Shown: positions 1-64,000, counted from the first letter of the stretch. The stretch is DNA of 64,000 bases from Falsibacillus albus (GCF_003668575.1 NZ_RCVZ01000001.1:248001-312000); one strand, 5' to 3'. Numbers and translations are program-made. Notes: generated by a model not told the origin, from the letters alone.

Positions 1-370
1 CATGACAGCAGGCTTTGAAACTTTGAGCCAGTTGACACCGGAAACATATGAAGAATTCAGCCGCAAAGCGGACCTACTTGAAAAAGGCCTCCATGATGCG
101 GCACAAAAACACGGCATTCCACATACAATCAACCGTGCCGGTTCCATGATTGGAATCTTCTTCACCGAAGATGAAGTAGCTAATTATGAAGGGGCGAAAT
201 CATCCGATTTGGAACTATTTGCGGATTACTATCGTGAAATGGCCAACGAAGGCATCTTCCTGCCGCCGTCACAATTTGAAGGTCTATTCCTCTCAAGTGC
301 CCATACAGATGAGGATATCACCAAAACAATTGAAGCTGCAGAAAGAGTATTCAGCAAAATAAAAAGATGA
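1..370 (+). CDS. hemL: Glutamate-1-semialdehyde 2,1-aminomutase, C-terminal part
   Basis: This is the last ~122 codons of HemL, the PLP enzyme that converts glutamate-1-semialdehyde to 5-aminolevulinate in C5-pathway heme synthesis. The gene enters from the left edge, so its start and the catalytic lysine are outside the window. The visible part matches the small C-terminal domain of the family: AMTAGFETL at the edge, the GSMIGIFFT strand, and the conserved end [19 protein letters not shown] followed by a helix. The ATG at position 2 is internal. It is followed by an intrinsic terminator. hemL next to spoVID and ysxE is the B. subtilis order. Paralogous aminomutases exist, but the context favours HemL. 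Confidence 0.93.
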
Positions 371-390
371 TTGATAAAGAACGTACACCG

Positions 391-428
391 GAGTATAAAA
401 CCATTTTGGTTTTATACTCTTTTTATTT
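391..428 (+). terminator. Intrinsic terminator of hemL
   Basis: A perfect stem of about 13 bp (GAGTATAAAACCA pairing with TGGTTTTATACTC) is followed by a T-rich run, 20 nt after the hemL stop codon. Confidence 0.9.
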
Positions 429-483
429 GCCAATTTTTAATAAGATTGTTGTTTTGAGCGGTATTTAAACAAAATAATTTGTT

Positions 484-680
484 GTTGATTGAAGCGGAAG
501 GTGCGAGACTCCGGAGGGATCAGCGGGCAGGGGGAGACCCCGCAGCGAAGCGAGGAGAGGTTGGACAGATGTTCGATTAAGTTCGGCACATCCGTGTGCC
601 AACATCGAACGACCTCACTTCGTGTGAGGCCCCTCGGAAAGCGAGCATCCTGCAGCGGAAATCAACCTTGCACAACTTTT
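484..680 (+). repeat. Family I intergenic repeat, copy A (full length)
   Basis: A GC-rich non-coding repeat begins GTTGATTGAAGCGGAAGG and ends GCGGAAATCAAC at 666, with a shared tail CTTGCACAACTTTT. GTTGATT and AATCAAC are inverted. The interior holds several inverted words, including GGCACA-TCC-GTGTGCC and CCTCACTTCGTGTGAGG. Related copies occur at 2064, 3877, 25334, 31248, 40256 and 46056 in both orientations. It fills most of the 371-792 gap between hemL and spoVID. A 77-codon open frame through it has no coding character. Confidence 0.85.
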
Positions 681-792
681 GAAGAAAGCTGTCTTATTTT
701 TGATTTGTTATTCATAAAATAAACAAAAGATTCATAGAGTGTAACTGACATAATGTTTTTTTACGTAATGGATCTGAAAGGAGGAGTCCATC

Positions 793-1947
793 TTGTCAGA
801 AAGTCAACAATCGTTTTTGCGATTTTCATTAGAAGAATCGGTTTGGTTCAAAAAAGGACAGGAAGTAGAAGAATTGCTATCGATCTCCCTTGACCCTTTT
901 ATCTCCATCCAGGAGCAGGAACAGTATGTACTGATCAGGGGGAATCTGGAGCTGACAGGAGAATACAAACTTGAAGCAAGCGAAGAAGTGGAGGTTTTCC
1001 AGCAAGCTGGAAAGTACATGGATGAAGTAGAGTTGAGGGAGGATGGGAATGGTGGATTCAAGCACCATTTTCCTGTAGATATCACCATCCCAAAGAATCG
1101 AATTCAAGAAATGGAACAGATTGATGTAGCCGTGGAAACCTTCGACTATGTCCTTCCTGAAAAAGGCTGTCTGAAATTGACCGCAGATCTGAAAATATCC
1201 GGGATCTACGGAGAGCAGCAGACAAAAATCGAGCAGGAAGTAGAAGAGGCAGAATTTGAACCAATGTATCGCACTACCGCGGTGGAAGTCGAAGAGGAAC
1301 AAGAACAAGATCAAGCTGTTTTTCAATATTCCGGAGAGATGGAAGAAGAACATGATGAAGAGGACTATGAAGAGCCATCATTTTATTCCCCATTTTCGGC
1401 GGAAGCAAGAAAACCATCTGTCCCTGACCAGGAGAAAGATGAAGAAGTTCCAGTCCAAATCCATTACGACATGAATGAGCTGCCGTATAATCAAAGTGAA
1501 GAAGACCGTTTTGCCGAAAGCAATCCCGTTTTTCAAATGCCTGAACCGGAAGTAAATGAATCATCGAGCAGTTCTTCCTCAAGCTACTATGATCATGGGC
1601 ATCAAGCCCAGCCGCAAGAAATGGATCATGGCCATGCACATCCTTACGAGCAGGAGGAGGAAGAGCAGCAGCCGGTAAAGGGTAAAAAGCAGGATGCTGA
1701 TAAAAAAGCAAAAAAGAAGAAAGATCAAGGAATCTCATTGGCTGATTTTTTTGCCAGGAAGGAAGAGGAGCGCGCGGCCAAATTAAAGGTGTGCATTGTG
1801 CAGCAAGGCGATACGCTCGATCTCCTAGCTGAGAAATATGACATCAGCGTACAACAGCTGCTTCGGGTGAATGACCTGGAAATGAATCAGGATGTATATG
1901 AAGGGCAGGTTCTATATATCCCTGAGTCATTTGTGTTTAAAAATTAG
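793..1947 (+). CDS. spoVID: Spore coat morphogenetic protein SpoVID
   Basis: SpoVID is made in the mother cell and drives encasement of the forespore by the coat, working with SpoIVA and SafA. Residues ~1-140 form the beta-rich N-terminal domain typical of SpoVID/YkuD-like coat encasement proteins. A long acidic, Glu-rich middle contains a serine run and a His-rich DHGHQAQPQEMDHGHAH stretch. A basic patch precedes a C-terminal LysM domain at residues ~330-378 (QQGDTLDLLAEKYD). At 384 residues it is much shorter than the ~575 of B. subtilis; the loss is in the acidic linker. The TTG start is chosen because AAAGGAGGAG lies 7 nt upstream. ysxE lies downstream, as in B. subtilis. Confidence 0.93.
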   Translation: MSESQQSFLRFSLEESVWFKKGQEVEELLSISLDPFISIQEQEQYVLIRGNLELTGEYKLEASEEVEVFQQAGKYMDEVELREDGNGGFKHHFPVDITIPKNRIQEMEQIDVAVETFDYVLPEKGCLKLTADLKISGIYGEQQTKIEQEVEEAEFEPMYRTTAVEVEEEQEQDQAVFQYSGEMEEEHDEEDYEEPSFYSPFSAEARKPSVPDQEKDEEVPVQIHYDMNELPYNQSEEDRFAESNPVFQMPEPEVNESSSSSSSSYYDHGHQAQPQEMDHGHAHPYEQEEEEQQPVKGKKQDADKKAKKKKDQGISLADFFARKEEERAAKLKVCIVQQGDTLDLLAEKYDISVQQLLRVNDLEMNQDVYEGQVLYIPESFVFKN

Positions 1948-1966
1948 TGAAGAAATAAAAAATGGT

Positions 1967-1998
1967 GAGCAGGGTGGAAGGCCACCTTGCTTTCATTT
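1967..1998 (+). terminator. Terminator of spoVID
   Basis: The stem GCAGGGTGG/CCACCTTGC is followed by TTTCATTTTAT. It ends spoVID transcription, so ysxE probably has its own promoter or depends on read-through. Confidence 0.75.
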
Positions 1999-2063
1999 TA
2001 TCCATTGGCAATTTTTTAAAAGACGGCTTTAAATATTTCTTCTGGAAAACGCTCAAAAATGGA

Positions 2064-2116
2064 GTTGATTGAAGCGTACATCCTTTCGCAGAAATCAACC
2101 ATGCACAACCTTTCGA
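2064..2116 (+). repeat. Family I repeat, copy B (internally deleted)
   Basis: Both ends of the family I repeat are present (GTTGATTGAAGCG at 2064 and GAAATCAAC ending at 2099, plus the tail word TGCACAACCTTTCG). They are separated by only a few bases, so the ~150 bp interior seen in copy A is missing. Confidence 0.75.
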
Positions 2117-2166
2117 AAAGAGCCTATCCATTACATGAAAGGTTCAATTTAAAAGCAGGTGATAGT

Positions 2167-3198
2167 ATGACCGATAACCTGTATGACGAAGTGAAAAGCA
2201 TATTAAAACAATATGGAGTGGATTCCCATTTTGTCGAGGGTTACGACAAAGTGTATAAGATTTACTCGACCAAAGGCATTTTTGCCTTAAAAAAGATCAT
2301 CCCCCAAAATGGCGTCGATTTTGTCAGGAACGTCCAAACCCTCTACCAAAGGGGCTATTACCATATCGTCCCCATTTATCCGACATTGGATGGTCGTTAT
2401 GGTGTGCTTGAAGGTGCTTATCTTTATTACATGATGCCCTGGCTATCAAATGAAGAAAAAGAAGACCGGTTTGAAAAACATCAAAAGTTGTTCAGGGAAC
2501 TTGCCCGTATGCATACTTTGTCCTCAAAGGATATTGTGCTGGGTGAAGAGGATCGGAAAGATCATTATGAAAATACACTGGCAGAATGGGATAAACAAAA
2601 AGAATTTTTGGAGGAGTTCATCGAACGATGTGAAAGGGAAGAATATATGTCCCCTTTTCAATTGATGTTCTGCACCTGTTATCAGGATATGTATCAAGCG
2701 CTTAATTTCGCGAAGAAAAAACTTGAAGACTGGTATGAAAAGACGAAGGAAGACAAAAAAGCGCGGACTGTCATTGTCCATGGCAAGATATCAACGGAGC
2801 ACTTCTTATATGATGACCGTGGATATGGCTATTTCACGAATTTTGAAAACTCAAAGACCGCTTCCCCTTTTCATGACCTTTTGCCTTTTTTATCCCGGAC
2901 ATTAAAAACGTATCCGCGGCATTTTGAGGATTGCGTCGAATGGCTGTACACATATTTTCAATATTTTCCGCTTAGGGATGAAGAAATGCTTCTCTTCATG
3001 AGTTATTTATCCCACCCTGGTCCGGTCTATAAAGTCGTCGAACAATATCACTTAAAAGGCAAAAAGAAAAGTGAATTGAAGATGGTCAAAAGACTGCAAA
3101 AACAATATTGGCACCTGAAAAATACCGAATATGTCGTCATGAGGATCGAAGAACTGGAAAGAAAGAAAAAAGAACCGGAAGAAGGAGCCTCTTCATAG
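2167..3198 (+). CDS. ysxE: Spore coat-associated protein YsxE (CotS-like kinase fold)
   Basis: YsxE belongs to the CotS/YutH/YtaA family of spore proteins with an aminoglycoside-phosphotransferase-like fold. In B. subtilis it is a coat protein whose assembly depends on SpoVID. The ATG at 2167 is preferred because AGCAGGTGAT precedes it; an upstream in-frame ATG at 2059 lies inside a repeat. The product is 343 residues. The position of the catalytic loop is visible at H205 (VIVHGKISTEHFLY), but the expected HGD is HGK, and the later metal-binding Asp is Asn (FTNFEN). It is therefore probably not an active kinase. The C-terminus is Lys/Glu-rich, which is typical. A terminator overlaps the stop. 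Confidence 0.88.
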   Translation: MTDNLYDEVKSILKQYGVDSHFVEGYDKVYKIYSTKGIFALKKIIPQNGVDFVRNVQTLYQRGYYHIVPIYPTLDGRYGVLEGAYLYYMMPWLSNEEKEDRFEKHQKLFRELARMHTLSSKDIVLGEEDRKDHYENTLAEWDKQKEFLEEFIERCEREEYMSPFQLMFCTCYQDMYQALNFAKKKLEDWYEKTKEDKKARTVIVHGKISTEHFLYDDRGYGYFTNFENSKTASPFHDLLPFLSRTLKTYPRHFEDCVEWLYTYFQYFPLRDEEMLLFMSYLSHPGPVYKVVEQYHLKGKKKSELKMVKRLQKQYWHLKNTEYVVMRIEELERKKKEPEEGASS

Positions 3199-3212
3199 GA
3201 GCGGCTCCTTTC
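3181..3212 (+). terminator. Terminator hairpin of ysxE, possibly shared with the facing gene
   Basis: AAGGAGCC pairs with GGCTCCTT, followed by TCTT. The stem overlaps the last codons of ysxE and sits just past the stop of the minus-strand small gene, so it may serve both. Confidence 0.6.
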
Positions 3213-3404
3213 TTAAATCCAGTCCAAATAAAAGGCAAGGGCAACCAGGATAAAAATGGCCAATAGCAGTACATCGAATGTGGTCGGCATCAATATGGTA
3301 CGGATTCCCTGGAAGACCATGAAAGGGATGATGAATTGTCTGCATATATCCCTAAAAGTCCGAAGCCACGGCGGCAGCATATATGGATTATATTTTTTCC
3401 GCAC
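3213..3404 (-). CDS. Small conserved membrane protein, YszA-like
   Basis: A 63-residue protein with a basic N-terminus (RKKYNPYMLPPWLRTFRD) and a hydrophobic C-terminal helix of about 20 residues (FDVLLLAIFILVALAFYLDW). It starts with GTG preceded on the minus strand by GGAAAGGTGATTCAAA, an SD at ideal spacing, which argues that it is real. It lies between ysxE and valS, where B. subtilis has the small gene yszA; I believe it is the counterpart, but this is from memory of the locus. Function is unknown. It is convergent with ysxE. Confidence 0.7.
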   Translation of the reverse strand: MRKKYNPYMLPPWLRTFRDICRQFIIPFMVFQGIRTILMPTTFDVLLLAIFILVALAFYLDWI

Positions 3405-3528
3405 TTTGAATCACCTTTCCTTTGCGTTCGTGATAGTATATGAGGGTAGCAGCCTAATGGTGTTTCAAAAAAAAAATGGGACTGAAAGCCGGAAAGAGAA
3501 TATTTTTATAAAAAAAGGCCAATAATGA

Positions 3529-3558
3529 TTGACGAAAAGTTTTCCTTTCGGATACTAT
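3529..3558 (+). promoter_or_regulatory. Probable SigA promoter of the valS T-box transcript
   Basis: TTGACG at 3529-3534 and TACTAT at 3553-3558 are separated by 18 bp, just upstream of the T-box leader. An overlapping TATAAT at 3556 is another -10 possibility. Confidence 0.6.
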
Positions 3559-3567
3559 AATGAGTAC

Positions 3568-3833
3568 ATAGAATAATTTGAAATGCATGGATAGGGAAGA
3601 GTACGATGCAGCTTCGCATCAAGAGAGGGAAATCAATTGCTGGAAGATTTCCTATGCGGACGCGTTGGAAGGTCGCCCTGGAGCAGCTTTCGTGAACATA
3701 TAGTAGCGAAATGCCGGTGGAGAGCCGTTAATCATTTGAGAGCTAAATGAAGGGTTTACATATTCATTTAGAAAAAAGGTGGCACCGCGAAAACAACTCC
3801 TTTCGTCCTTTTAGACGAGAGGGGTTTTTTGTA
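3568..3833 (+). ncRNA. T-box leader (tRNA-Val sensing) upstream of valS
   Basis: The leader has the T-box architecture. A long Stem I region contains the AGAGTACGATGCAGC purine-rich motif. The T-box sequence AAGGTGGCACCGCGA lies at 3776-3790. The terminator stem CTCCTTTCGTC / GACGAGAGGGG is followed by T6. A GTC triplet in GAAGGTCGCCCTGGAGC is the likely valine specifier. Uncharged tRNA-Val should stabilise the antiterminator and permit valS transcription. The rest of the gap to valS (3834-4023) holds a partial family I repeat. Confidence 0.9.
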
Positions 3834-3876
3834 TTTCATAAGGCTGTTTTCTAAATGTAGTTTTTTACATTTTACA

Positions 3877-3941
3877 AGTGGGAAGCATTCAAGATGGCGT
3901 TGGTCGGAGAGGAAAGCGAGCATCCTTCCGTGGAAATCAAC
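3877..3941 (+). repeat. Family I repeat, copy C (3-prime fragment)
   Basis: Only the 3-prime end is recognisable: GGAAAGCGAGCATCC followed by GTGGAAATCAAC. The 5-prime portion is degenerate. It lies between the T-box terminator and the valS SD, so it is part of the valS mRNA leader. Confidence 0.65.
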
Positions 3942-4023
3942 TTTACTCCATAAATAGCACCCACTATACGAAAGCAGCCTTTAATAAAGAATCATGTGTA
4001 TAACCAAAAAGGAGGAAAAATCG

Positions 4024-6672
4024 ATGGAACAGAAAGAATTGACGATGCCGACAAAATATGACCCGCAATCGATTGAAAATGGCCGCTATGAATGGTGGTT
4101 GGACGGGAAGTTTTTCGAAGCGAAAAATGATCTTGAAAAGGAGCCGTATACGATCGTCATTCCACCTCCGAATGTAACAGGTAAGCTGCATTTAGGACAC
4201 GCGTGGGATACGACCCTTCAAGATATTTTGACAAGAATGAAACGGATGCAGGGATATGATGTTCTTTGGCTTCCTGGAATGGATCATGCCGGTATTGCAA
4301 CACAGGCAAAGGTTGAAGAGAAGCTGAGAAACCAAGGAAAGTCCCGCTACGATCTTGGCCGCGAAAAATTCGTGGAAGAGACGTGGAAATGGAAAGAAGA
4401 ATATGCCGAGCACATTCGCCAGCAATGGGCAAAGATCGGCTTGGGCCTGGATTACAGCCGCGAACGCTTCACATTGGACGAAGGTCTTTCGGAAGCGGTT
4501 CGAGAAGTGTTTGTCACCCTTTACAATAAAGGATTGATTTACCGCGGAGAATACATCATTAACTGGGATCCGGCCACAAAGACGGCTCTTTCAGACATTG
4601 AGGTTATCCATAAGGATGTCCAGGGTGCGTTCTATCATATGAAATACCCGTTGAGCGACGGTTCAGGGGATATTGAAATCGCCACTACCCGACCTGAAAC
4701 GATGCTGGGGGACACTGCCGTTGCTGTTCATCCAGAAGATGACCGTTATAAGCATCTGATCGGAAAAACGGTCATTCTCCCGATTGTTGGACGCGAAATC
4801 CCGATCGTCGGTGATGATTATGTAGATATGGAATTCGGTTCCGGTGCCGTGAAAATCACCCCTGCCCATGACCCGAATGACTTTGAAATCGGGAATCGCC
4901 ACGGGCTCCCTCGTATCCTCGTAATGAACGAGGATGGTACGATGAATGATAATGCCGATAAATATAAAGGAATGGACCGCTTTGAATGCAGGAAGCAAAT
5001 CGTAAAAGATTTACAGGACCAAGGGGTACTGTTCAAAATTGAAGATCACATGCATTCGGTAGGACATTCAGAGCGAAGCGGAGCAGTGGTTGAACCTTAT
5101 CTTTCCACTCAATGGTTCGTTAAAATGGCGCCGCTTGCGGAGGAAGCGATTAAGCTTCAGCAGTCCGAAGAAGATAAAGTTACTTTTGTCCCTGAGCGCT
5201 TTGAGAAAACATATTTAAGATGGATGGAAAATATCCATGATTGGTGTATTTCCCGTCAGCTTTGGTGGGGACACCGAATCCCTGCTTGGTACCATAAGGA
5301 AACAGGAGAAGTCCATGTAGACCTAGAACCACCTGCAGACCTTGAAAATTGGGAGCAAGATAATGATGTATTAGATACATGGTTCAGTTCAGCATTGTGG
5401 CCATTCTCGACAATGGGCTGGCCAGACAAGAATTCCGATGAATTCAAGCGTTATTATCCTACTAATTCGTTAGTAACTGGATATGACATCATTTTCTTCT
5501 GGGTATCCCGCATGATTTTCCAAGGCTTGGAATTTACGGGGAAACGTCCATTTAAAGATGTGCTCATCCACGGTTTAGTACGTGATGAAAATGGCCTGAA
5601 AATGAGTAAATCCTTAGGTAACGGTGTAGATCCGATGGATGTCATCGAGAAGTATGGGGCGGATTCACTACGCTACTTCTTATCGACAGGAAGCTCCCCT
5701 GGTCAGGACTTGCGTTTCTCTTTCGAAAAAGTGGAATCTGTTTGGAATTTCGCCAACAAGATTTGGAATGCATCCCGCTTCGCACTGATGAACATGGACG
5801 GAATGACATACGACGAGATCGATCTTTCAGGAGAAAAATCAGTTGCTGATCATTGGATCCTTACGCGATTGAATGAAACGATCGAAAGTGTTACGAAGCT
5901 TGCAGATAAGTATGAGTTCGGAGAAGTGGGCCGACTGCTTTACAACTTCATCTGGGATGACTTCTGTGATTGGTATATCGAAATGGCGAAGCTTCCGCTT
6001 TATGGCGAAGATGAGGCGGCTAAGAAAACGACGCGCTCCATCCTGGCATATGTACTCGACCAAACGATGCGACTGCTCCATCCATTCATGCCATTTATTA
6101 CCGAGGAAATATGGCAGAACTTGCCGCATAATGGCGAATCGATCACTGTTGCAAGCTGGCCGGAAGCGAAGCAGGAACTCAGCGATGAAGCTGCTGCCAA
6201 TGAAATGAAGCTTTTAGTAGAGATTATCCGTTCTGTCCGCAACATCCGGGCGGAAGTGAATACGCCATTAAGCAAAAAAATCAAGCTGATGATCAAAGCC
6301 AATGATGAGCAGGTATTAGCATCTCTAAATAAAAATGAGGCATATATCGATCGTTTCTGTAATCCGGAAGAGCTTGTGATCACATTGGATGCTTCTGCTC
6401 CAGACAAAGCGATGACGGCGGTTGTATCGGGTGCCGAACTGATATTGCCACTAGAAGGACTCATCAACATTGATGAAGAAATCCAGCGTCTTGAGAAGGA
6501 ATTGGATAAATGGACAAAGGAAGTAGACCGCGTTCAAAAGAAACTCGGAAATGAAAAATTCGTCAGCAAGGCTCCTCAAAAAGTCGTTGATGAAGAGAAA
6601 TCAAAAGAAAAAGATTACCTGGAACGCCGCACAGCGGTTGAAAATCGCATCAAAGAATTGAAAGGCGAGTAA
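4024..6672 (+). CDS. valS: Valyl-tRNA synthetase
   Basis: ValRS is the cytoplasmic class I enzyme that charges tRNA-Val. Landmarks include [14 protein letters not shown] with the HIGH-type HLGH at residues 56-59, the editing domain ([20 protein letters not shown]), [15 protein letters not shown] at 526-530, an anticodon-binding domain ([12 protein letters not shown]) and a C-terminal coiled coil (residues ~815-882) that packs on the tRNA elbow. The length of 882 residues is close to the Bacillus enzyme. The ATG at 4024 is used because AAAGGAGG lies 8 nt upstream; the in-frame ATG 30 nt earlier lacks an SD. It is controlled by the T-box leader. folC follows after 60 nt that include a hairpin without a T-run (6685-6709). 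Confidence 0.98.
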
Positions 6673-6732
6673 CCAGAAAGGCTGGAGAGGCTGACGCGGT
6701 CAGTCTCTTCGCTGTGTAAAGGGGAATCACTC

Positions 6733-8049
6733 ATGATAGAAACTTATTCAGAAGCAATCAAATGGATCCATTCACGCCTGCGGCTTGGAATCAAGCCTGG
6801 GTTGAAAAGGATGGAGTGGATGATGGAGAAGCTCGGACATCCCGAATCAGATGTTCAATTTGTCCATATAGGCGGAACCAATGGGAAAGGATCAACGGTC
6901 TCTTATTTGAGGTCAATTTTAACTCAAGCTGGTTATTCCGTAGGTACATTCACTTCTCCCTATTTTGAACAATTCAATGAACGGATCAGTGTCAATGGAC
7001 GGCCTTTGCCTGATGAGGATTTAGTTAAGTTGGTCAACATCATCCAGCCCCTTGCATGCCAATTAGAGGATACAGAACTTGGGTCGCCGACTGAATTCGA
7101 AGTAATCACCGCAATGGCAATCTATTATTTTTCAAGACTGAATCCACAGGATATCGTCATCATGGAAGTCGGACTTGGGGGGCGATTTGATTCGACGAAT
7201 GTCATCAAACCTCTCATTTCAGGCATAACCAATATCGGATTCGATCATATGAACATACTGGGAAGTACGATTGGAGAAATCGCTTTTGAAAAGGCAGGGA
7301 TCATCAAAAAGGATACACCGATCGTGACGTGTGCCAAACAGTTGGAAGCATTGAAAGTGATCAAATCGAAGGCAGTGGAAGAAAATGCAGAATTGATATG
7401 CTTCAGTGATGACTTTCGTGCAGCAGGGCATGTATCAACAGAAGGAGGAGAAAAATTTGATTTTTCCTTCAAGGAAATATCATATGATGCCCTGGAAATC
7501 AGCATGGTAGGAAAGCATCAAGTTGAGAATGCGTCGATGGCTGTGATGATCTCGATTTTGCTTGATGGGCATGCTTCATTCCGCATCAAGGAAATGGATG
7601 TCCGAACGGGACTCGCTGATGCTTTCTGGCCAGGCAGGATGGAAAAGTTGTCACAATCCCCGCTGATCTACATGGACGGTGCTCATAATCTTGATGGGAT
7701 CATTGCTTTGAAAAACACGATACAGCAAAGATTCAGCCATTTGAATAAAAAGATTGTTTTTGCCGCGTTAAAGGACAAGGAGATTTCACAAATGATCGCA
7801 GCACTGGACGGACTGGAAGGAAATCTATATTTTACACAATTTGATTTCCCACGGGCAGCGACGGCAATGGAACTGTATGAAAAAAGTTCTTCGGATCAGA
7901 AGACTTATGGCGAAGATTGGATGAGCGTTGTAAAAGATGTCATCAGTGGCAGTGATGAGAATGACGTGATCATTATCACGGGATCATTATACTTTTTATC
8001 AGCAGTAAAACCATTTTATTTACAATTTTCTAAAAACAAAGACATTTAA
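6733..8049 (+). CDS. folC: Folylpolyglutamate synthase / dihydrofolate synthase
   Basis: FolC adds L-glutamate to dihydropteroate and to folate cofactors in an ATP-dependent Mur-ligase-type reaction. The 438-residue protein shows the P-loop IGGTNGKGST at residues ~46-55, the SPYFEQFNERISVNG loop, the MEVGLGGRFDSTN motif, and GITNIGFDHM in the central Mur domain. The C-terminal ligase domain carries MDGAHNLDG. The ATG has an SD-like AAAGGGGAAT upstream. Its position after valS is conserved in Bacillus. The next gene is not the B. subtilis neighbour: the pilus-associated block starts here. Confidence 0.96.
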   Translation: MIETYSEAIKWIHSRLRLGIKPGLKRMEWMMEKLGHPESDVQFVHIGGTNGKGSTVSYLRSILTQAGYSVGTFTSPYFEQFNERISVNGRPLPDEDLVKLVNIIQPLACQLEDTELGSPTEFEVITAMAIYYFSRLNPQDIVIMEVGLGGRFDSTNVIKPLISGITNIGFDHMNILGSTIGEIAFEKAGIIKKDTPIVTCAKQLEALKVIKSKAVEENAELICFSDDFRAAGHVSTEGGEKFDFSFKEISYDALEISMVGKHQVENASMAVMISILLDGHASFRIKEMDVRTGLADAFWPGRMEKLSQSPLIYMDGAHNLDGIIALKNTIQQRFSHLNKKIVFAALKDKEISQMIAALDGLEGNLYFTQFDFPRAATAMELYEKSSSDQKTYGEDWMSVVKDVISGSDENDVIIITGSLYFLSAVKPFYLQFSKNKDI

Positions 8050-8125
8050 AGTGACAAATTAGGTTGTATTTGGTAAAATATTTGAAAAAACGTGACTATT
8101 TTACTAAATATTTAGGAGGGCGGAA

Positions 8126-9829
8126 ATGAACGTTAAACGATCGGTTTCATGGTTTTTTTGGACCTTATGGGTCTGTATAGTCCCCGCCGGGATGTATTTG
8201 ACGTACCATTTTTATCCTCCTGTCGATTTAAATGTCTGGGAGTTCATTGGATTCTTTCTTTTGGCGGCAGCGATCACCCTATTCCCGATTGCCATCAACG
8301 GGACAACGATCTTTATTGTCCAATGGGTCACGCTTGCTGCATTGATGACTTTCAACCTATTTTTTTCAATGTTGATCCTTCAATTATCGATTATCCTGCT
8401 GATGTTCAGGATCGGGGTCAGCAAAAACGAGCTTTATCGTTTTGCCTCTAACTCCTTGATGTTCTTCCTTGCTTCGTTCCTGAGCGGAATTGCCTATTTT
8501 GCGGTAGGGGGGCAGGTGCAGGACCACAGCCTTCAACATATTTTGGGACCGGCCTTCCTTCATGAAATCGTCTATTTCGTATGCAATCATCTCTTGCTGT
8601 TCGCATTCCGAAATTTATCGGGCCATAAGCATAAATTTTTCGGTGCAGACTTGACGTGGGAAACGCTTACGATATTAATGGTTTTTCCATTGAGCATCGC
8701 CCTTTATTATTTGTTTGGTCAGATCGGATTGCCTGCATTGGCGCTGCTGGGCGTACCTTTTATCAGTGCTTCGCTCGTGCTCAGGCTGTATAATTCAACG
8801 GAAAAAATCAACGATTATCTCCAGAATGCCGTGGAGATCGGCCATCAGCTGACCCAGCATCTGCAGGTTAATGAAGTACTGGATCTGTTTATCCAGAAAA
8901 TTTCGCACACGCTTCCTGTGGACTATGCGTATATCCTTAGCGTGGAAGGAAAGGAACTGGTCTTGATCCGCAGGGTGGAAATGGGTGAAATAAAGGATAA
9001 TGATCTTGTCCCCCTGAAAAAGAATCAAGGAATCAGCGGTGTCGTCTGGGCAGCGGAAAAGTCGGTTATCTTTGATAATAGATCCGAATGGAGTGGAATG
9101 GCAAAAGGATATATGCCGGAAAATGTCGAGAGCATACTGAGTGTGCCAATCGTCCGGAACAAGCGTATCGTCGGTGTGCTTTTACTTGCCTCCACGCGGA
9201 AAAAAGCATATGAAAAATATCAATTGATGATTGTCGATATGCTATGTTCATACTTTGCAGTCGCAATCGAAAATGCCCGACACTATGAGGAAACAAAGCG
9301 GAATAGTGAACGCTGCGCATTGACGAACCTTTATAATTACCGATACTTTGAAAATCTGTTAACTGAAGAATATGTGGAGATGAGAAAAAGGAAGCGCAAG
9401 AGGATTTCTCTGATAATGCTGGATATCGACCACTTCAAAGTCGTCAATGATACATACGGTCATCAAAGCGGCAATGAAATATTGGTCGAAATGGCCGATC
9501 GCCTCAATCGGCTCGTTGAAGGTTTTGGAACGCTAGCCCGATACGGCGGTGAGGAATTCGTTATCCTGCTTCCAGATGTTTCGAAACAAAAAGCAACCGA
9601 ATTGGCCGAAACTGTCCGCTTGACGATAGCAAACCGTCCGTTTACGCTCCATAACAACCTTGAACATGAACGTAAACGATTGATGGTACGCATCACGGCC
9701 AGCATAGGTGTGGCAACTGCCCCTGAGGACGCAGATGACGCCCTGTCCCTCATCAGGCATGCCGACAGAGCACTTTATATCGGAGCAAAACGCGCGGGAA
9801 GGAACCGCGTGGCGGAATATGTGAAATAA
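8126..9829 (+). CDS. Membrane diguanylate cyclase with GAF and GGDEF domains
   Basis: Predicted to make c-di-GMP from two GTP. Residues ~1-225 contain about seven or eight hydrophobic helices (a membrane sensor module). Residues ~235-385 form a GAF domain (ISGVVWAAEKSVIFDN), and residues ~405-567 a GGDEF domain. The active-site loop is ARYGGEEFVILLP at 474-478, and the substrate/metal motif DIDHFKVVNDTYGHQSGNEI is intact, so activity is expected. The RxxD product-inhibition site five residues upstream of GGEEF is absent (EGFG there). AGGAGGGCGG lies upstream of the ATG. It sits between folC and the pilus locus and ends at a bidirectional terminator. Ligand and output are unknown; control of the adjacent pilus is an inference. 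Confidence 0.9.
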   Translation: MNVKRSVSWFFWTLWVCIVPAGMYLTYHFYPPVDLNVWEFIGFFLLAAAITLFPIAINGTTIFIVQWVTLAALMTFNLFFSMLILQLSIILLMFRIGVSKNELYRFASNSLMFFLASFLSGIAYFAVGGQVQDHSLQHILGPAFLHEIVYFVCNHLLLFAFRNLSGHKHKFFGADLTWETLTILMVFPLSIALYYLFGQIGLPALALLGVPFISASLVLRLYNSTEKINDYLQNAVEIGHQLTQHLQVNEVLDLFIQKISHTLPVDYAYILSVEGKELVLIRRVEMGEIKDNDLVPLKKNQGISGVVWAAEKSVIFDNRSEWSGMAKGYMPENVESILSVPIVRNKRIVGVLLLASTRKKAYEKYQLMIVDMLCSYFAVAIENARHYEETKRNSERCALTNLYNYRYFENLLTEEYVEMRKRKRKRISLIMLDIDHFKVVNDTYGHQSGNEILVEMADRLNRLVEGFGTLARYGGEEFVILLPDVSKQKATELAETVRLTIANRPFTLHNNLEHERKRLMVRITASIGVATAPEDADDALSLIRHADRALYIGAKRAGRNRVAEYVK

Positions 9830-9838
9830 AGTAAAATG

Positions 9839-9872
9839 AAAAAGCTGCCAAGAATTTGGCAGCTTTAATTTT
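9839..9872. terminator. Bidirectional terminator between the cyclase and minor pilin genes
   Basis: AAAGCTGCCA / TGGCAGCTTT forms a 10-bp stem flanked by an A-rich run on the left and TTAATTTTG on the right. It can therefore terminate both convergent transcripts, and it overlaps the stop codon of the minus-strand pseudopilin. Confidence 0.85.
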
Positions 9873-11358
9873 GTTTACTTTTATATTCCATATCGATTTC
9901 TTTAATTGTAAGTTTTTCTACGGTTGGAATACCTTTCGGAGGATCCAATATTAAATCTTTCTGATAGTGTATCGATAGTCTGGGTGTTCCATTGGTTGTA
10001 ACTGAATTGAGCCTGATCGGATTGCCGTATATTCCACCGTTTATTTTAAGATTCGATAGAATCCCATATATTTGCAATTCTTGATTGGAATAAAGATATG
10101 CATTCATTTCCATCGGCGCATCATTGAAAATATTGTTGAATGCGAGGGTAATCTGATTATTGGCCAGCAAGATTAATGTTCCTGCATTGTTATATAAGCT
10201 AGAAACAAAAATATTGTTGCCTGCATAAATGGTTCCATTGGAATTCAGTTCTCCTTGAATGTTCGCTGAACCGCCAATATACATCACACCATCCAAGTCC
10301 ACATCTTCAAAGGAAACGTTCCCGGCAGCATAAATGAAATTTTGATTCCCATTTACTATTATTTTTGTATTATGGTTTTGATGATGGGATCCATTGATAT
10401 AAATAGACCCTGTAACATAGAGCTTACCATATATATTCAGTGTACTCCCAGAGGAAATGACTAAATCCCCATTAATAAGCGTATTATTGGACAGTGTTTG
10501 GTTTCCGGAAATGGACAACCCTTTTTTATATCTAGTATAATTGCCCATTTGACTTACTTCATTTTGTTTTTCACTAATGATTTGTCCGATTTGGATCGGA
10601 TCAATATTCAATTCCCTGTCTTTAATTTTCGGAGGAACTTTAAAAAATGTTTTTAAATTTTCCATATCAGGTGAAAACGGCTGCCAATTCACACCACACC
10701 AAAAACATTGGTCTGTTTTATCCCCAAAGTACTTTCCTTCAACAGTTAGACTGCCGTCAATGGTTGGAAAAAGGGTCGAAGATAATAATGAAATAAGCGG
10801 ATTATTTGATGTATAAATATTATTCCCTGTATAAACATCGCCTTCGATATATGGGGACCCATTTAAAAATATGTCACCTGGCGAAATGGCGCTGTATCGA
10901 AAGACCTCCGATATGGTTGAGATCGTGACGGTTTTTTCTATTTTTTTTTGTTTGCTGATTGCTGAGGATATTGTTACTTGATCCAAGAACATGCCTTCAT
11001 TTTGTGAATCTTGCTTTAGTGTTTGATAATTCAAGGTGAATTTTTTCCCATCAACACTTTGTATATGATCCAAGGCAGTATGCAGGACACTTAAGTATTG
11101 TGCAGCAGGTACAAGTCCTTGTTCAATCGAACTGTTGATGCTCTCGACTTTATTTTCGATTAAAGCCATCGCTTCCTCAATGGCCATTTCCCCATCAAGC
11201 TTAGCCTGTACATTACCCTGTGCGATTTGGACCAGCTTAAAGGAATTCAAATTTATTGATAGAAGAGTCATCCCAAGGGCGATGACAACAACAACTACCA
11301 ATAATACAGAAAGCAGGGTATAACCATTTTCATTTTTCAGCTGTTTCATCCATTTCAC
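9865..11358 (-). CDS. Large PilX-like minor pseudopilin with predicted beta-helix head
   Basis: The protein starts with a short basic leader ending NENG, then YTLLSVLLVVVVVIALGM, a class III (type IV prepilin) signal with cleavage expected after Gly. Position +5 of the mature protein is Ser, not the usual Glu; this is known for PilX/GspK-type tip pseudopilins. After a helix (to ~residue 120) and a linker, residues ~165-470 contain repeated short Gly/Asn-turn strands (GDIFLNGSPYIEGDVYTGNN, NGDLVISSGSTLNIYGKLYV, GVMYIGGSANIQGELNSNG), which suggest a right-handed beta-helix similar in style to polymer-forming/bactofilin-like domains. A CFWC pair lies near residue 220. At 497 residues it is far larger than a normal pseudopilin. 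Its start overlaps the stop of the upstream gene by 4 nt. A role at the pilus tip is an inference. Confidence 0.75.
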   Translation of the reverse strand: MKWMKQLKNENGYTLLSVLLVVVVVIALGMTLLSINLNSFKLVQIAQGNVQAKLDGEMAIEEAMALIENKVESINSSIEQGLVPAAQYLSVLHTALDHIQSVDGKKFTLNYQTLKQDSQNEGMFLDQVTISSAISKQKKIEKTVTISTISEVFRYSAISPGDIFLNGSPYIEGDVYTGNNIYTSNNPLISLLSSTLFPTIDGSLTVEGKYFGDKTDQCFWCGVNWQPFSPDMENLKTFFKVPPKIKDRELNIDPIQIGQIISEKQNEVSQMGNYTRYKKGLSISGNQTLSNNTLINGDLVISSGSTLNIYGKLYVTGSIYINGSHHQNHNTKIIVNGNQNFIYAAGNVSFEDVDLDGVMYIGGSANIQGELNSNGTIYAGNNIFVSSLYNNAGTLILLANNQITLAFNNIFNDAPMEMNAYLYSNQELQIYGILSNLKINGGIYGNPIRLNSVTTNGTPRLSIHYQKDLILDPPKGIPTVEKLTIKEIDMEYKSKQN

Positions 11359-11867
11359 CCTTCACCTTTTTGAATAGAATAGACTGTGAAAAATTTAAGT
11401 GAATGATCGGAAGATTTTTGCTTTATGGTGAAGTAGCAATTCAAATTTCCGTTTTCACTAGTAAAATAAGAGTTTGAGAGCATGTAGTCAGGACTATTGA
11501 TCACTTTCCCATCTATGTACAGATTTCCATCAGCAATCTTGATTTTTATCGTGGAACGTGTTTCTTGAAAATCTCCTGAGGAACCTTCATGTTCCAAGGA
11601 AATATTGATTGCTGCAAATGATGAGAATTGATTATTCTCTTCATCCAGGTCTTCTGCTTCAACTTGATCAGTATTCAAAAGAGCTTCATTCATGTGTTCG
11701 GTGATATAAACAGCTTCGTTATTTAAGGCGGTTTTTAATACATCTTTATGGGCTGCCTTTTGAGAGGTAAGCGTAATGTGATAGATCAAGGTTATTACCA
11801 TGGAAGAAATGGCAATTGCCACTAGTAATTCAATAAGTGTTAATCCGCGATTATTAATTTTTCTCAT
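11355..11867 (-). CDS. Type IV pilus minor pseudopilin (PilW/PilJ-like)
   Basis: A 170-residue prepilin. The leader MRKINNRG is followed by LTLIELLVAIAISSMVITLIYH, a canonical N-methylation/cleavage site (Gly before Leu, Glu at +5) and transmembrane helix. It should be processed by the prepilin peptidase encoded at 20537. The C-terminal ~120 residues are a beta-rich globular head with an acidic EAEDLDEENNQ stretch and one Cys. It overlaps both neighbours by 4 nt, so the three minus-strand pseudopilins are probably translationally coupled. Which minor-pilin subclass it belongs to cannot be settled by eye. Confidence 0.85.
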   Translation of the reverse strand: MRKINNRGLTLIELLVAIAISSMVITLIYHITLTSQKAAHKDVLKTALNNEAVYITEHMNEALLNTDQVEAEDLDEENNQFSSFAAINISLEHEGSSGDFQETRSTIKIKIADGNLYIDGKVINSPDYMLSNSYFTSENGNLNCYFTIKQKSSDHSLKFFTVYSIQKGEG

Positions 11868-12325
11868 TTTCTAACATATCCTTCTGTCACTGATTTTTCG
11901 CTGTCCACCGCGGCAGTCACAGTAACTTTCAATACGAGAAGTCTATTGGACAGTGTGGGTGAGGGATGTCTGCTTACTTCAAGGAATGCTTTATATTTGG
12001 AGGAGTCTAGGTCTTCATTCCCAGCGAGTGTGCTTTTGATATCGATTTCTTCTTTGTTTCCAATTTTCCTTTCTAAATCTGTAAAGCTCAATTTTTTTGT
12101 TTCATTTAGAAGGCTTTTTGAAAGCTGAAGGGTTGAAAAATTATTCGTTGATATTTTCGTATTTTCATAGGATGTGGTAAGGAATGTGCCGGCTATTGTC
12201 AGTACAATTGAAAGCAAAACGATTGAAACCAAAACTTCAATCAAAGTAAATCCTTCCATATTTGAGATTTTTTTTCGGATTTTGACCAGCCACCTTCTTT
12301 TAAAATATCTATCTTTATTATACAA
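11864..12325 (-). CDS. Type IV pilus minor pseudopilin (PilV-like)
   Basis: The prepilin signal is KKISNMEG followed by FTLIEVLVSIVLLSIVLTIAG (Glu at +5), then a small soluble head (~100 residues). The given boundary uses an in-frame TTG at 12325, but that codon overlaps a TATAAT (minus strand, 12317-12322) that looks like the operon -10. The only good SD, AGAAGGTGG, lies at about 12290-12298 and is followed by CTG (12289), GTC, AAA and ATC (12280), with no ATG, GTG or TTG at the usual distance. The true start may be CTG or ATC. It is the first gene of the three-gene minor pilin operon, divergent from 12400. Confidence 0.82.
   Translation of the reverse strand: MYNKDRYFKRRWLVKIRKKISNMEGFTLIEVLVSIVLLSIVLTIAGTFLTTSYENTKISTNNFSTLQLSKSLLNETKKLSFTDLERKIGNKEEIDIKSTLAGNEDLDSSKYKAFLEVSRHPSPTLSNRLLVLKVTVTAAVDSEKSVTEGYVRK
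12317..12322 (-). promoter_or_regulatory. Candidate -10 box of the minor pilin operon
   Basis: TATAAT on the minus strand, upstream of the SD AGAAGGTGG of the first pseudopilin gene, within the 74-bp divergent intergenic region. No convincing -35 hexamer is seen, so an activator may be needed. Confidence 0.35.
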
Positions 12326-12399
12326 TATTTAGTAGTCGAATATCGTTGAAGTGAATATTTTTTCATAGATTTTTATCATAATTTGGAAGGGGTGAAAGG

Positions 12400-13884
12400 G
12401 TGGTTGTTTTTATTTTTTCAATATTGGCATTATTGATTGCGATTCCAATAGTGTTTATTATCCCAATCAATATAACGAATAAAGGGAAATTGATGCTGGT
12501 GGCGCTCTCATTTTTATTAACTTCTTTAGGGTTGTTGGCTACAATTCAATATTCGATATGGTTCGTTATTCCTGCCTTGATTATCCTGGCTGCACTCCTT
12601 GCTTATATTGTTGAGAGTAGATATAATCATATGTTTTTATCATCAGCCATAAATGATGAGCAATTGGTTGTGTTTGATGAAGGTAGTTTCAATGAAAATG
12701 AACCTGAAGATAGAGTAAGTAAAAATGTATCAAAAGACTCATTGGTATCCTTATATAAACAAGCAAAAGGCATTGAAGATGACGGAGAAGATTCTATTTT
12801 GCTGGAAGATGAATCTATGGACTTGGAAGATGAGGAATCCATTGTTTACTCAGACGATGAAGAAGCAGATTTAACAGATGATGGTTCAGATACCGCAATT
12901 AATGAAAAAGCAGAAACTTTAGCATCGCTGGAATGGTTGGAAGATGAATTAGAAGAATTAGAAGATATCAAGTTAGATGCTGACATGGAAGAGTTGCAAT
13001 TAGCCGATGGGTTTGAAATTGGTGACCTTGAAAAATCGACTGACGAATCTTTGAAAGTTGAAATAGTGGAGGCCATTATTGAAACTCCTTCTGATGCGGC
13101 CGAAGATGAAGAATTGAGTGAGATTGAAAGGATGCTGCATGAGCTCGATGAAGGTGTGGAAGGATCCGAAGCGCTTCCAATCACCATGCATATGAAATCT
13201 GAACAAACCCAAAACGAAGTCGATTCCCATATTCAAGGTGACTCCTTCGTTGAAATTATCGAAGAATTACATGATTTGAGTGTGGAAGAAGAAATTTTGA
13301 TTGGCGATGGTGATGTGTTCGATAAAGTGGAAACGTTTGAGCATTCCGATAGTTTGTCAGAAAGTGATGGCGAGGAAGAAGATCTCGATATAGAAGAAAC
13401 TTTTATTGAAAGTAGGGATGGCCTCGCCCATGAAAAATCATCTTCAAAAGAACTTGGTGGAAGCGTCATTTATGTAGACGAAGTGAATGCTCCAGTTGAA
13501 TCAAAACTCGAACCAGAAAATCTTTCTGTTGAAGAAGATCCAGAGATTAAACATGAAACAGCAAAAGTAGAGTTAACAAGGGGACAGCCGAGTATTCAAA
13601 AGGAAATGTTTCAAATGATGAGGGAGCAGCTGGTTCAATATCAGAAAAAATTATCGCCGAACCAATTTGAAGAATTGGTCTTAGCCTACTTGCACCCGAG
13701 TTTACCAGACAAAGATTACTATTCATTTGCGAAAATTTTAATGGAACATTACATTTTAACCGCAAATATAGAAAAATTGGTTATTTACGCAAATGAAATT
13801 CATGATCGATTTAAAGCGTTCCCAGGTATTGTAGCAGAAATCGAACTTTACAAAAGCTTTATACGTCCAAGTGTAAGAAACTAA
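12400..13884 (+). CDS. Acidic membrane-anchored protein heading the pilus operon, unknown function
   Basis: I do not recognise this 494-residue protein. Residues ~1-85 contain two or three transmembrane helices (VFIFSILALLIAIPIVFII; LMLVALSFLLTSLGLLA; IWFVIPALIILAALLAYIV). Residues ~90-390 are a strongly acidic low-complexity region rich in Glu, Asp and Ser (for example LDADMEELQ, ESDGEEEDLDIEE). A more ordered helical C-terminal domain of about 95 residues follows (KEMFQMMREQLVQYQKKLSP ... HYILTANIEKLVIYANEIHDRF). The GTG start has GGAAGGGG 7 nt upstream. It is first in the plus-strand pilus operon, and 24 nt separate it from the PRC-barrel gene. A structural or scaffold role at the pilus base is a guess only. 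Confidence 0.72.
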   Translation: MVVFIFSILALLIAIPIVFIIPINITNKGKLMLVALSFLLTSLGLLATIQYSIWFVIPALIILAALLAYIVESRYNHMFLSSAINDEQLVVFDEGSFNENEPEDRVSKNVSKDSLVSLYKQAKGIEDDGEDSILLEDESMDLEDEESIVYSDDEEADLTDDGSDTAINEKAETLASLEWLEDELEELEDIKLDADMEELQLADGFEIGDLEKSTDESLKVEIVEAIIETPSDAAEDEELSEIERMLHELDEGVEGSEALPITMHMKSEQTQNEVDSHIQGDSFVEIIEELHDLSVEEEILIGDGDVFDKVETFEHSDSLSESDGEEEDLDIEETFIESRDGLAHEKSSSKELGGSVIYVDEVNAPVESKLEPENLSVEEDPEIKHETAKVELTRGQPSIQKEMFQMMREQLVQYQKKLSPNQFEELVLAYLHPSLPDKDYYSFAKILMEHYILTANIEKLVIYANEIHDRFKAFPGIVAEIELYKSFIRPSVRN

Positions 13885-13908
13885 AAACGAGAATAGGTGT
13901 GGAAAAAA

Positions 13909-14661
13909 ATGAAAAAAAGTGCAGAAATTAAAAGACTTCCAATAATAAATATTGCTGAAGGGGTTGAGCTGGGAAGGGTAAAATCCTTAGTGATCAATCC
14001 AGAAAAAGGTTCGGTGGACTTTCTAACAATCGAACATGAGGATTGGCAGGTCAGCGTGAAGGCGATTCCTTTCAAAAAAGTTGTGGGAATCGGTGAATAC
14101 GCTGTAACGGTTGAAAATGAAAATGCAGTGATTGATCTGAATGAGATTCCGATTGCCAATCAGCTCGTTAATAAAAAAATCAAAATTAACGATACGAGGG
14201 TCATGACACGAAAAGGCCAGTTGATCGGCGAAATTACTGAGTATTATGTAGACGATGAAAATGGTTCAGTCCTAGGACTTGAATTAAAGGTGAAAGATGA
14301 AATGGTAATCCTCCAATCCGAGTTTGTCCTTACATATGGGAAGGATATCATCATTGTGAAAGAGGACTCCCTCAATCATATGAAAAAAGATATCAGTCAA
14401 CTTGATGACGGGGTAATCGATGCTCATGATGAAGCAGCAGCTGCTTCCGAGAAAGCAGTTACACCAGAAGATCAGCTGGCAGAAATAAAATCAAGGCAAT
14501 TTCAGCTCTTGCTTGGGAAGAAAGTGACGAAGGATATTCAAGAATCAAATGGTGATGTTGTCATCCCAGGGGGAACGATTCTTAGTGAAGAGCACATACA
14601 ATCCGCGCAGGAAGCCGGCCCGTCTGTATTTGTTGATTTGACAATGAGCATTGAAGCATAA
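13909..14661 (+). CDS. PRC-barrel domain protein, pilus-operon associated
   Basis: A soluble ~250-residue protein with two PRC-barrel-like beta modules. Residues ~1-80 include IAEGVELGRVKSLVINPEKG and residues ~85-160 include RVMTRKGQLIGEITEYYVDD. A C-terminal helical and beta segment follows (EDQLAEIKSRQFQLLLGKKV). PRC barrels act as small adaptor domains in photosynthetic reaction centres, RimM and sporulation proteins such as YlmC/YmxH. The ATG at 13909 is preferred over an in-frame GTG 12 nt upstream because AGGTG lies about 9 nt before it. It is located 24 nt after the acidic membrane protein and 13 nt before the VanW/G5-like gene, so it is co-transcribed. Its function in piliation is unknown. 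Confidence 0.75.
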   Translation: MKKSAEIKRLPIINIAEGVELGRVKSLVINPEKGSVDFLTIEHEDWQVSVKAIPFKKVVGIGEYAVTVENENAVIDLNEIPIANQLVNKKIKINDTRVMTRKGQLIGEITEYYVDDENGSVLGLELKVKDEMVILQSEFVLTYGKDIIIVKEDSLNHMKKDISQLDDGVIDAHDEAAAASEKAVTPEDQLAEIKSRQFQLLLGKKVTKDIQESNGDVVIPGGTILSEEHIQSAQEAGPSVFVDLTMSIEA

Positions 14662-14674
14662 GAGGGGTGGCTAA

Positions 14675-16021
14675 ATGAAAAATAGTCGTTTGGTTAAATT
14701 GATGTTGATCTTATTGTTATTTACCGGGTTTATTTTTGGCTTTTCGAATATAGGTGCATTGGCGTATGAAAAGCTCGTCCTGGATAATGACAAATTCAGT
14801 GTTGATACCACTGTCAACGATGTAAATATCGGAGGCGAATCTGTTGCAGATGCAAATCAGTCCTTGGCCAATGCGATAAGCCAATGGAAGAAAAACTCAA
14901 AAATTTCGGTGCGCTTGCTGAATAATGAAATGCTGCTGGATACAGGATTATTTCATTTTGATATCGATACGACATTGGGAGAATTAAAAAACGGACAGCA
15001 TGCTTCTTTGTACGTATTAGTGGACAAGACCTCTTTGCGGCATGAAATCCAAGCTGCTTTTAAAGAAATCGATCCATCCGATATTGATTTGGTAAAATTG
15101 GCAAACGATTTAAATGGTATGGCTTCAGTTCTGCAAAGCGGTGAAACAACAGTGGAATTAACTGATTACATTCAGGCATCAAAAGGTCAACAACCATTGA
15201 TTCAAACGAGTACAGAAAATATGGAGATTACACCAGCGATTGAGCAGTTTGTCAAAGACTTTCCAGAAATCGATATTCCAGGGAAGTCCCAATTTTCATT
15301 TGATCAATTTTTGGCCGAGAACAAAAATACCATTGAATCGAGTGCAAACTTGAGCATCTTTTCATCATTGATTTACAAAATGATACTTCAAACGAATTTT
15401 TCTGTAATAGAAAAAAATACAAGTCGTGAATTGCCCGAAAACATTGAGTTGGGCTTTGAAGCAATGGTCAATCCGAAAAATAATCAAGATTTAATTGTTA
15501 TCAATCCTAATGAGACCAAATACAAAATAAACTTCGATATCATAGGCAAGCAAGTGGAAGCCAGTTTGGAAGGCGCTCCGTTCTTGTTTAAATACAAGGT
15601 AAAACTATCTGACAAAGCAACCTATCCGCCTAAAACGATCATTCAATTTAGTCCACTGTTGAATGATGGGGACAAGAAGATCTTGAATGAGGGAAAACCC
15701 GGGATGAGAATACAAATCATCAGGCAGTCCTTGGATAAACAAAACCAGCTGGTGAAGGAAGAGAAAATTGCAGATGATTTCTATCCACCGATATATCGAG
15801 TCGAGCTCCACAGTTTAATGGAGCAGTCCAAAGGGAATGAGGGTGAAGGCATATCCCAAAATAATGACCAAACCGGCAATGATACCCAAATTAATGGAGA
15901 AGAGGGTTCAAGATCTGATAATAGTCAATCTAATACTTCAACCACAAATGGGACCGATGATACAAAGAATGTCAGCCTTTATGATAATTGGGAAAATGTA
16001 GATGGCTCTGAAGTGAAATAA
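14675..16021 (+). CDS. Secreted/anchored VanW- and G5-like surface protein in pilus operon
   Basis: A 448-residue protein with an N-terminal signal or anchor helix (LMLILLLFTGFIFGFSNIGAL). It then has a module resembling the peptidoglycan-binding repeats of YoaR/VanW proteins (VNDVNIGGESVADANQSLAN). A middle region resembles the VanW fold but is diverged (IELGFEAMVNPKNNQDLIVI). A G5-like stretch near residues ~345-390 (GKPGMRIQIIRQSLDKQNQL) precedes a Ser/Thr/Asn/Gly-rich tail. This suggests an extracytoplasmic, wall-interacting protein. It is followed 21 nt later by pilB. Helping the pilus pass through thick peptidoglycan is a reasonable inference, not shown. Confidence 0.68.
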   Translation: MKNSRLVKLMLILLLFTGFIFGFSNIGALAYEKLVLDNDKFSVDTTVNDVNIGGESVADANQSLANAISQWKKNSKISVRLLNNEMLLDTGLFHFDIDTTLGELKNGQHASLYVLVDKTSLRHEIQAAFKEIDPSDIDLVKLANDLNGMASVLQSGETTVELTDYIQASKGQQPLIQTSTENMEITPAIEQFVKDFPEIDIPGKSQFSFDQFLAENKNTIESSANLSIFSSLIYKMILQTNFSVIEKNTSRELPENIELGFEAMVNPKNNQDLIVINPNETKYKINFDIIGKQVEASLEGAPFLFKYKVKLSDKATYPPKTIIQFSPLLNDGDKKILNEGKPGMRIQIIRQSLDKQNQLVKEEKIADDFYPPIYRVELHSLMEQSKGNEGEGISQNNDQTGNDTQINGEEGSRSDNSQSNTSTTNGTDDTKNVSLYDNWENVDGSEVK

Positions 16022-16042
16022 CCTGATAAGCAGGGTGATGGG

Positions 16043-17704
16043 ATGATAAAAGAAAGAAAGAGACTTGGGGATTTATTAGTTGAAACAGGCATGATTTCCG
16101 AGGAACAGCTTCAGGAATCATTGAATGAAAAAGAAAAAGGCCAGAAGCTCGGTGATGTCTTACTGCAAAAAGGCTTGATCACAGAACAGCAGCTTATAGA
16201 AGTACTTGAATTTCAACTTGGCATTCCACACATCAGTTTATACCGGTACCCATTTGAGAATAATTTATTTCATTTAATTCAAAAAGATACAGCTAAAAGA
16301 AATCTCATGATTCCGTTGAAGAAGGAAGGCGATCGACTTTTTGTCGCAATGTCCGATCCGATGGACTTTTATGCCATTGAAGACTTAAGGCTGTCAACGG
16401 GCTTTCAAATTGAAACGGCAATCGCCACCAAGGATGACATACTAAAAGCGATCAATAAATATTACGACAAAGAGGAAGGTTTCGAAGAACTTGTCAATGA
16501 TCGAATTGATCAGGATCCGGGAGACCAGCAAAATATCACCGATCAAGATTCACCTGTTGTCAGGCTGGTCAATCAGATTCTCATGAATGCTGTAACGCTG
16601 AAGGCCAGCGATATCCATTTAGATCCTCAAGAAACAAAGATCGTGGTGCGTTATCGGATAGATGGTGTATTGAGGACAGAGCGGACATTCCCGAAGCATA
16701 TGCAAAGCATACTCATTGCTCGCATAAAAATTATGGCCAACTTGGATATTACCGAATTCAGGATTCCGCAGGATGGAAGAATCAAAACTAATTTGGAGTA
16801 CCGGCCGGTCGACTTGCGCGTCTCCACCCTGCCAACAGTCTTTGGCGAAAAAATAGTCATGCGGATCCTAGACCTGAGTGGTACATTAAATGATATTAAA
16901 CAGTTGGGCTTTAATAAGCTGAATTTAAAAAGATTCATGGATATGATCGATCAGCCCACAGGCATCGTCTTGATAACGGGTCCCACTGGATCCGGTAAAT
17001 CGTCGACATTGTATGCAGCATTGAACCAGTTGAACAGCGAAGAAGTTAACATCATCACGGTCGAAGATCCCGTGGAATATCAATTGGAGGGGATCAATCA
17101 AATCCAGGTGAACCCAAATGTGGGCCTTACCTTTGCTAAGGGGCTTCGCTCGATATTACGCCAGGATCCAAATATCATCATGGTTGGCGAAATTCGTGAC
17201 CGCGAAACGGTCGAAGTGGCTATCCGTGCTTCATTGACTGGACACTTGGTGTTAAGCACCATCCATACCAATGATTCAATCGGGACCATTACGCGCTTAT
17301 TGGATATGGGAGTTGAACCATTTTTGGTAGCTTCCTCACTCAGTGGAATCGTGGCACAGAGACTTGTAAGAAGGGTTTGCCGTGATTGCATAGAAGTTTC
17401 AGCACCTACCAAAAGGGAAGTTGACATTTTCGCCAGAAGGGGAATGAAAATCGAAAAAGTAGCCCGGGGAAAAGGGTGTTCTTCCTGCAGTATGACCGGG
17501 TATAAAGGACGAATCGCCATCCATGAAGTACTCTCAATGAATGATGAAATGAGAAAAATCATTTTAAATGGAGAATCTTTTTCGAATTTGCGTGAATATG
17601 CCATCAAACATAAAACCATCTTCTTAATTGATGATGGCCTGCTTAAAGTGAAACAATTGATAACCACCACCGAAGAAGTTCTTCGTGTGGCAATGACGGA
17701 GTAG
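16043..17704 (+). CDS. pilB: Type IV pilus assembly ATPase PilB with MshEN-type N-terminus
   Basis: The extension motor of the T4P, a hexameric cytoplasmic ATPase of the GspE/PilB family, 553 residues. The N-terminal domain shows two consecutive MshEN-type motifs, RLGDLLVETGMISEEQL and KLGDVLLQKGLITEQQL, each followed by a Leu helix; this arrangement binds c-di-GMP in MshE. The core has Walker A GPTGSGKS at 313-320, the Asp box (ITVEDPVEYQLEG), Walker B (NIIMVGEIRDRET) and the His box (GHLVLSTIHTND). Tetracysteine zinc site: C446-x2-C449 and C479-x2-C482. The ATG has a GGGTGATGGG SD. pilT follows after 8 nt. Confidence 0.96.
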   Translation: MIKERKRLGDLLVETGMISEEQLQESLNEKEKGQKLGDVLLQKGLITEQQLIEVLEFQLGIPHISLYRYPFENNLFHLIQKDTAKRNLMIPLKKEGDRLFVAMSDPMDFYAIEDLRLSTGFQIETAIATKDDILKAINKYYDKEEGFEELVNDRIDQDPGDQQNITDQDSPVVRLVNQILMNAVTLKASDIHLDPQETKIVVRYRIDGVLRTERTFPKHMQSILIARIKIMANLDITEFRIPQDGRIKTNLEYRPVDLRVSTLPTVFGEKIVMRILDLSGTLNDIKQLGFNKLNLKRFMDMIDQPTGIVLITGPTGSGKSSTLYAALNQLNSEEVNIITVEDPVEYQLEGINQIQVNPNVGLTFAKGLRSILRQDPNIIMVGEIRDRETVEVAIRASLTGHLVLSTIHTNDSIGTITRLLDMGVEPFLVASSLSGIVAQRLVRRVCRDCIEVSAPTKREVDIFARRGMKIEKVARGKGCSSCSMTGYKGRIAIHEVLSMNDEMRKIILNGESFSNLREYAIKHKTIFLIDDGLLKVKQLITTTEEVLRVAMTE

Positions 17705-17712
17705 GTGGACGC

Positions 17713-18756
17713 ATGAAAGAAAAAATTGATTATTTATTAAGGGCTGCCTATGAATTCAAAGCATCGGACATTCATTTGACCGTCGGCTCGCAGCCAATAT
17801 TTCGTATCAATGGCGATTTAAAAAAATATGGGAAAGACATATTGAAGCCCGAAGATACCGAAGGCATGGCAAAGTCCATCATTCCAAATCATCTGTGGGA
17901 TGAATTGAAGGATATCGGTGAGCTGGACTTCTCATATGGCATCCAAGGGGTTTCACGGTTCCGGGTAAACGCTTTTCATCAAAGATCCTGTATTTCCCTG
18001 GCGATTCGTATAGTTCCTACCGCCATCCCATCGATTGATGACCTGCAGCTCCCGCTTGTTTTAAAACGTTTAACGGAAAAGCCTCAGGGTCTGTTTTTGG
18101 TAACTGGTCCAACAGGGAGCGGAAAATCAACTACACTCGCCTCCATGATCCATTTCATGAACTCGACTTCGAGAAAGCATATCATCACGTTGGAGGATCC
18201 AATAGAATATCTTCATAAACATGGCTCTTGCATCATTGACCAAAGGGAAATCGGATTCGACACGAGGGATTTTGCCCAGGGTCTTAGGAGTGCATTAAGG
18301 CAAGATCCAGATGTCATTTTGGTAGGGGAGATGCGTGATTTAGAAACGATTCATACTGCAATCACTGCAGCAGAGACAGGGCATCTCGTCCTTGGTACGC
18401 TTCATACTTCAAGTGCCCCGTCTACGATCGAGAGGATCGTAGATGTCTTTCCGCCTCAGCAGCAGGCGCAGATTCGTATCCAATTGGCATCCGTGCTTGT
18501 CGCGATATTATCGCAGAGGTTATTTCCGACAGCTGACAAAAAGGGCAGGCGGGCAGCCACTGAGCTCCTTGTCAATAATGCTGCAGTAGCCAATTTAATT
18601 CGTTCGGAAAAAGTCCATCAAATACAGAATATTATGCAGACGTCTAAAGGATTGGGGATGCATACTATGGAAGCAAGGATAAAAGAACTGGTGGAAGCAG
18701 AGGTCATTGCAAATGAATCAGCCTATGCTTACATACAGGAAGAGAGTACAGTCTGA
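17713..18756 (+). CDS. pilT: Type IV pilus retraction ATPase PilT
   Basis: PilT powers pilus retraction, used in twitching and DNA uptake in other species. The 347-residue protein has the PilT N-terminal PAS-like domain (KASDIHLTVGSQPIFRINGD), Walker A GPTGSGKS at 132-139, the Asp box (ITLEDPIEYLHKH), Walker B (DVILVGEMRDLET), the His box (GHLVLGTLHTSSAPSTIERI) and the C-terminal VANLIRSEK, matching the AIRNLIRE retraction motif. Its presence indicates a dynamic pilus rather than a simple pseudopilus; the B. subtilis ComG system has no PilT. It overlaps pilC by one base (stop-start TGATGG). Confidence 0.96.
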   Translation: MKEKIDYLLRAAYEFKASDIHLTVGSQPIFRINGDLKKYGKDILKPEDTEGMAKSIIPNHLWDELKDIGELDFSYGIQGVSRFRVNAFHQRSCISLAIRIVPTAIPSIDDLQLPLVLKRLTEKPQGLFLVTGPTGSGKSTTLASMIHFMNSTSRKHIITLEDPIEYLHKHGSCIIDQREIGFDTRDFAQGLRSALRQDPDVILVGEMRDLETIHTAITAAETGHLVLGTLHTSSAPSTIERIVDVFPPQQQAQIRIQLASVLVAILSQRLFPTADKKGRRAATELLVNNAAVANLIRSEKVHQIQNIMQTSKGLGMHTMEARIKELVEAEVIANESAYAYIQEESTV

Positions 18757-19967
18757 TGGCGCGATATCAATTTACAGGCAGAGGCCGTGAAGGAGACAAA
18801 AAAGGGACGATTACTGCGCTGTCTAAGAAAGAAGCGATGCTCAAGCTCAAAAATCAAGGCATCAGGGTCATTGAAATTGAAGAAATACCCGAAACGCTTT
18901 TGACAAAGGATATTAATATCGGCAATCCGGTAAAGCTTCAGCATTTGGTGATATTTCTGCGTCAATTTTCCACACTTCTGCAAGCAGGTGTGACTGTAGT
19001 GGAAGCGACGCATATTCTTTCTGCACAGACCGAAAGCAAAGTTCTTAGCAGGATCTTGACAGAGGTAGAAAATGAATTGAAGGATGGGAATCCATTATCA
19101 GACGCATTTTCAAAGCATAAAAAGGTTTTTGAACCGCTGCTGATCAATATGCTGAAAGCTGGTGAGGCGACCGGAAGCCTTGATGAAACATTGGACAGGC
19201 TTGCAAATCATTATGAAAAACAGCATACGACGAAGCAAAAAATCATTTCCGCCATGGCTTATCCTGCAGTTGTCGGGGTGATCGCCATCGGGGTCATCAT
19301 CTTCTTGCTTGTCGCTGTCGTCCCGACCTTTGTCTCGATGTTCAAGGATTTTGGCGGGGAACTGCCGGGGATTACAAAATTCGTCATAAACGCCAGCGGC
19401 TTCATGGAGCATTACTGGTATATAGTAGTCATGATCATGGTGTTAATCATGCTAGGATTTATGATGTTAAAAGGCAACAAGAAAACAAAATACTATATCG
19501 ATTATGCAATTTTGCGCATGCCGATTTTCGGGAAAATGATGCAAAAAGCGGTACTTGCCAGAATGACACGGACACTGAGCTCACTGTTTTCAAGCTCGGT
19601 CCCGATTCTTCAGGCAATGGCCATAGTCGAGAAAATTGTTGAGAACGAAGTGATCGCCGGTGTGATCAAGCAATCGCGGGAAGCTTTGGAAACAGGTCAC
19701 TCCTTGACAGGGCCGATGAGGAGGCATTGGGCCTTCCCACCATTGGTCAGCCAAATGATCGCCATCGGTGAAGAAACGGGATCGCTCGATTCCATGCTGA
19801 GTAAAGTCGCCGACTTCTATGAAAAGGAAGTTGAAAATGCCACGGACAGGCTGAAATCGTTGATCGAACCAATCATGATCGTCCTTCTGGCATCAATCGT
19901 CGGCACCATCGTGACATCGATCCTCGTCCCGATGTTCGATATATTTAACCAAGTACAGAATTATTGA
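18756..19967 (+). CDS. pilC: Type IV pilus inner-membrane platform protein PilC
   Basis: An integral membrane protein of the GspF/PilC family, 403 residues, on which PilB and PilT act. Two T2SSF domains are visible: the first around residues 65-190 (FLRQFSTLLQAGVTVVEATH, MLKAGEATGSLDETLDRLA), the second around 270-390 (MTRTLSSLFSSSVPILQAM, MIAIGEETGSLDSMLSKVA). Three transmembrane helices flank them (VVGVIAIGVIIFLLVAVVPT; WYIVVMIMVLIMLGFMML; IMIVLLASIVGTIVTSIL). The start overlaps the pilT stop. A 119-nt gap with a separate promoter follows before the major pilin. Confidence 0.96.
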   Translation: MARYQFTGRGREGDKKGTITALSKKEAMLKLKNQGIRVIEIEEIPETLLTKDINIGNPVKLQHLVIFLRQFSTLLQAGVTVVEATHILSAQTESKVLSRILTEVENELKDGNPLSDAFSKHKKVFEPLLINMLKAGEATGSLDETLDRLANHYEKQHTTKQKIISAMAYPAVVGVIAIGVIIFLLVAVVPTFVSMFKDFGGELPGITKFVINASGFMEHYWYIVVMIMVLIMLGFMMLKGNKKTKYYIDYAILRMPIFGKMMQKAVLARMTRTLSSLFSSSVPILQAMAIVEKIVENEVIAGVIKQSREALETGHSLTGPMRRHWAFPPLVSQMIAIGEETGSLDSMLSKVADFYEKEVENATDRLKSLIEPIMIVLLASIVGTIVTSILVPMFDIFNQVQNY

Positions 19968-20007
19968 AATAACTTTACAAAAATTTCTAAAATTCAGCAA
20001 AACATTT

Positions 20008-20036
20008 CTTTATTTAGGTAATTTGTCTAGTATAAT
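20008..20036 (+). promoter_or_regulatory. Candidate promoter of the major pilin gene
   Basis: A perfect TATAAT at 20031-20036 lies 51 nt before the pilin ATG in the only sizeable gap of the operon. The -35 region is weak (TTCTTTAT). A separate start site would fit the need for much more pilin than assembly protein. Confidence 0.5.
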
Positions 20037-20086
20037 GAACTTAAGAATATTTTATTATTAATAAGAAACGTAGGAGGAATTGGAAA

Positions 20087-20533
20087 ATGTTGAAGAAAAT
20101 CGGTCAAAGATTAAAAGACCAAAGAGGTTTGACATTGATTGAGCTTTTGGCAGTTGTTGTCATTTTGGGAATCATCGCTGCGATCGCGATTCCGAGCATC
20201 GGTGGAATTATTAATAACTCTAAGAAGGATGCTCATATAGCAAACGCTCAGCAAATGGTTGATGCGGCTAGAATGGCAATAACCGCCAATGATAAAGGAG
20301 CTACTGCTGGTCAATTTACCATGGCAGAATTAGTAAGTAAAGGGTATTTAGAAACAGTAGACGATCCATCAGATAGTACAGGTTATGATGATGCTAAAAG
20401 TATTGTAACTTATACAGCCAGTGGAACTTCGGGAAGCTACACATATACAGTTACATTGGTAGGAAAAGCTGGAACAACTCACGTAGCACCAAAAGACCCG
20501 AAAACTATGAAAAGGACAGATATCACACTATAG
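20087..20533 (+). CDS. pilA: Major type IV pilin (PilA/ComGC-like)
   Basis: A 148-residue prepilin. The basic leader MLKKIGQRLKDQRG is followed by LTLIELLAVVVILGIIAAIA, a canonical type IV prepilin cleavage and methylation site with Glu at +5, then IPSIGGIINNSKKDAHIANA. The head is Thr/Ser/Gly-rich (YTASGTSGSYTYTVTLVG) and has no cysteines, so a disulfide-free beta-sheet is expected. The excellent SD (GTAGGAGGAATTGGAAA) and own promoter suggest high expression. It is followed 3 nt later by the prepilin peptidase. It is likely the main filament subunit; the second pilin at 23650 is the alternative. Confidence 0.9.
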   Translation: MLKKIGQRLKDQRGLTLIELLAVVVILGIIAAIAIPSIGGIINNSKKDAHIANAQQMVDAARMAITANDKGATAGQFTMAELVSKGYLETVDDPSDSTGYDDAKSIVTYTASGTSGSYTYTVTLVGKAGTTHVAPKDPKTMKRTDITL

Positions 20534-20536
20534 ATC

Positions 20537-21280
20537 ATGGGTATTATCTTATTCCTCTACGGCCTTCTCCTAGGCTCCTTCTACAACGTAGTCGGCCTGC
20601 GGGTGCCTGAAAAAAAATCGATCGTAAAGCCGCGTTCGGCCTGCCCGAACTGCGGACATACTTTGAGACCAATAGAATTGATACCGGTTTTATCTTACGT
20701 CATTCAAGGGGGGAAGTGCTCACAATGCAGTGGGTGCATCTCTCCTCTTTATCCTTTCATGGAACTTGCTGCTGGCCTTTTGTTTGTTTACTCCTATGAG
20801 GTGTTTGGTCTTGCCCCGGAGCTGCTGATCGCCTTGACGCTGGTTTCCATGCTTATCATCATTTTCGTATCTGATATCAAATATATGATTATCCCGGATA
20901 AAATCCTGCTTGTATTTGGGGGCATTTTTATCGTGGAGCGGCTTTTGCTGCCCTTGAGTCCATGGTGGGATTCACTGGTTGGAGCTGTTGTTGCTTTTGC
21001 CCTTCTCCTGCTCATTGCTATTGTCAGTAATGGAGCGATGGGCGGCGGGGATATAAAATTATTTGCTTTGCTTGGCTTCGTCCTAGGGGTGAAGCTGGTG
21101 CTGCTTTCATTTTTCCTTGCTACGCTAATCGGAGCGGTTGTCGGTATCATCGGATTAGCAATCGGCATCTTTGAAAGGAAGAAGCCGATTCCATTTGGGC
21201 CTTATATTGTAGCGGGGACACTTGCAGCCTATTTCTTTCATTATGAAATCCTACGATGGTATTTCTCTCTCATTTTGTAA
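20537..21280 (+). CDS. comC: Prepilin leader peptidase / N-methyltransferase (ComC/PilD)
   Basis: A polytopic aspartyl protease of the GspO/PilD family (TFPP), 247 residues. It cleaves the leaders of type IV prepilins and methylates the new N-terminus. The N-terminal domain has LLLGSFYNVVGLRVPEKKS and the zinc tetracysteine (CPNC ... CSQC). Catalytic aspartates are in VSDIKYMIIPDKIL and in MGGGDIKLFALLGF. About seven to eight membrane helices are visible. No SD precedes the ATG, which lies 3 nt after the pilin stop, suggesting translational coupling to pilA. In B. subtilis comC occupies this same position between folC and spoIIB, so this enzyme probably also processes ComG pseudopilins. Confidence 0.95.
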   Translation: MGIILFLYGLLLGSFYNVVGLRVPEKKSIVKPRSACPNCGHTLRPIELIPVLSYVIQGGKCSQCSGCISPLYPFMELAAGLLFVYSYEVFGLAPELLIALTLVSMLIIIFVSDIKYMIIPDKILLVFGGIFIVERLLLPLSPWWDSLVGAVVAFALLLLIAIVSNGAMGGGDIKLFALLGFVLGVKLVLLSFFLATLIGAVVGIIGLAIGIFERKKPIPFGPYIVAGTLAAYFFHYEILRWYFSLIL

Positions 21281-21295
21281 AAGGAGCATACTTAT

Positions 21296-22255
21296 ATGGC
21301 TTTTGGACTATTTTCGAAAAAACAGAAAATCTCTAACCTTGTCCTGACAGATGAATACATACGCTATGCTGATGTTAAAGCTTCTGAGCCGTTGACAGTT
21401 GAAGGCATTGGTGAGAGGCGGTTACCTGAAGGGATAATATCAGAAGGGAAAATCATCGATCGGCAGACTCTGGAGATGATCATGGAAGAGTGTGTGGAAG
21501 AGTGGGGGATCAAAAATCGTCAGATTCGTTTCACCGTTCCGAGTACATATATTATTTTGAAAAATATATTTATCTCTGAAGATATCCATGATGATGAAAT
21601 TAAAAGCCATTTGTTCCTGGAGATTGGGACAAGTATTCACCTTCCTTTTGAAAATCCTCTTTTCGATATTGTGGTACTTGGCAGCAGTGAGGGGAAAAAG
21701 GAAGTGCTGCTGATTGCTGCACCGGAGGATATCATCCTATCATACCGGGAGTTGTTGGAAGGTGTCGGATTAAAGCCGTTCATCGCTGATATTTCCCCGC
21801 TTTCCCTGTATCGGATTTTATATTATCAGGATAAGGCAGAAGCCAAAGAGCATGAAATGATTTTGAAATTTAGTGCAAAAATGCTCACGGTTTCAATTTT
21901 TCACGAGCATCGGCCTATTTTTTTACGTCCGATTCATATGAACTCAGAAGACAACCTGAGAAGCACGCTTGATGAGGGAAACGAAGCGCCAATCGATTTT
22001 CTGCTTGAGGATACGGTCAAAGAAATTGAAAAGGTCATGAATTTTTACCGTTACTCCCTGCATAAAGGTGAACAAAGCGTAACAAAAATGATCCTTACCG
22101 GCGACCATCCGCATCTTCATGCAATCCAAGACCATTTAACGAATCGTTTGAATCTTAATATTGTTTTAGATCAACCCGCCTTTGAAGGCGAGGGCGGATT
22201 AGTGCCAATAACGTTCCATACCGCAATAGGGTTAGGATTAAAAGAGGTGCTCTAA
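21296..22255 (+). CDS. pilM: Type IV pilus assembly protein PilM (actin-like)
   Basis: PilM is a cytoplasmic actin-like ATPase-fold protein that joins the PilN/PilO membrane complex to the motor. The 319-residue protein begins AFGLFSKKQKISNLVLTDEY and shows family features: ITPxG-like RRLPEGIISEGKIID, TVPSTYIILKNIFI and the SHM-like core. Similarity is moderate, as is usual in Firmicutes. The ATG has an AAAGGAGC SD, and the gene ends one base into pilN, a tightly coupled arrangement. Order, size and context (pilM-N-O) support the call more than motifs do. Confidence 0.88.
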   Translation: MAFGLFSKKQKISNLVLTDEYIRYADVKASEPLTVEGIGERRLPEGIISEGKIIDRQTLEMIMEECVEEWGIKNRQIRFTVPSTYIILKNIFISEDIHDDEIKSHLFLEIGTSIHLPFENPLFDIVVLGSSEGKKEVLLIAAPEDIILSYRELLEGVGLKPFIADISPLSLYRILYYQDKAEAKEHEMILKFSAKMLTVSIFHEHRPIFLRPIHMNSEDNLRSTLDEGNEAPIDFLLEDTVKEIEKVMNFYRYSLHKGEQSVTKMILTGDHPHLHAIQDHLTNRLNLNIVLDQPAFEGEGGLVPITFHTAIGLGLKEVL

Positions 22256-22893
22256 TGTTAATCGATATTAACTTGCTTCCAGAAAAAAAAGTGAAAAAGA
22301 GAACTTCACTCTATCTTATTGCGGGCATCTTAGCGGCAGCAATCTTATTCGGTATAATATTAATCTTCCAAGTAAATTCACAGAAAGCGCATTTGAAAAC
22401 ACTTGATGCAAAATTACAGGAGCAAAAGCAGATCGAAATTACGATGCAGAAGCGCATCAAAACGTTCGAAACCTCTGACAGCTTTCAACAGCTTGATCAA
22501 GCGGTGAAATGGGCTGAATCCTATCCAGTGAAAACCGGTCCTGTGTTGGACAAGCTTACTGCCCTTTTGCCGGAGAGGGGCTTTTTCAACGAATTTGGAT
22601 ATGCTGAAGACGGCACCGTTTCATTGAGGGTTCAATTCGACTCAGAAAGCCAGGCTGCCTACTATTTGGATCGACTTAAGAAAGCTGATTGGATAAGTGA
22701 TGCCAATATTATGAAGCTAAGCACCTCTCAAATAGATGATACAAATAAAGGGTCTGCAAATCTAACAGCCACGGCTGGGGCAGATAATGTCTTGCCGAGA
22801 TATATCGCAAGCTATGAAATCAAGCTGAATAAATCTATCATTCAATCTGAATCAGATGAGTCCTCTGAAGTGGAAGGGGATGAACAAAATTGA
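22255..22893 (+). CDS. pilN: Type IV pilus alignment protein PilN
   Basis: A bitopic membrane protein, 212 residues. The short cytoplasmic N-terminus MLIDINLLPEKKVKKR contains the conserved INLLP motif that binds PilM. One transmembrane helix follows (LYLIAGILAAAILFGIILIF), then a periplasm-equivalent coiled coil (LKTLDAKLQEQKQIEITMQK) and a ferredoxin-like domain (RGFFNEFGYAEDGTVSLRVQ). The start overlaps the pilM stop, and the stop overlaps the pilO start by 4 nt. It anchors the PilC/PilB platform. Confidence 0.93.
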   Translation: MLIDINLLPEKKVKKRTSLYLIAGILAAAILFGIILIFQVNSQKAHLKTLDAKLQEQKQIEITMQKRIKTFETSDSFQQLDQAVKWAESYPVKTGPVLDKLTALLPERGFFNEFGYAEDGTVSLRVQFDSESQAAYYLDRLKKADWISDANIMKLSTSQIDDTNKGSANLTATAGADNVLPRYIASYEIKLNKSIIQSESDESSEVEGDEQN

Positions 22894-23678
22894 CATCTTT
22901 CAGTAAAAAAGAGTGGGCGTTACTTGCTTCCTCCATCATCGTTTCAGGGGTGATTTTGTTTGGGGTATACTTTCTATTCCTTAAACCGATGAATGATCAA
23001 GTAGAAATTCGGACAAAAGAACTTTCAGCCGAAGGAAAACTGATTAAAGTCGTCAAACAAAAGGTCTCCGAAATCAAGCAGAACACATTTGAAAGCACCG
23101 TTTCCCTTCAAATGAAGGTGCCGGTGAAATCAGCAACAGAAAATCTATTGCTCGATTTGGAAAAAGCAGAAGTTGTATCACAAAGTACAATTCAATCATT
23201 GGAATTTGCGGATGGCGACATCTCACAAACATTACAAGCCGATACGTCCAAATTATCTCATGATGACCAAGTAAAAGATAGTTCAGACAGCTCGCCGAAA
23301 ACCCCGCTAGCGACGCCAAATTCAAATTCACAAACTAACAAGGAAGTGGTTTTGCCGAACGGCCTCCAAAAAATCACGATCAAAATCGATCTCGACACGG
23401 AGAGCTACACGGATTTCAAAAAATTTCTTTCCGAGCTCGAAGGCTTGAAACGGATTGTGGAAGTCGAGCAGATCTCCTTCCAGGGCCCGCCCGAGGTCAA
23501 GACGGTGGAAGATGCACCGGGACTGATGGAATACAGTCTCGTGGTATCTGCATTTTATCTTCCTGGGATAGATGATTTGACGAAGCAGCTTCCGGGGATC
23601 GATTCGCCCTTGCCTGCCAATAAAAACAATCCATTCGCCTTAAGTCCGGATGTGTCCGAAGATGCTGCACCAAATTGA
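22890..23678 (+). CDS. pilO: Type IV pilus alignment protein PilO
   Basis: The partner of PilN, 262 residues. It has one transmembrane helix near the N-terminus (WALLASSIIVSGVILFGVYF), a coiled coil (QVEIRTKELSAEGKLIKVVK), a Ser/Thr/Asn-rich linker and a C-terminal ferredoxin-like domain (QKITIKIDLDTESYTDFKKF ... MEYSLVVSAFYLPG). It overlaps pilN at its start and the next pilin gene at its end. The linker may span peptidoglycan, since no outer membrane exists; the absence of a PilP and secretin gene fits a Gram-positive host. Confidence 0.88.
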   Translation: MTSFSKKEWALLASSIIVSGVILFGVYFLFLKPMNDQVEIRTKELSAEGKLIKVVKQKVSEIKQNTFESTVSLQMKVPVKSATENLLLDLEKAEVVSQSTIQSLEFADGDISQTLQADTSKLSHDDQVKDSSDSSPKTPLATPNSNSQTNKEVVLPNGLQKITIKIDLDTESYTDFKKFLSELEGLKRIVEVEQISFQGPPEVKTVEDAPGLMEYSLVVSAFYLPGIDDLTKQLPGIDSPLPANKNNPFALSPDVSEDAAPN

Positions 23679-24147
23679 TATTGGTCATCACGGTAAACGG
23701 CAAAATGGATTTACGCTTGTTGAATTGCTTGCCATCATCGTGATCCTTGGCATCATTTCTTCCATTGCCATCGTTCAGATTGACAATGTCATTGAGACGT
23801 CAAAGAAGCAAGCATTCGTGGCAAACGCTTATACGCTAAAAAACGCGGCACAGTTTTATTTGAAGGAGCCTGAACTGGATGGTTCTGCCCGCTTCGTCCA
23901 GCAGTTATCCTACAAAAATTTGCATGATCTAGGGTTCATCGACGAGATCAAGGATCCTTTTACAAAAAATAATTTAGACCCGTTGAAAAATGATTCCTAT
24001 GTGACGATTGAAGATGGTAAAGTCACCGCGGTTTGTTTATTCGGAGATACCTTTAACCTCTGCTCCGAAATACAGGATGATCAAGTCATTGCTAATACAC
24101 CGGTGTCCTTTTCCACCCTGACAATCGCTGACCTCCAGCCGAATTGA
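23650..24147 (+). CDS. Second type IV pilin-like protein at the end of the pilus operon
   Basis: A prepilin with basic leader (HHGKRQNG) and cleavage before FTLVELLAIIVILGIISSIA with Glu at +5; the body (VQIDNVIETSKKQAFVANAY) parallels the major pilin (NNSKKDAHIANA), so the two are probably paralogues. The head is ~110 residues and contains two cysteines (CLFGDTFNLC) that could form a disulfide, unlike PilA. The start is ambiguous: ATG at 23650 or 23662, both inside the pilO end, and no strong SD is seen, pointing to coupling and low expression. It is probably a minor or alternative pilin. A terminator follows. Confidence 0.85.
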   Translation: MCPKMLHQIDIGHHGKRQNGFTLVELLAIIVILGIISSIAIVQIDNVIETSKKQAFVANAYTLKNAAQFYLKEPELDGSARFVQQLSYKNLHDLGFIDEIKDPFTKNNLDPLKNDSYVTIEDGKVTAVCLFGDTFNLCSEIQDDQVIANTPVSFSTLTIADLQPN

Positions 24148-24170
24148 AAAAATTGACGAAAACCTTTCTC

Positions 24171-24203
24171 GACAAGACGACAAAAGTCTTGTTCTTTTTT
24201 TTG
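24171..24203 (+). terminator. Terminator of the pilus operon
   Basis: The stem ACAAGAC/GTCTTGT with a short loop is followed by TTCTTTTTTTT, 24 nt after the last pilin gene. It separates the pilus operon from spoIIB. Confidence 0.85.
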
Positions 24204-24250
24204 CATTATATGGTAGCATGAAGCAAATGTTTCGTGCGGGAGGGTTGAAA

Positions 24251-25261
24251 TTGGACAAGTCCAAAAAGGACAAGGCAACGATAACGATAAAAATCAATGG
24301 GGAAGAAAAGCAGTTTCAAGAAGAACTGGTCGTGCATGATTGGAAGGAGGCCAAAACGGAATCGGCAGCATCTGCAGAGGCTTTGGAAGAGGATGAATCA
24401 TTTGATTGGGTGCTGCCGGACGAGGGGCCGCAGAACGGGGAAGAAATAAAAGAATTTAAGCAAATTTCTTATGTGCCGGCTGTCACGAAGAAAACATGGA
24501 TCAACCCGAGGCAGAAGCAATCCGGCTCGCCTGCCATGCTGGTTTCGATCTTGCTGGCAGTTTTGACGGGATTACTGCTTGGATATGTCATGCTGCATTT
24601 GTTTACGAGTAAAGATACCCCTGCAAGTTCAGCAGGTATAGGAGAGCAAACTTCTCAACCGGATTCACAACCTAAAGATGCCACAGGTCAAACAATGGTA
24701 CTGAAAGCATTCTCCGTCCCGATTATCCAGGCAGGAGTATTTGAAAACGGTGATTCTGCTGAATCCATTTCGAGTGAGGTACATTCAAAAGGATTTCCGG
24801 CTGCCGTGATTCAACAGGATGGCAAATATTATTTACTGGCAGGAGTAGCTGGATCGGTGGAGGATGCGAAACAAGCGGGCAACGATTTCAAAAATAATCA
24901 AATTGATGTATACGCAAAATCCATCGAAATTCCATCAAAAACGGTGGATGGGGTATCAGAAAGTGAAAAAGCGTTTCTGAATGATTCTGGTCAGCTTTTT
25001 TTGTCATTAAGCCAAGTAGCCGGTAATGCTTCTTTGGGCAACACTCTCGATTCTGATTCATTGGATAAGCTGGAAGAAAAATACCCCGTGCTTAAAAATG
25101 GCGTCGATAAAGCAAATAAAAAAATAGCGGTGATGGGTTCACAGCTAAAGCAATCCTTTGATGAACTGAAAAAATTCAGTGCCAGTAAGGATCAGAAATC
25201 ATTGTTTCAAGCACAACAATCGCTGTTGGACTTTTTAAAAGGCTATATGGAATATAAGTAA
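24251..25261 (+). CDS. spoIIB: Stage II sporulation protein SpoIIB
   Basis: SpoIIB acts early in engulfment, when septal peptidoglycan is thinned, and helps SpoIIDMP and other proteins reach the septum. The cytoplasmic part (~residues 1-95) is acidic and Lys-rich with ATITIKINGEEKQFQEEL. A transmembrane helix follows (MLVSILLAVLTGLLLGYVML), then a linker and a C-terminal SPOR peptidoglycan-binding domain (VPIIQAGVFENGDSAESISS ... YYLLAGVAGSVEDAKQAG). TTG at 24251 is chosen because GGGAGGG lies 7 nt upstream; the ATG at 24218 would place the SD inside the gene. maf lies downstream, as in B. subtilis. Confidence 0.9.
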   Translation: MDKSKKDKATITIKINGEEKQFQEELVVHDWKEAKTESAASAEALEEDESFDWVLPDEGPQNGEEIKEFKQISYVPAVTKKTWINPRQKQSGSPAMLVSILLAVLTGLLLGYVMLHLFTSKDTPASSAGIGEQTSQPDSQPKDATGQTMVLKAFSVPIIQAGVFENGDSAESISSEVHSKGFPAAVIQQDGKYYLLAGVAGSVEDAKQAGNDFKNNQIDVYAKSIEIPSKTVDGVSESEKAFLNDSGQLFLSLSQVAGNASLGNTLDSDSLDKLEEKYPVLKNGVDKANKKIAVMGSQLKQSFDELKKFSASKDQKSLFQAQQSLLDFLKGYMEYK

Positions 25262-25333
25262 TGACAAAATATGATATTTTCCGGGAAATGTTTCCGCCGA
25301 TAGCCTTAATTCGTAAAAGGCAAATTTGAGGAT

Positions 25334-25445
25334 ATTGATTTGCGCTGCAGGATGCTCGCATTGCAAAGGGGCGGACTGTGAGCCTTCTGGAGCTCGCCTG
25401 TCCAGCTGAAACCACCGGAGTCTTGCACCTTCTGTCCCAATCAAC
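25334..25445 (-). repeat. Family I repeat, copy D (reverse orientation)
   Basis: Read on the minus strand it runs GTTGATTGGGACAGAAGGTG, CAAGACTCCGG, GCGAGCATCCTGCAGCGCAAATCAAT, matching copy A with a shorter interior (~112 bp). It occupies the middle of the 398-bp spoIIB-maf gap. Confidence 0.8.
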
Positions 25446-25580
25446 TTCATATGATGAATAGTCTTTTAGAAAAATTGTAAAAATATCATCATTTTAAAAA
25501 ACAACATGATCACCAAATATAATTAATGCTATACATGATTGGAGGCGAACCACTCGTCTCTATTTTTTTGTTCAAATAAA

Positions 25581-25609
25581 TTGTTTGTCCACTTTCTTTC
25601 TGATACGAT
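25581..25609 (+). promoter_or_regulatory. Candidate SigA promoter of maf-radC
   Basis: TTGTTT and TACGAT are spaced by 17 bp, about 50 nt before the maf start codon. Confidence 0.45.
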
Positions 25610-25659
25610 TAATCTGTATCTCCCATTTGATAACGAATGAAAGGTAAGGTGGCATTAGC

Positions 25660-26226
25660 GTGAACTCCCTTATACTAGCCTCCGGATCTCCCCGGAGAAA
25701 AGAACTGCTTCAGAAATTGCAAATTCCCTTCAAAGTGATTCCAAGCCAGGTGGATGAATCATTGCCAAGCGGCATCTCCCCGGAAGATGCAGTCATCATG
25801 CTGGCAGAAAGAAAAGCAAAAGAAGTTGCCATTCACCACCCATCCGATTTTGTGATCGGCTCCGATACAATCGTTGCATATGGCAGCCAAATCCTCGGAA
25901 AGCCACAAGGCGAACAGGAAGCTAAGATAACCCTTCAACTATTATCCAATCATACACATACCGTCTATACCGGTGTGTCAATTTTCCACAACCATGAAAA
26001 CCATTCTTTTTATGAAAAAACCGATGTGACGTTCTGGGAATTAAAGGACGGAGAAATCAATCGGTATATCGAAAGCGGTGAGCCCTTTGATAAAGCGGGT
26101 GCCTATGGGATCCAAGGACAAGGTGCCTTGTTTGTTAAAGAAATCAAAGGGGATTACTACGCTGTCGTTGGTTTGCCGATTTCAAGGGTATACAGGGCCC
26201 TGATGGAACATGGATTCACTTTTTAA
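25660..26226 (+). CDS. maf: Maf-type nucleoside triphosphate pyrophosphatase
   Basis: Maf hydrolyses non-canonical or modified NTPs (dTTP/UTP type) to monophosphate and PPi and affects septum formation when overproduced. The 188-residue protein shows the family start LILASGSPRRKELLQ, the QVDES motif, LAERKAKEVA, the catalytic FVIGSDTIVAYG, GVSIF and DKAGAYGIQGQGALFV. The GTG start is preceded by AAGGTAAGGTGG. It is the first gene of a likely maf-radC transcript ahead of mreBCD, conserved in Bacillus. Confidence 0.96.
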   Translation: MNSLILASGSPRRKELLQKLQIPFKVIPSQVDESLPSGISPEDAVIMLAERKAKEVAIHHPSDFVIGSDTIVAYGSQILGKPQGEQEAKITLQLLSNHTHTVYTGVSIFHNHENHSFYEKTDVTFWELKDGEINRYIESGEPFDKAGAYGIQGQGALFVKEIKGDYYAVVGLPISRVYRALMEHGFTF

Positions 26227-26274
26227 CCCGTCCCTTGTGAACCATTCGTCCAGAAATGGAGGAATCATTCATTC

Positions 26275-26964
26275 ATGCAAAAAGAATCATTGCTCATCCG
26301 TGATTATCCACAGGAAGAACGGCCGAGGGAAAGACTTGCCTTCAATGGAGCAAAAAGCTTGTCAAATCAAGAACTGCTTGCAATTTTACTAAGGACCGGC
26401 ACAAAGAGCGAATCGGTTGTGCATTTGTCAAACCGAGTTTTAAAGCACTTTGACGGGCTTCGTCTTCTCAAGGATGCTTCCTTGGAAGAACTTACTTCGA
26501 TTAAAGGGATCGGCGAGGCGAAAGCGATACAAATTTTAGCTGCGATTGAAATGGGGACCCGCATCGGGAATCTCGCTTATGATGACCGCTATGTCATCAG
26601 GAGTCCTGAAGATGGCGCCAATTATGTGATGAATGATATGCGGTTTTTATCGCAGGAGCATTTTGTCTGCTTATATCTAAATACGAAAAATCAAGTCCTT
26701 CACAGGCAGACCGTATTCGTAGGAAGCTTGAATGCATCGATTGTCCATCCCCGGGAAGTATTCAAGGAAGCCTTCCGACGTTCGGCAGCGTCCATTATTT
26801 GTGCGCATAATCATCCATCGGGCGATCCATCCCCAAGCAGGGAGGATATCGAAGTGACAAAGAGGCTCGTGGAATGCGGAAAAATGATCGGCATCGATAT
26901 TCTTGACCATTTAATTATCGGTGACAAGAAATATATCAGTTTAAAGGAAAAAGGTTATTTATGA
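26275..26964 (+). CDS. radC: RadC family JAB/MPN metalloprotein
   Basis: A member of the DUF2466/RadC (YsxA) family, 229 residues. The N-terminal helix-hairpin-helix region (LTSIKGIGEAKAIQILAAIE) is followed by a JAB1/MPN domain with the JAMM-type metal motif AHNHPSGDPSPSREDIEVTK and the upstream strand VCLYLNTKNQVLHRQTVFVG. The name comes from an old, mistaken link with DNA repair; in B. subtilis the gene is not needed for repair, and the molecular role is unsettled. It precedes mreB, as in B. subtilis. Confidence 0.95.
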   Translation: MQKESLLIRDYPQEERPRERLAFNGAKSLSNQELLAILLRTGTKSESVVHLSNRVLKHFDGLRLLKDASLEELTSIKGIGEAKAIQILAAIEMGTRIGNLAYDDRYVIRSPEDGANYVMNDMRFLSQEHFVCLYLNTKNQVLHRQTVFVGSLNASIVHPREVFKEAFRRSAASIICAHNHPSGDPSPSREDIEVTKRLVECGKMIGIDILDHLIIGDKKYISLKEKGYL

Positions 26965-27116
26965 CACTATGATTTTGCAGCGCCATGCGATATAATAAAG
27001 TTTATGATTTTTCCTGAAAAGGATATTTTTTTGTGTACTTATACTACTTAACAAAACTTTCAAAAAAACAAACTCACTATACCTATGTAATTCGTATCAG
27101 AAAGGGAGATACTTGA

Positions 27117-28139
27117 ATGTTTGGACTTGGAACAAGAGATCTTGGAATTGATTTGGGAACGGCTAACACGCTGGTTTATGTAAAAGGAAAAGGGATTGTC
27201 GTACGCGAGCCGTCTGTTGTCGCAATGCAAACGGATACGAAAAGCATCGTGGCAGTCGGGAATGATGCTAAAAACATGATCGGCCGTACCCCGGGGAATG
27301 TCATCGCCCTCCGACCAATGAAGGATGGGGTCATCGCTGATTATGAAACAACTGCAACGATGATGAAGTATTACATTAGGCAAGCCACAAAAAATAAAAG
27401 CATTTTTTCCAGCAAGCCATATGTCATGGTATGTGTACCATCAGGGATAACGGCTGTCGAAGAACGCGCTGTCATTGATGCAACACGTCAAGCCGGTGCG
27501 CGCGATGCCTACACGATCGAGGAGCCGTTTGCTGCAGCGATCGGTGCCAATCTGCCTGTGTGGGAGCCGACGGGAAGCATGGTTGTCGATATCGGCGGAG
27601 GGACGACGGAAGTTGCCATCATTTCATTGGGCGGTATCGTCACAAGTCAATCCATTCGTATCGCTGGTGATGAAATGGACGATGCAATCATCAGCTACAT
27701 CCGGAAGAATTACAATTTGATGATTGGGGACCGTACAGCCGAATCTATCAAAATGGAAGTCGGATCTGCCGGTGATGCTGAAGATATCGATACGATGGAA
27801 ATCCGCGGACGCGATTTGTTGACCGGACTTCCAAAAACGATCGAAATCACGGCTGTTGAAATTGCCAACGCTTTGCACGATACGGTTTATTCCATCGTTG
27901 ATGCGGTTAAGAGCACGCTGGAAAAGACGCCTCCTGAATTGGCCGCAGATATTATGGACCGTGGAATTGTATTGACGGGTGGAGGTGCCTTGCTGCGCAA
28001 TTTGGACAAGGTCATCGGGGATGAAACGAAAATGCCTGTTCTGATTGCAGAGGACCCATTGGATTGTGTTGCAATCGGTACCGGAAAAGCTCTAGACCAT
28101 ATTCACTTATTTAAAAACAAAGCAAAAGAGTCACGCTAA
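27117..28139 (+). CDS. mreB: Rod-shape determining actin homologue MreB
   Basis: MreB forms membrane-associated antiparallel filaments that guide the cell-wall elongation machinery. The 340-residue protein carries actin-fold nucleotide motifs: phosphate 1 [15 protein letters not shown], phosphate 2 [19 protein letters not shown] and the adenosine motif [15 protein letters not shown]. The N-terminal FGLGTRDLG probably supplies a membrane contact. AAAGGGAGATACTTGA precedes the ATG. It heads the mreB-mreC-mreD-minC-minD cluster. Confidence 0.97.
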
Positions 28140-28160
28140 AAAATGATAGAGGTGTAAATC

Positions 28161-29054
28161 ATGCCACAATTCTTTCTAAACAAGCGCTTGATATTATTAC
28201 TTGTCGGCATCATTGTATTGGTGGCATTGATCGGGTTTTCCCTGCGAGATCGTAAAAATGTTTCTGTACCGGAAAAGTTTATCGGAGATATTGTCGGCTT
28301 TGGTCAGAATATTGTATCGAAGCCCGCTAATTCAGTGGCGGGCTTTTTCCAAAATATTGAGGATCTACAAAATACATATACCGAAAATAAAAAATTAAAA
28401 TCTCGTTTGGATGAGCTTTCAATGCTTGAAGGTAAAGTGAACGACTTGGAAAAGGACAATAAACGACTGAAATCGGTTTTGGATATCAAGGATGATCTGA
28501 GCGAATTCAAGCCTTTGCAAGCCACTACGATTGCACGGAATCCATTGCAGTGGGATGAGCTGATTGTCATCGATAAAGGTTCCGTCAATGGCGTAAAACC
28601 AGATATGGCTGTCATCACGTCAAAAGGATTCATCGGAAAGGTGAAAAATGCCAAGGCTTTTACATCAACTGTACAATTGCTGAGTGCGCGTGATCCGAAG
28701 AATCGCATTTCTGTGACGGTTCAAAATGAGAAATCAAAAGATGGGGTTTTTGGGTTAATAGAAGGATATGACTCCGAGAAAAAAATGCTTCTTCTCAAAC
28801 GGCTCCCATATGATGTGGAGGTTAAAAAAGGCCAAAACGTCGTCACTTCAGGGATGGGGGGAGTATTTCCGAAAGGCCTTCCAGTGGGCAAAATCGAGAA
28901 GCTTGTACCTGATCAATATGGACTGACACAAATGGCTTATGTGAAGCCATCAGCAGATTTATATGATATCGATCACGTCATGGTCGTGGAACGTGAGATG
29001 AAGACGATCAATGCCTTTGATTTGACCAACGACAAAGACAAGGGAGGGAATTGA
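28161..29054 (+). CDS. mreC: Rod-shape determining protein MreC
   Basis: A bitopic extracytoplasmic scaffold of the elongasome, 297 residues. It has one N-terminal transmembrane helix (LILLLVGIIVLVALIGFSL), a coiled coil around residues 65-110 (NKKLKSRLDELSMLEGKVND) used for dimerisation, and a double beta-barrel core (ATTIARNPLQWDELIVIDKG; VVTSGMGGVFPKGLPVGKIE). It lies 21 nt after mreB and overlaps mreD by 4 nt. Confidence 0.96.
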   Translation: MPQFFLNKRLILLLVGIIVLVALIGFSLRDRKNVSVPEKFIGDIVGFGQNIVSKPANSVAGFFQNIEDLQNTYTENKKLKSRLDELSMLEGKVNDLEKDNKRLKSVLDIKDDLSEFKPLQATTIARNPLQWDELIVIDKGSVNGVKPDMAVITSKGFIGKVKNAKAFTSTVQLLSARDPKNRISVTVQNEKSKDGVFGLIEGYDSEKKMLLLKRLPYDVEVKKGQNVVTSGMGGVFPKGLPVGKIEKLVPDQYGLTQMAYVKPSADLYDIDHVMVVEREMKTINAFDLTNDKDKGGN

Positions 29055-29575
29055 TCATGAAAAGGTTGATTCTCCCCTTCATTCTTATGTTGTGTTTTTA
29101 TGGAGAAGGAGTGTTCTCGCTCTACTTTTCGACCGGAGCTTTCCATGGGGAACGAATACTCGTTCCTCACTTTTTGTTGTCGATCCTCGTATTGATGGCA
29201 ATCTATTATATACGGAAGGATACATTATGGTATGCGCTCATATTAGGATTGCTTTACGATGTATTCTTCACAGGGATCATAGGCATTTATTTGTTTTTCT
29301 TTCCTTTTTCGGTCTACTTGACCACGAAAATCATGAAAATCTTACAGTCTAACATTTTCATCGCCATTGTTGTCGTATTATTCAATATTTCTCTTGTAGA
29401 ATTTCTCATCTACCAATTTTATTCGTTAATCAATCATACTGATATGGCGATGTCTGCTTTTGTCGATATGCGCCTTTGGCCGACGCTGATCTTGAACGCT
29501 GCTTTTGTAGTGATTGTTGTATTTCCGCTTAAAAGGTGGTTATCGAATCGAAAAAAAGAAATTTTGGATGATTAA
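29051..29575 (+). CDS. mreD: Rod-shape determining protein MreD
   Basis: A small polytopic membrane protein (174 residues, about five or six helices) that works with MreC in lateral wall synthesis. Typical features are the N-terminal LILPFILMLCFYGEGVFSLY, the LILGLLYDVFFTGIIGIY segment containing the family GLLxD motif, and a basic C-terminus (KRWLSNRKKEILDD). The start overlaps the mreC stop. minC follows after 71 nt. Confidence 0.94.
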   Translation: MIMKRLILPFILMLCFYGEGVFSLYFSTGAFHGERILVPHFLLSILVLMAIYYIRKDTLWYALILGLLYDVFFTGIIGIYLFFFPFSVYLTTKIMKILQSNIFIAIVVVLFNISLVEFLIYQFYSLINHTDMAMSAFVDMRLWPTLILNAAFVVIVVFPLKRWLSNRKKEILDD

Positions 29576-29646
29576 TTATTTCGGATAAAAGAGGAAAATA
29601 AAGGGGATTTGTCGAATTATAAACCCACTGAGGTGAAAAGAGCGCC

Positions 29647-30324
29647 ATGAAAAAAAGGCAAAATGTCATGATAAAAGGAACGAAAGACGGTTTAGTCCTA
29701 CAATTAAACGATCAATGCTCATATGATGAGGTGAAAAAGGAGCTTGAGGATAAGCTCACTGCTCATTATCGGGAGCAGGAAGACACACCGCTCATTGTCG
29801 TAAAAATTCAAGCCGGAAATCGCTATTTATCTGCCCAGCAAGTGGAAGAGCTAAAAGAGCTCGTTCGACAAAAGCGGAACTTGGTCGTTGAAGAAGTATA
29901 TAGCAATGTAATGACAAAAGAAACTGCAAAAAAACTAGTTGAAGAATCAGACGTATATTCTGTCGCAAGCATTGTACGATCAGGTCAAGTCCTGGAAGTG
30001 CCTGGGGATCTTTTATTGGTCGGGGATGTAAACCCCGGTGGAAGAGTGAAGGCTGCAGGCAATATTTTTATTATGGGAGTATTGAAAGGCATTGCGCATG
30101 CAGGCTGCGAAGGAAATAAAGAAGCAGTCATCGCCGCTTCCGTAATGACGCCGACCCAATTGCGCATTGCGGACTGCTTGAACAGGGCCCCTGATTCCTA
30201 TGACCCTACCGGAAATGAGATGGAATGTGCTTACATAGATGAGACAGACCAGATTGTAATCGATAGAGTGCAAGTATTGAAGCATCTTAGACCGAATATT
30301 ACTAGATTTAAAGGGGGACGCTAA
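29647..30324 (+). CDS. minC: Septum site-determining protein MinC
   Basis: An FtsZ-polymerisation inhibitor that prevents polar division, directed by MinD. The 225-residue protein has an N-terminal FtsZ-binding domain (VMIKGTKDGLVLQLNDQC) and a C-terminal beta-helix dimerisation domain (LLLVGDVNPGGRVKAAGNIF, GVLKGIAHAGCEGN) that binds MinD. A GAGGTGAAAAGAGCGCC leader provides the SD. The stop is 2 nt before the minD start, so the pair is coupled. Topological factors (DivIVA, MinJ) are outside the window. Confidence 0.96.
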   Translation: MKKRQNVMIKGTKDGLVLQLNDQCSYDEVKKELEDKLTAHYREQEDTPLIVVKIQAGNRYLSAQQVEELKELVRQKRNLVVEEVYSNVMTKETAKKLVEESDVYSVASIVRSGQVLEVPGDLLLVGDVNPGGRVKAAGNIFIMGVLKGIAHAGCEGNKEAVIAASVMTPTQLRIADCLNRAPDSYDPTGNEMECAYIDETDQIVIDRVQVLKHLRPNITRFKGGR

Positions 30325-30326
30325 TT

Positions 30327-31130
30327 GTGGGTGAAGCAATCGTTATTACATCAGGTAAGGGCGGTGTTGGCAAGACAACCACTTCAGCCAATTTGGGTAC
30401 TGCTTTAGCTTTACAAGGAAAAAAAGTCTGCTTAGTGGATACTGACATCGGCCTGCGTAATCTCGATGTCGTGATGGGGCTTGAAAACCGCATCATCTAT
30501 GATTTGGTCGACGTCGTTGAAGGAAGGTGCAAAGTCCATCAAGCGCTGGTGAAAGATAAACGCTTTGATGATCTGCTTTATTTGCTTCCTGCCGCACAAA
30601 CAAGCGATAAAACCGCCGTTAATCCCGATCAAATGAAAATACTGATCAATGAATTAAAGCAGGAATATGATTATATTTTAATTGATTGTCCTGCTGGCAT
30701 TGAACAAGGATACAAAAATGCAGTGGCAGGAGCTGATAAGGCCATCGTTGTCACCACGCCGGAAATCTCTGCTGTCCGCGACGCCGATCGCATAATCGGC
30801 CTGCTTGAAAAAGAAGAGGTAGAACCGCCGAGGCTGGTCATCAACAGGATCCGGACACATATGATGAAGAATGGTGAAATGCTTGATGTGGATGAAATCA
30901 CGACACATTTGTCCATCGATCTTCTTGGCATTGTCGCCGATGATGAAAATGTCATTAAATCTTCCAATCAAGGTGAACCGATAGCACTTAATCCCAACAG
31001 CAAAGCAGCCATTGCTTATCGGAACATTGCCAGAAGGATCCTAGGGGAATCCGTTCCGCTGCAATCGCTCGAAACTGAAAAACCCGGCGTATTTGCGAGT
31101 ATCAAAAAATTCTTTGGTGTGAAGGTTTAA
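30327..31130 (+). CDS. minD: Septum site-determining ATPase MinD
   Basis: A ParA/Mrp-type ATPase that binds the membrane as a dimer and recruits MinC. The 267-residue protein starts at GTG with AAAGGGGG upstream. Deviant Walker A is SGKGGVGKTTTSAN at residues ~9-22; VDTDIGLRNLDVVMGLENR, DYILIDCPAGIE and VTTPEISAVRDADRIIG are further motifs. The amphipathic membrane-targeting helix is at the C-terminus (FASIKKFFGVKV). A strong terminator follows, ending the shape/division cluster. Confidence 0.98.
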   Translation: MGEAIVITSGKGGVGKTTTSANLGTALALQGKKVCLVDTDIGLRNLDVVMGLENRIIYDLVDVVEGRCKVHQALVKDKRFDDLLYLLPAAQTSDKTAVNPDQMKILINELKQEYDYILIDCPAGIEQGYKNAVAGADKAIVVTTPEISAVRDADRIIGLLEKEEVEPPRLVINRIRTHMMKNGEMLDVDEITTHLSIDLLGIVADDENVIKSSNQGEPIALNPNSKAAIAYRNIARRILGESVPLQSLETEKPGVFASIKKFFGVKV

Positions 31131-31165
31131 AACGACTCAGGTTTTTAAGTTACTCATATGAAAAA

Positions 31166-31202
31166 GAAATCGAGAATAACCTATCTCGATTTCTTTTTTT
31201 TT
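31166..31202 (+). terminator. Terminator of the mre-min cluster
   Basis: The perfect 10-bp stem GAAATCGAGA/TCTCGATTTC with an 8-nt loop is followed by T-rich sequence (T7-T8), 35 nt after the minD stop. Confidence 0.93.
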
Positions 31203-31247
31203 GCTATTTTCGTAAAATTTGCTGTTGTCCATCAAATAATGTGTAAG

Positions 31248-31418
31248 GTTGCTTTCCACGAAGGATGCTTGCTTTCATCACACGAAGTGAAGTCGTTCGA
31301 TGTTGGCACACGACGTGCCGAACTTACTCAAACATCCCCCTTGCATCTCCTCGCTTCACTGCGGGGTCTCACTGCCCGCTAATCCATCCGAAGTCTCGCA
31401 CCTTCCGTTCTTGATTGA
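31248..31418 (-). repeat. Family I repeat, copy E (reverse orientation)
   Basis: On the minus strand it contains GGAAGGTGCGAGACTTCGG, AGTGAGACCCCGCAG, TGAAGCGAGGAG, the TTCGGCACGTCGTGTGCC hairpin, CATCGAACGACTTCACTTCG and GCAAGCATCCTTCG, all matching copy A. It fills the first part of the 768-bp minD-spoIVFA gap. Confidence 0.82.
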
Positions 31419-31479
31419 AAAAAATCGTTTAAATCAGTTTCTTTTGAGAAAACAGCCATATATTTTAAATAAACCTGTG

Positions 31480-31855
31480 GCTTTCCGACGACAAGTCGGG
31501 AGCATCCACGTTTACTGCATCCGTTTTTCTAGTCCAGCTCCGGCGGCTAGAGGCTGTGAGATTTCCCTCAGCACACTTACGATAAGTCAACATCGAATCG
31601 CTTTCGCTCTTCGTGTTTCCTATATCTCGCGGTGCTCCGGTCCAATCTCCACGCCTCTGCCCAAGCCGCCTCCGCTTTTCTATTTGTCCAGCTCCGGCAC
31701 CCTATCGCCTAGAAAACTTCCCTTCCCTCGCCTACGATAAGTCAACATCAAAAGGCTGCCGCCTTTTGTGTTTCCTTTATCTCACTCGGGTCAGTCCAGT
31801 TTTTACGGCGATGAACAGGGTGCCTCCGCTTTTCTTGTCATATCTCCCCCGGACA
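31480..31855 (-). repeat. Family II intergenic repeat cluster (two tandem degenerate units, reverse)
   Basis: Read on the minus strand, units contain AGCGGAGGCGGCTTGGGCAG, AGGAAACACGAAGAGCG, CGATGTTGACTTATCGTA and CTCACAGCCTCTAGCCGCC. A second, diverged unit has GGAAACACAAAAGGCGGCAG and GATGTTGACTTATCGTAGGC. The same words occur in the pheB-pheA gap. No coding character; open frames through it are low-complexity Pro/Ser/Arg-rich. Confidence 0.8.
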
Positions 31856-31899
31856 AGTCATAGATTAGTACAAATATTCAAAGGAGATTGGGTGATGGT

Positions 31900-32673
31900 A
31901 TGAGTAGGCGAGCGGATGAGATTCGCAAGCGGATTGCTAAGAGGAAGAATTTGAGGAATGTGAATGGGACATCTTCCAACAATTTTTATATTCCTACGGA
32001 TGAGGAACGTTATGGCGGGGAAAAGTTTTCATCATTTGAATCCGGCCCATCCGATCAACATCATCCATTATGGAGTAAGGAAGTTTTTTTCTTCAAGATT
32101 CTATTTTCTGCAGTGATGGTGTTGGGGATTGCGATTATTTATAAGAATTCCTCCCCGATATTTGATGATACGAAGGGCTTTGTTCAAAAAACAATGAAGA
32201 CCGAGTTCCAATTTGCGGCCATTTCAAATTGGTATGAGGAACAATTCGGGAAGCCGCTCGCACTGTTTCCTCAGCCTGCGGATGAAAATGTGAAAAAGGC
32301 TTCTTCCAATAAAACGCAGTATGCAATTCCAGCTGGAAAAGTGGTAGAAGGATTCACCTCCAATGGAAAGGGCATCATGCTGGAAACGGAAAAAGGGGCA
32401 GCCGTCCAAGCGATGAGTAAAGGTGTTGTCATTTTTGCCGGTAAAAAGGATGATCTGGGAAATACCGTCATCATCCAGCACCCAGACAAAAAAACGGAAT
32501 CCTGGTATGGGCATTTGGAAAATATAACAGTCACACAATATGAAAATGTAACAGAGGGGATGAAGGTGGGTACCGCTGCAGACCGATCGGAGGGAGACTC
32601 TGGAGAGTTTTATTTAGCCATAAAACAGGGAGACCAATTCGTGGACCCTAATCAGGTGATTTCATTTGAATAA
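31900..32673 (+). CDS. spoIVFA: Stage IV sporulation protein SpoIVFA, regulator of the SpoIVFB protease
   Basis: SpoIVFA holds SpoIVFB and BofA in an inactive complex in the outer forespore membrane until SpoIVB cleaves it. The 257-residue protein has a basic N-terminal cytoplasmic part (RADEIRKRIAKRKNLRN), one membrane helix (FFKILFSAVMVLGIAIIYK) and a C-terminal M23/LytM-like fold (VVIFAGKKDDLGNTVIIQHP, WYGHLENITV). The LytM metal ligands are mostly missing, as expected for a regulator, not an enzyme. ATG at 31900 is used with AAAGGAGA upstream. The stop overlaps the spoIVFB start. Confidence 0.94.
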   Translation: MSRRADEIRKRIAKRKNLRNVNGTSSNNFYIPTDEERYGGEKFSSFESGPSDQHHPLWSKEVFFFKILFSAVMVLGIAIIYKNSSPIFDDTKGFVQKTMKTEFQFAAISNWYEEQFGKPLALFPQPADENVKKASSNKTQYAIPAGKVVEGFTSNGKGIMLETEKGAAVQAMSKGVVIFAGKKDDLGNTVIIQHPDKKTESWYGHLENITVTQYENVTEGMKVGTAADRSEGDSGEFYLAIKQGDQFVDPNQVISFE

Positions 32674-33532
32674 TATGATGAGCCTATTCAAAAAAATACG
32701 GATCCATCCTTTGTTTTGGGTCATTGCCGCCATTGCGGTGATGACTGCTCATTTTATGGAGCTCTTCATTCTCGTATTGATCATCATGGTACACGAAATG
32801 GGACATGGGGTGATGGCTCATTTTTTTTCATGGCGGATCAAGAAGATTGTCCTCCTGCCCTTTGGCGGCGTGGCGGAAATGGATGAACATGGGAATCGTC
32901 CTTTAAAAGAAGAGTGGCTTGTCATCCTGGCAGGACCCATCCAGCATATTTGGATGGCCCTTTTGATGTATTTTTTGAATAATGAGGGAGCCGTTTCAGA
33001 AAGTTCCTTTGCTTTATTTATGAATTTCAATATGATGGTGCTGCTTTTCAATCTTATGCCGATTTGGCCGCTGGATGGTGGCAAGCTATTACTCCTTTTC
33101 TTTTCAACTTTTCAGCCTTTTTCGGCAGCTTTTAACCGGGTATTGATCATCTCATTGATCATCATGATCCTTCTGCATGGATCAGTCATGTTCATTTTCC
33201 CATTTCAACTGAACTTGTGGATTGTCATGACGTATTTATACTTTTCCCTCTGGAAAGAATGGAAGCATAAACGCTTTGTCTTCATGCGCTTCCTGCTTGA
33301 ACGATATTATGGGAAGAAAACCGCTTTTCGGAAGCTGAAGCCTCTCATTGTAGATGGGGAAGAGTTTCTATCCCATGTTCTGGAGAGATTCCAAAGAGGG
33401 GCAAAGCATCCGATCATTGTTCACAAAGACGGGGTGGAGATCGGAAAGCTCGATGAAAATGAGGTCCTCCATGCCTATTTTGCCGAAAAAAAGGTCTCCA
33501 TAAAAATAAAGGATCTTATGTACATTGATTGA
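32666..33532 (+). CDS. spoIVFB: Pro-SigK processing intramembrane metalloprotease SpoIVFB
   Basis: A site-2-protease-family zinc protease that cleaves pro-SigK in the mother cell. The 288-residue protein has about six membrane helices. The zinc motif is VHEMGHGVMAHFFSW (HExxH) and the third ligand is in MPIWPLDGGKLLL (Asp in NPDG-like PLDG). A C-terminal CBS-like domain (PIIVHKDGVEIGKLDENEVL) senses ATP in the family. The TTG at 32666 is retained because AGGTG lies 7 nt upstream; ATG codons at 32675 and 32678 are alternatives. It is coupled to spoIVFA by an 8-nt overlap. Confidence 0.96.
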   Translation: MNNMMSLFKKIRIHPLFWVIAAIAVMTAHFMELFILVLIIMVHEMGHGVMAHFFSWRIKKIVLLPFGGVAEMDEHGNRPLKEEWLVILAGPIQHIWMALLMYFLNNEGAVSESSFALFMNFNMMVLLFNLMPIWPLDGGKLLLLFFSTFQPFSAAFNRVLIISLIIMILLHGSVMFIFPFQLNLWIVMTYLYFSLWKEWKHKRFVFMRFLLERYYGKKTAFRKLKPLIVDGEEFLSHVLERFQRGAKHPIIVHKDGVEIGKLDENEVLHAYFAEKKVSIKIKDLMYID

Positions 33533-33561
33533 CGTTGGGAAGAATTCTATATAAAGTGGGG

Positions 33562-33600
33562 ATAAGGGTGCTTTCTTAAGAAAACACCCTTATGCTGTTT
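33562..33600 (+). terminator. Long hairpin between spoIVFB and rng, probable terminator
   Basis: ATAAGGGTG pairs with CACCCTTAT, and TTTCTTAAGAAA forms the inner part, giving a stem of about 15 bp with one mismatch. Only a weak T-run follows (GCTGTTTTAAAG), just before the rng SD. Confidence 0.55.
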
Positions 33601-33619
33601 TAAAGAGAGGCTTCAAAAA

Positions 33620-35095
33620 TTGAATAAAATAATCATTGACTACAAAACACGTGAAAAAAGATACGCATTGATTGAAAATGATCTCGTGACAAAGCTGAAT
33701 ATACAACAGCCTCAAGAAGAAACAATGGTGGGAAATATATATATTGGGATCGTAGAGAAGGTAGTGAATGGACTGCACGCTGCCTTCATTGATATTGGCG
33801 AAGGAAAAAAGGGATATCTTCACCGCGATCAAATTCCTGCATTTATTCACGCTGGCACTCCAAACAAAGAAATGATGCCTTTATCAAAATTTATACATCA
33901 AGGTGAAAAAATCTTGGTGCAGGTAAAAAAGGATGAAACGGATGCAAAGGGGCCGCTGCTTTCTGCGTTATTGGAATTCCCTGCACCAAAACTTGTCTAT
34001 ATCCCAAGGGGGAAATACATAGCTGTCTCCAAAAAAGGGAGTGATGAGCTTCGTCAAAAATGGCGGAATTTCGGCTTCCGTATCCAGCGGGAAGAGGAAG
34101 GCTTCCTATTTAGAACCGAATCTTTTACATCTTCTGAAGAAGTGCTTGAAACAGAGATTTACCGTCTAAGGGAGGAGTATGAACAATTGATGCGATCCTC
34201 CATGCACAATGCTGCGCCTTCTCTTTTACAAAAGCCTGATACATTCATCGAGGAAGTTGAACGGGACATGAACCGCTTGAAGGCTGGAGATGTCATCACC
34301 GATGATTCCTATGTGCTGAAAAGGTTGAGAAGCAGCACACAATCAGGGAATTGGCGATTTGAACAGTATTATGGAAAACAAAATATATTCGACCACTATG
34401 ACATCGAAAAGGAATTTACTGCAGCATTGAAAAAAGTGATATGGCTCGAAAATGGGGCGTATCTCGTCATAGAACGCACAGAAGCAATGACGGTCATCGA
34501 TGTGAATACAGGAAAATTCACGGGGAAATCCAATTTGAAGGACACCGTTTACGAAACGAATAAGCTGGCAGCATTGGAGGCTGCCCGCCAGATAATCTTA
34601 AGGGATTACAGCGGCATCATTTTGATAGATTTCATCGATATGAATTCGGAAACAGAGCGTCAAAACATCACCGATGAAATGAATCGAGCCATGAAGAAGG
34701 ATCCCAAATATTTCAGGATCATGGGCTTTACTTCTCTTGGCATCCTGCAGCTTACGAGGAAAAAAACAAAAAAATCGATTCCTGATTATTTAACGGATGA
34801 TTGCCCGGCGTGTTTAGGCACGGGAATGGTCAAAAGTGCTGAAACCATTGCTTTTCAATTGGAAAGGCTGTTGTGGGAGAGACCCTTCGATGTGCATGAA
34901 GCCGTGTTGATCGAAACGACTTCAAAGGTGAAAAAGGTATTCAGCGGAGAAAATGACAGCCATCTGAAGCGTCTGCAGGATCAATTGAATGTGAAGCTGT
35001 ATTTTCAGTTGGTGAAAGGCCCAGTGCACTTCTTTGAACTGAAACAGTTTGGAACTGAAGAAGAAATCAAAAAGAAAACTGGGAGCATTTTATAA
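33620..35095 (+). CDS. rng: Ribonuclease E/G family endoribonuclease
   Basis: A 491-residue RNase E/G catalytic core. An S1 domain lies at residues ~35-125 (GNIYIGIVEKVVNGLHAAFI ... GYLHRDQIPAFIHAG). The DNase I-like catalytic region has the metal aspartates in MTVIDVNTGKFTGKSN and IILIDFIDMNSE. The zinc-link cysteines are in DDCPACLGTGMVKSAETI, which allows dimerisation. It cleaves AU-rich single-stranded RNA and can mature rRNA in the family. It starts at TTG with AGAGAGG upstream. B. subtilis lacks an RNase E/G; in many other Bacilli the gene is found here, upstream of rplU. Confidence 0.95.
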   Translation: MNKIIIDYKTREKRYALIENDLVTKLNIQQPQEETMVGNIYIGIVEKVVNGLHAAFIDIGEGKKGYLHRDQIPAFIHAGTPNKEMMPLSKFIHQGEKILVQVKKDETDAKGPLLSALLEFPAPKLVYIPRGKYIAVSKKGSDELRQKWRNFGFRIQREEEGFLFRTESFTSSEEVLETEIYRLREEYEQLMRSSMHNAAPSLLQKPDTFIEEVERDMNRLKAGDVITDDSYVLKRLRSSTQSGNWRFEQYYGKQNIFDHYDIEKEFTAALKKVIWLENGAYLVIERTEAMTVIDVNTGKFTGKSNLKDTVYETNKLAALEAARQIILRDYSGIILIDFIDMNSETERQNITDEMNRAMKKDPKYFRIMGFTSLGILQLTRKKTKKSIPDYLTDDCPACLGTGMVKSAETIAFQLERLLWERPFDVHEAVLIETTSKVKKVFSGENDSHLKRLQDQLNVKLYFQLVKGPVHFFELKQFGTEEEIKKKTGSIL

Positions 35096-35121
35096 TAATT
35101 GTTAAACAACTTAAATCATTA

Positions 35122-35151
35122 TTGACATAAAGAACGCGGTTATGATAGGAT
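35122..35151 (+). promoter_or_regulatory. Promoter of the rplU leader transcript
   Basis: TTGACA (35122-35127) and TAGGAT (35146-35151) are spaced by 18 bp, upstream of the structured L21 leader. Confidence 0.6.
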
Positions 35152-35157
35152 TTTAAT

Positions 35158-35262
35158 GTTATTGTTTGTAGCACCCGTGCTACAACCGCACATTGCAGGT
35201 CTTTAAGTTTTTGCCTCGTGCAGAACGCCTGTCATTGGCGAGTCTTAGTTTATAAGGAGGTG
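35158..35262 (+). ncRNA. L21 leader (ribosomal protein leader upstream of rplU)
   Basis: The ~105-nt leader has a hairpin GTAGCACCCGTGCTAC, then CGCACATTGCAGGTCTTTAAG and CCTCGTGCAGAACGCCTGTCATTGGCGAG, directly before the rplU SD. Position and features match the Firmicute L21 leader, thought to bind L21 and give autogenous control of the rplU-prp-rpmA operon. Confidence 0.8.
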
Positions 35263-35267
35263 CAAGT

Positions 35268-35576
35268 ATGTACGCAATCATTGAAACTGGCGGAAAACAA
35301 ATCAAAGTAGCAGCTGGACAAGAAGTTTATATCGAAAAGCTTGATGTAGCTGAAGGTGAAGTTGTCACTTTTGATAAAGTTCTTTTCGTAGGCGGAGACT
35401 CCGTGAAAGTAGGCAGCCCATTAGTTGCTGGCGCTACTGTAACTGGTAAAGTTGAAAAACACGGCCGTCAAAAGAAAATCACTGTTTTCAAGTACAAAGC
35501 GAAGAAAAACCAACGCAAAAAGCAAGGTCATCGTCAACCATACACAAAAGTTGTGATCGACGCAATCAACGCGTAA
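35268..35576 (+). CDS. rplU: 50S ribosomal protein L21
   Basis: A 23S rRNA-binding large-subunit protein, 102 residues, the usual length. Family features: [35 protein letters not shown], and the basic C-terminal [20 protein letters not shown] strong AAGGAGGTG SD precedes it. It begins the rplU-prp-rpmA operon, behind its own leader. Confidence 0.98.
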
Positions 35577-35586
35577 GGCTGATTAT

Positions 35587-35919
35587 ATGATTCGGGTTAA
35601 TATTAACCGTGCTTCCACTGGAAGGATCCATTCCTTTACAATGGAAGGACATGCTGATTTCGCGGGACATGGTCAAGATATTGTATGTGCAGGCGCATCT
35701 GCCGTATCCTTTGGGGCAATCAATGCGGTGCTGTCGCTGACAAGCGCGGAACCAGCCATTGAACAATCATCCGATGGGGGCTTCCTGAGCTGCACCATTC
35801 CAGATGATTTGCCGGATGAAGTGGACAATCAAGTCCAGCTTTTGATGAAGGGCATGGTGGTCTCCTTACAAACAATCGAACGTGATTATGGAAAATACAT
35901 TAAAATAACCTTCAACTAA
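35587..35919 (+). CDS. prp: Ribosomal-processing cysteine protease Prp
   Basis: Prp removes the N-terminal extension of ribosomal protein L27 in Firmicutes. The 110-residue protein has the catalytic pair in EGHADFAGHGQDIVCAGASA (His in GHADF, Cys in VCAGAS), followed by the LSLTSAEPAIEQSSDGGFLS region. It lies between rplU and rpmA, its substrate gene, with 10 and 16 nt spacers. Also called YsxB. Confidence 0.95.
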   Translation: MIRVNINRASTGRIHSFTMEGHADFAGHGQDIVCAGASAVSFGAINAVLSLTSAEPAIEQSSDGGFLSCTIPDDLPDEVDNQVQLLMKGMVVSLQTIERDYGKYIKITFN

Positions 35920-35923
35920 ATAG

Positions 35924-36226
<303 letters not shown>

Positions 36227-36235
36227 TGTTTGATG

Positions 36236-36270
36236 AAAACTCTAACCGCAATGCCGGTTAGAGTTTTCTT
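36236..36270 (+). terminator. Terminator of the rplU-prp-rpmA operon
   Basis: The 12-13 bp stem AAAACTCTAACCG / CGGTTAGAGTTTT is followed by CTTG. It begins 10 nt after the rpmA stop. Confidence 0.9.
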
Positions 36271-36287
36271 GTTATATCGGTGATATT

Positions 36288-36328
36288 CTTCCACGCCTCT
36301 GGTCAAGCCGGCTGTGCTTTTCTTTATC
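36288..36328 (-). repeat. Family II repeat fragment
   Basis: Minus-strand words AAAGCACAGCCGGCTTGACC and AGAGGCGTGG match the AGCGGAGCCGGCTTGG start of family II. It lies between the rpmA terminator and spo0B. Confidence 0.6.
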
Positions 36329-36418
36329 AATTTTTCAAGAGGTAAGGACGACTTCATTCTTTTTTGGTATACTTACATGAAGAAACCATGTTTAATTTTG
36401 CTTATTAGGAGTGCGGGG

Positions 36419-36937
36419 ATGAATACTAACTGGACGGTTGTCGAGGTGCTTCGGCATGCGCGCCACGACTGGATGAACAAATTGCAATTAATCAAAGGGA
36501 ATTTGGCTTTGAACAGACCGGAACGAGCTCAGCAAATCATTGAAGAAATTGTTCTGGAAGCACAGCAGGAGTCCAGATTATCAAATTTAAAGCTTACTAA
36601 ATTTGCTACATTGTTATTGACCTTTAATTGGGAAAATCACTTTTTCTCAATTGATTATGATATTATAGATCAATCGTTTTTGAATGAGCTTGATGATGAT
36701 GCCCTCTATGATTGGTTCATCACTTTCTTCCGTTTATTGGATGAGGCGGTAGTCCCCTATCAGGACCATCAATTATCGATCACGATCAAGGATAGTCATG
36801 AATCCGCTAAATTCTTTTTGGACTTTGGTGGAATACTGAAAAATGATCAATTAGTATTGGAATGGCTTGAGTCACAAAATCGAATTATCATGGAACATTG
36901 GGATAAAGAGCAATTTGCATTCCATATCCATTTTTAA
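36419..36937 (+). CDS. spo0B: Sporulation phosphotransferase Spo0B
   Basis: Spo0B relays phosphate from Spo0F to Spo0A in the sporulation phosphorelay. The 172-residue protein has the phosphorylated histidine in LRHARHDWMNKLQLIKGNLA (HDW, residue ~17), followed by the four-helix-bundle region and a degenerate kinase-like C-terminal domain without ATP-binding motifs. ATG at 36419 is taken from the SD AGGAG 8 nt upstream; a longer open frame upstream covers non-coding sequence. obg follows, as in B. subtilis. Confidence 0.95.
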   Translation: MNTNWTVVEVLRHARHDWMNKLQLIKGNLALNRPERAQQIIEEIVLEAQQESRLSNLKLTKFATLLLTFNWENHFFSIDYDIIDQSFLNELDDDALYDWFITFFRLLDEAVVPYQDHQLSITIKDSHESAKFFLDFGGILKNDQLVLEWLESQNRIIMEHWDKEQFAFHIHF

Positions 36938-36958
36938 AGGGAGATACATACAGCATGA

Positions 36959-38272
<1,314 letters not shown>

Positions 38273-38302
38273 TTGCTTCTTGAGGCATAGGAGGAATATT
38301 CA

Positions 38303-38758
38303 TTGAGCAAAAATGAATTTGATCAAAAATTTCATCTTGTTCGAGACGATGTCTTGCCGGAAGCGATGAAGAAAACCCTAGAGGCAAAAAAACTATTGGA
38401 AAGGGGAAAGGTCGATTCGGTTTGGGAAGCCGTCCGTAAGGTGGATCTGAGCCGAAGCGCCTTCTATAAATATCGGGATACGGTATTTCCCTTTCATACG
38501 GTTGTAAAAGAAAAAATCATTACGTTGTTCTTTCATTTGGAAGATCGATCTGGCACGTTATCGCATCTTCTGGCGATTGTGGCCCAACATAGATGCAATA
38601 TTTTGACGATCCATCAAACCATCCCCCTCCAGGGAAGGGCAAATGTGACCCTGTCATTGAACGTAACGGATATGGACATCAACCTTGATGAATTGGTGGC
38701 CAGGTTAAAAAGGCTGGAATTTGTCGATACAGTGGAAGTACTGGGCTCCGGTGCTTAA
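38303..38758 (+). CDS. pheB: ACT domain protein PheB
   Basis: A 151-residue protein with a C-terminal ACT domain ([20 protein letters not shown] ... [20 protein letters not shown]) and an N-terminal helix-turn-helix-like part ([20 protein letters not shown]). The family (UPF0735) is historically called PheB and was linked to chorismate mutase, but that activity is not established; a regulatory role is likelier. It starts at TTG with AGGAGGAA upstream. In B. subtilis pheB adjoins pheA; here 551 bp of repeats separate them. Confidence 0.93.
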
Positions 38759-38759
38759 A

Positions 38760-39205
38760 AGAAAAGCGGAGCCGGCTTGGTCAGAGGCGAAGGGACTGGA
38801 CCGATTTGTGTGAGATAAAGGAAACACGATGAGCCAAGCGAATCGATGTTGACTTATCGTAGACACAAAGTGGGAAGTCTCACAGCCTCTAGCCGGCGGA
38901 GCTAGACAAAGAATAGCAGCCGGCTTGGTCAGAGGCGAAGGGACTGAAGAGATTTAAGGTACAAAGGCTAAAATCGCCACGTCCTCGAAAAATGCTTGTC
39001 AGTTTTCTTCGTGCGATGTCTTGCTGTCGAAGCTTTACTTGTCCTGTGGCAACGCCTTTGCTTGTACATCCTGTACTTCGGAGATAAAGGAAACACGATG
39101 AGCCAAGCGAATCGATGTTGACTTATCGTAGACACAAAGCGGGAAGTCTCACAGCCTCTAGCAGGTGGAGCTAGACAAAGAAAAGCGGAGCCGGCTTGAT
39201 CAATA
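38760..39205 (+). repeat. Family II repeat cluster (tandem units) between pheB and pheA
   Basis: The AGCGGAGCCGGCTTGG start word occurs at 38764 and 39184 (an altered copy at 38916). An almost identical ~80-bp block (GATAAAGGAAACACGATGAG to CACAGCCTCTAGC) lies at 38814-38893 and again at 39083-39162, with one internal base change seen by eye. AGCTAGACAAAGAA ends each unit. A non-repeated stretch lies at 38955-39080. No gene is seen in this gap. Confidence 0.88.
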
Positions 39206-39246
39206 GCGTACACCTTTTAATGGCTGCTGCATCACACAGATAATTT

Positions 39247-39288
39247 AAAACAAAGGCTATGTCCGCATTGGGCAGCGCCTTTGTTTTT
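39247..39288 (+). terminator. Terminator-like hairpin directly before pheA
   Basis: AAAACAAAGGC pairs with GCCTTTGTTTTT, with an inner TGTCC/GGGCA stem. The T-run ends 6 nt before the pheA SD. It may end transcripts from pheB or act as an attenuator for pheA. Confidence 0.7.
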
Positions 39289-39309
39289 ATATAGGGAGGA
39301 GACAATAAA

Positions 39310-40158
39310 GTGAAAGTAGGTTTTTTGGGTCCCATTGCAACATTCACCGATTTAGCGGTTCAGCATGCATTCCCTGATGAAGACCGTATTTCTTTTAGAA
39401 CGATCCCGGATTGTATTGAGGCTGTACATAATCAGGAAGTGGATGTGGCTGTGGTGCCACTGGAAAATACATTGGAGGGATCGGTTCATCTGACAGTCGA
39501 TTACCTTTTTCATGAAGTCGATTTAAAGATCATTTCTGAAATAACCGTTCCAATACAACAGCATTTGATGGTTCATCCGAATAATGAATCAAAAATGAAT
39601 GAGCTGGAAAAAATCCTTTCCCATTCCCATGCCATTGCCCAGTGCCATCAATACTTGCATCAACACTATCGGGGAGTATCAACAGAATACACCACCTCGA
39701 CTGCAGCTGCCGCCAAATTTTTAAAAGAGCATCCAGAAATGAAGTTTGCAGCCATTGCAAATGAACTTGCTGCAGAAATTTATGGATTGACGATCATGAA
39801 ACGGAATATCCATGATTTAAAATTGAATCATACCAGGTTCATTGTCCTTTCTCGTGAAGAACGCTCCATCTCGCTCCCTTTGAGGAAGCAGGAGGATAAG
39901 ACCACCGTCATGGTGACGCTCCCTTCTGATCAATCTGGGGCCCTGCATCAAGTTTTATCTGCCTTGGCCTGGAGGAAAATCAATCTAAGCAAGATTGAAT
40001 CGCGTCCATTAAAAACAGGGTTGGGGAATTATTTTTTCATTTTGGATATCAATCAAGCCATTGATGAAATCCTCTTGCCTGGCGCCTTTGAAGAAATGAA
40101 AGCACTGGGTTGTGATGTAAAAGTCATTGGAAGCTATCCTACGCATTTATTGGACTGA
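39310..40158 (+). CDS. pheA: Prephenate dehydratase
   Basis: Converts prephenate to phenylpyruvate in phenylalanine synthesis. The 282-residue protein has the catalytic domain (MKVGFLGPIATFTDLAVQ, VPLENTLEGSVHLTVDYL, and the Thr-Arg-Phe motif NHTRFIVLSRE). A C-terminal ACT domain carries ESRPLKTGLGNYFF and gives feedback inhibition by Phe. The length fits the monofunctional enzyme. It starts at GTG with GGGAGGAG upstream. A terminator-like hairpin lies immediately before the SD. Confidence 0.97.
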   Translation: MKVGFLGPIATFTDLAVQHAFPDEDRISFRTIPDCIEAVHNQEVDVAVVPLENTLEGSVHLTVDYLFHEVDLKIISEITVPIQQHLMVHPNNESKMNELEKILSHSHAIAQCHQYLHQHYRGVSTEYTTSTAAAAKFLKEHPEMKFAAIANELAAEIYGLTIMKRNIHDLKLNHTRFIVLSREERSISLPLRKQEDKTTVMVTLPSDQSGALHQVLSALAWRKINLSKIESRPLKTGLGNYFFILDINQAIDEILLPGAFEEMKALGCDVKVIGSYPTHLLD

Positions 40159-40181
40159 ATAAAGCTATCTCAGTTTGCAGA

Positions 40182-40220
40182 AAAAGGTATCGAGAGGTCA
40201 TTTCTCTCGATACCTTTTTA
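40182..40220 (+). terminator. Terminator of pheA
   Basis: The perfect 15-bp stem AAAAGGTATCGAGAG / CTCTCGATACCTTTT has a 7-nt loop and is followed by TTA. Confidence 0.93.
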
Positions 40221-40255
40221 CATTAATTTAGGATGTTTTCTTTAGGCTGTACAAG

Positions 40256-40441
40256 GTTGATTTCCGGGGAAGAAAGCTCGCTTTCCGATGGGCCTCACAC
40301 GAAGGGAGGTCCTTCGATGTTGGCACACGACGTGCCGAACTTAATCGAACATCCACCTTATATCTCCTCGGCTTTGCCTGCGGGTTCTCACCTGTCCCGC
40401 TGATCCCGCCGGAGTCCCGCCACCTTCCGCTCCAAATCAAC
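40256..40441 (-). repeat. Family I repeat, copy F (full length, reverse)
   Basis: Bounded by GTTGATT (40256) and AATCAAC (40441). The minus strand reads GGAGCGGAAGGTGGCGGGAC, CAGCGGGACAGGTGAGAACC, GGCACGTCGTGTGCC and GAAAGCGAGC, matching copy A over nearly its whole length. It fills the space between the facing pheA and niaR terminators. Confidence 0.85.
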
Positions 40442-40487
40442 AAAAAAACTGTAACCAAATTCGGAATTTCTTGAATTTGGTTACAGT
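40441..40487 (-). terminator. Terminator of the nifS-niaR operon
   Basis: ACTGTAACCAAATTC / GAATTTGGTTACAGT forms a perfect 15-bp stem. On the minus strand it is followed by T7. Confidence 0.9.
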
Positions 40488-40528
40488 CGCAACTGCCATC
40501 GCAGTGCCTCATTTTCATAAACCACTTC

Positions 40529-41071
40529 TTAATTCAGTTCATCCACTAAATATCCATTTTCCCTCAAGGCGTTTTCCGCTTCGTTGACAGCTTCTTCAGT
40601 TGTTCCGGCAATCGTATGCAGGTGGATGCCGTCGGTAAGCTGCGACAAATAACCTGCATTGGTCGCATGGATTTTTTTCATGAATTGTTCAACTTCTTTT
40701 CGATTAGAAACCATGATGGAGGCAGTCAAGTCGCCGTATACCGGATGTTCGATCTTTACATCCTTCACCATAACACCATGATCGACAAGCAGCTTCAGCT
40801 CATCTTCCGTTTTTTCTGGCGGGTGGGAGCATGCCACTGTTTTTTCAAATCCGCTCTGATATCCCGGTTGCGGCATATATAAATATCCTTGACTTGTGGC
40901 GAGGATGGGTTCATTTCTTGCTTTTAGCAGGGTCATGTCGCTGACGATCACTTGGCGGCTCACATTGCATTTCTGGGCCAAGTCCGTTCCGGTAATCGGC
41001 ATTTGGTTTTCTTTCAGTAATTCGAGGATATAAGTGCGTCTTTCTTCCCCTAGCATCTTTTTTTGCTTCAT
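40529..41071 (-). CDS. niaR: NAD biosynthesis transcriptional repressor NiaR
   Basis: Represses NAD de novo synthesis and niacin uptake genes when nicotinate is present. The 180-residue protein has an N-terminal HTH (YILELLKENQMPITGTDLAQ, KCNVSRQVIVSDMTLLKA) and a C-terminal 3H domain named for conserved histidines (CSHPPEKTEDELKLLVDHGV, KIEHPVYGDL, IHLHTIAGTTEEAV). Formerly YrxA. It lies 44 nt after nifS on the minus strand and faces the nadBCA operon it should control, an autoregulatory layout. Confidence 0.95.
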   Translation of the reverse strand: MKQKKMLGEERRTYILELLKENQMPITGTDLAQKCNVSRQVIVSDMTLLKARNEPILATSQGYLYMPQPGYQSGFEKTVACSHPPEKTEDELKLLVDHGVMVKDVKIEHPVYGDLTASIMVSNRKEVEQFMKKIHATNAGYLSQLTDGIHLHTIAGTTEEAVNEAENALRENGYLVDELN

Positions 41072-41115
41072 TTTCTTCCCTCCGGCCGAGATAGTATGAT
41101 TCGAATTATACCATA

Positions 41116-42258
41116 TTATTGCGAAAGTGTTTGTGTACTATACTTTTGCGCAATCGATGATAATGCTCCTGCCAAATCTAATACATCTTCCGCCTTTGTA
41201 TGCCTGCCCATTGAAATCCGGATAAAGCACTTGGCTTCTTCGCTGCCGATTTTCATCGCATTCATCACTTTTGAAGGCGTCTTTATGCCGCATGCACTGC
41301 CTGTTGATATGGCAAATCCCATGGAATTGGCTTCGAGCATGGCGAGCTGCCCTTCCACCCCTCGAATCGAAAGTCCGACAATATGGGGAACTTGGCTGCC
41401 TTTCTCTTCATTATGATAAAAAGTGAATCTTTCATCCTTTTGCAAAGCATCGAACAAGATGGACCGAAGCTTCCATGCCTTTTCAATCTTCAAATCACGA
41501 TCTTCATATACCGTTTCAACCGCGCTTATAAATGCGGCGATTCCCGGCAGATTCACCGTACCTCCCCTCATCCCCTTTTCATGGGCGAGATGGGGAAAGA
41601 CCGGTTCCCAATAACGGACTGGATTAACATACAAAGCACCTACCCCCTTTGGCCCGTAAATTTTATGTGAAGAGATGGATAGACTGTCTACGTAAGGTGA
41701 AATCTCCTTCAATTCCAATTTACCGAAGGATTGTACGCAATCACAGTGAAATAGAATGTCCAGCCGTTTAAGAAGGGCAGAAATCTTAGGGATGGGCTGT
41801 ATGGTGCCGATTTCAGAATTCACATGCTGAATCGAAACCAGCGCAGTATCTTTTCGCACTAGTCCAGATAGTTCTTCCAGGTCAACCATACCATCCTTCG
41901 TCATGGAAACATAGCTGATTTCATACCCTTTTGCTGCTAAATAATCCATGGCAGAATGAATGGATGAATGCTCACCGTGGGAAGTGATGAGATGCTTTTT
42001 CTCCCCTTGGCCGATTACTAATGAAATAATAGCGAGAAGATTGCTTTCAGTTCCTCCGGATGTAAAATAAATGCCTTCTGGTGACACTCCTAAATAATCG
42101 GCAAGCTTGGATCTGCATTGCTCGAGGAGAAAATGTGAACGGCTTCCGCTATCATGGAGACTTTCTGTATTGGCAAATGCATGTTCGGATGCAGCGCAAA
42201 ATGCTTCCTGTGCTTTTGGATCAAGGGGAGTGGATGCTGCATAATCAAAGTATTTCAA
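41116..42258 (-). CDS. nifS: NAD-dedicated cysteine desulfurase NifS/NadF
   Basis: A PLP-dependent cysteine desulfurase; in B. subtilis NifS supplies sulfur for the NadA iron-sulfur cluster. The 380-residue protein shows KYFDYAASTPLDPKAQEAF, TSGGTESNLLAI, the PLP lysine in SISSHKIYGPKGVG, and the active-site cysteine in STGSACGIKTPS. The TTG at 42258 is preferred because GAAGGAGGT lies just upstream; a longer frame to 42306 runs through the promoter region. It is divergent from nadB and upstream of niaR. Confidence 0.95.
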   Translation of the reverse strand: MKYFDYAASTPLDPKAQEAFCAASEHAFANTESLHDSGSRSHFLLEQCRSKLADYLGVSPEGIYFTSGGTESNLLAIISLVIGQGEKKHLITSHGEHSSIHSAMDYLAAKGYEISYVSMTKDGMVDLEELSGLVRKDTALVSIQHVNSEIGTIQPIPKISALLKRLDILFHCDCVQSFGKLELKEISPYVDSLSISSHKIYGPKGVGALYVNPVRYWEPVFPHLAHEKGMRGGTVNLPGIAAFISAVETVYEDRDLKIEKAWKLRSILFDALQKDERFTFYHNEEKGSQVPHIVGLSIRGVEGQLAMLEANSMGFAISTGSACGIKTPSKVMNAMKIGSEEAKCFIRISMGRHTKAEDVLDLAGALSSIAQKYSTQTLSQ

Positions 42259-42330
42259 GGGATTCAACCTCCTTCTATAATTCTCCCAGAAAAAAACTCT
42301 TGTCATAAGTCTAATAATATGTAAATATAT

Positions 42331-42342
42331 GTGTCAAGACAC
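42331..42342. promoter_or_regulatory. Candidate NiaR operator in the nifS-nadB divergent region
   Basis: The inverted repeat GTGTC-AA-GACAC lies within the 106-bp divergent intergenic region. On the minus strand it overlaps TTGACA, a possible nifS -35. On the plus strand it precedes the nadB SD. Position suits a repressor acting on both operons. Confidence 0.5.
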
Positions 42343-42364
42343 CTGTAAAAAAAGGAGTAAAATT

Positions 42365-43945
42365 ATGAAGCAAGCCGACATCATTATTGTGGGCAGCGGA
42401 ATAGCTGCCATGCAGCTAGCTAGAACCCTTCATTCGGACTATCATGTGATAATTATCACAAAGTCTGTTAAGCAAAATAGCAATTCTTATATGGCACAAG
42501 GGGGAATCGCCGCAGCGGTTTCAAAAGAGGATCATTTTATTTTGCATTATGAAGATACATTGAAAGCGGGTAGGCGCCACCAAAATCTGGATGAGGTTTT
42601 GAGACTTGTCAAAGAAGCGCCGGATATCATCCAAACGCTGAAGGAGGCCGGAATAAATTTTGATCATAATTCCAGGGGGGATGTATCCTTGGGAATGGAG
42701 GGGGCACATTCCAGGAAGCGCATCGTCCATTGCGGCGGGGATGCAACAGGAAAAAATATAATGGACGGCCTTTTTTCTAATCTCCCTGAAAATATACAAA
42801 TCATTGAAAATGAAATGGCGATTGAACTTCTAATCAATGAAGATGGGGTTTGTTATGGGATCAAATCGAAAAACACCAAAACTCAAGCGGTGTCAGCTTT
42901 TCAAGCTCAGCATACCATTCTGGCTTCTGGTGGAATCGGGGGCCTCTATTCATTTTCCTCCAACCATTCAACTGTCAAAGGTGATGGGCTTGCCTTGGCA
43001 TACCTAGCTGGAGCAAAGCTGAGAAATCTTGAATTTGTTCAGTTTCATCCTACTCTTCTGTATGTCAATGGGAAAACAAAGGGATTGATATCTGAAGCTG
43101 TACGGGGTGAAGGGGCCGTCTTGAGGACGTCCGATGGATCCTTGTTGATGGAAGGTGTCCATCCGCTTAAGGACTTGGCCCCAAGGCATATCGTTGCCCA
43201 GAAAATATACGAGTCAAGGCAAAATGGAAAAGAAGTGTATCTGGATATTCGGATGATTGCCAATTTTGCCGTCAGGTTTCCTACCATTACCGCCATTTGT
43301 GAAAAAGAAAAAATATCGATCATTGATGGTAAGATTCCAGTTGCACCTGGCTGCCACTTTATGATGGGGGGGATCGCGGCCGATTCATTTGGCAGGACAT
43401 CTGTCCCTAACCTGTATGCAATCGGGGAGACTGCAGAGACAGGGGTGCACGGGGCAAATCGACTGGCGAGTAATTCGTTATTGGAAGGGCTGGTCTTCGG
43501 AAAAAGGTTGGGGATGTTTTTAAATGGCATTCCAAGACAAAGGCATTCCAATAAACAGAACGTTAAATTGCCTTTTGTGCCAAAGCCGCTTCCGACGATT
43601 GAACAGGTCCAACAAAGGATGATGGAGGGGGCAGGTATTTGGCGGAGTGAAAAAGGCCTTAAGGAGTTATCGTCTTGGATCCATTCATTCGGAATCGACT
43701 TGGATCGAACAGGAAACATTGAACAGTTGGATACAGGAGAAATCGAAATAATTTATATGCTGATTGCAGCCAAATTAATCGTACAATCAGCCTTGTTGAG
43801 GAAGGAAAGCCGTGGTGGACATTATCGCCTGGATTTTCCAAATGAAAGCAAGTACTGGGAAAATCAATTCATTGTTCATGAAAATCAAGGAGTATCGGTG
43901 AGGGGAGAAAAAAATGAATACAGTCAAATTAAGGAATATGCTTGA
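42365..43945 (+). CDS. nadB: L-aspartate oxidase
   Basis: An FAD enzyme that oxidises L-aspartate to iminoaspartate, the first step of NAD de novo synthesis. The 526-residue protein has the dinucleotide-binding IIIVGSGIAAMQLARTL, NSYMAQGGIAAA, the substrate loop (EGAHSRKRIVHCGGDATGKN), LASGGIGGLYSFSSNH and the FAD-binding GANRLASNSLLEGLVFG. ATG at 42365 follows AAAAGGAG. nadC overlaps its end by 32 nt. Repression by NiaR is expected. Confidence 0.97.
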   Translation: MKQADIIIVGSGIAAMQLARTLHSDYHVIIITKSVKQNSNSYMAQGGIAAAVSKEDHFILHYEDTLKAGRRHQNLDEVLRLVKEAPDIIQTLKEAGINFDHNSRGDVSLGMEGAHSRKRIVHCGGDATGKNIMDGLFSNLPENIQIIENEMAIELLINEDGVCYGIKSKNTKTQAVSAFQAQHTILASGGIGGLYSFSSNHSTVKGDGLALAYLAGAKLRNLEFVQFHPTLLYVNGKTKGLISEAVRGEGAVLRTSDGSLLMEGVHPLKDLAPRHIVAQKIYESRQNGKEVYLDIRMIANFAVRFPTITAICEKEKISIIDGKIPVAPGCHFMMGGIAADSFGRTSVPNLYAIGETAETGVHGANRLASNSLLEGLVFGKRLGMFLNGIPRQRHSNKQNVKLPFVPKPLPTIEQVQQRMMEGAGIWRSEKGLKELSSWIHSFGIDLDRTGNIEQLDTGEIEIIYMLIAAKLIVQSALLRKESRGGHYRLDFPNESKYWENQFIVHENQGVSVRGEKNEYSQIKEYA

Positions 43946-44774
43946 AGCTTTTTTCATTGAGGATATTGGTGACAGCGATGTTACAACAGATAACTTGTTT
44001 CAAGAGGATGACTTGGGGATATTGAAATTTTTGGCAAAGGATACCGGGGTGTTTTGTGGCCGGGAAGTGATACTTGAAGGGTTTCGGACCATTGATCAAG
44101 AAGTCGCTATTGAGTTTGTCTCCCACGATGGTGTCCGTGTTCAGCCTGGGGATGTCCTTGCGCTGGTCAAAGGACCTGTACGATCTCTATTGAAAGGTGA
44201 GAGGGTCATCTTGAACCTTATTCAGAGGATGAGTGCGATTGCTACCAAAACCCGACAAGCCGTTTCCCTGATTGAAGGGACAAGGACCAAAATCTGTGAT
44301 ACACGCAAAACCACTCCTGGACTGAGGATGCTTGAAAAGTATGCAGTCCGGTGCGGAGGCGGCTTTAACCATCGGATGGGACTGCACGATACTGTCATGC
44401 TCAAGGATAATCATATTGACTTCACTGGTTCAATTTCTGAAGCCGTCAAACTCATCAAATCCAAGATTGGCCATACGGTCAAAATTGAAGTTGAAATTGA
44501 AACGAAAGAACAATTGATGGAAGCGATTACAGCCGGCGTTGATATTATTATGTTTGATAACCGCACTCCTGAAGAGATACATGAATGGCTTTCCCTCGTT
44601 CCTCCTCATATTGCCACGGAAGCATCGGGGGGGATCAAATTCCCAAGATTGAGGGAGTATGCACTCACCGGGATCGATGTGATTTCATTAGGCTGTCTGA
44701 CACATTCGATCGAAGCCTTTGACATCAGTGCCAAAGTGGAAATGAAGAACATCATGATGGAGGAAGTAAAATGA
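43914..44774 (+). CDS. nadC: Nicotinate-nucleotide pyrophosphorylase (carboxylating)
   Basis: Quinolinate phosphoribosyltransferase: quinolinate plus PRPP gives nicotinate mononucleotide, CO2 and PPi. The 286-residue protein has [12 protein letters not shown], the [18 protein letters not shown] helix, active-site [40 protein letters not shown] and FDNRTPEEI, all typical. GAGGGGAGA precedes the ATG within the nadB end. The stop overlaps the nadA start by 4 nt. Confidence 0.98.
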
Positions 44775-45877
44775 ATATATTGGAAATGATACATGAAGAA
44801 AAAGGTCGATTACCCGAACGCTATCGCCAAATGTCCATAATGGAAATGGAAGCTAGAGTGAAGGAAATAAAAGATATGTTAGGGAGGGAACTTTTCATCC
44901 CAGGCCATCATTATCAAAAAGAAGAAGTCATCCAATTTGCAGATGCCAAAGGAGATTCACTGCAGCTTGCACAGCTTTCCCAGAAAAATAACGATGCCAA
45001 ATATATTGTGTTTTGCGGTGTACATTTTATGGCTGAAACAGCAGACATTTTAACCAATGAAGATCAGCACGTATTATTACCCGATATGAGAGCGGGCTGC
45101 TCGATGGCGGACATGGCCGATATCCATCAGACGGAAAGGGCATGGATCTCCTTGCAGGAATTGTTTGGTGATACCATCCTTCCGCTCACGTATGTTAATT
45201 CAACGGCAGCCATTAAAGCATTCGTCGGAAGAAACGGAGGTGCAACCGTAACTTCATCGAATGCCCATAAGATGGTCGAGTGGGCGTTCTCCCAAAAAGA
45301 AAGAATCCTATTCCTGCCCGATCAGCATCTTGGCAGGAATACAGCTTATGATTTAGGGATTCCATTATCTAAAATGGCTGTATGGGATCCTCAAAAAAAT
45401 CAACTGATTTTCGAAGGAGATATCCAGGAAGCAACGGTAATTTTATGGAAGGGGCATTGTTCCGTACACGAAAATTTCACTGTGAATAATATTCAGCATG
45501 TAAGGATGGAATATCCAGGAATGAACGTGATCGTGCATCCTGAATGCCGCAGGGAAGTGGTGGAACTATCAGACCTGAATGGATCTACGAAATTTATCAT
45601 CGATACGATTGCAAAAGCAGAACCCGGATCATCGTGGGCGATCGGGACCGAAATGAATTTAGTAAAACGGTTGATCAATGCACATAAGGATAAACACATC
45701 ATTTCCCTTAATCCAAATATGTGTCCTTGTTTGACCATGAATAGAATTGACTTGCCACATCTTCTTTGGTCCTTGGAGAGCATAGTGGAAGGGAATCCGG
45801 TAAATCGGATTCGAGTGGATGAAGATACATCAACAAACGCCATCCTTGCACTCAATAGAATGCTGGAGCGTGCCTGA
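44771..45877 (+). CDS. nadA: Quinolinate synthase
   Basis: A [4Fe-4S] enzyme condensing iminoaspartate with dihydroxyacetone phosphate to quinolinate. The 368-residue protein is of the long Bacillus type. Substrate motifs are [20 protein letters not shown] and [12 protein letters not shown]. Cluster cysteines are in [22 protein letters not shown] and [13 protein letters not shown]; the CPxC-type pair near the end is usual in this subclass. It is the last gene of nadBCA and is followed by a terminator. Its cluster is presumably supplied by the adjacent nifS product. Confidence 0.97.
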
Positions 45878-45879
45878 TA

Positions 45880-45916
45880 AAAAAGCTGTCCCGATATTGC
45901 CGGGGCGGCTTTTTCT
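45880..45916 (+). terminator. Terminator of nadBCA
   Basis: AAAAAAGCTGTCCCG pairs (with G-U pairs) with CGGGGCGGCTTTTT, 3 nt after the nadA stop. Confidence 0.85.
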
Positions 45917-46055
45917 ATCGTAGGTGGGATGGCCAAACGTACGAAAATCGGAAAAAACCTCTCATTATTACTGGATTACTGGTTGTTTTCAAAGATTATT
46001 TCTTTTACCTTTTTGTCTATGTGAAAGCCTAATGAAGATATTATCGTTTCCGGCT

Positions 46056-46195
46056 GTTGATCTAAGAGAAATCGTAGACTTCGGCGGGAAAGCGGATTCA
46101 GGGGGATAGTTCGGAGTCGCTAGGCGAGGAACCTTTGTTCCTTCACACGGAAAGCGAGCATCCTTTCGCTCAATCAACATTGCGCAGCCTTTTGT
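46056..46195 (+). repeat. Family I repeat, copy G (diverged)
   Basis: Starts GTTGATC, contains GACTTCGGCGGGAAAGCGG, CGGAAAGCGAGCATCCTTTCG, and ends CAATCAAC plus the family tail ATTGCGCAGCCTTTTG. The middle is diverged. It lies in the 492-bp nadA-safA gap. Confidence 0.72.
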
Positions 46196-46268
46196 AAATA
46201 TAAACATACCTTTCAAGAATAGAACTGTTGTTTGAACCGATGATTTTTGCTGTCCGGATGCACTTTGG

Positions 46269-46298
46269 CATATTTCAATAAAAAAATTCATAAGTATT
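46269..46298 (+). promoter_or_regulatory. Candidate SigE promoter of safA
   Basis: CATATTT (46269-46275) and CATAAGTATT (46289-46298) are separated by 13 bp, close to the SigE consensus. safA is SigE-dependent in B. subtilis. A SigA-like TTGACA is also present at about 46327, so this remains a candidate. Confidence 0.45.
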
Positions 46299-46369
46299 TG
46301 TGTAGATTATTAGCATTTTGCCTATCTTGACATAGACTATATAGACTTATGCCTGAGGAGGGAAAATGA

Positions 46370-47716
46370 GTGAAAATCCACATTGTACAAAAAGGGGATA
46401 CTCTTTGGAAAATCGCTAAAAAATATGGCGTGAATTTCGAAGAGCTAAAGAAAATGAATGCCCAGCTTTCAAACCCCGATATGATAATGCCCGGTATGAA
46501 AATTAAAGTACCTACTTCTGGCGGAAACATCAACAAAGAAGTAGGCGGTGCAAAAGTTTCTTACGGATCGAATCCGAAAGAACATCCTTATACAAACCAG
46601 AAACCAATTCATAAGGAAGCACCAGTGGCACCAATGAAAGAAATGCCTAAAAAAGAAGCACCTGTCAAAGAAGTGCCAAAACCAATATATGCTCCTAAAA
46701 TTCCTCAACCCGTTATCCCAGAAATCGATATAAATAATTACTATATGATGAACATGGCAAATATGCAGATGCAGTCCCAGCCACAAGCTCCGCCTGTTCC
46801 GCCAAAGCCAAAGGAAATACCGAAGGAAGAACCAAAAGCTGAAAAGCCGATAGAAGGAGGTCAACCAGAACCTATGTATTGTGTACCTGTAACACCGGTA
46901 ATGCCAGGAAGCGGTTTCTGTCCGCCAGGTCCGGGGCATATGATGCCGCATCATATGATGCCGCAAGTACAAGGTGCTTATACGATGCCGATGCAGCAGC
47001 CAATGATGCAAGGCGTCAGTCCGGCCATGATGCACCACATGGGTTATGATGAAGAATCTTCATCATCTTCTTCCTATATGCCGATGATGCATCAGCAGCC
47101 AATGAGCTATCACCATGGAAATCCACAAGGTGTCAAGGGAATCCAGGATAACCCGAATTACGGCGGCATGCCGCAGGACCCTATGGGACAAATGCCTGCA
47201 ATGAATTACCCGCCAATGGGCTATCCTTACCCAGGTAATTGTGTTCCAACATCCCAGGTTATGCCTGGATCAGGGTTTGGACCGATGGGTTCGCCAAGAA
47301 TGGAGCATGGCGGTTATCCAATGCAGCAGGTTCAAGGTACAATGTCTCATGAATCGCCTGAGATGATGCAGCAGCCGATGATGCAGCCTGTACAGCAGCC
47401 AATGCAGCAGCCGATGCAGAGCTATCCTATGGAAGAAGACTGTGGCTGTGGCTGTGGAGGACCATCATATGGCCAAAGCTACCCAATGCCTTACCACCAT
47501 CACATGCATATGGCGACTCCTTATGGATATGGAGGCGGACAGCCGGGATATGGTATGCCGATGCAGCAGCAATATGGCATGGGGCAGCCTGGAATGCAGG
47601 CTCCATACGGTATGGGCCAGCCAGGAATGGGGATGCCAGGGCAAGGAGTGGGATACGGAATGCCGGGCCAATTCCCAGGAATGCCTAGAATTGATGGAGA
47701 TGAAAATGACTTCTAG
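46370..47716 (+). CDS. safA: Spore coat inner-layer morphogenetic protein SafA
   Basis: SafA localises at the cortex-coat interface, interacts with SpoVID, and organises inner coat proteins. The 448-residue product has an N-terminal LysM (VQKGDTLWKIAKKYGVNFEE) at residues ~1-47, a Pro/Lys/Glu linker with KEVPKPIYAPKIPQPVIPE, and a long Met/Gln/Pro/Gly/Tyr-rich region. A CGCGCGG cysteine cluster and His pairs (MPYHHHMHMA) appear near the end, followed by repeats of YGMGQPGM type. It starts at GTG with GGAGGGAAAATGA upstream. The gene order safA, coxA, bofC matches B. subtilis except for the kinase gene between. Confidence 0.93.
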   Translation: MKIHIVQKGDTLWKIAKKYGVNFEELKKMNAQLSNPDMIMPGMKIKVPTSGGNINKEVGGAKVSYGSNPKEHPYTNQKPIHKEAPVAPMKEMPKKEAPVKEVPKPIYAPKIPQPVIPEIDINNYYMMNMANMQMQSQPQAPPVPPKPKEIPKEEPKAEKPIEGGQPEPMYCVPVTPVMPGSGFCPPGPGHMMPHHMMPQVQGAYTMPMQQPMMQGVSPAMMHHMGYDEESSSSSSYMPMMHQQPMSYHHGNPQGVKGIQDNPNYGGMPQDPMGQMPAMNYPPMGYPYPGNCVPTSQVMPGSGFGPMGSPRMEHGGYPMQQVQGTMSHESPEMMQQPMMQPVQQPMQQPMQSYPMEEDCGCGCGGPSYGQSYPMPYHHHMHMATPYGYGGGQPGYGMPMQQQYGMGQPGMQAPYGMGQPGMGMPGQGVGYGMPGQFPGMPRIDGDENDF

Positions 47717-48707
47717 ATACTTTGATGAAGGAGACGGTTTCAATACACGTCTCCTTCAATTTTTAAATCAAGTTTTTAATCAAAGCCAGGCATATATTAA
47801 GCAATTGCGAATCGGTCTCTGGAAATACAAAATCGGCGGCAAAACCTGGCTTGTCAAACAATTCTCCTCAAGACAAAAACTTCAAAATCAAATTGCATTG
47901 ACGAATCGGCTTCGTCAGTCGGGGTTTCATCAATCCTATCGTTTCCATGACATCCATTACAATCAAAACATACTCGTATTTGAACAAAAAATATTCGGCA
48001 TCATTGAATTTATCAAAACAAGTAAAGAGGTATTCAGCTTTCAGGAAAAAAGCAAACGTGATGAGGCTTTGGAAGTCATCAACCGATTTCATATGACCAC
48101 ATCCACTTTTGTGCAGCATTATTTTTATTCCATTCCATTCTTCAATCAAATTGAGAAGTGGAAACAACGATTATTTGAATTCAAATCAAATCGATTTACA
48201 CTAGAAAACCACCTCCCCCCTTATATCTTGTCGGCTTACATAGAATGGGGGGAATGGGCACTGGATAGAATGGAAAAAAATCAAGCATATTTTTTGCGAA
48301 AACCGTATTGCATCATTCATGGAGATGTTGCGTTTCATAACTTTTTGTTAAACCGACAAAAAACACTCTGTCTGATTGATTTCGATTTAATTTCTGTTGC
48401 TCCTCCCCTTGTGGATTACCTGCAGATCGCCAATCGTTTTTTGCCGTCCATTCACTGGTCTGTGAAAGATTTATTTGAACATAAGCTTATGGAAAAGTTT
48501 TCAAGAGACCCGCTTTTTCTCATTGCATTAATTTATCCGACAGATGTATTCAGGGAATGGAATCGGTTTGTCAAAAGCGATGAAGTGATGAAAAACACGA
48601 TGTGGCCATTTCTATACGACCTGAGTATCCATCAATTTCCGTTAAGGATGGCAATGGTGAACAATATTCTACAGACGTTGGAGGTCAACAAAGGTAATTT
48701 GACGTAG
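47706..48707 (+). CDS. CotS/YutH-type spore kinase-like protein
   Basis: A 333-residue aminoglycoside phosphotransferase/choline kinase-fold protein of the spore-coat CotS-YutH group. The N-lobe is short (YKIGGKTWLVKQFSSRQKLQ, with a candidate ATP lysine in VKQF). The C-lobe carries an intact catalytic loop IIHGDVAFHNFLLN and metal motif CLIDFDLIS, unlike YsxE in this window. The start chosen is ATG 47706 with GGAG 6 nt upstream, overlapping the end of safA by 11 nt; longer in-frame starts lie inside safA. Coupling to safA suggests expression in the mother cell and a coat role. The substrate is unknown. B. subtilis has no gene here. Confidence 0.82.
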   Translation: MTSRYFDEGDGFNTRLLQFLNQVFNQSQAYIKQLRIGLWKYKIGGKTWLVKQFSSRQKLQNQIALTNRLRQSGFHQSYRFHDIHYNQNILVFEQKIFGIIEFIKTSKEVFSFQEKSKRDEALEVINRFHMTTSTFVQHYFYSIPFFNQIEKWKQRLFEFKSNRFTLENHLPPYILSAYIEWGEWALDRMEKNQAYFLRKPYCIIHGDVAFHNFLLNRQKTLCLIDFDLISVAPPLVDYLQIANRFLPSIHWSVKDLFEHKLMEKFSRDPLFLIALIYPTDVFREWNRFVKSDEVMKNTMWPFLYDLSIHQFPLRMAMVNNILQTLEVNKGNLT

Positions 48708-48811
48708 ATTAGGAAAATATTTGAGTCATTCGAATCGAATGAGCCCCTTTCCTTTCTGACAAGCTATAAAGGAGCGGAATTTGCTCAACTGAGGAAAAGG
48801 GGGTTTTTCTT

Positions 48812-49546
48812 TTGAATAAGAGATACTTGTTTTGGCCTCTTTCTGCCTTGTTGCTTTGCGGTGCAGCCGGCTGTGGAAGCAATGAGGCTGGGAACAATAA
48901 AGGAACCAACCTTTACGAACCAATGGGCTATTACTCAAACAGTGGCCACGGCGGGGATCGGAACGATCAAAATGATGGACCATTGACGGAGTTTATGGAC
49001 CATTCTATGGGAGCAGAGGGCAGGGCTATACGGAATCACAAGCAAAAATATCTCCAGGTGAAGGATGAGGATGGAAATCCACAAAATCCAAACGTCCCAC
49101 TCTCGGCTTACGATAGGAATTTCTTCCATCATGATAATAGGTTCAGTTATGGTGATGCTAACTATCATGGACATTTAGACGATAATACGAGACAGGCGAA
49201 GTCCTCTTATTATACGCGTTACGAAGGACAGCTTTCAGAAAGAATCGGACAGGTTACGGGAAATGTCCCGAATGTAAATGATGTCAGGTCCGTCACATAT
49301 GGAAGCAATGTGTTGATTGCTGTCGACCTTGAAGATTACAGCAAGGAAAAACAAACGAAAGAAAAAATTAAAAAAGCAGTGAAGCCTTACTTAAAGGGCA
49401 GATCTGTTACAGTCGTAACCGATGAGGGGACTTTCAGCCGAATCCGGAATATCGATAATGACCTAAGAGATGGAGGCCCTATACAATCCATCGATTTGGA
49501 TATGAAAGACCTCTTTAAAACATTAAAAAATAGGATGAACCAATAG
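48812..49546 (+). CDS. coxA: Spore cortex-associated lipoprotein of the YhcN/YlaJ family (CoxA-like)
   Basis: A 244-residue protein with a signal peptide and a weak lipobox (CGAAGC). The mature N-terminus is Asn/Gly/His-rich (YYSNSGHGGDRNDQNDGP), then a YhcN/YlaJ domain at residues ~130-240 (QLSERIGQVTGNVPNVNDVR; SVTYGSNVLIAVDLEDYSKE). In B. subtilis the gene between safA and bofC is coxA (yrbB), which encodes a YhcN-type protein of the spore cortex. It starts at TTG with GAAAAGGGGG 8 nt upstream. A strong terminator follows. Confidence 0.82.
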   Translation: MNKRYLFWPLSALLLCGAAGCGSNEAGNNKGTNLYEPMGYYSNSGHGGDRNDQNDGPLTEFMDHSMGAEGRAIRNHKQKYLQVKDEDGNPQNPNVPLSAYDRNFFHHDNRFSYGDANYHGHLDDNTRQAKSSYYTRYEGQLSERIGQVTGNVPNVNDVRSVTYGSNVLIAVDLEDYSKEKQTKEKIKKAVKPYLKGRSVTVVTDEGTFSRIRNIDNDLRDGGPIQSIDLDMKDLFKTLKNRMNQ

Positions 49547-49567
49547 ATCGGGACTTCCGCTATATTC

Positions 49568-49614
49568 AGACTGTAGACAAATTGGAAAGTAAGAGTTTGT
49601 CTACAGTCTTTTTT
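49568..49614 (+). terminator. Terminator of coxA
   Basis: AGACTGTAGACAAA / TTTGTCTACAGTCT forms a perfect 14-bp stem followed by T6, 22 nt after the stop. Confidence 0.93.
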
Positions 49615-49715
49615 ATTTTCCATAGAACAGTTTTTTGGCCCCATCCGAAGGAATAAAATGCTAAAAAATGGCTACCCTAACAGTAAGAAAAGCTACTAAA
49701 TTCGAGGTGAACATA

Positions 49716-50255
49716 ATGAGTTTCATCATCCGCATTGCATTCATTGCTCTGTTTTTAACAGCCGTGTGCTTTTATGCGATTATAGGGAATAAAGATCATG
49801 GACTTGAAGCAAGGGCAGAAAATAGTGCCAAAGTGGATGCAAAAGAACCGCTTCACTTATCCGTAACATTGCAAAGAGTGTATCTGGATGGGGAAATGAG
49901 TGAAGAAGTTATAAGTGAGACCATTCTCTCCATGGAGGATTTCTGGTCAAAGTATGAAAAATGGCAGCTGGTGGATATGGAAGATGGAAAAGTCATCTTT
50001 CAAAGGAAAGTCAATGACATCTCACCATTATTGAAAGCCAATGGATACTTCGGCGTATCCAAGGATGGGACACTGGCGATATTTAACGGAAAACCTGATG
50101 GAATGGATATCATTCAATCCTTTTTTCAAATCAATTTCAAGAAGCTGGAAACGAAAAGGCAGCAGGAATTGCTGCATGGGATTCCGATAAGAAATAAGGA
50201 TGACTACACAAAGGTTCTTGAAACTTTTAAACCATATAGCACCGCAAACTATTAA
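49716..50255 (+). CDS. bofC: Forespore regulator BofC (bypass of forespore)
   Basis: BofC is exported from the forespore and inhibits the SpoIVB protease, part of the SigK checkpoint whose other parts, spoIVFA and spoIVFB, also lie in this window. The 179-residue product has an N-terminal signal (FIIRIAFIALFLTAVCFYAI) and the two BofC domains: SVTLQRVYLDGEMSEEVISE with EDFWSKYEKWQLVDME, and FFQINFKKLETKRQQELLHG. ATG at 49716 has AGGTG 6 nt upstream; a longer open frame upstream lacks an SD. A terminator follows. Confidence 0.92.
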   Translation: MSFIIRIAFIALFLTAVCFYAIIGNKDHGLEARAENSAKVDAKEPLHLSVTLQRVYLDGEMSEEVISETILSMEDFWSKYEKWQLVDMEDGKVIFQRKVNDISPLLKANGYFGVSKDGTLAIFNGKPDGMDIIQSFFQINFKKLETKRQQELLHGIPIRNKDDYTKVLETFKPYSTANY

Positions 50256-50256
50256 C

Positions 50257-50322
50257 AAAAAGCTTGATCGAGGGGGATGAGCGGCGATCTGCCGTATCCA
50301 TTTCCCGGTCGAGCTTTTTTGC
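50257..50322 (+). terminator. Terminator of bofC
   Basis: AAAAAGCTTGATCG and CGGTCGAGCTTTTTT form a long imperfect stem with an extra internal helix (GGCGATCTGCC) and end in T6. Confidence 0.85.
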
Positions 50323-50420
50323 ATAGCGCTAGAACAAATGTTTTGGCTGTTTTCATTCCTTCAAGGTCAAAAAAATGATATGATAAAATGAGGTATTGAC
50401 TGAAAAGGGAGAGAAATAGC

Positions 50421-51029
50421 TTGTACGAATACATTAAAGGTACGGTCGAAAGGGTTGGGCCGGAATATATTGTACTCGATAACAATGGAATCGGTTATCA
50501 AATATTCACCTCCAACCCCTTCTCATTTTCCAAGTTCCAAGAGGAAACGACCGTCATATATACATATCAGCATGTCCGGGAAGATATTATGGCATTATAT
50601 GGATTTCATACATTGGAGGAAAAGAATCTATTTACACGGTTATTGAATGTTTCAGGCATCGGGCCAAAAGGGGCCTTGGCAATTCTTGCATCTGGTCAAC
50701 CTGAACAGGTGATTGATGCCATCGAGAATGAAGATGAAGCATTTCTTGTGAAATTTCCGGGTGTGGGCAAAAAAACTGCCCGTCAAATGATCCTGGACCT
50801 GAAAGGGAAACTCCAAGACATTGTTCCTGATTATTTCCCTAACTTATTCACTTCAGAAAAGTTTGAAGAAAAAACTATGGCTTCCAAGCAGCTGGATGAG
50901 GCAATCCTTGCATTAAAGGCACTTGGCTATTCCGAAAAGGAAATCAAGAAGATTACACCTTCTTTGCAGAAGGAAGAACTCACAACGGATGAGTATATTA
51001 AGCTTGGGCTGAAGAAGCTTCTAAAGTAA
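50421..51029 (+). CDS. ruvA: Holliday junction branch-migration protein RuvA
   Basis: RuvA binds four-way junctions as tetramers and loads RuvB. The 202-residue protein has an N-terminal OB fold ([19 protein letters not shown]), a double HhH region ([40 protein letters not shown]) and a C-terminal RuvB-binding domain ([20 protein letters not shown]). It starts at TTG with AAAGGGAGAG upstream. ruvB starts 20 nt downstream. Confidence 0.97.
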
Positions 51030-51049
51030 AGGAAAGGGGGGCATGATCA

Positions 51050-52051
51050 ATGGAGGAACGAATCGTTTCCGGTGAAGCGGACATTCAGGATCTTTCTTTG
51101 GAACAGAGCCTGCGGCCGCAAACATTGAAACAATATATCGGTCAGGATAAGGTGAAGCAAAACTTGGCAATTTTCATCGAGGCAGCCAAATTAAGACAAG
51201 AAACACTGGATCACGTTTTACTTTATGGTCCCCCTGGCCTAGGGAAGACGACTTTGGCTGCGGTGATTGCAAATGAAATGGGCGTAAATTTACGGACGAC
51301 TTCAGGACCAGCCATTGAACGTCCAGGTGATTTAGCCGCTATTTTAACAGCGCTTGAACCAGGAGATGTTTTGTTCATAGATGAAATACACCGGCTCCCG
51401 AGGTCCATTGAAGAAGTACTTTATCCCGCCATGGAGGATTTTTGCTTGGACATCGTCATTGGAAAAGGTCCAAGTGCAAGGTCAGTCCGCCTCGATCTTC
51501 CTCCATTCACCCTTGTAGGGGCCACTACGAGGGCAGGGGCATTGTCTGCACCATTGAGGGACAGGTTTGGGGTATTAAGCAGACTTGAGTACTACACGGA
51601 GCAGCAATTGACGGATATTGTGGTCAGGACAGCGGAAATATTCGATACGGAAATCGATGGGCATGGAGCTGGTGAAATCGCCCGCAGATCAAGGGGGACT
51701 CCGAGAATCGCCAATCGTTTACTGAAAAGGGTCAGGGATTACGCTCAAGTGAGGGGAGACGGCTCAATCACCTACTCGCTTTCCGATGAAGCCCTTCAGC
51801 TTCTGCAGGTTGACCGTTTAGGGCTTGATCATATTGACCATAAATTATTAAGAGGAATTATCGAACGATTCAAAGGCGGCCCGGTCGGGTTGGATACGAT
51901 AGCTGCCAGCATCGGGGAGGAATCCCATACGATTGAAGATGTATACGAGCCTTATTTGCTGCAGATCGGGTTTATCCAAAGGACCCCCAGGGGCAGGATC
52001 GTTTCGGATCTGGCCTACCGACACTTCAATTTGCAGGCGCCTGCAAAATGA
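51050..52051 (+). CDS. ruvB: Holliday junction branch-migration ATPase RuvB
   Basis: A hexameric AAA+ motor of the RuvAB complex, 333 residues. [20 protein letters not shown] precedes Walker A ([20 protein letters not shown]), then Walker B ([20 protein letters not shown]), sensor I ([20 protein letters not shown]), the arginine-finger region ([20 protein letters not shown]) and a winged-helix DNA-binding domain ([20 protein letters not shown]). Its end overlaps the next small gene by 4 nt. Confidence 0.98.
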
Positions 52052-52254
52052 GTCAATTATCCAAGTGGGTCATGACGGCTGGCGTCCTTTTATTGATAGT
52101 CGGATTCCTTTTGAATTTCATTAAACTGGGAAGACTGCCAGGCGATTTCATTTTCAAAAAAGGGAACACGACCTTTTATTTTCCCATGATGACTTCCATT
52201 ATCGTGAGCATTATTTTATCGGCAATATTCTATTTTTTAGGTAGATGGAAATAA
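52048..52254 (+). CDS. DUF2905 small membrane protein
   Basis: A 68-residue two-helix membrane protein ([39 protein letters not shown]) with the central motif [20 protein letters not shown] conserved in DUF2905. The start overlaps the ruvB stop by 4 nt, and queA follows 21 nt later, so it is co-transcribed in a ruvAB-queA-tgt operon. Function is unknown. Confidence 0.88.
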
Positions 52255-52275
52255 ACAAGAGAAAAGGTGACAGCA

Positions 52276-53304
52276 TTGAAAGTAGATTTATTCGACTTTG
52301 ACTTACCAGAAGAATTGATCGCACAGACCCCGTTAGAGGATCGTACATCCAGTCGATTGATGGTCTTGGACAAAAAAGATGGTTCATTGACACATGATCA
52401 TTTTCACGGGATCACCAAATATTTGCAGGAAGGGGATTGCCTTGTCCTTAACGATACACGCGTCCTCCCTGCAAGATTGTTTGGCGAGAAAAGCGACACA
52501 GGAGCAAGTATAGAAATCCTCCTTTTGAAACAGGAGAGCGGGGATGTGTGGGAAACGCTTGTCAAACCTGCAAAGCGTGTGAAGATCGGCACAGTCATTA
52601 CATTTGGAGATGGAAGGCTGAGGGCTGAGTGCGTTGGATTGAAGGAGCACGGTGGTAGATTGATGGAATTCCAATATGAAGGGATTTTTTATGAAATCTT
52701 GGAATCATTGGGCGACATGCCCCTTCCCCCATACATAAAGGAAAAACTCGATGATCGTGAACGTTATCAAACCGTCTATGCCCGTGAACGTGGTTCTGCT
52801 GCCGCACCGACCGCCGGCCTCCATTTTACTCAAGAGCTGTTGAAGGAAATAGAGAGCATGGGTGTGCATATTGCTTTTATTACTTTGCATGTTGGTCTAG
52901 GCACATTCCGTCCTGTATCTGTAGAAGATCTGCAAGAGCATGAAATGCACGCTGAGTTTTACCAAGTCACCGAAGGTACGGCGCGGTTGCTCAACGAGGT
53001 CCATGAAAGCGGTGGAAGGATCATCTCAGTCGGCACCACTTCAACAAGGACATTGGAAACGATAGCAGCCGCCAATGATGGCAAGTTTGCTGCTGACAGC
53101 GGTTGGACGAACATCTTCATTTATCCGGGCTATGAATTCAAGGCAATCGATGGGATGATCACAAATTTTCACCTTCCGAAATCCACACTGATTATGCTGG
53201 TGAGTGCACTGGCCGGAAGGGAAAATGTTTTGCATGCATATAATACGGCCGTCAAAGAGCGTTATCGATTCTTTAGTTTCGGTGATGCAATGTTAATTAA
53301 ATGA
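52276..53304 (+). CDS. queA: S-adenosylmethionine:tRNA ribosyltransferase-isomerase
   Basis: QueA transfers the ribosyl part of SAM to preQ1-modified tRNA, giving epoxyqueuosine. The 342-residue protein has [75 protein letters not shown] and [15 protein letters not shown], all diagnostic. TTG at 52276 is chosen with AAGGTG 7 nt upstream; a GTG 9 nt earlier is part of the SD. tgt follows, putting two queuosine steps together. Confidence 0.97.
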
Positions 53305-53337
53305 AATGATGACAATACTGCCTTTATGACAACTTAG

Positions 53338-54501
<1,164 letters not shown>

Positions 54502-54536
54502 TAAACATTTTATAGCTTGAAAGGAGGGAAAAAGAG

Positions 54537-54809
54537 ATGCAAGGATTATTAGGTACAGTGGGACCATTGCTGCTGATGTTCGTTTTATTTTATTTCCTGT
54601 TGATCCGTCCACAACAGAAGCGCCAAAAAGCAGTAAGAGAAATGCAGAGTGATTTGCAAAAAGGCGATAAAATCGTGACAATCGGCGGGGTCCACGGAAC
54701 AGTGGATGCAATCGATGAAGGCACAATCGTTCTTTTGAGCGGTGATGGATCACGATTGACTTTTGATCGTGCCGCCATTCGTGAAGTGAAGGAATCTGTT
54801 AAGAAATAA
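54537..54809 (+). CDS. yajC: Preprotein translocase subunit YajC
   Basis: A 90-residue single-span membrane protein associated with SecDF. LLLMFVLFYFLLIRPQQKRQ is the membrane segment with the conserved IRPQQKR end. The cytoplasmic domain has LQKGDKIVTIGGVHGTVDAI, and a Lys-rich tail follows. AAAGGAGGGAAAAAG precedes the ATG. tgt-yajC order is widely conserved, with secDF ~3.5 kb downstream here. A terminator follows. Confidence 0.96.
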   Translation: MQGLLGTVGPLLLMFVLFYFLLIRPQQKRQKAVREMQSDLQKGDKIVTIGGVHGTVDAIDEGTIVLLSGDGSRLTFDRAAIREVKESVKK

Positions 54810-54837
54810 GAAAGAATGTATACATACGACATTCAAA

Positions 54838-54894
54838 AGAAGAGGCTATCCCATACTGGTGCCAGGCACTAATGGGATGCCTCTTTTTCTTTTT
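54838..54894 (+). terminator. Terminator of the ruvA-yajC operon
   Basis: AGAGGC-T-ATCCCA pairs with TGGGAT-GCCTCT around an inner GTGCC-A-GGCAC hairpin, followed by a T-rich run of ten or more. Confidence 0.9.
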
Positions 54895-54968
54895 ATTAGG
54901 CTGCCTTCTAAAAGATTGTTGTTAACAGCCATTCATAATAATAAAGGATGTTTCCAGCTTTAAATCGC

Positions 54969-55349
54969 TTATTCCCTGGCTGAGGATATGTTGACTCCGA
55001 GGACGCCGCCCATCATGGCGGTGATGATAAAACATCCGTGGTAGATCATTTGTTTCATGGAGAACAAAGTATCATAGCCTAAATATTGAAACAAGAAGAT
55101 GCATAAGGAGTAAATCAAACCGGTCAATCCTCCGAGCATCAGCCCTTTTTGCTTCCCTTTGCCCCCCGTAATGAAGCCTCCTGCAAACAAACTGATAAAT
55201 GAAACGACTGTCACAAGTACGCTGATTGACGATTCCTGTAATGATGTGAACCGTAAAATCAATGAGAAAATAAGACTGGATACCATGGCCAGAATTAAAA
55301 TGGCCGCTAGTCCATATAATACAGAACTGCCTAATTTTTTCGCTTCGAT
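54969..55349 (-). CDS. TIGR04086-type membrane protein (YrzE-like) with non-standard start
   Basis: A four-helix membrane protein. Reading from an ATG at 55286 would give 105 residues and omit the first helix. The frame stays open upstream and encodes EAKKLGSSVLYGLAAILIL, a family-like first helix, back to ATC at 55347-55349, which lies 7 nt after GGGGGAG on the minus strand. No ATG, GTG or TTG exists there. I therefore extend it to an ATC start (126 residues), with moderate doubt. Visible segments are FISLFAGGFITGGKGKQKG and LMLGGLTGLIYSLCIFLFQY. Function is unknown; in B. subtilis the related yrzE lies in this neighbourhood. Confidence 0.7.
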   Translation of the reverse strand: MEAKKLGSSVLYGLAAILILAMVSSLIFSLILRFTSLQESSISVLVTVVSFISLFAGGFITGGKGKQKGLMLGGLTGLIYSLCIFLFQYLGYDTLFSMKQMIYHGCFIITAMMGGVLGVNISSARE

Positions 55350-55530
55350 CTGAATTCTCCCCCTTCTAAACCTGCATGTAGAAAATGACCTAGTACAAGC
55401 ATATTCAAAAGAATTCGATTTAGAATTCGAATTTTAACTAATTTTGGCATGAAGGTTTTAAACGCTCTTTGGGATAATAAGGAATACATGCCCATTTAAT
55501 ATCAATGCATGGAAATGGGGGGAAGAATGC

Positions 55531-56172
55531 GTGTATGGAATCATCATTGTCAGGACCATTTTTTTATATGTCGTGATTTTGCTCATATTCCGCTTGATGG
55601 GAAAAAGGGAAATCGGTGAGTTAAGCATTCTTGATTTAGTTGTCTTCATCATGATTGCCGAAATGGCAGTCATGGCGATCGAGCAGCCTACAGATGCATT
55701 AATGAACACATTGCTGCCGATGATTGTCCTATTGTTGATCCAGATTACTTTGGCATGGATATCGATGAAAAGCAAACGATTCAGGGATTTGGTCGATGGC
55801 AAGCCTACCATCCTCATCAATAAGGGCAAAATAGACGAGGGTATGATGAGGAAGCAAAGGTATAACTTCGATGATCTTTTGCTGCAATTAAGGGAAAACA
55901 ATGTAAGCAATATTGCAGATGTCGAGTTTGCCATTCTAGAACCGTCAGGCAAGCTGTCTGTCATCGAAAAAGATAAAAATACGAACGAACAAGATATCAC
56001 ACTTCCGCTTATCCTTGATGGGGAAATCAATGAAGAAAATATAAAAACAATAGGAAAAAGTTTATTTTGGCTCAGAAAGGAATTGAAGGACCGGGGATAT
56101 CCCAATACAAAGGATATTTCTTTCTGCAGTTATCAGAATGGTGAATTTTACATTGATTTGACGGATCAATGA
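55531..56172 (+). CDS. yrbG: DUF421 membrane protein YrbG
   Basis: A 213-residue member of the DUF421/YetF family. Three membrane helices at the N-terminus (IIIVRTIFLYVVILLIFRLM; LDLVVFIMIAEMAVMAIEQP; MNTLLPMIVLLLIQITLAWI) include the family motif MGKREIGELSILDLV. Two small beta-alpha cytoplasmic domains follow (VDGKPTILINKGKIDEGMMR; RYNFDDLLLQLRENNVSNIA). Related YetF proteins belong to the spore germination and membrane stress set, but a biochemical role is not clear. It starts at GTG with GGGGGGAAG upstream. Convergent with spoVB. Confidence 0.88.
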   Translation: MYGIIIVRTIFLYVVILLIFRLMGKREIGELSILDLVVFIMIAEMAVMAIEQPTDALMNTLLPMIVLLLIQITLAWISMKSKRFRDLVDGKPTILINKGKIDEGMMRKQRYNFDDLLLQLRENNVSNIADVEFAILEPSGKLSVIEKDKNTNEQDITLPLILDGEINEENIKTIGKSLFWLRKELKDRGYPNTKDISFCSYQNGEFYIDLTDQ

Positions 56173-56190
56173 GGAGGGGTGGCCCCTCCT
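56172..56190. terminator. Hairpin between convergent yrbG and spoVB
   Basis: AGGAGGGG-TGG-CCCCTCCT forms a perfect 8-bp GC-rich stem at the yrbG stop codon, 5 nt from the spoVB stop. There is no T-run on either side, so termination strength is uncertain. Confidence 0.5.
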
Positions 56191-56194
56191 GTCA

Positions 56195-57733
56195 TCATCT
56201 TCGGAAAAAAGGGAGCATCTTCAAATCTTGTTTACTGATTAATCCGAATATCCAAATCAGCATAGTGTAGAGGAGACTCATGAACAAAATGCCGAATAAA
56301 ACACGGAAAACAATAGGACTGCCGGTAAAACTGATTTGATAGATCCAGTAGCTGCATGCACCGGCCAAACAAATGGCAATTGCGAATTTAAGATAATCCC
56401 GTACATAGATGGTAAATGGAATCACCTTCAATACGGTTGAAAAATGGAGCAATGTAACAAGTAATGTACCGACGACAATACCGAGGGCAGCACCGTTGAT
56501 TCCGAAATGAGGCTGTGTGGCCAAGGCAAAAATGACGCCTGTTTTCACGACAGCACCAATGAGGCTGTTCACCATTGCGGCTCTGGCTAGATTCAATGCT
56601 TGAAGAACGGCTTGAAGAGGGCCCTGATAATAATAGAAAATGAAAAAAGGAGCCATGAGTTTAATAAAGTCTGCCCCATTTTTTGAACCGTACATGATGA
56701 GCATCAGCGGTTCGGCAAATACATATAGAATGATCACTGCGAGCCCGCCTGTGATCAATGAAAAACGAAGCGCCTGCTGTAGTCTATGCTCGACCATCCT
56801 ATAATTTTTTTTCGAATTGGCTTCACTGATGGCCGGCACCAAAGAGGTCGACAGTGACACCGTGATAAAGGAAGGCAGCATGAGCAGCGGCAGGGCGTAG
56901 CCTGTCAAAGCACCGTATTGCTTTGTGGCTGCAGTGGCTGCAACCCCTGCAATCGCTAAGCTGTGAGAAACAACAATCGGCTCAAAAAACCAGGAAAGGG
57001 ATCCAATCATTCTGCTTCCTGTGGCGGGCAGCGCAACACTCAACAATTCAGCCAAAGTCTGTTTCCCTGATGATATGGATTTAAAAAAGTGCTTTCTCAC
57101 TTTAAACTTCTTCTTCAACTTGAACATCGCAAACAAATAGATCAATGAGGATAATTCCCCAAATACCGAGGCAATCATCGCACCGGCCGCTGCATATTCA
57201 ATGCCATAAGGCAAAAATGCTTTAGTCATGACGGCAATCAACGTTATTCTGACCACCTGTTCGATCACCTGTGAATAAGCGGCAGGCTTCATGTTCTGCC
57301 TTCCCTGGAAGTAGCCCCTTATGACGGAAGAAATGGCGATGATCGGTACGATCGGCGCAATTGCCACCAGCGGATAATAGGTTCTTGGGTCGGTAAAGAG
57401 GGTCTTGGAAAGATAGGGTGCCAGCAGGATCAACCCAGGCGTGAAAATGATCGATAGCGTTAATGTAATAGCTAGCGATACAGCCAATATCTTTTTGATT
57501 TTCTTAAAGTCTCCCTGTGCTTCCGCTTCTGCCACATTTTTGGAAATAGCAACCGGGATCCCCATCTGTGTGATTGTGATCACAAGTATCAATGTGGGAA
57601 ACGCCATCATGAATAGGCCAACGCCTTCTTCCCCTATAAACCGTGCAACGACAATCCTATTGATAAATCCCAGTACCCTGGTAACGAGCCCTGCAGCCAT
57701 CAATATCAACGTACCCCTCAGAAACTTGGACAT
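56195..57733 (-). CDS. spoVB: Stage V sporulation protein SpoVB (MOP-family flippase-like)
   Basis: SpoVB is needed for spore cortex synthesis and is thought to be a lipid II-type flippase of the MOP/MATE-like family. The 512-residue protein has about 14 membrane helices, starting SKFLRGTLILMAAGLVTRVL and including VARFIGEEGVGLFMMAFPTL, GMPIAVSKN-like GIPVAISKNVAEAEAQGD and SVIRGYFQGRQNMKPAAYSQ. ATG at 57733 has an AGGGAATGGA SD; a longer frame to 57805 is upstream. It is a single gene on the minus strand between yrbG and comN. Confidence 0.95.
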   Translation of the reverse strand: MSKFLRGTLILMAAGLVTRVLGFINRIVVARFIGEEGVGLFMMAFPTLILVITITQMGIPVAISKNVAEAEAQGDFKKIKKILAVSLAITLTLSIIFTPGLILLAPYLSKTLFTDPRTYYPLVAIAPIVPIIAISSVIRGYFQGRQNMKPAAYSQVIEQVVRITLIAVMTKAFLPYGIEYAAAGAMIASVFGELSSLIYLFAMFKLKKKFKVRKHFFKSISSGKQTLAELLSVALPATGSRMIGSLSWFFEPIVVSHSLAIAGVAATAATKQYGALTGYALPLLMLPSFITVSLSTSLVPAISEANSKKNYRMVEHRLQQALRFSLITGGLAVIILYVFAEPLMLIMYGSKNGADFIKLMAPFFIFYYYQGPLQAVLQALNLARAAMVNSLIGAVVKTGVIFALATQPHFGINGAALGIVVGTLLVTLLHFSTVLKVIPFTIYVRDYLKFAIAICLAGACSYWIYQISFTGSPIVFRVLFGILFMSLLYTMLIWIFGLISKQDLKMLPFFRR

Positions 57734-57867
57734 TCCATTCCCTGCCTTCTCAAATCTGGTAATATCATATACAATTATGTATATGCACCAAATTGGACAA
57801 AGCATGACAAGTTCTCATTTCAAAAGGCCTTTGTAATTCCTAATAAACCATGATCGGGGAGAAATGT

Positions 57868-58182
57868 ATGAAAGATGGACGGCATCCTTATGATTCGTTT
57901 TATGAATCTTTAGAACCGGTGTTATCTAGCAAAATAGATGAATTTGTACTGATTGGCTACGGAAAGATTACGAAAAAGGAACTATGGGAATACTTGACGA
58001 AAAAAAAGTGGAAAAAACCAGAACCTGGAATCCGCCTTCATCAGCTTGTTCATGAAGTTTTGACCATTAAAACAAGTGATTACATGACATTTGCCACGGT
58101 TGAAGCGTATCGTTCCCCGAACTGGTTTACTGAATTGGATCAAGAAGAGCTTCAGGAATTATTGCATCCAAATGGAAAATAA
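57868..58182 (+). CDS. comN: Post-transcriptional regulator ComN
   Basis: In B. subtilis ComN (YrzD) promotes accumulation of the comE mRNA needed for DNA uptake and localises with DivIVA. The 104-residue protein has the family features: YESLEPVLSSKIDEFVLIGY, GKITKKELWEYLTKKKWKKP and RLHQLVHEVLTIKTSDYMTF. ATG at 57868 has CGGGGAGA 7 nt upstream. It is relevant to the pilus/competence genes elsewhere in the window. Confidence 0.85.
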   Translation: MKDGRHPYDSFYESLEPVLSSKIDEFVLIGYGKITKKELWEYLTKKKWKKPEPGIRLHQLVHEVLTIKTSDYMTFATVEAYRSPNWFTELDQEELQELLHPNGK

Positions 58183-58200
58183 AATGGTTAAAAAGAAAAA

Positions 58201-58276
58201 TTGACACCGTTTTTTTTCTAATACATAATGAGAATGTTGGTAATATTTTGGTACGGTGCGTCTTATTGAGTATAAT
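58201..58276 (+). promoter_or_regulatory. Tandem SigA-type promoters of secDF
   Basis: P1: TTGACA (58201-58206), 17 bp, CATAAT (58224-58229). P2: TTGGTA (58248-58253), 17 bp, TATAAT (58271-58276). Both lie in the 148-bp gap between comN and secDF. Confidence 0.65.
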
Positions 58277-58330
58277 GGGTCACAAGTATGCATTTCCGTG
58301 CTCAAGAAGTGAAAGGTGGATTTATACATA

Positions 58331-60598
58331 ATGGTAAAAAGAAGCAGAATCGTTGCATTTTTTCTGATACTTGTTTTGTTCGCAAGTTTAATGGGCGCAA
58401 CGACCCAGAATATTATTCATAATATTAAGCTTGGCTTGGACCTTCAAGGCGGCTTTGAAGTACTTTATCAAGTGAAGCCGGCCAAAAAAGGCCAGAAAAT
58501 CACGAAGGATGTCGTAAAGGATACCGCTAATGCGCTGGAAAGGCGTGTCAATGTCATCGGTGTAAGTGAACCGAACATCCAAATTGAAGGAAAGGACCGT
58601 ATCCGTGTCCAATTAGCTGGAGTGGAAAACCAGAACGAAGCCAGAAAATTATTGTCCACCCAAGCAAATTTAACCTTCCGTGATGTAAATGATAAAGTAC
58701 GTTTGAGCGGTTCCGACCTTGTTGCCGGAAAAGCACAGCAAACGTTCGATAAAAACAATCAACCCATCGTCACCTTGCAGCTTAAAGACCGCAGCAAATT
58801 TTACAAGTTGACAAAAGAGCTTTCCCAAAAGCCTGAAGGGGAAAATAAATTAGTCATTTGGCTGGATTACGAAAAAGGAAAGGATTCGTATAAACAGGAA
58901 GCAGGCAAAGCGGATCCAAAATTTTTATCCGACCCGCGGGTTACGAAACCGATTAATTCTTCCGATGTGCAAATCGAAGGGAATTTCACGCTTAAAGAAG
59001 CTCAAAATTTAGCTGCGCTTCTTAACGCCGGTGCTCTCCCCGTAAAACTGAAAGAGGAATATTCTACTTCCGTCGGTGCAAAATTCGGGGCACAGGCAAT
59101 GAATAAAACCGTATATGCAGGCATCGCTGGCATCTTGGTCATATTCTTGTTCATGATCTTTTACTATCGCTTGCCAGGATTCATTGCAACCATTACGCTT
59201 TCAATTTATATTTACTTGATCCTTCTCATCTTTGATTGGATGAACGGGGTATTGACCCTCCCGGGAATTGCGGCCCTCATACTCGGAGTCGGGATGGCGG
59301 TTGACGCCAACATCATCACCTATGAACGGATCAAAGAAGAAATCAAGGTCGGAAAGTCCATTCGTGCAGCATTCCAGGCAGGGAATAAATCTTCCTTCAT
59401 GGCAATCCTGGATGCCAACTTGACGACAATCCTTGCAGGCATCGTTCTTTTTGCCTACGGGACAAGTTCTGTAAAAGGATTTGCAACAATGTTGATCGTC
59501 AGTATTTTGGCGAGCTTCATCACTGCTGTTTTCGGATCCCGTCTATTCCTTGGACTGTGGATTAACAGCAGGGCAGTCAAGAACAAGCCGGGCTGGTTTG
59601 GTGTCAAACGCTCCGAAGTGAAAGATATTGCAGAAAACTATGACACACTTGATCTTCCGACTAAGTTTGACAAATTGGACTTTGTACGCCATCACCGTAA
59701 GTTCTTTGCTATTTCTGCAGGACTGATCACGGCCGGGATCATCGTACTTGCGATTTTTAAATTAAATTTGGGAATTGATTTCGCCAGCGGTACAAGGGCT
59801 GAAATTTTGGCGAAAAAGCCATTGACAACCGAGCAAATCAAATCTGATTTAGATAAAATCAATATGCCTGCAGATACGGTCGTTTTGGCTGGGAATAAGC
59901 AGGACATCGGCGTGGTGCGCTATAAAACGGTTTTGAGCCAAAAGCAAATAGCCGATTTAAAAACATATTTCAATAAGAAATACGGAGCCGAGCCGAATGT
60001 AAGTACGGTATCGCCGACAATCGGGAAAGAGCTTGCCAAAAATGCCATGATTGCCGTTGCGATTGCTTCGGTCGGAATCATCATTTATGTCACACTGCGA
60101 TTCGAGATCTACATGGCACTTGCGGCAATTGTCGCCTTGCTCCATGATGCATTCTTCATCATCGCCGTATTCAGCTTGACACGCCTTGAAGTGGATATAA
60201 CCTTCATTGCAGCTGTGTTGACGATCGTCGGTTATTCAATCAACGATACGATTGTCACCTTTGACCGGATCCGTGAAAATATGGGCAAAAAACGCAGGAT
60301 CAAAAAGCCGGAGGAATTGGACGAAGTCGTCAACCAAAGTGTGCGCCAAACATTGACTCGATCCGTCAATACCGTATTGACTGTCGTGATCACGGTTGTT
60401 GCCCTCCTTATCTTTGGAAGCGAGTCGATCCGAAACTTCTCCATCGCATTATTGATCGGCCTGATCGCAGGAACCTACTCTTCCATCTTCATTGCTTCAC
60501 AGCTTTGGCTTGTATGGAAGAAACGTGAATTAAAGAAAAAAGGCACATTGAAAACCGTTAAAGACAAGAAAAAGTGGAGCGATGAGCCTCAAGTTTGA
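58331..60598 (+). CDS. secDF: Fused protein-export membrane protein SecDF
   Basis: An RND-type accessory of the Sec translocase that uses the proton-motive force to pull substrates. SecD and SecF are fused into one 755-residue, 12-helix protein, as in Bacillus. SecD half: LGLDLQGGFEVLYQVKP, a large P1 domain (residues ~45-240), GVGMAVDANIITYERIKEEI. SecF half: LNLGIDFASGTRAEI, VGYSINDTIVTFDRIRENMG. ATG at 58331 is chosen from the VKRSRIVAFF start; a GTG 15 nt upstream overlaps the SD-like AAAGGTGG. A terminator follows. Confidence 0.97.
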   Translation: MVKRSRIVAFFLILVLFASLMGATTQNIIHNIKLGLDLQGGFEVLYQVKPAKKGQKITKDVVKDTANALERRVNVIGVSEPNIQIEGKDRIRVQLAGVENQNEARKLLSTQANLTFRDVNDKVRLSGSDLVAGKAQQTFDKNNQPIVTLQLKDRSKFYKLTKELSQKPEGENKLVIWLDYEKGKDSYKQEAGKADPKFLSDPRVTKPINSSDVQIEGNFTLKEAQNLAALLNAGALPVKLKEEYSTSVGAKFGAQAMNKTVYAGIAGILVIFLFMIFYYRLPGFIATITLSIYIYLILLIFDWMNGVLTLPGIAALILGVGMAVDANIITYERIKEEIKVGKSIRAAFQAGNKSSFMAILDANLTTILAGIVLFAYGTSSVKGFATMLIVSILASFITAVFGSRLFLGLWINSRAVKNKPGWFGVKRSEVKDIAENYDTLDLPTKFDKLDFVRHHRKFFAISAGLITAGIIVLAIFKLNLGIDFASGTRAEILAKKPLTTEQIKSDLDKINMPADTVVLAGNKQDIGVVRYKTVLSQKQIADLKTYFNKKYGAEPNVSTVSPTIGKELAKNAMIAVAIASVGIIIYVTLRFEIYMALAAIVALLHDAFFIIAVFSLTRLEVDITFIAAVLTIVGYSINDTIVTFDRIRENMGKKRRIKKPEELDEVVNQSVRQTLTRSVNTVLTVVITVVALLIFGSESIRNFSIALLIGLIAGTYSSIFIASQLWLVWKKRELKKKGTLKTVKDKKKWSDEPQV

Positions 60599-60602
60599 TA
60601 TA

Positions 60603-60632
60603 AAACCCGCAGCTATGCTGCGGGTTTATTCA
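60603..60632 (+). terminator. Terminator of secDF
   Basis: AAACCCGCAG / CTGCGGGTTT has a 5-nt loop and is followed by ATTCATT, 5 nt after the stop. Confidence 0.8.
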
Positions 60633-60714
60633 TTCTATTTGGCAAATTGTTAATACACATATTAGAATGGGTATATCATTATTACATAAAGTCAGTGGAG
60701 GGAAGGTGAATAAA

Positions 60715-61056
60715 GTGAAATTTCAATGGGCATTGATATTTGGCATCGTCTTTGCATTGATTGTTGCAATCTTCGCAGTCATTAATGTAGATAACGTGGA
60801 AGTGAATTATTTATTTGGTACGGCTCAATGGCCGCTTATTTTGGTTATTTTAGGTTCCGTATTCATGGGAGGCATCATCATCGGCACTGTAGGATTGGTG
60901 AGAATGTATTCTCTGCAGCGTAAAGTGAAACAATTGGAAAAGCAAAATGCCCAATTGCATGCCCAATTGGACAGCAGCAATGATGATGCCCAAAAAACTC
61001 TGAAAACCAAGAAAAAGACTGCACCGGATCATATGATCGGAACGGACTCCGAGTAA
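60715..61056 (+). CDS. LapA-domain (DUF1049) membrane protein, YrvD-like
   Basis: A 113-residue protein with two membrane helices (WALIFGIVFALIVAIFAVIN; WPLILVILGSVFMGGIIIGT) around the NVDNVEVNYLFG segment typical of LapA/DUF1049, then a coiled coil (LQRKVKQLEKQNAQLHAQLD) and a Lys-rich tail. The GTG at 60715 has AAGGTG 6 nt upstream; GTG at 60706 and further upstream codons are alternatives. B. subtilis has yrvD between secDF and recJ, so it is probably the orthologue. Function unknown in Gram-positives. Confidence 0.82.
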   Translation: MKFQWALIFGIVFALIVAIFAVINVDNVEVNYLFGTAQWPLILVILGSVFMGGIIIGTVGLVRMYSLQRKVKQLEKQNAQLHAQLDSSNDDAQKTLKTKKKTAPDHMIGTDSE

Positions 61057-61070
61057 CATAAGCAGATTAG

Positions 61071-61118
61071 AAAGGATTGCCTTGCCAGGGAAAACCTGAT
61101 TCCCATAAGGCAGTCCTT
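61071..61118 (+). terminator. Terminator of the LapA-domain gene
   Basis: AAAGGATTGCCTT and AAGGCAGTCCTTTTT pair with one G-T mismatch and end in a T-run. Confidence 0.82.
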
Positions 61119-61127
61119 TTTCTTGCA

Positions 61128-61156
61128 TTGAAAGCAATGGTGCTCTCTTGTATAAT
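61128..61156 (+). promoter_or_regulatory. SigA promoter of recJ-apt
   Basis: TTGAAA (61128-61133), a 17-bp spacer and a perfect TATAAT (61151-61156) lie 28 nt before the recJ ATG. Confidence 0.75.
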
Positions 61157-61183
61157 AAGATGGTCTAAGGGGTGAACGTACGT

Positions 61184-63544
61184 ATGCTAAAATCCAAATC
61201 AAGATGGATGGTTAAAGATAATGATGAAGCACATATAAATAACTTGGTGGACAAATTACATATCAAACCTCTTGTTGCTTCACTGCTTGTAAACCGGGGA
61301 TTGACAGATCCAGTTCGAGCAAGTGATTTTTTATTTGGGGAAGATGTTTTTCATGATCCATTTTTATTAACCGATATGGATATCACAGTCGAAAGAATCA
61401 AGCGCGCTATACAGGGGAATGAACCGATTTTGGTATTCGGCGATTATGATGCAGACGGTGTCAGCAGTACGACAGTCATGATGACCGTTCTTCGCGATCT
61501 TGGGGCTGATGTTGAGTTCTATATACCGAATCGATTCTCTGAAGGGTATGGCCCCAATGAATCAGCATTTCGCATGGCGAAAGATAAGGGTTTCAACTTG
61601 ATCATTACGGTGGATACCGGGATTTCTGCATTGCACGAAGCAAAGGTGGCAAAAGAACTGGGGATCGATTTGATCATCACGGATCATCACGAGCCTGGCC
61701 CGATTCTGCCTGATGCATTCGCCATCATTCATCCAAAAAGAGAAGATAGCCAATATCCATTTTCAGATCTGGCAGGTGTAGGGGTTGCCTTCAAACTGGC
61801 ACATGCCCTCTACGGAAGCCTTCCTGAAGAGTTGCTGGAGATTGCTGCAATCGGAACGATAGCGGATTTAGTACCGTTGCAAGGAGAAAATCGATCGATC
61901 GTGAAAAAAGGCCTGGCAAAGCTTAGATCTTCAAGCCGTCCCGGGATAAAGGCTTTGGTTCAAATTGCAGGTGCTTCTCAATCAGAAATTACGGAAGAAA
62001 CAGTCGGGTTTGCGATTGGACCAAGAATTAATGCAGTTGGCAGATTGGGAGATGCCGATCCCGCAGTCGAGCTGCTGCTCACGGAATCGATAGAAGCAGC
62101 CAAGGAGATGGCGCAGGAAATTGACGCAATCAATAAAGAACGGCAGTCCATCGTCAGTGAAATTACCGCCGAAGCCGTTGAAATGGTCTTGAATGAATAT
62201 CCGCCTGAAGAGAATCCGGTGCTTGTCATTGGTAAGGAAGGCTGGAATGCTGGGGTCATCGGCATTGTTGCTTCAAGGTTGGTCGAGCAATTTTACCGTC
62301 CTACCATCGTCCTCAGCTATGATCCGGAAAGTGGAAAAGCAAAAGGCTCCGCCCGAAGCATAGCCGGTTTCGACCTGTTCAAAAACCTTTCCACCTGCAG
62401 GGAAATCCTGCCGCATTTCGGCGGCCATCCAATGGCTGCAGGGATGACGCTCTCGATCGAAGATGTCCCTCAATTAAGGGAGCGCTTGTGCGAATTGGCA
62501 GTGGATCAATTGTCTGAAGAAGATTTTACACCGATTACAGAAGTCGACGGGACCATCGGTATTGAAGATGTACACTTGGATTCAATCAAGGAGCTTGACC
62601 TGCTTTCCCCATTCGGAGTCAGCAATCCCAAGCCGAAAATGCTCTTGAAAAACCTTGATCTTGCAGCCATAAAGAAGATAGGTGCAAATCAAACTCATCT
62701 AAAGCTTGTTTTATCCAAAGGCCAGCATTCTCTCGATGGAGTCGGATTTGGCCTGGGCGATGCGGCAGATCATATCTCCCCATTATCGAAGGTTTCCTTG
62801 ATCGGTGAGCTCTCGATAAATGAATGGAATAATATCCGCAAACCCCAAGTTTTTGTACAGGATATTCATATTGAGGAAGGACAGCTTTTTGATGTGCGAG
62901 GGATCAGGCATATCGATAAATGGATGTCAAAGGTTCCAACGAAGCAAAGACGTTTGATCGCCTTCCATCCGGAATCAATGAATCTGCTGAGGAACACGAG
63001 TGAAGATGTCATTATTATTCAGAGTGAAGAAGAAGCAAGCCGATTGGATATTAATGAAGCCAATGTAGTATTATTGGATTTGCCGCCAAATCGCTCCATT
63101 CTTGAAGCCTTGCTATCTGAAAGCATCCCGAGCCGGATTTATGCTTATTTTCATCATATAGAGGATCATTTCTTCAGTACAATGCCTAAAAGGGATCATT
63201 TCAAATGGTATTATGCATTCCTCAAAAGCAAAGGGCAATTTGACCTTAATCGATTTGGCGATCAGTTGGCAAAACATCGCGGCTGGTCAAGGCAAACGAT
63301 TGATTTTATGTCACAGGTGTTTTTTGAGTTAGATTTTGTTACAATAAACAATGGATTTGTTTCTATTAATCCTTCAAATGATAAAAAGGATTTATCTGAA
63401 TCAAAAACATATCAAATGAAGCAATCACAATTTAAATTGGAAAATGAACTACTTTATTCATCATATCAGGAACTGAAGGCTTGGTTTGATGAACGTACCT
63501 TATGGTCTGTTCATAATGAGGAGGAAGCTGAAGCATGGATTTAA
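61184..63544 (+). CDS. recJ: Single-stranded-DNA exonuclease RecJ
   Basis: A 5'-3' ssDNA exonuclease of the DHH family used in recombination and base-excision repair. The 786-residue protein is the long Bacillus form. The DHH motifs are [46 protein letters not shown] and [18 protein letters not shown]1 has [20 protein letters not shown] and [16 protein letters not shown]. An OB fold and a C-terminal RecJ_C domain follow (~residue 560 on). ATG at 61184 follows AAGGGGTGA; the in-frame GTG 12 nt upstream is within the SD. The stop overlaps the apt start by 10 nt. Confidence 0.97.
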
Positions 63545-64000
63545 AACAATTTATCACAATTGTTCCAGACTGGCCAAAACCAGGAATAAAATTTAAAGAT
63601 ATCACCACCCTTATGGATAATGGTGATGCTTATAAATATGCGACCGATCAAATCGTTGAATATGCGAAGGAAAAAGAAATCGATCTTGTTGTCGGTCCCG
63701 AAGCGCGCGGATTCATCATCGGCTGCCCTGTAGCCTATTCTTTGGGCGTCGGCTTTGCACCGGTCAGAAAAGAAGGAAAGCTGCCAAGGGAAACCATCAA
63801 GGTCGACTATGGCTTGGAGTATGGCAAGGACGTATTAACCATCCACAAAGATGCCATCAAGCCCGGCCAGCGCGTCCTGATTACAGATGATTTATTGGCG
63901 ACTGGCGGAACGATCGAAGCGACGATCAAATTGGTTGAGGACCTTGGAGGAATCGTAGCTGGAATCGCTTTCCTTATTGAATTGACCTATTTAGATGGAC
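63535..64000 (+). CDS. apt: Adenine phosphoribosyltransferase, N-terminal part
   Basis: Salvages adenine to AMP using PRPP. The first 155 residues are visible; the gene continues past the right edge and only about 15 residues are missing if it has the usual ~170. Features: [66 protein letters not shown] and the PRPP-binding [17 protein letters not shown]. The ATG at 63535 lies inside the recJ end with GAGGAGG upstream. Confidence 0.97.

Follow-up and report, generated by a model that had tools for sequence, protein, structure and literature searches.

The comC gene of Bacillus subtilis is very probably (roughly 90%) a relic: the pilD of an ancestral type IV pilus locus that was otherwise lost, kept for the ComG system. 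This would explain why comC stands alone, far from the comG operon. An intact locus of this kind lies in the window, i.e., the whole 64,000-nucleotide stretch of Falsibacillus albus DNA analysed here, where the block at 9865–24147 is, by its gene content, a complete monoderm type IVa pilus locus. The original prediction had suggested comC as the last remnant of a pilus operon, and that suggestion is now backed by the distribution of the locus, graded remnants, deletions that spare pilD, a second chromosomal address, the peptidase tree and an approximately unbiased (AU) test.

Gene content of the pilus locus

The block is bounded on the left by folC (6733–8049, plus strand; Mur ligase domains) and on the right by spoIIB (24218–25261, plus strand; SPOR domain), the latter followed by maf, radC and mreB, and both flanks are kept in relatives. 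The identities of these five flanking genes hold, and reading frames and family matches confirm that pilB, pilT, pilC, pilins, pilD, pilM, pilN and pilO lie between folC and spoIIB. All features given below are on the plus strand unless stated otherwise.

The motor genes are pilB (16043–17704), encoding an extension ATPase (T2SSE, 450 bits) with an MshEN c-di-GMP domain (72.5 bits; the NCBIfam c-di-GMP motif scores 62.3 against a cut-off of 38), pilT (17713–18756), encoding a retraction ATPase (TIGR01420, 464.5 bits, cut-off 319), and pilC (18756–19967), encoding the platform protein (T2SSF, 214.5 bits). They are followed by pilA (20087–20533), the probable major pilin with the prepilin motif G^LTLIE, and by pilD (20537–21280), which occupies the comC position and encodes a prepilin peptidase (A24_N 104.8, Peptidase_A24 73.3) in whose sequence both catalytic Asp motifs and two CxxC pairs can be read. 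Next come pilM (21296–22255; PilM_2, 70.9 bits), pilN (22255–22893; PilN, 24.2 bits, just above the cut-off of 22.8), a pilO-like gene (22890–23678) and a second pilin (23650–24147). The pilO-like product matched no family in profile searches and is named from its position, its size, its topology (one N-terminal transmembrane segment) and its conservation in related loci.

N_methyl prepilin motifs exceed the cut-off in four proteins of the block: PilA (32.3 bits), the second pilin (31.3 bits), and two minor pilins on the minus strand which are, by position, GspJ/PilW-like (11355–11867; 32.7 bits) and GspI/PilV-like (11864–12325; 30.3 bits, with a weak, sub-threshold match to TIGR02523 PilV). 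Beside them on the minus strand, a large minor pilin of 497 aa (9865–11358), GspK/PilX-like in position, has a class-III-like signal without Glu5; no family matched it in profile searches, so its name comes from position and anatomy. Its AlphaFold2 model (pLDDT 82.6) combines a long N-terminal helix with a beta-helix body. Foldseek returned nothing for it at E ≤ 0.001 and only weak matches to tapirins and ice-binding proteins, and because these are weak, a tip adhesin role is only a guess.

Three further genes of the block, and one just upstream, were absent from the original prediction. The product of the first (12400–13884; 494 aa) has an N-terminal transmembrane segment, an acidic middle and a helical C-terminus; profile searches assigned it no family, yet homologues recur in related loci. 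The second encodes a PRC-barrel protein (13897–14661; PF05239, 47 bits) and the third a membrane-anchored VanW-G5 wall protein (14675–16021). The VanW score of the latter (24.6 bits) is under the cut-off of 27; in its relatives both VanW and G5 are over the cut-off, and its AlphaFold2 model (pLDDT 81.5) matched G5 in Foldseek (E = 1e-7). The VanW-G5 gene lies at most 3 kb from pilB in 52 of 57 loci and is present in 1 of 42 comC-only loci. How monoderm pili pass the wall is a question that has been raised for PilO (PMC6916266), and the VanW-G5 protein is a candidate factor for wall anchoring or passage. The upstream gene (8126–9829) encodes a membrane GAF-GGDEF diguanylate cyclase (Pfam GGDEF, 143 bits; GAF; GGEEF motif intact), a candidate local source of c-di-GMP. 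A GGDEF gene occurs in 27 of the 61 loci holding FolC and PilB and in 18/41 comC-only loci. A search of the locus for a c-di-GMP riboswitch found none.

The block has what defines a type IVa system: PilB with PilC, a dedicated PilT, class III prepilins with an A24 peptidase carrying A24_N, and PilM-PilN-PilO, of which PilM and PilN are over their cut-offs and PilO is recognised by position and conservation. It does not fit a ComM competence pilus, since it has PilT and PilMNO and the genome's comG operon is elsewhere, nor does it fit a Tad pilus, for which TadA, TadB, TadC, TadZ and Flp would have to lie together; a separate Tad-type cluster is on contig 23.

One peptidase for several filaments

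The window's genome (4.49 Mb in 37 contigs, scored 100% complete) holds a single A24 peptidase, the PilD of the locus, and also contains comGA-GB-GC and the Tad-type cluster. With a sole peptidase and a separate comG, PilD most likely processes the ComG pilins as well. From this gene content, it probably serves the locus pilus, ComG and Tad, and perhaps cleaves the Tad prepilins itself. Across the 120 genomes described below, ComGA is over its cut-off in 115, and PilD is single-copy in almost all.

Distribution of the locus and of lone comC

The sample was 120 genomes of the window's order, spread evenly across 47 families. In these we looked for PilT, FolC, Maf and the prepilin peptidase and then compared their positions. 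PilT is above the cut-off in 83. A pilus locus with PilD lies between folC and maf in 73 genomes by the automatic rule and in 72 once the call for G087 is corrected, a genome with comC at the home site and a foreign pilus set elsewhere. In 26 genomes that lack pilT, comC stands alone between folC and maf; these often belong to families that also contain pilus carriers. The pilus with its PilD is elsewhere in nine genomes, comC is elsewhere in ten, and one has none; a pilus elsewhere with comC at home is seen in G037, as also in G087.

Named carriers include Rossellomorea, Neobacillus, Anoxybacillus, Halobacillus, Litchfieldia, Sporosarcina, Planococcus and Geobacillus thermodenitrificans, the last with the same locus at the same site (L180). 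The gene order is the same in 52 of 68 named pilus-bearing loci, and gene maps show it in other orders of the class too (e.g., L108, L114, L121, L123 and L127). Lone comC genes at folC–radC likewise occur in other orders, in families f56, f76, f54 and f64; among the other-order families checked, f51, f71 and f77 have none. Because the locus is at this site in about 72 of 120 genomes, with synteny reaching into other orders, it is ordinary rather than exceptional: the majority state of the order.

Decay and deletion around pilD

The Maf of one genome (G292) shows 100% identity to the B. subtilis protein in PDB 1ex2 over the aligned chain, which identifies the genome as B. subtilis 168. Its interval reads valS-folC-comC-spoIIB-maf-radC-mreB, bearing out the premise that B. 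subtilis has comC only at this site. Within the B. subtilis family, PilT is found in 0/44 Bacillus sensu stricto and in 24/36 members of other genera, and every genome (80/80) has exactly one peptidase.

The PilT-negative members of this family display all grades of decay around an intact pilD. For example, G308 retains pilD, pilM, pilN and pilO; in G305 (and similarly G301), pilA and pilD persist among fragments of pX, pilM and pilO and a pilC broken into three; and G318 keeps pilA and pilD with the end of pilC and fragments of pilM and pilO. Further along, G320 has pilD and a piece of pilO, G326 a GGDEF gene and pilD, and G311, G317, G325 and B. subtilis pilD alone. In eroded loci the dN/dS of pilD is 0.09–0.21, and PilD is under purifying selection.

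Loss can also be seen as clean deletion. Compared with G064 of the same genus, deletions of 2.4, 8.0 and 1.75 kb in G097 leave exactly pilD, with flanks 91–93% identical. This pair lies outside the B. subtilis family. The same outcome is seen at another address: the pilus of G048 sits away from folC, and G001, a pilus-free genome of the same genus, has a lone comC between the very genes that in G048 border the whole pilus locus (nearest left proteins 63–82% identical, right 92%). A matching pilus-bearing address was not found for families f23 and f46.

Peptidase phylogeny

In a tree of 137 peptidases, comC-only and pilus-bearing sequences are interleaved, and the state must have changed at least 30 times. 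Pairs with starred support that join one comC-only and one pilus-bearing sequence occur in seven families (f4, f21, f30, f31, f39, f43 and f44). Forcing the comC-only sequences into a separate clade costs 689 log units and is rejected (p-AU 2e-5, 42 rows). ComC shares the address of PilD and is nested among the PilDs of pilus loci.

B. subtilis ComC falls inside the pilus PilDs: together with three other Bacillus ComCs it is sister to the f21 PilDs (support 99, starred). The pilus-bearing genera of its own family (f43), which orthology by simple descent should place closest, are not its nearest relatives, and strict vertical descent with the f43 PilDs is rejected by a one-clade test (p = 0.011). 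Given this placement, either the descent of the B. subtilis peptidase was not strictly vertical or its signal is blurred by a long, compositionally odd branch.

Parsimony on the flank tree, which comprises five linked genes only and has a rough root, gives 24 losses with no gains or 18 losses with four gains; if loss is forbidden, 35 gains are needed.

Exchange of loci in place

Trees of the concatenated machinery and of the flanks resemble each other much more than chance would allow (r = 0.57; they have 10 splits in common, where chance predicts 0.3). Full agreement was expected and was not seen. The 14 strongly supported conflicts indicate that whole pilus loci have often been exchanged at the site. 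Single cases also point to whole loci swapped in place. G038 and the window, from the same genus, are alike in their flanks (MreB 96%, RadC 87%, GGDEF 78%) and unlike in their pili (PilB 59%, PilC 52%, PilD 56%); G088 has a divergent pilus set with another gene order at the site, related to the foreign set that G087 carries elsewhere; and in Fredinandcohnia quinoae, one complete pilus copy is inserted beside the remnants of another.

The window's own copy is not read as recently foreign, because it follows its flanks and its core G+C is ordinary. Correlations with the flanks are 0.58 for the window's machinery and 0.65 for its PilD, against 0.07 and 0.39 for G038. The G+C content is 44.1% in pilB–pilC and 46.4% in pilD, similar to the window's 42.7%, and we therefore rejected the idea that the block as a whole arrived recently from a foreign source; only the minor pilins and the genes up to VanW are AT-rich (35.7–37.9% G+C).

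Proposed mechanism and alternatives

In the mechanism that we propose, the minor pilins would prime the filament, PilM, PilN and PilO would align the platform PilC, and PilB would add PilA, probably gated by c-di-GMP via MshEN, with the adjacent GGDEF cyclase perhaps contributing. PilT would remove PilA, so the pilus should retract and might serve twitching, adhesion or DNA uptake, as originally predicted, and PilD would cleave the prepilins of the locus and also those of ComG. The locus would be ancestral in the order, probably older in the class Bacilli, and lost many times. Since ComG would still need a peptidase (comC is needed for DNA uptake in B. subtilis), selection would have preserved pilD as the other genes decayed or were deleted, and the residue at the site would be the comC of B. 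subtilis.

The original prediction had named one alternative, that a pilus cassette entered next to comC. In its general form, cassettes would have entered repeatedly at an insertion hot spot beside a pre-existing comC, with lone comC as the ancestral state. Foreign loci do land here, as in G088 (with its relative in G087) and in the second copy of Fredinandcohnia quinoae, and the many tree conflicts point the same way, so entry by in-place replacement or tandem insertion is a real part of the history. As an account of lone comC it fails: if nothing is ever lost, about 35 cassettes must have entered a single site, each time around pilD and with one and the same order of genes, and it explains neither the pseudogene pieces of pilus genes beside lone comC, nor the three G097 deletions, nor the second address. 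We consider it highly improbable. A mixed history is rather probable, in which the locus is ancestral and the present alleles, perhaps including the window's, were largely exchanged in place, with PilD tracking the pilus rather than the host. PilD correlates more closely with the machinery (r = 0.72) than with the flanks (0.535), and both the contrast between G038 and the window and the grouping of B. subtilis ComC with f21 fit; however, many close within-family pairs hold the same allele, and the window's pilus matches its flanks acceptably. This history is compatible with the relic explanation and refines it.

Two alternatives concern the block itself. Type II secretion and Com machines have most components in common, and GspE and GspF models also score high, so the block might encode a pseudopilus for secretion or competence and no surface pilus; the dedicated PilT and the separate comG in the same genome make this very unlikely. 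It is also unlikely that the locus is cryptic, i.e., intact and not expressed: all of its reading frames are open, and lineages that no longer use the locus show decay within a genus.

Returning to the relic explanation, it can be extended, although we regard the extension as possible rather than probable: the ancestor of most of the class Bacilli may have had a retractile pilus at folC–mreB and a Com pilus sharing its peptidase, lone comC genes in several orders and at other addresses would then mark lost pili, and PilT might also retract the Com filament. If so, this would bear on Com pilus retraction where PilT is missing.

Comparison with known systems

Pil operons in Bacillaceae were already reported in 2011, in Bacillus sp. 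NRRL B-14911 (B. infantis), Geobacillus and Exiguobacterium, along with a significant number of Gram-positive pil operons with pilT (Imam et al., PMC3244431). In the text consulted, that paper covers presence and diversity, and not the folC–spoIIB address, the prevalence or comC as a remnant. The cluster of Paenibacillus thiaminolyticus Mbale (PMC9765702) resembles the window's in being a monoderm pilus with PilT and a PilB with MshEN, and its closest gene order is reported to be that of B. infantis and C. cellulolyticum; however, it was reported on a mobile element, whereas the window's is an old resident locus.

The retractile type IVa pilus of Streptococcus sanguinis (PMC6916266, PMC7212644) shares the minimal monoderm machinery, PilM, PilN, PilO, PilT and a separate Com pilus. 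It was acquired by one species, whereas most Bacillales species encode both filaments. In 2020, no monoderm other than S. sanguinis was said to be known to express the two together (PMC7212644); against that statement stands a retractile pilus encoded beside the Com pilus in most Bacillales species. The full, partial and lone loci also form a comparative set for peptidase sharing, Com pilus retraction and wall passage.

In the competence literature, ComC is counted within the Com set (PMC7212644), and a broad study left peptidase trees aside as poorly resolved (PMC6668835). In the open-access literature searched, we found no link between comC and a lost pilus locus. The ComG system of B. subtilis has its own ATPase and platform and differs from the window's machinery in lacking PilT, PilM, PilN and PilO, while its ComC is a PilD-type peptidase at the same chromosomal address as the window's PilD. 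The pilus type was known already; what is new is how comC is accounted for.

Exchange, paired copies and splitting of pilus loci

Between the window and another genome of the same genus (G038, locus L048), the flanks are mostly 75–96% identical, but the core pilus proteins PilB, PilT, PilC and PilD share only 52–67% identity, and these sequence comparisons indicate that the pilus locus was replaced by another in one of the two genomes. In Fredinandcohnia quinoae (L172), pilA-pilM-pilN-pilO, remnants of another copy, adjoin a complete pilus locus, with spoIIB separating the two.

Some loci are split. The folC-maf interval of G138 retains pilT, while pilB, pilC and pilD lie elsewhere (L120 and L251). 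The Fictibacillus pilus loci (L184, L187, L188, L190, L194) have pilA without an adjoining pilD, and G037 (L047, L027; family f38) has a similar layout with comC, the prepilin peptidase gene, still at folC-maf, which suggests that pilus loci lacking pilD beside pilA use the peptidase in trans.

Accessory genes and RNA elements

A VanW-G5 membrane-anchored protein (window 14675–16021) is nearly always the direct upstream neighbour of pilB (52/57 loci of the order), and its gene disappears when the pilus is lost. It is a candidate factor for anchoring or wall passage in monoderm pili. The membrane GAF-GGDEF cyclase gene between folC and the pilus locus (8126–9829) often outlasts the pilus, being retained in two PilT-negative genomes (G326, G308) and in G097, whose deletions spare pilD. 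A 494-aa TM protein with an acidic middle part (12400–13884) recurs among these pilus loci and has no family match.

Outside the locus, a T-box leader precedes valS (3579–3813, + strand), and minD is directly followed by a Bacillaceae-1 small RNA (31277–31343, − strand; above the Rfam gathering score).

Tad and ComG machines

The window's own genome (G000) carries a Tad-type cluster with TadZ, TadA and TadB-like proteins on contig 23 (L003, L230) and has no second A24 peptidase. In some genomes without the pilus but with comC retained, ComGA of the separate ComG competence machine seems to be split or truncated (G320 C1:4059636 and 4066917; G322 C134:125099).
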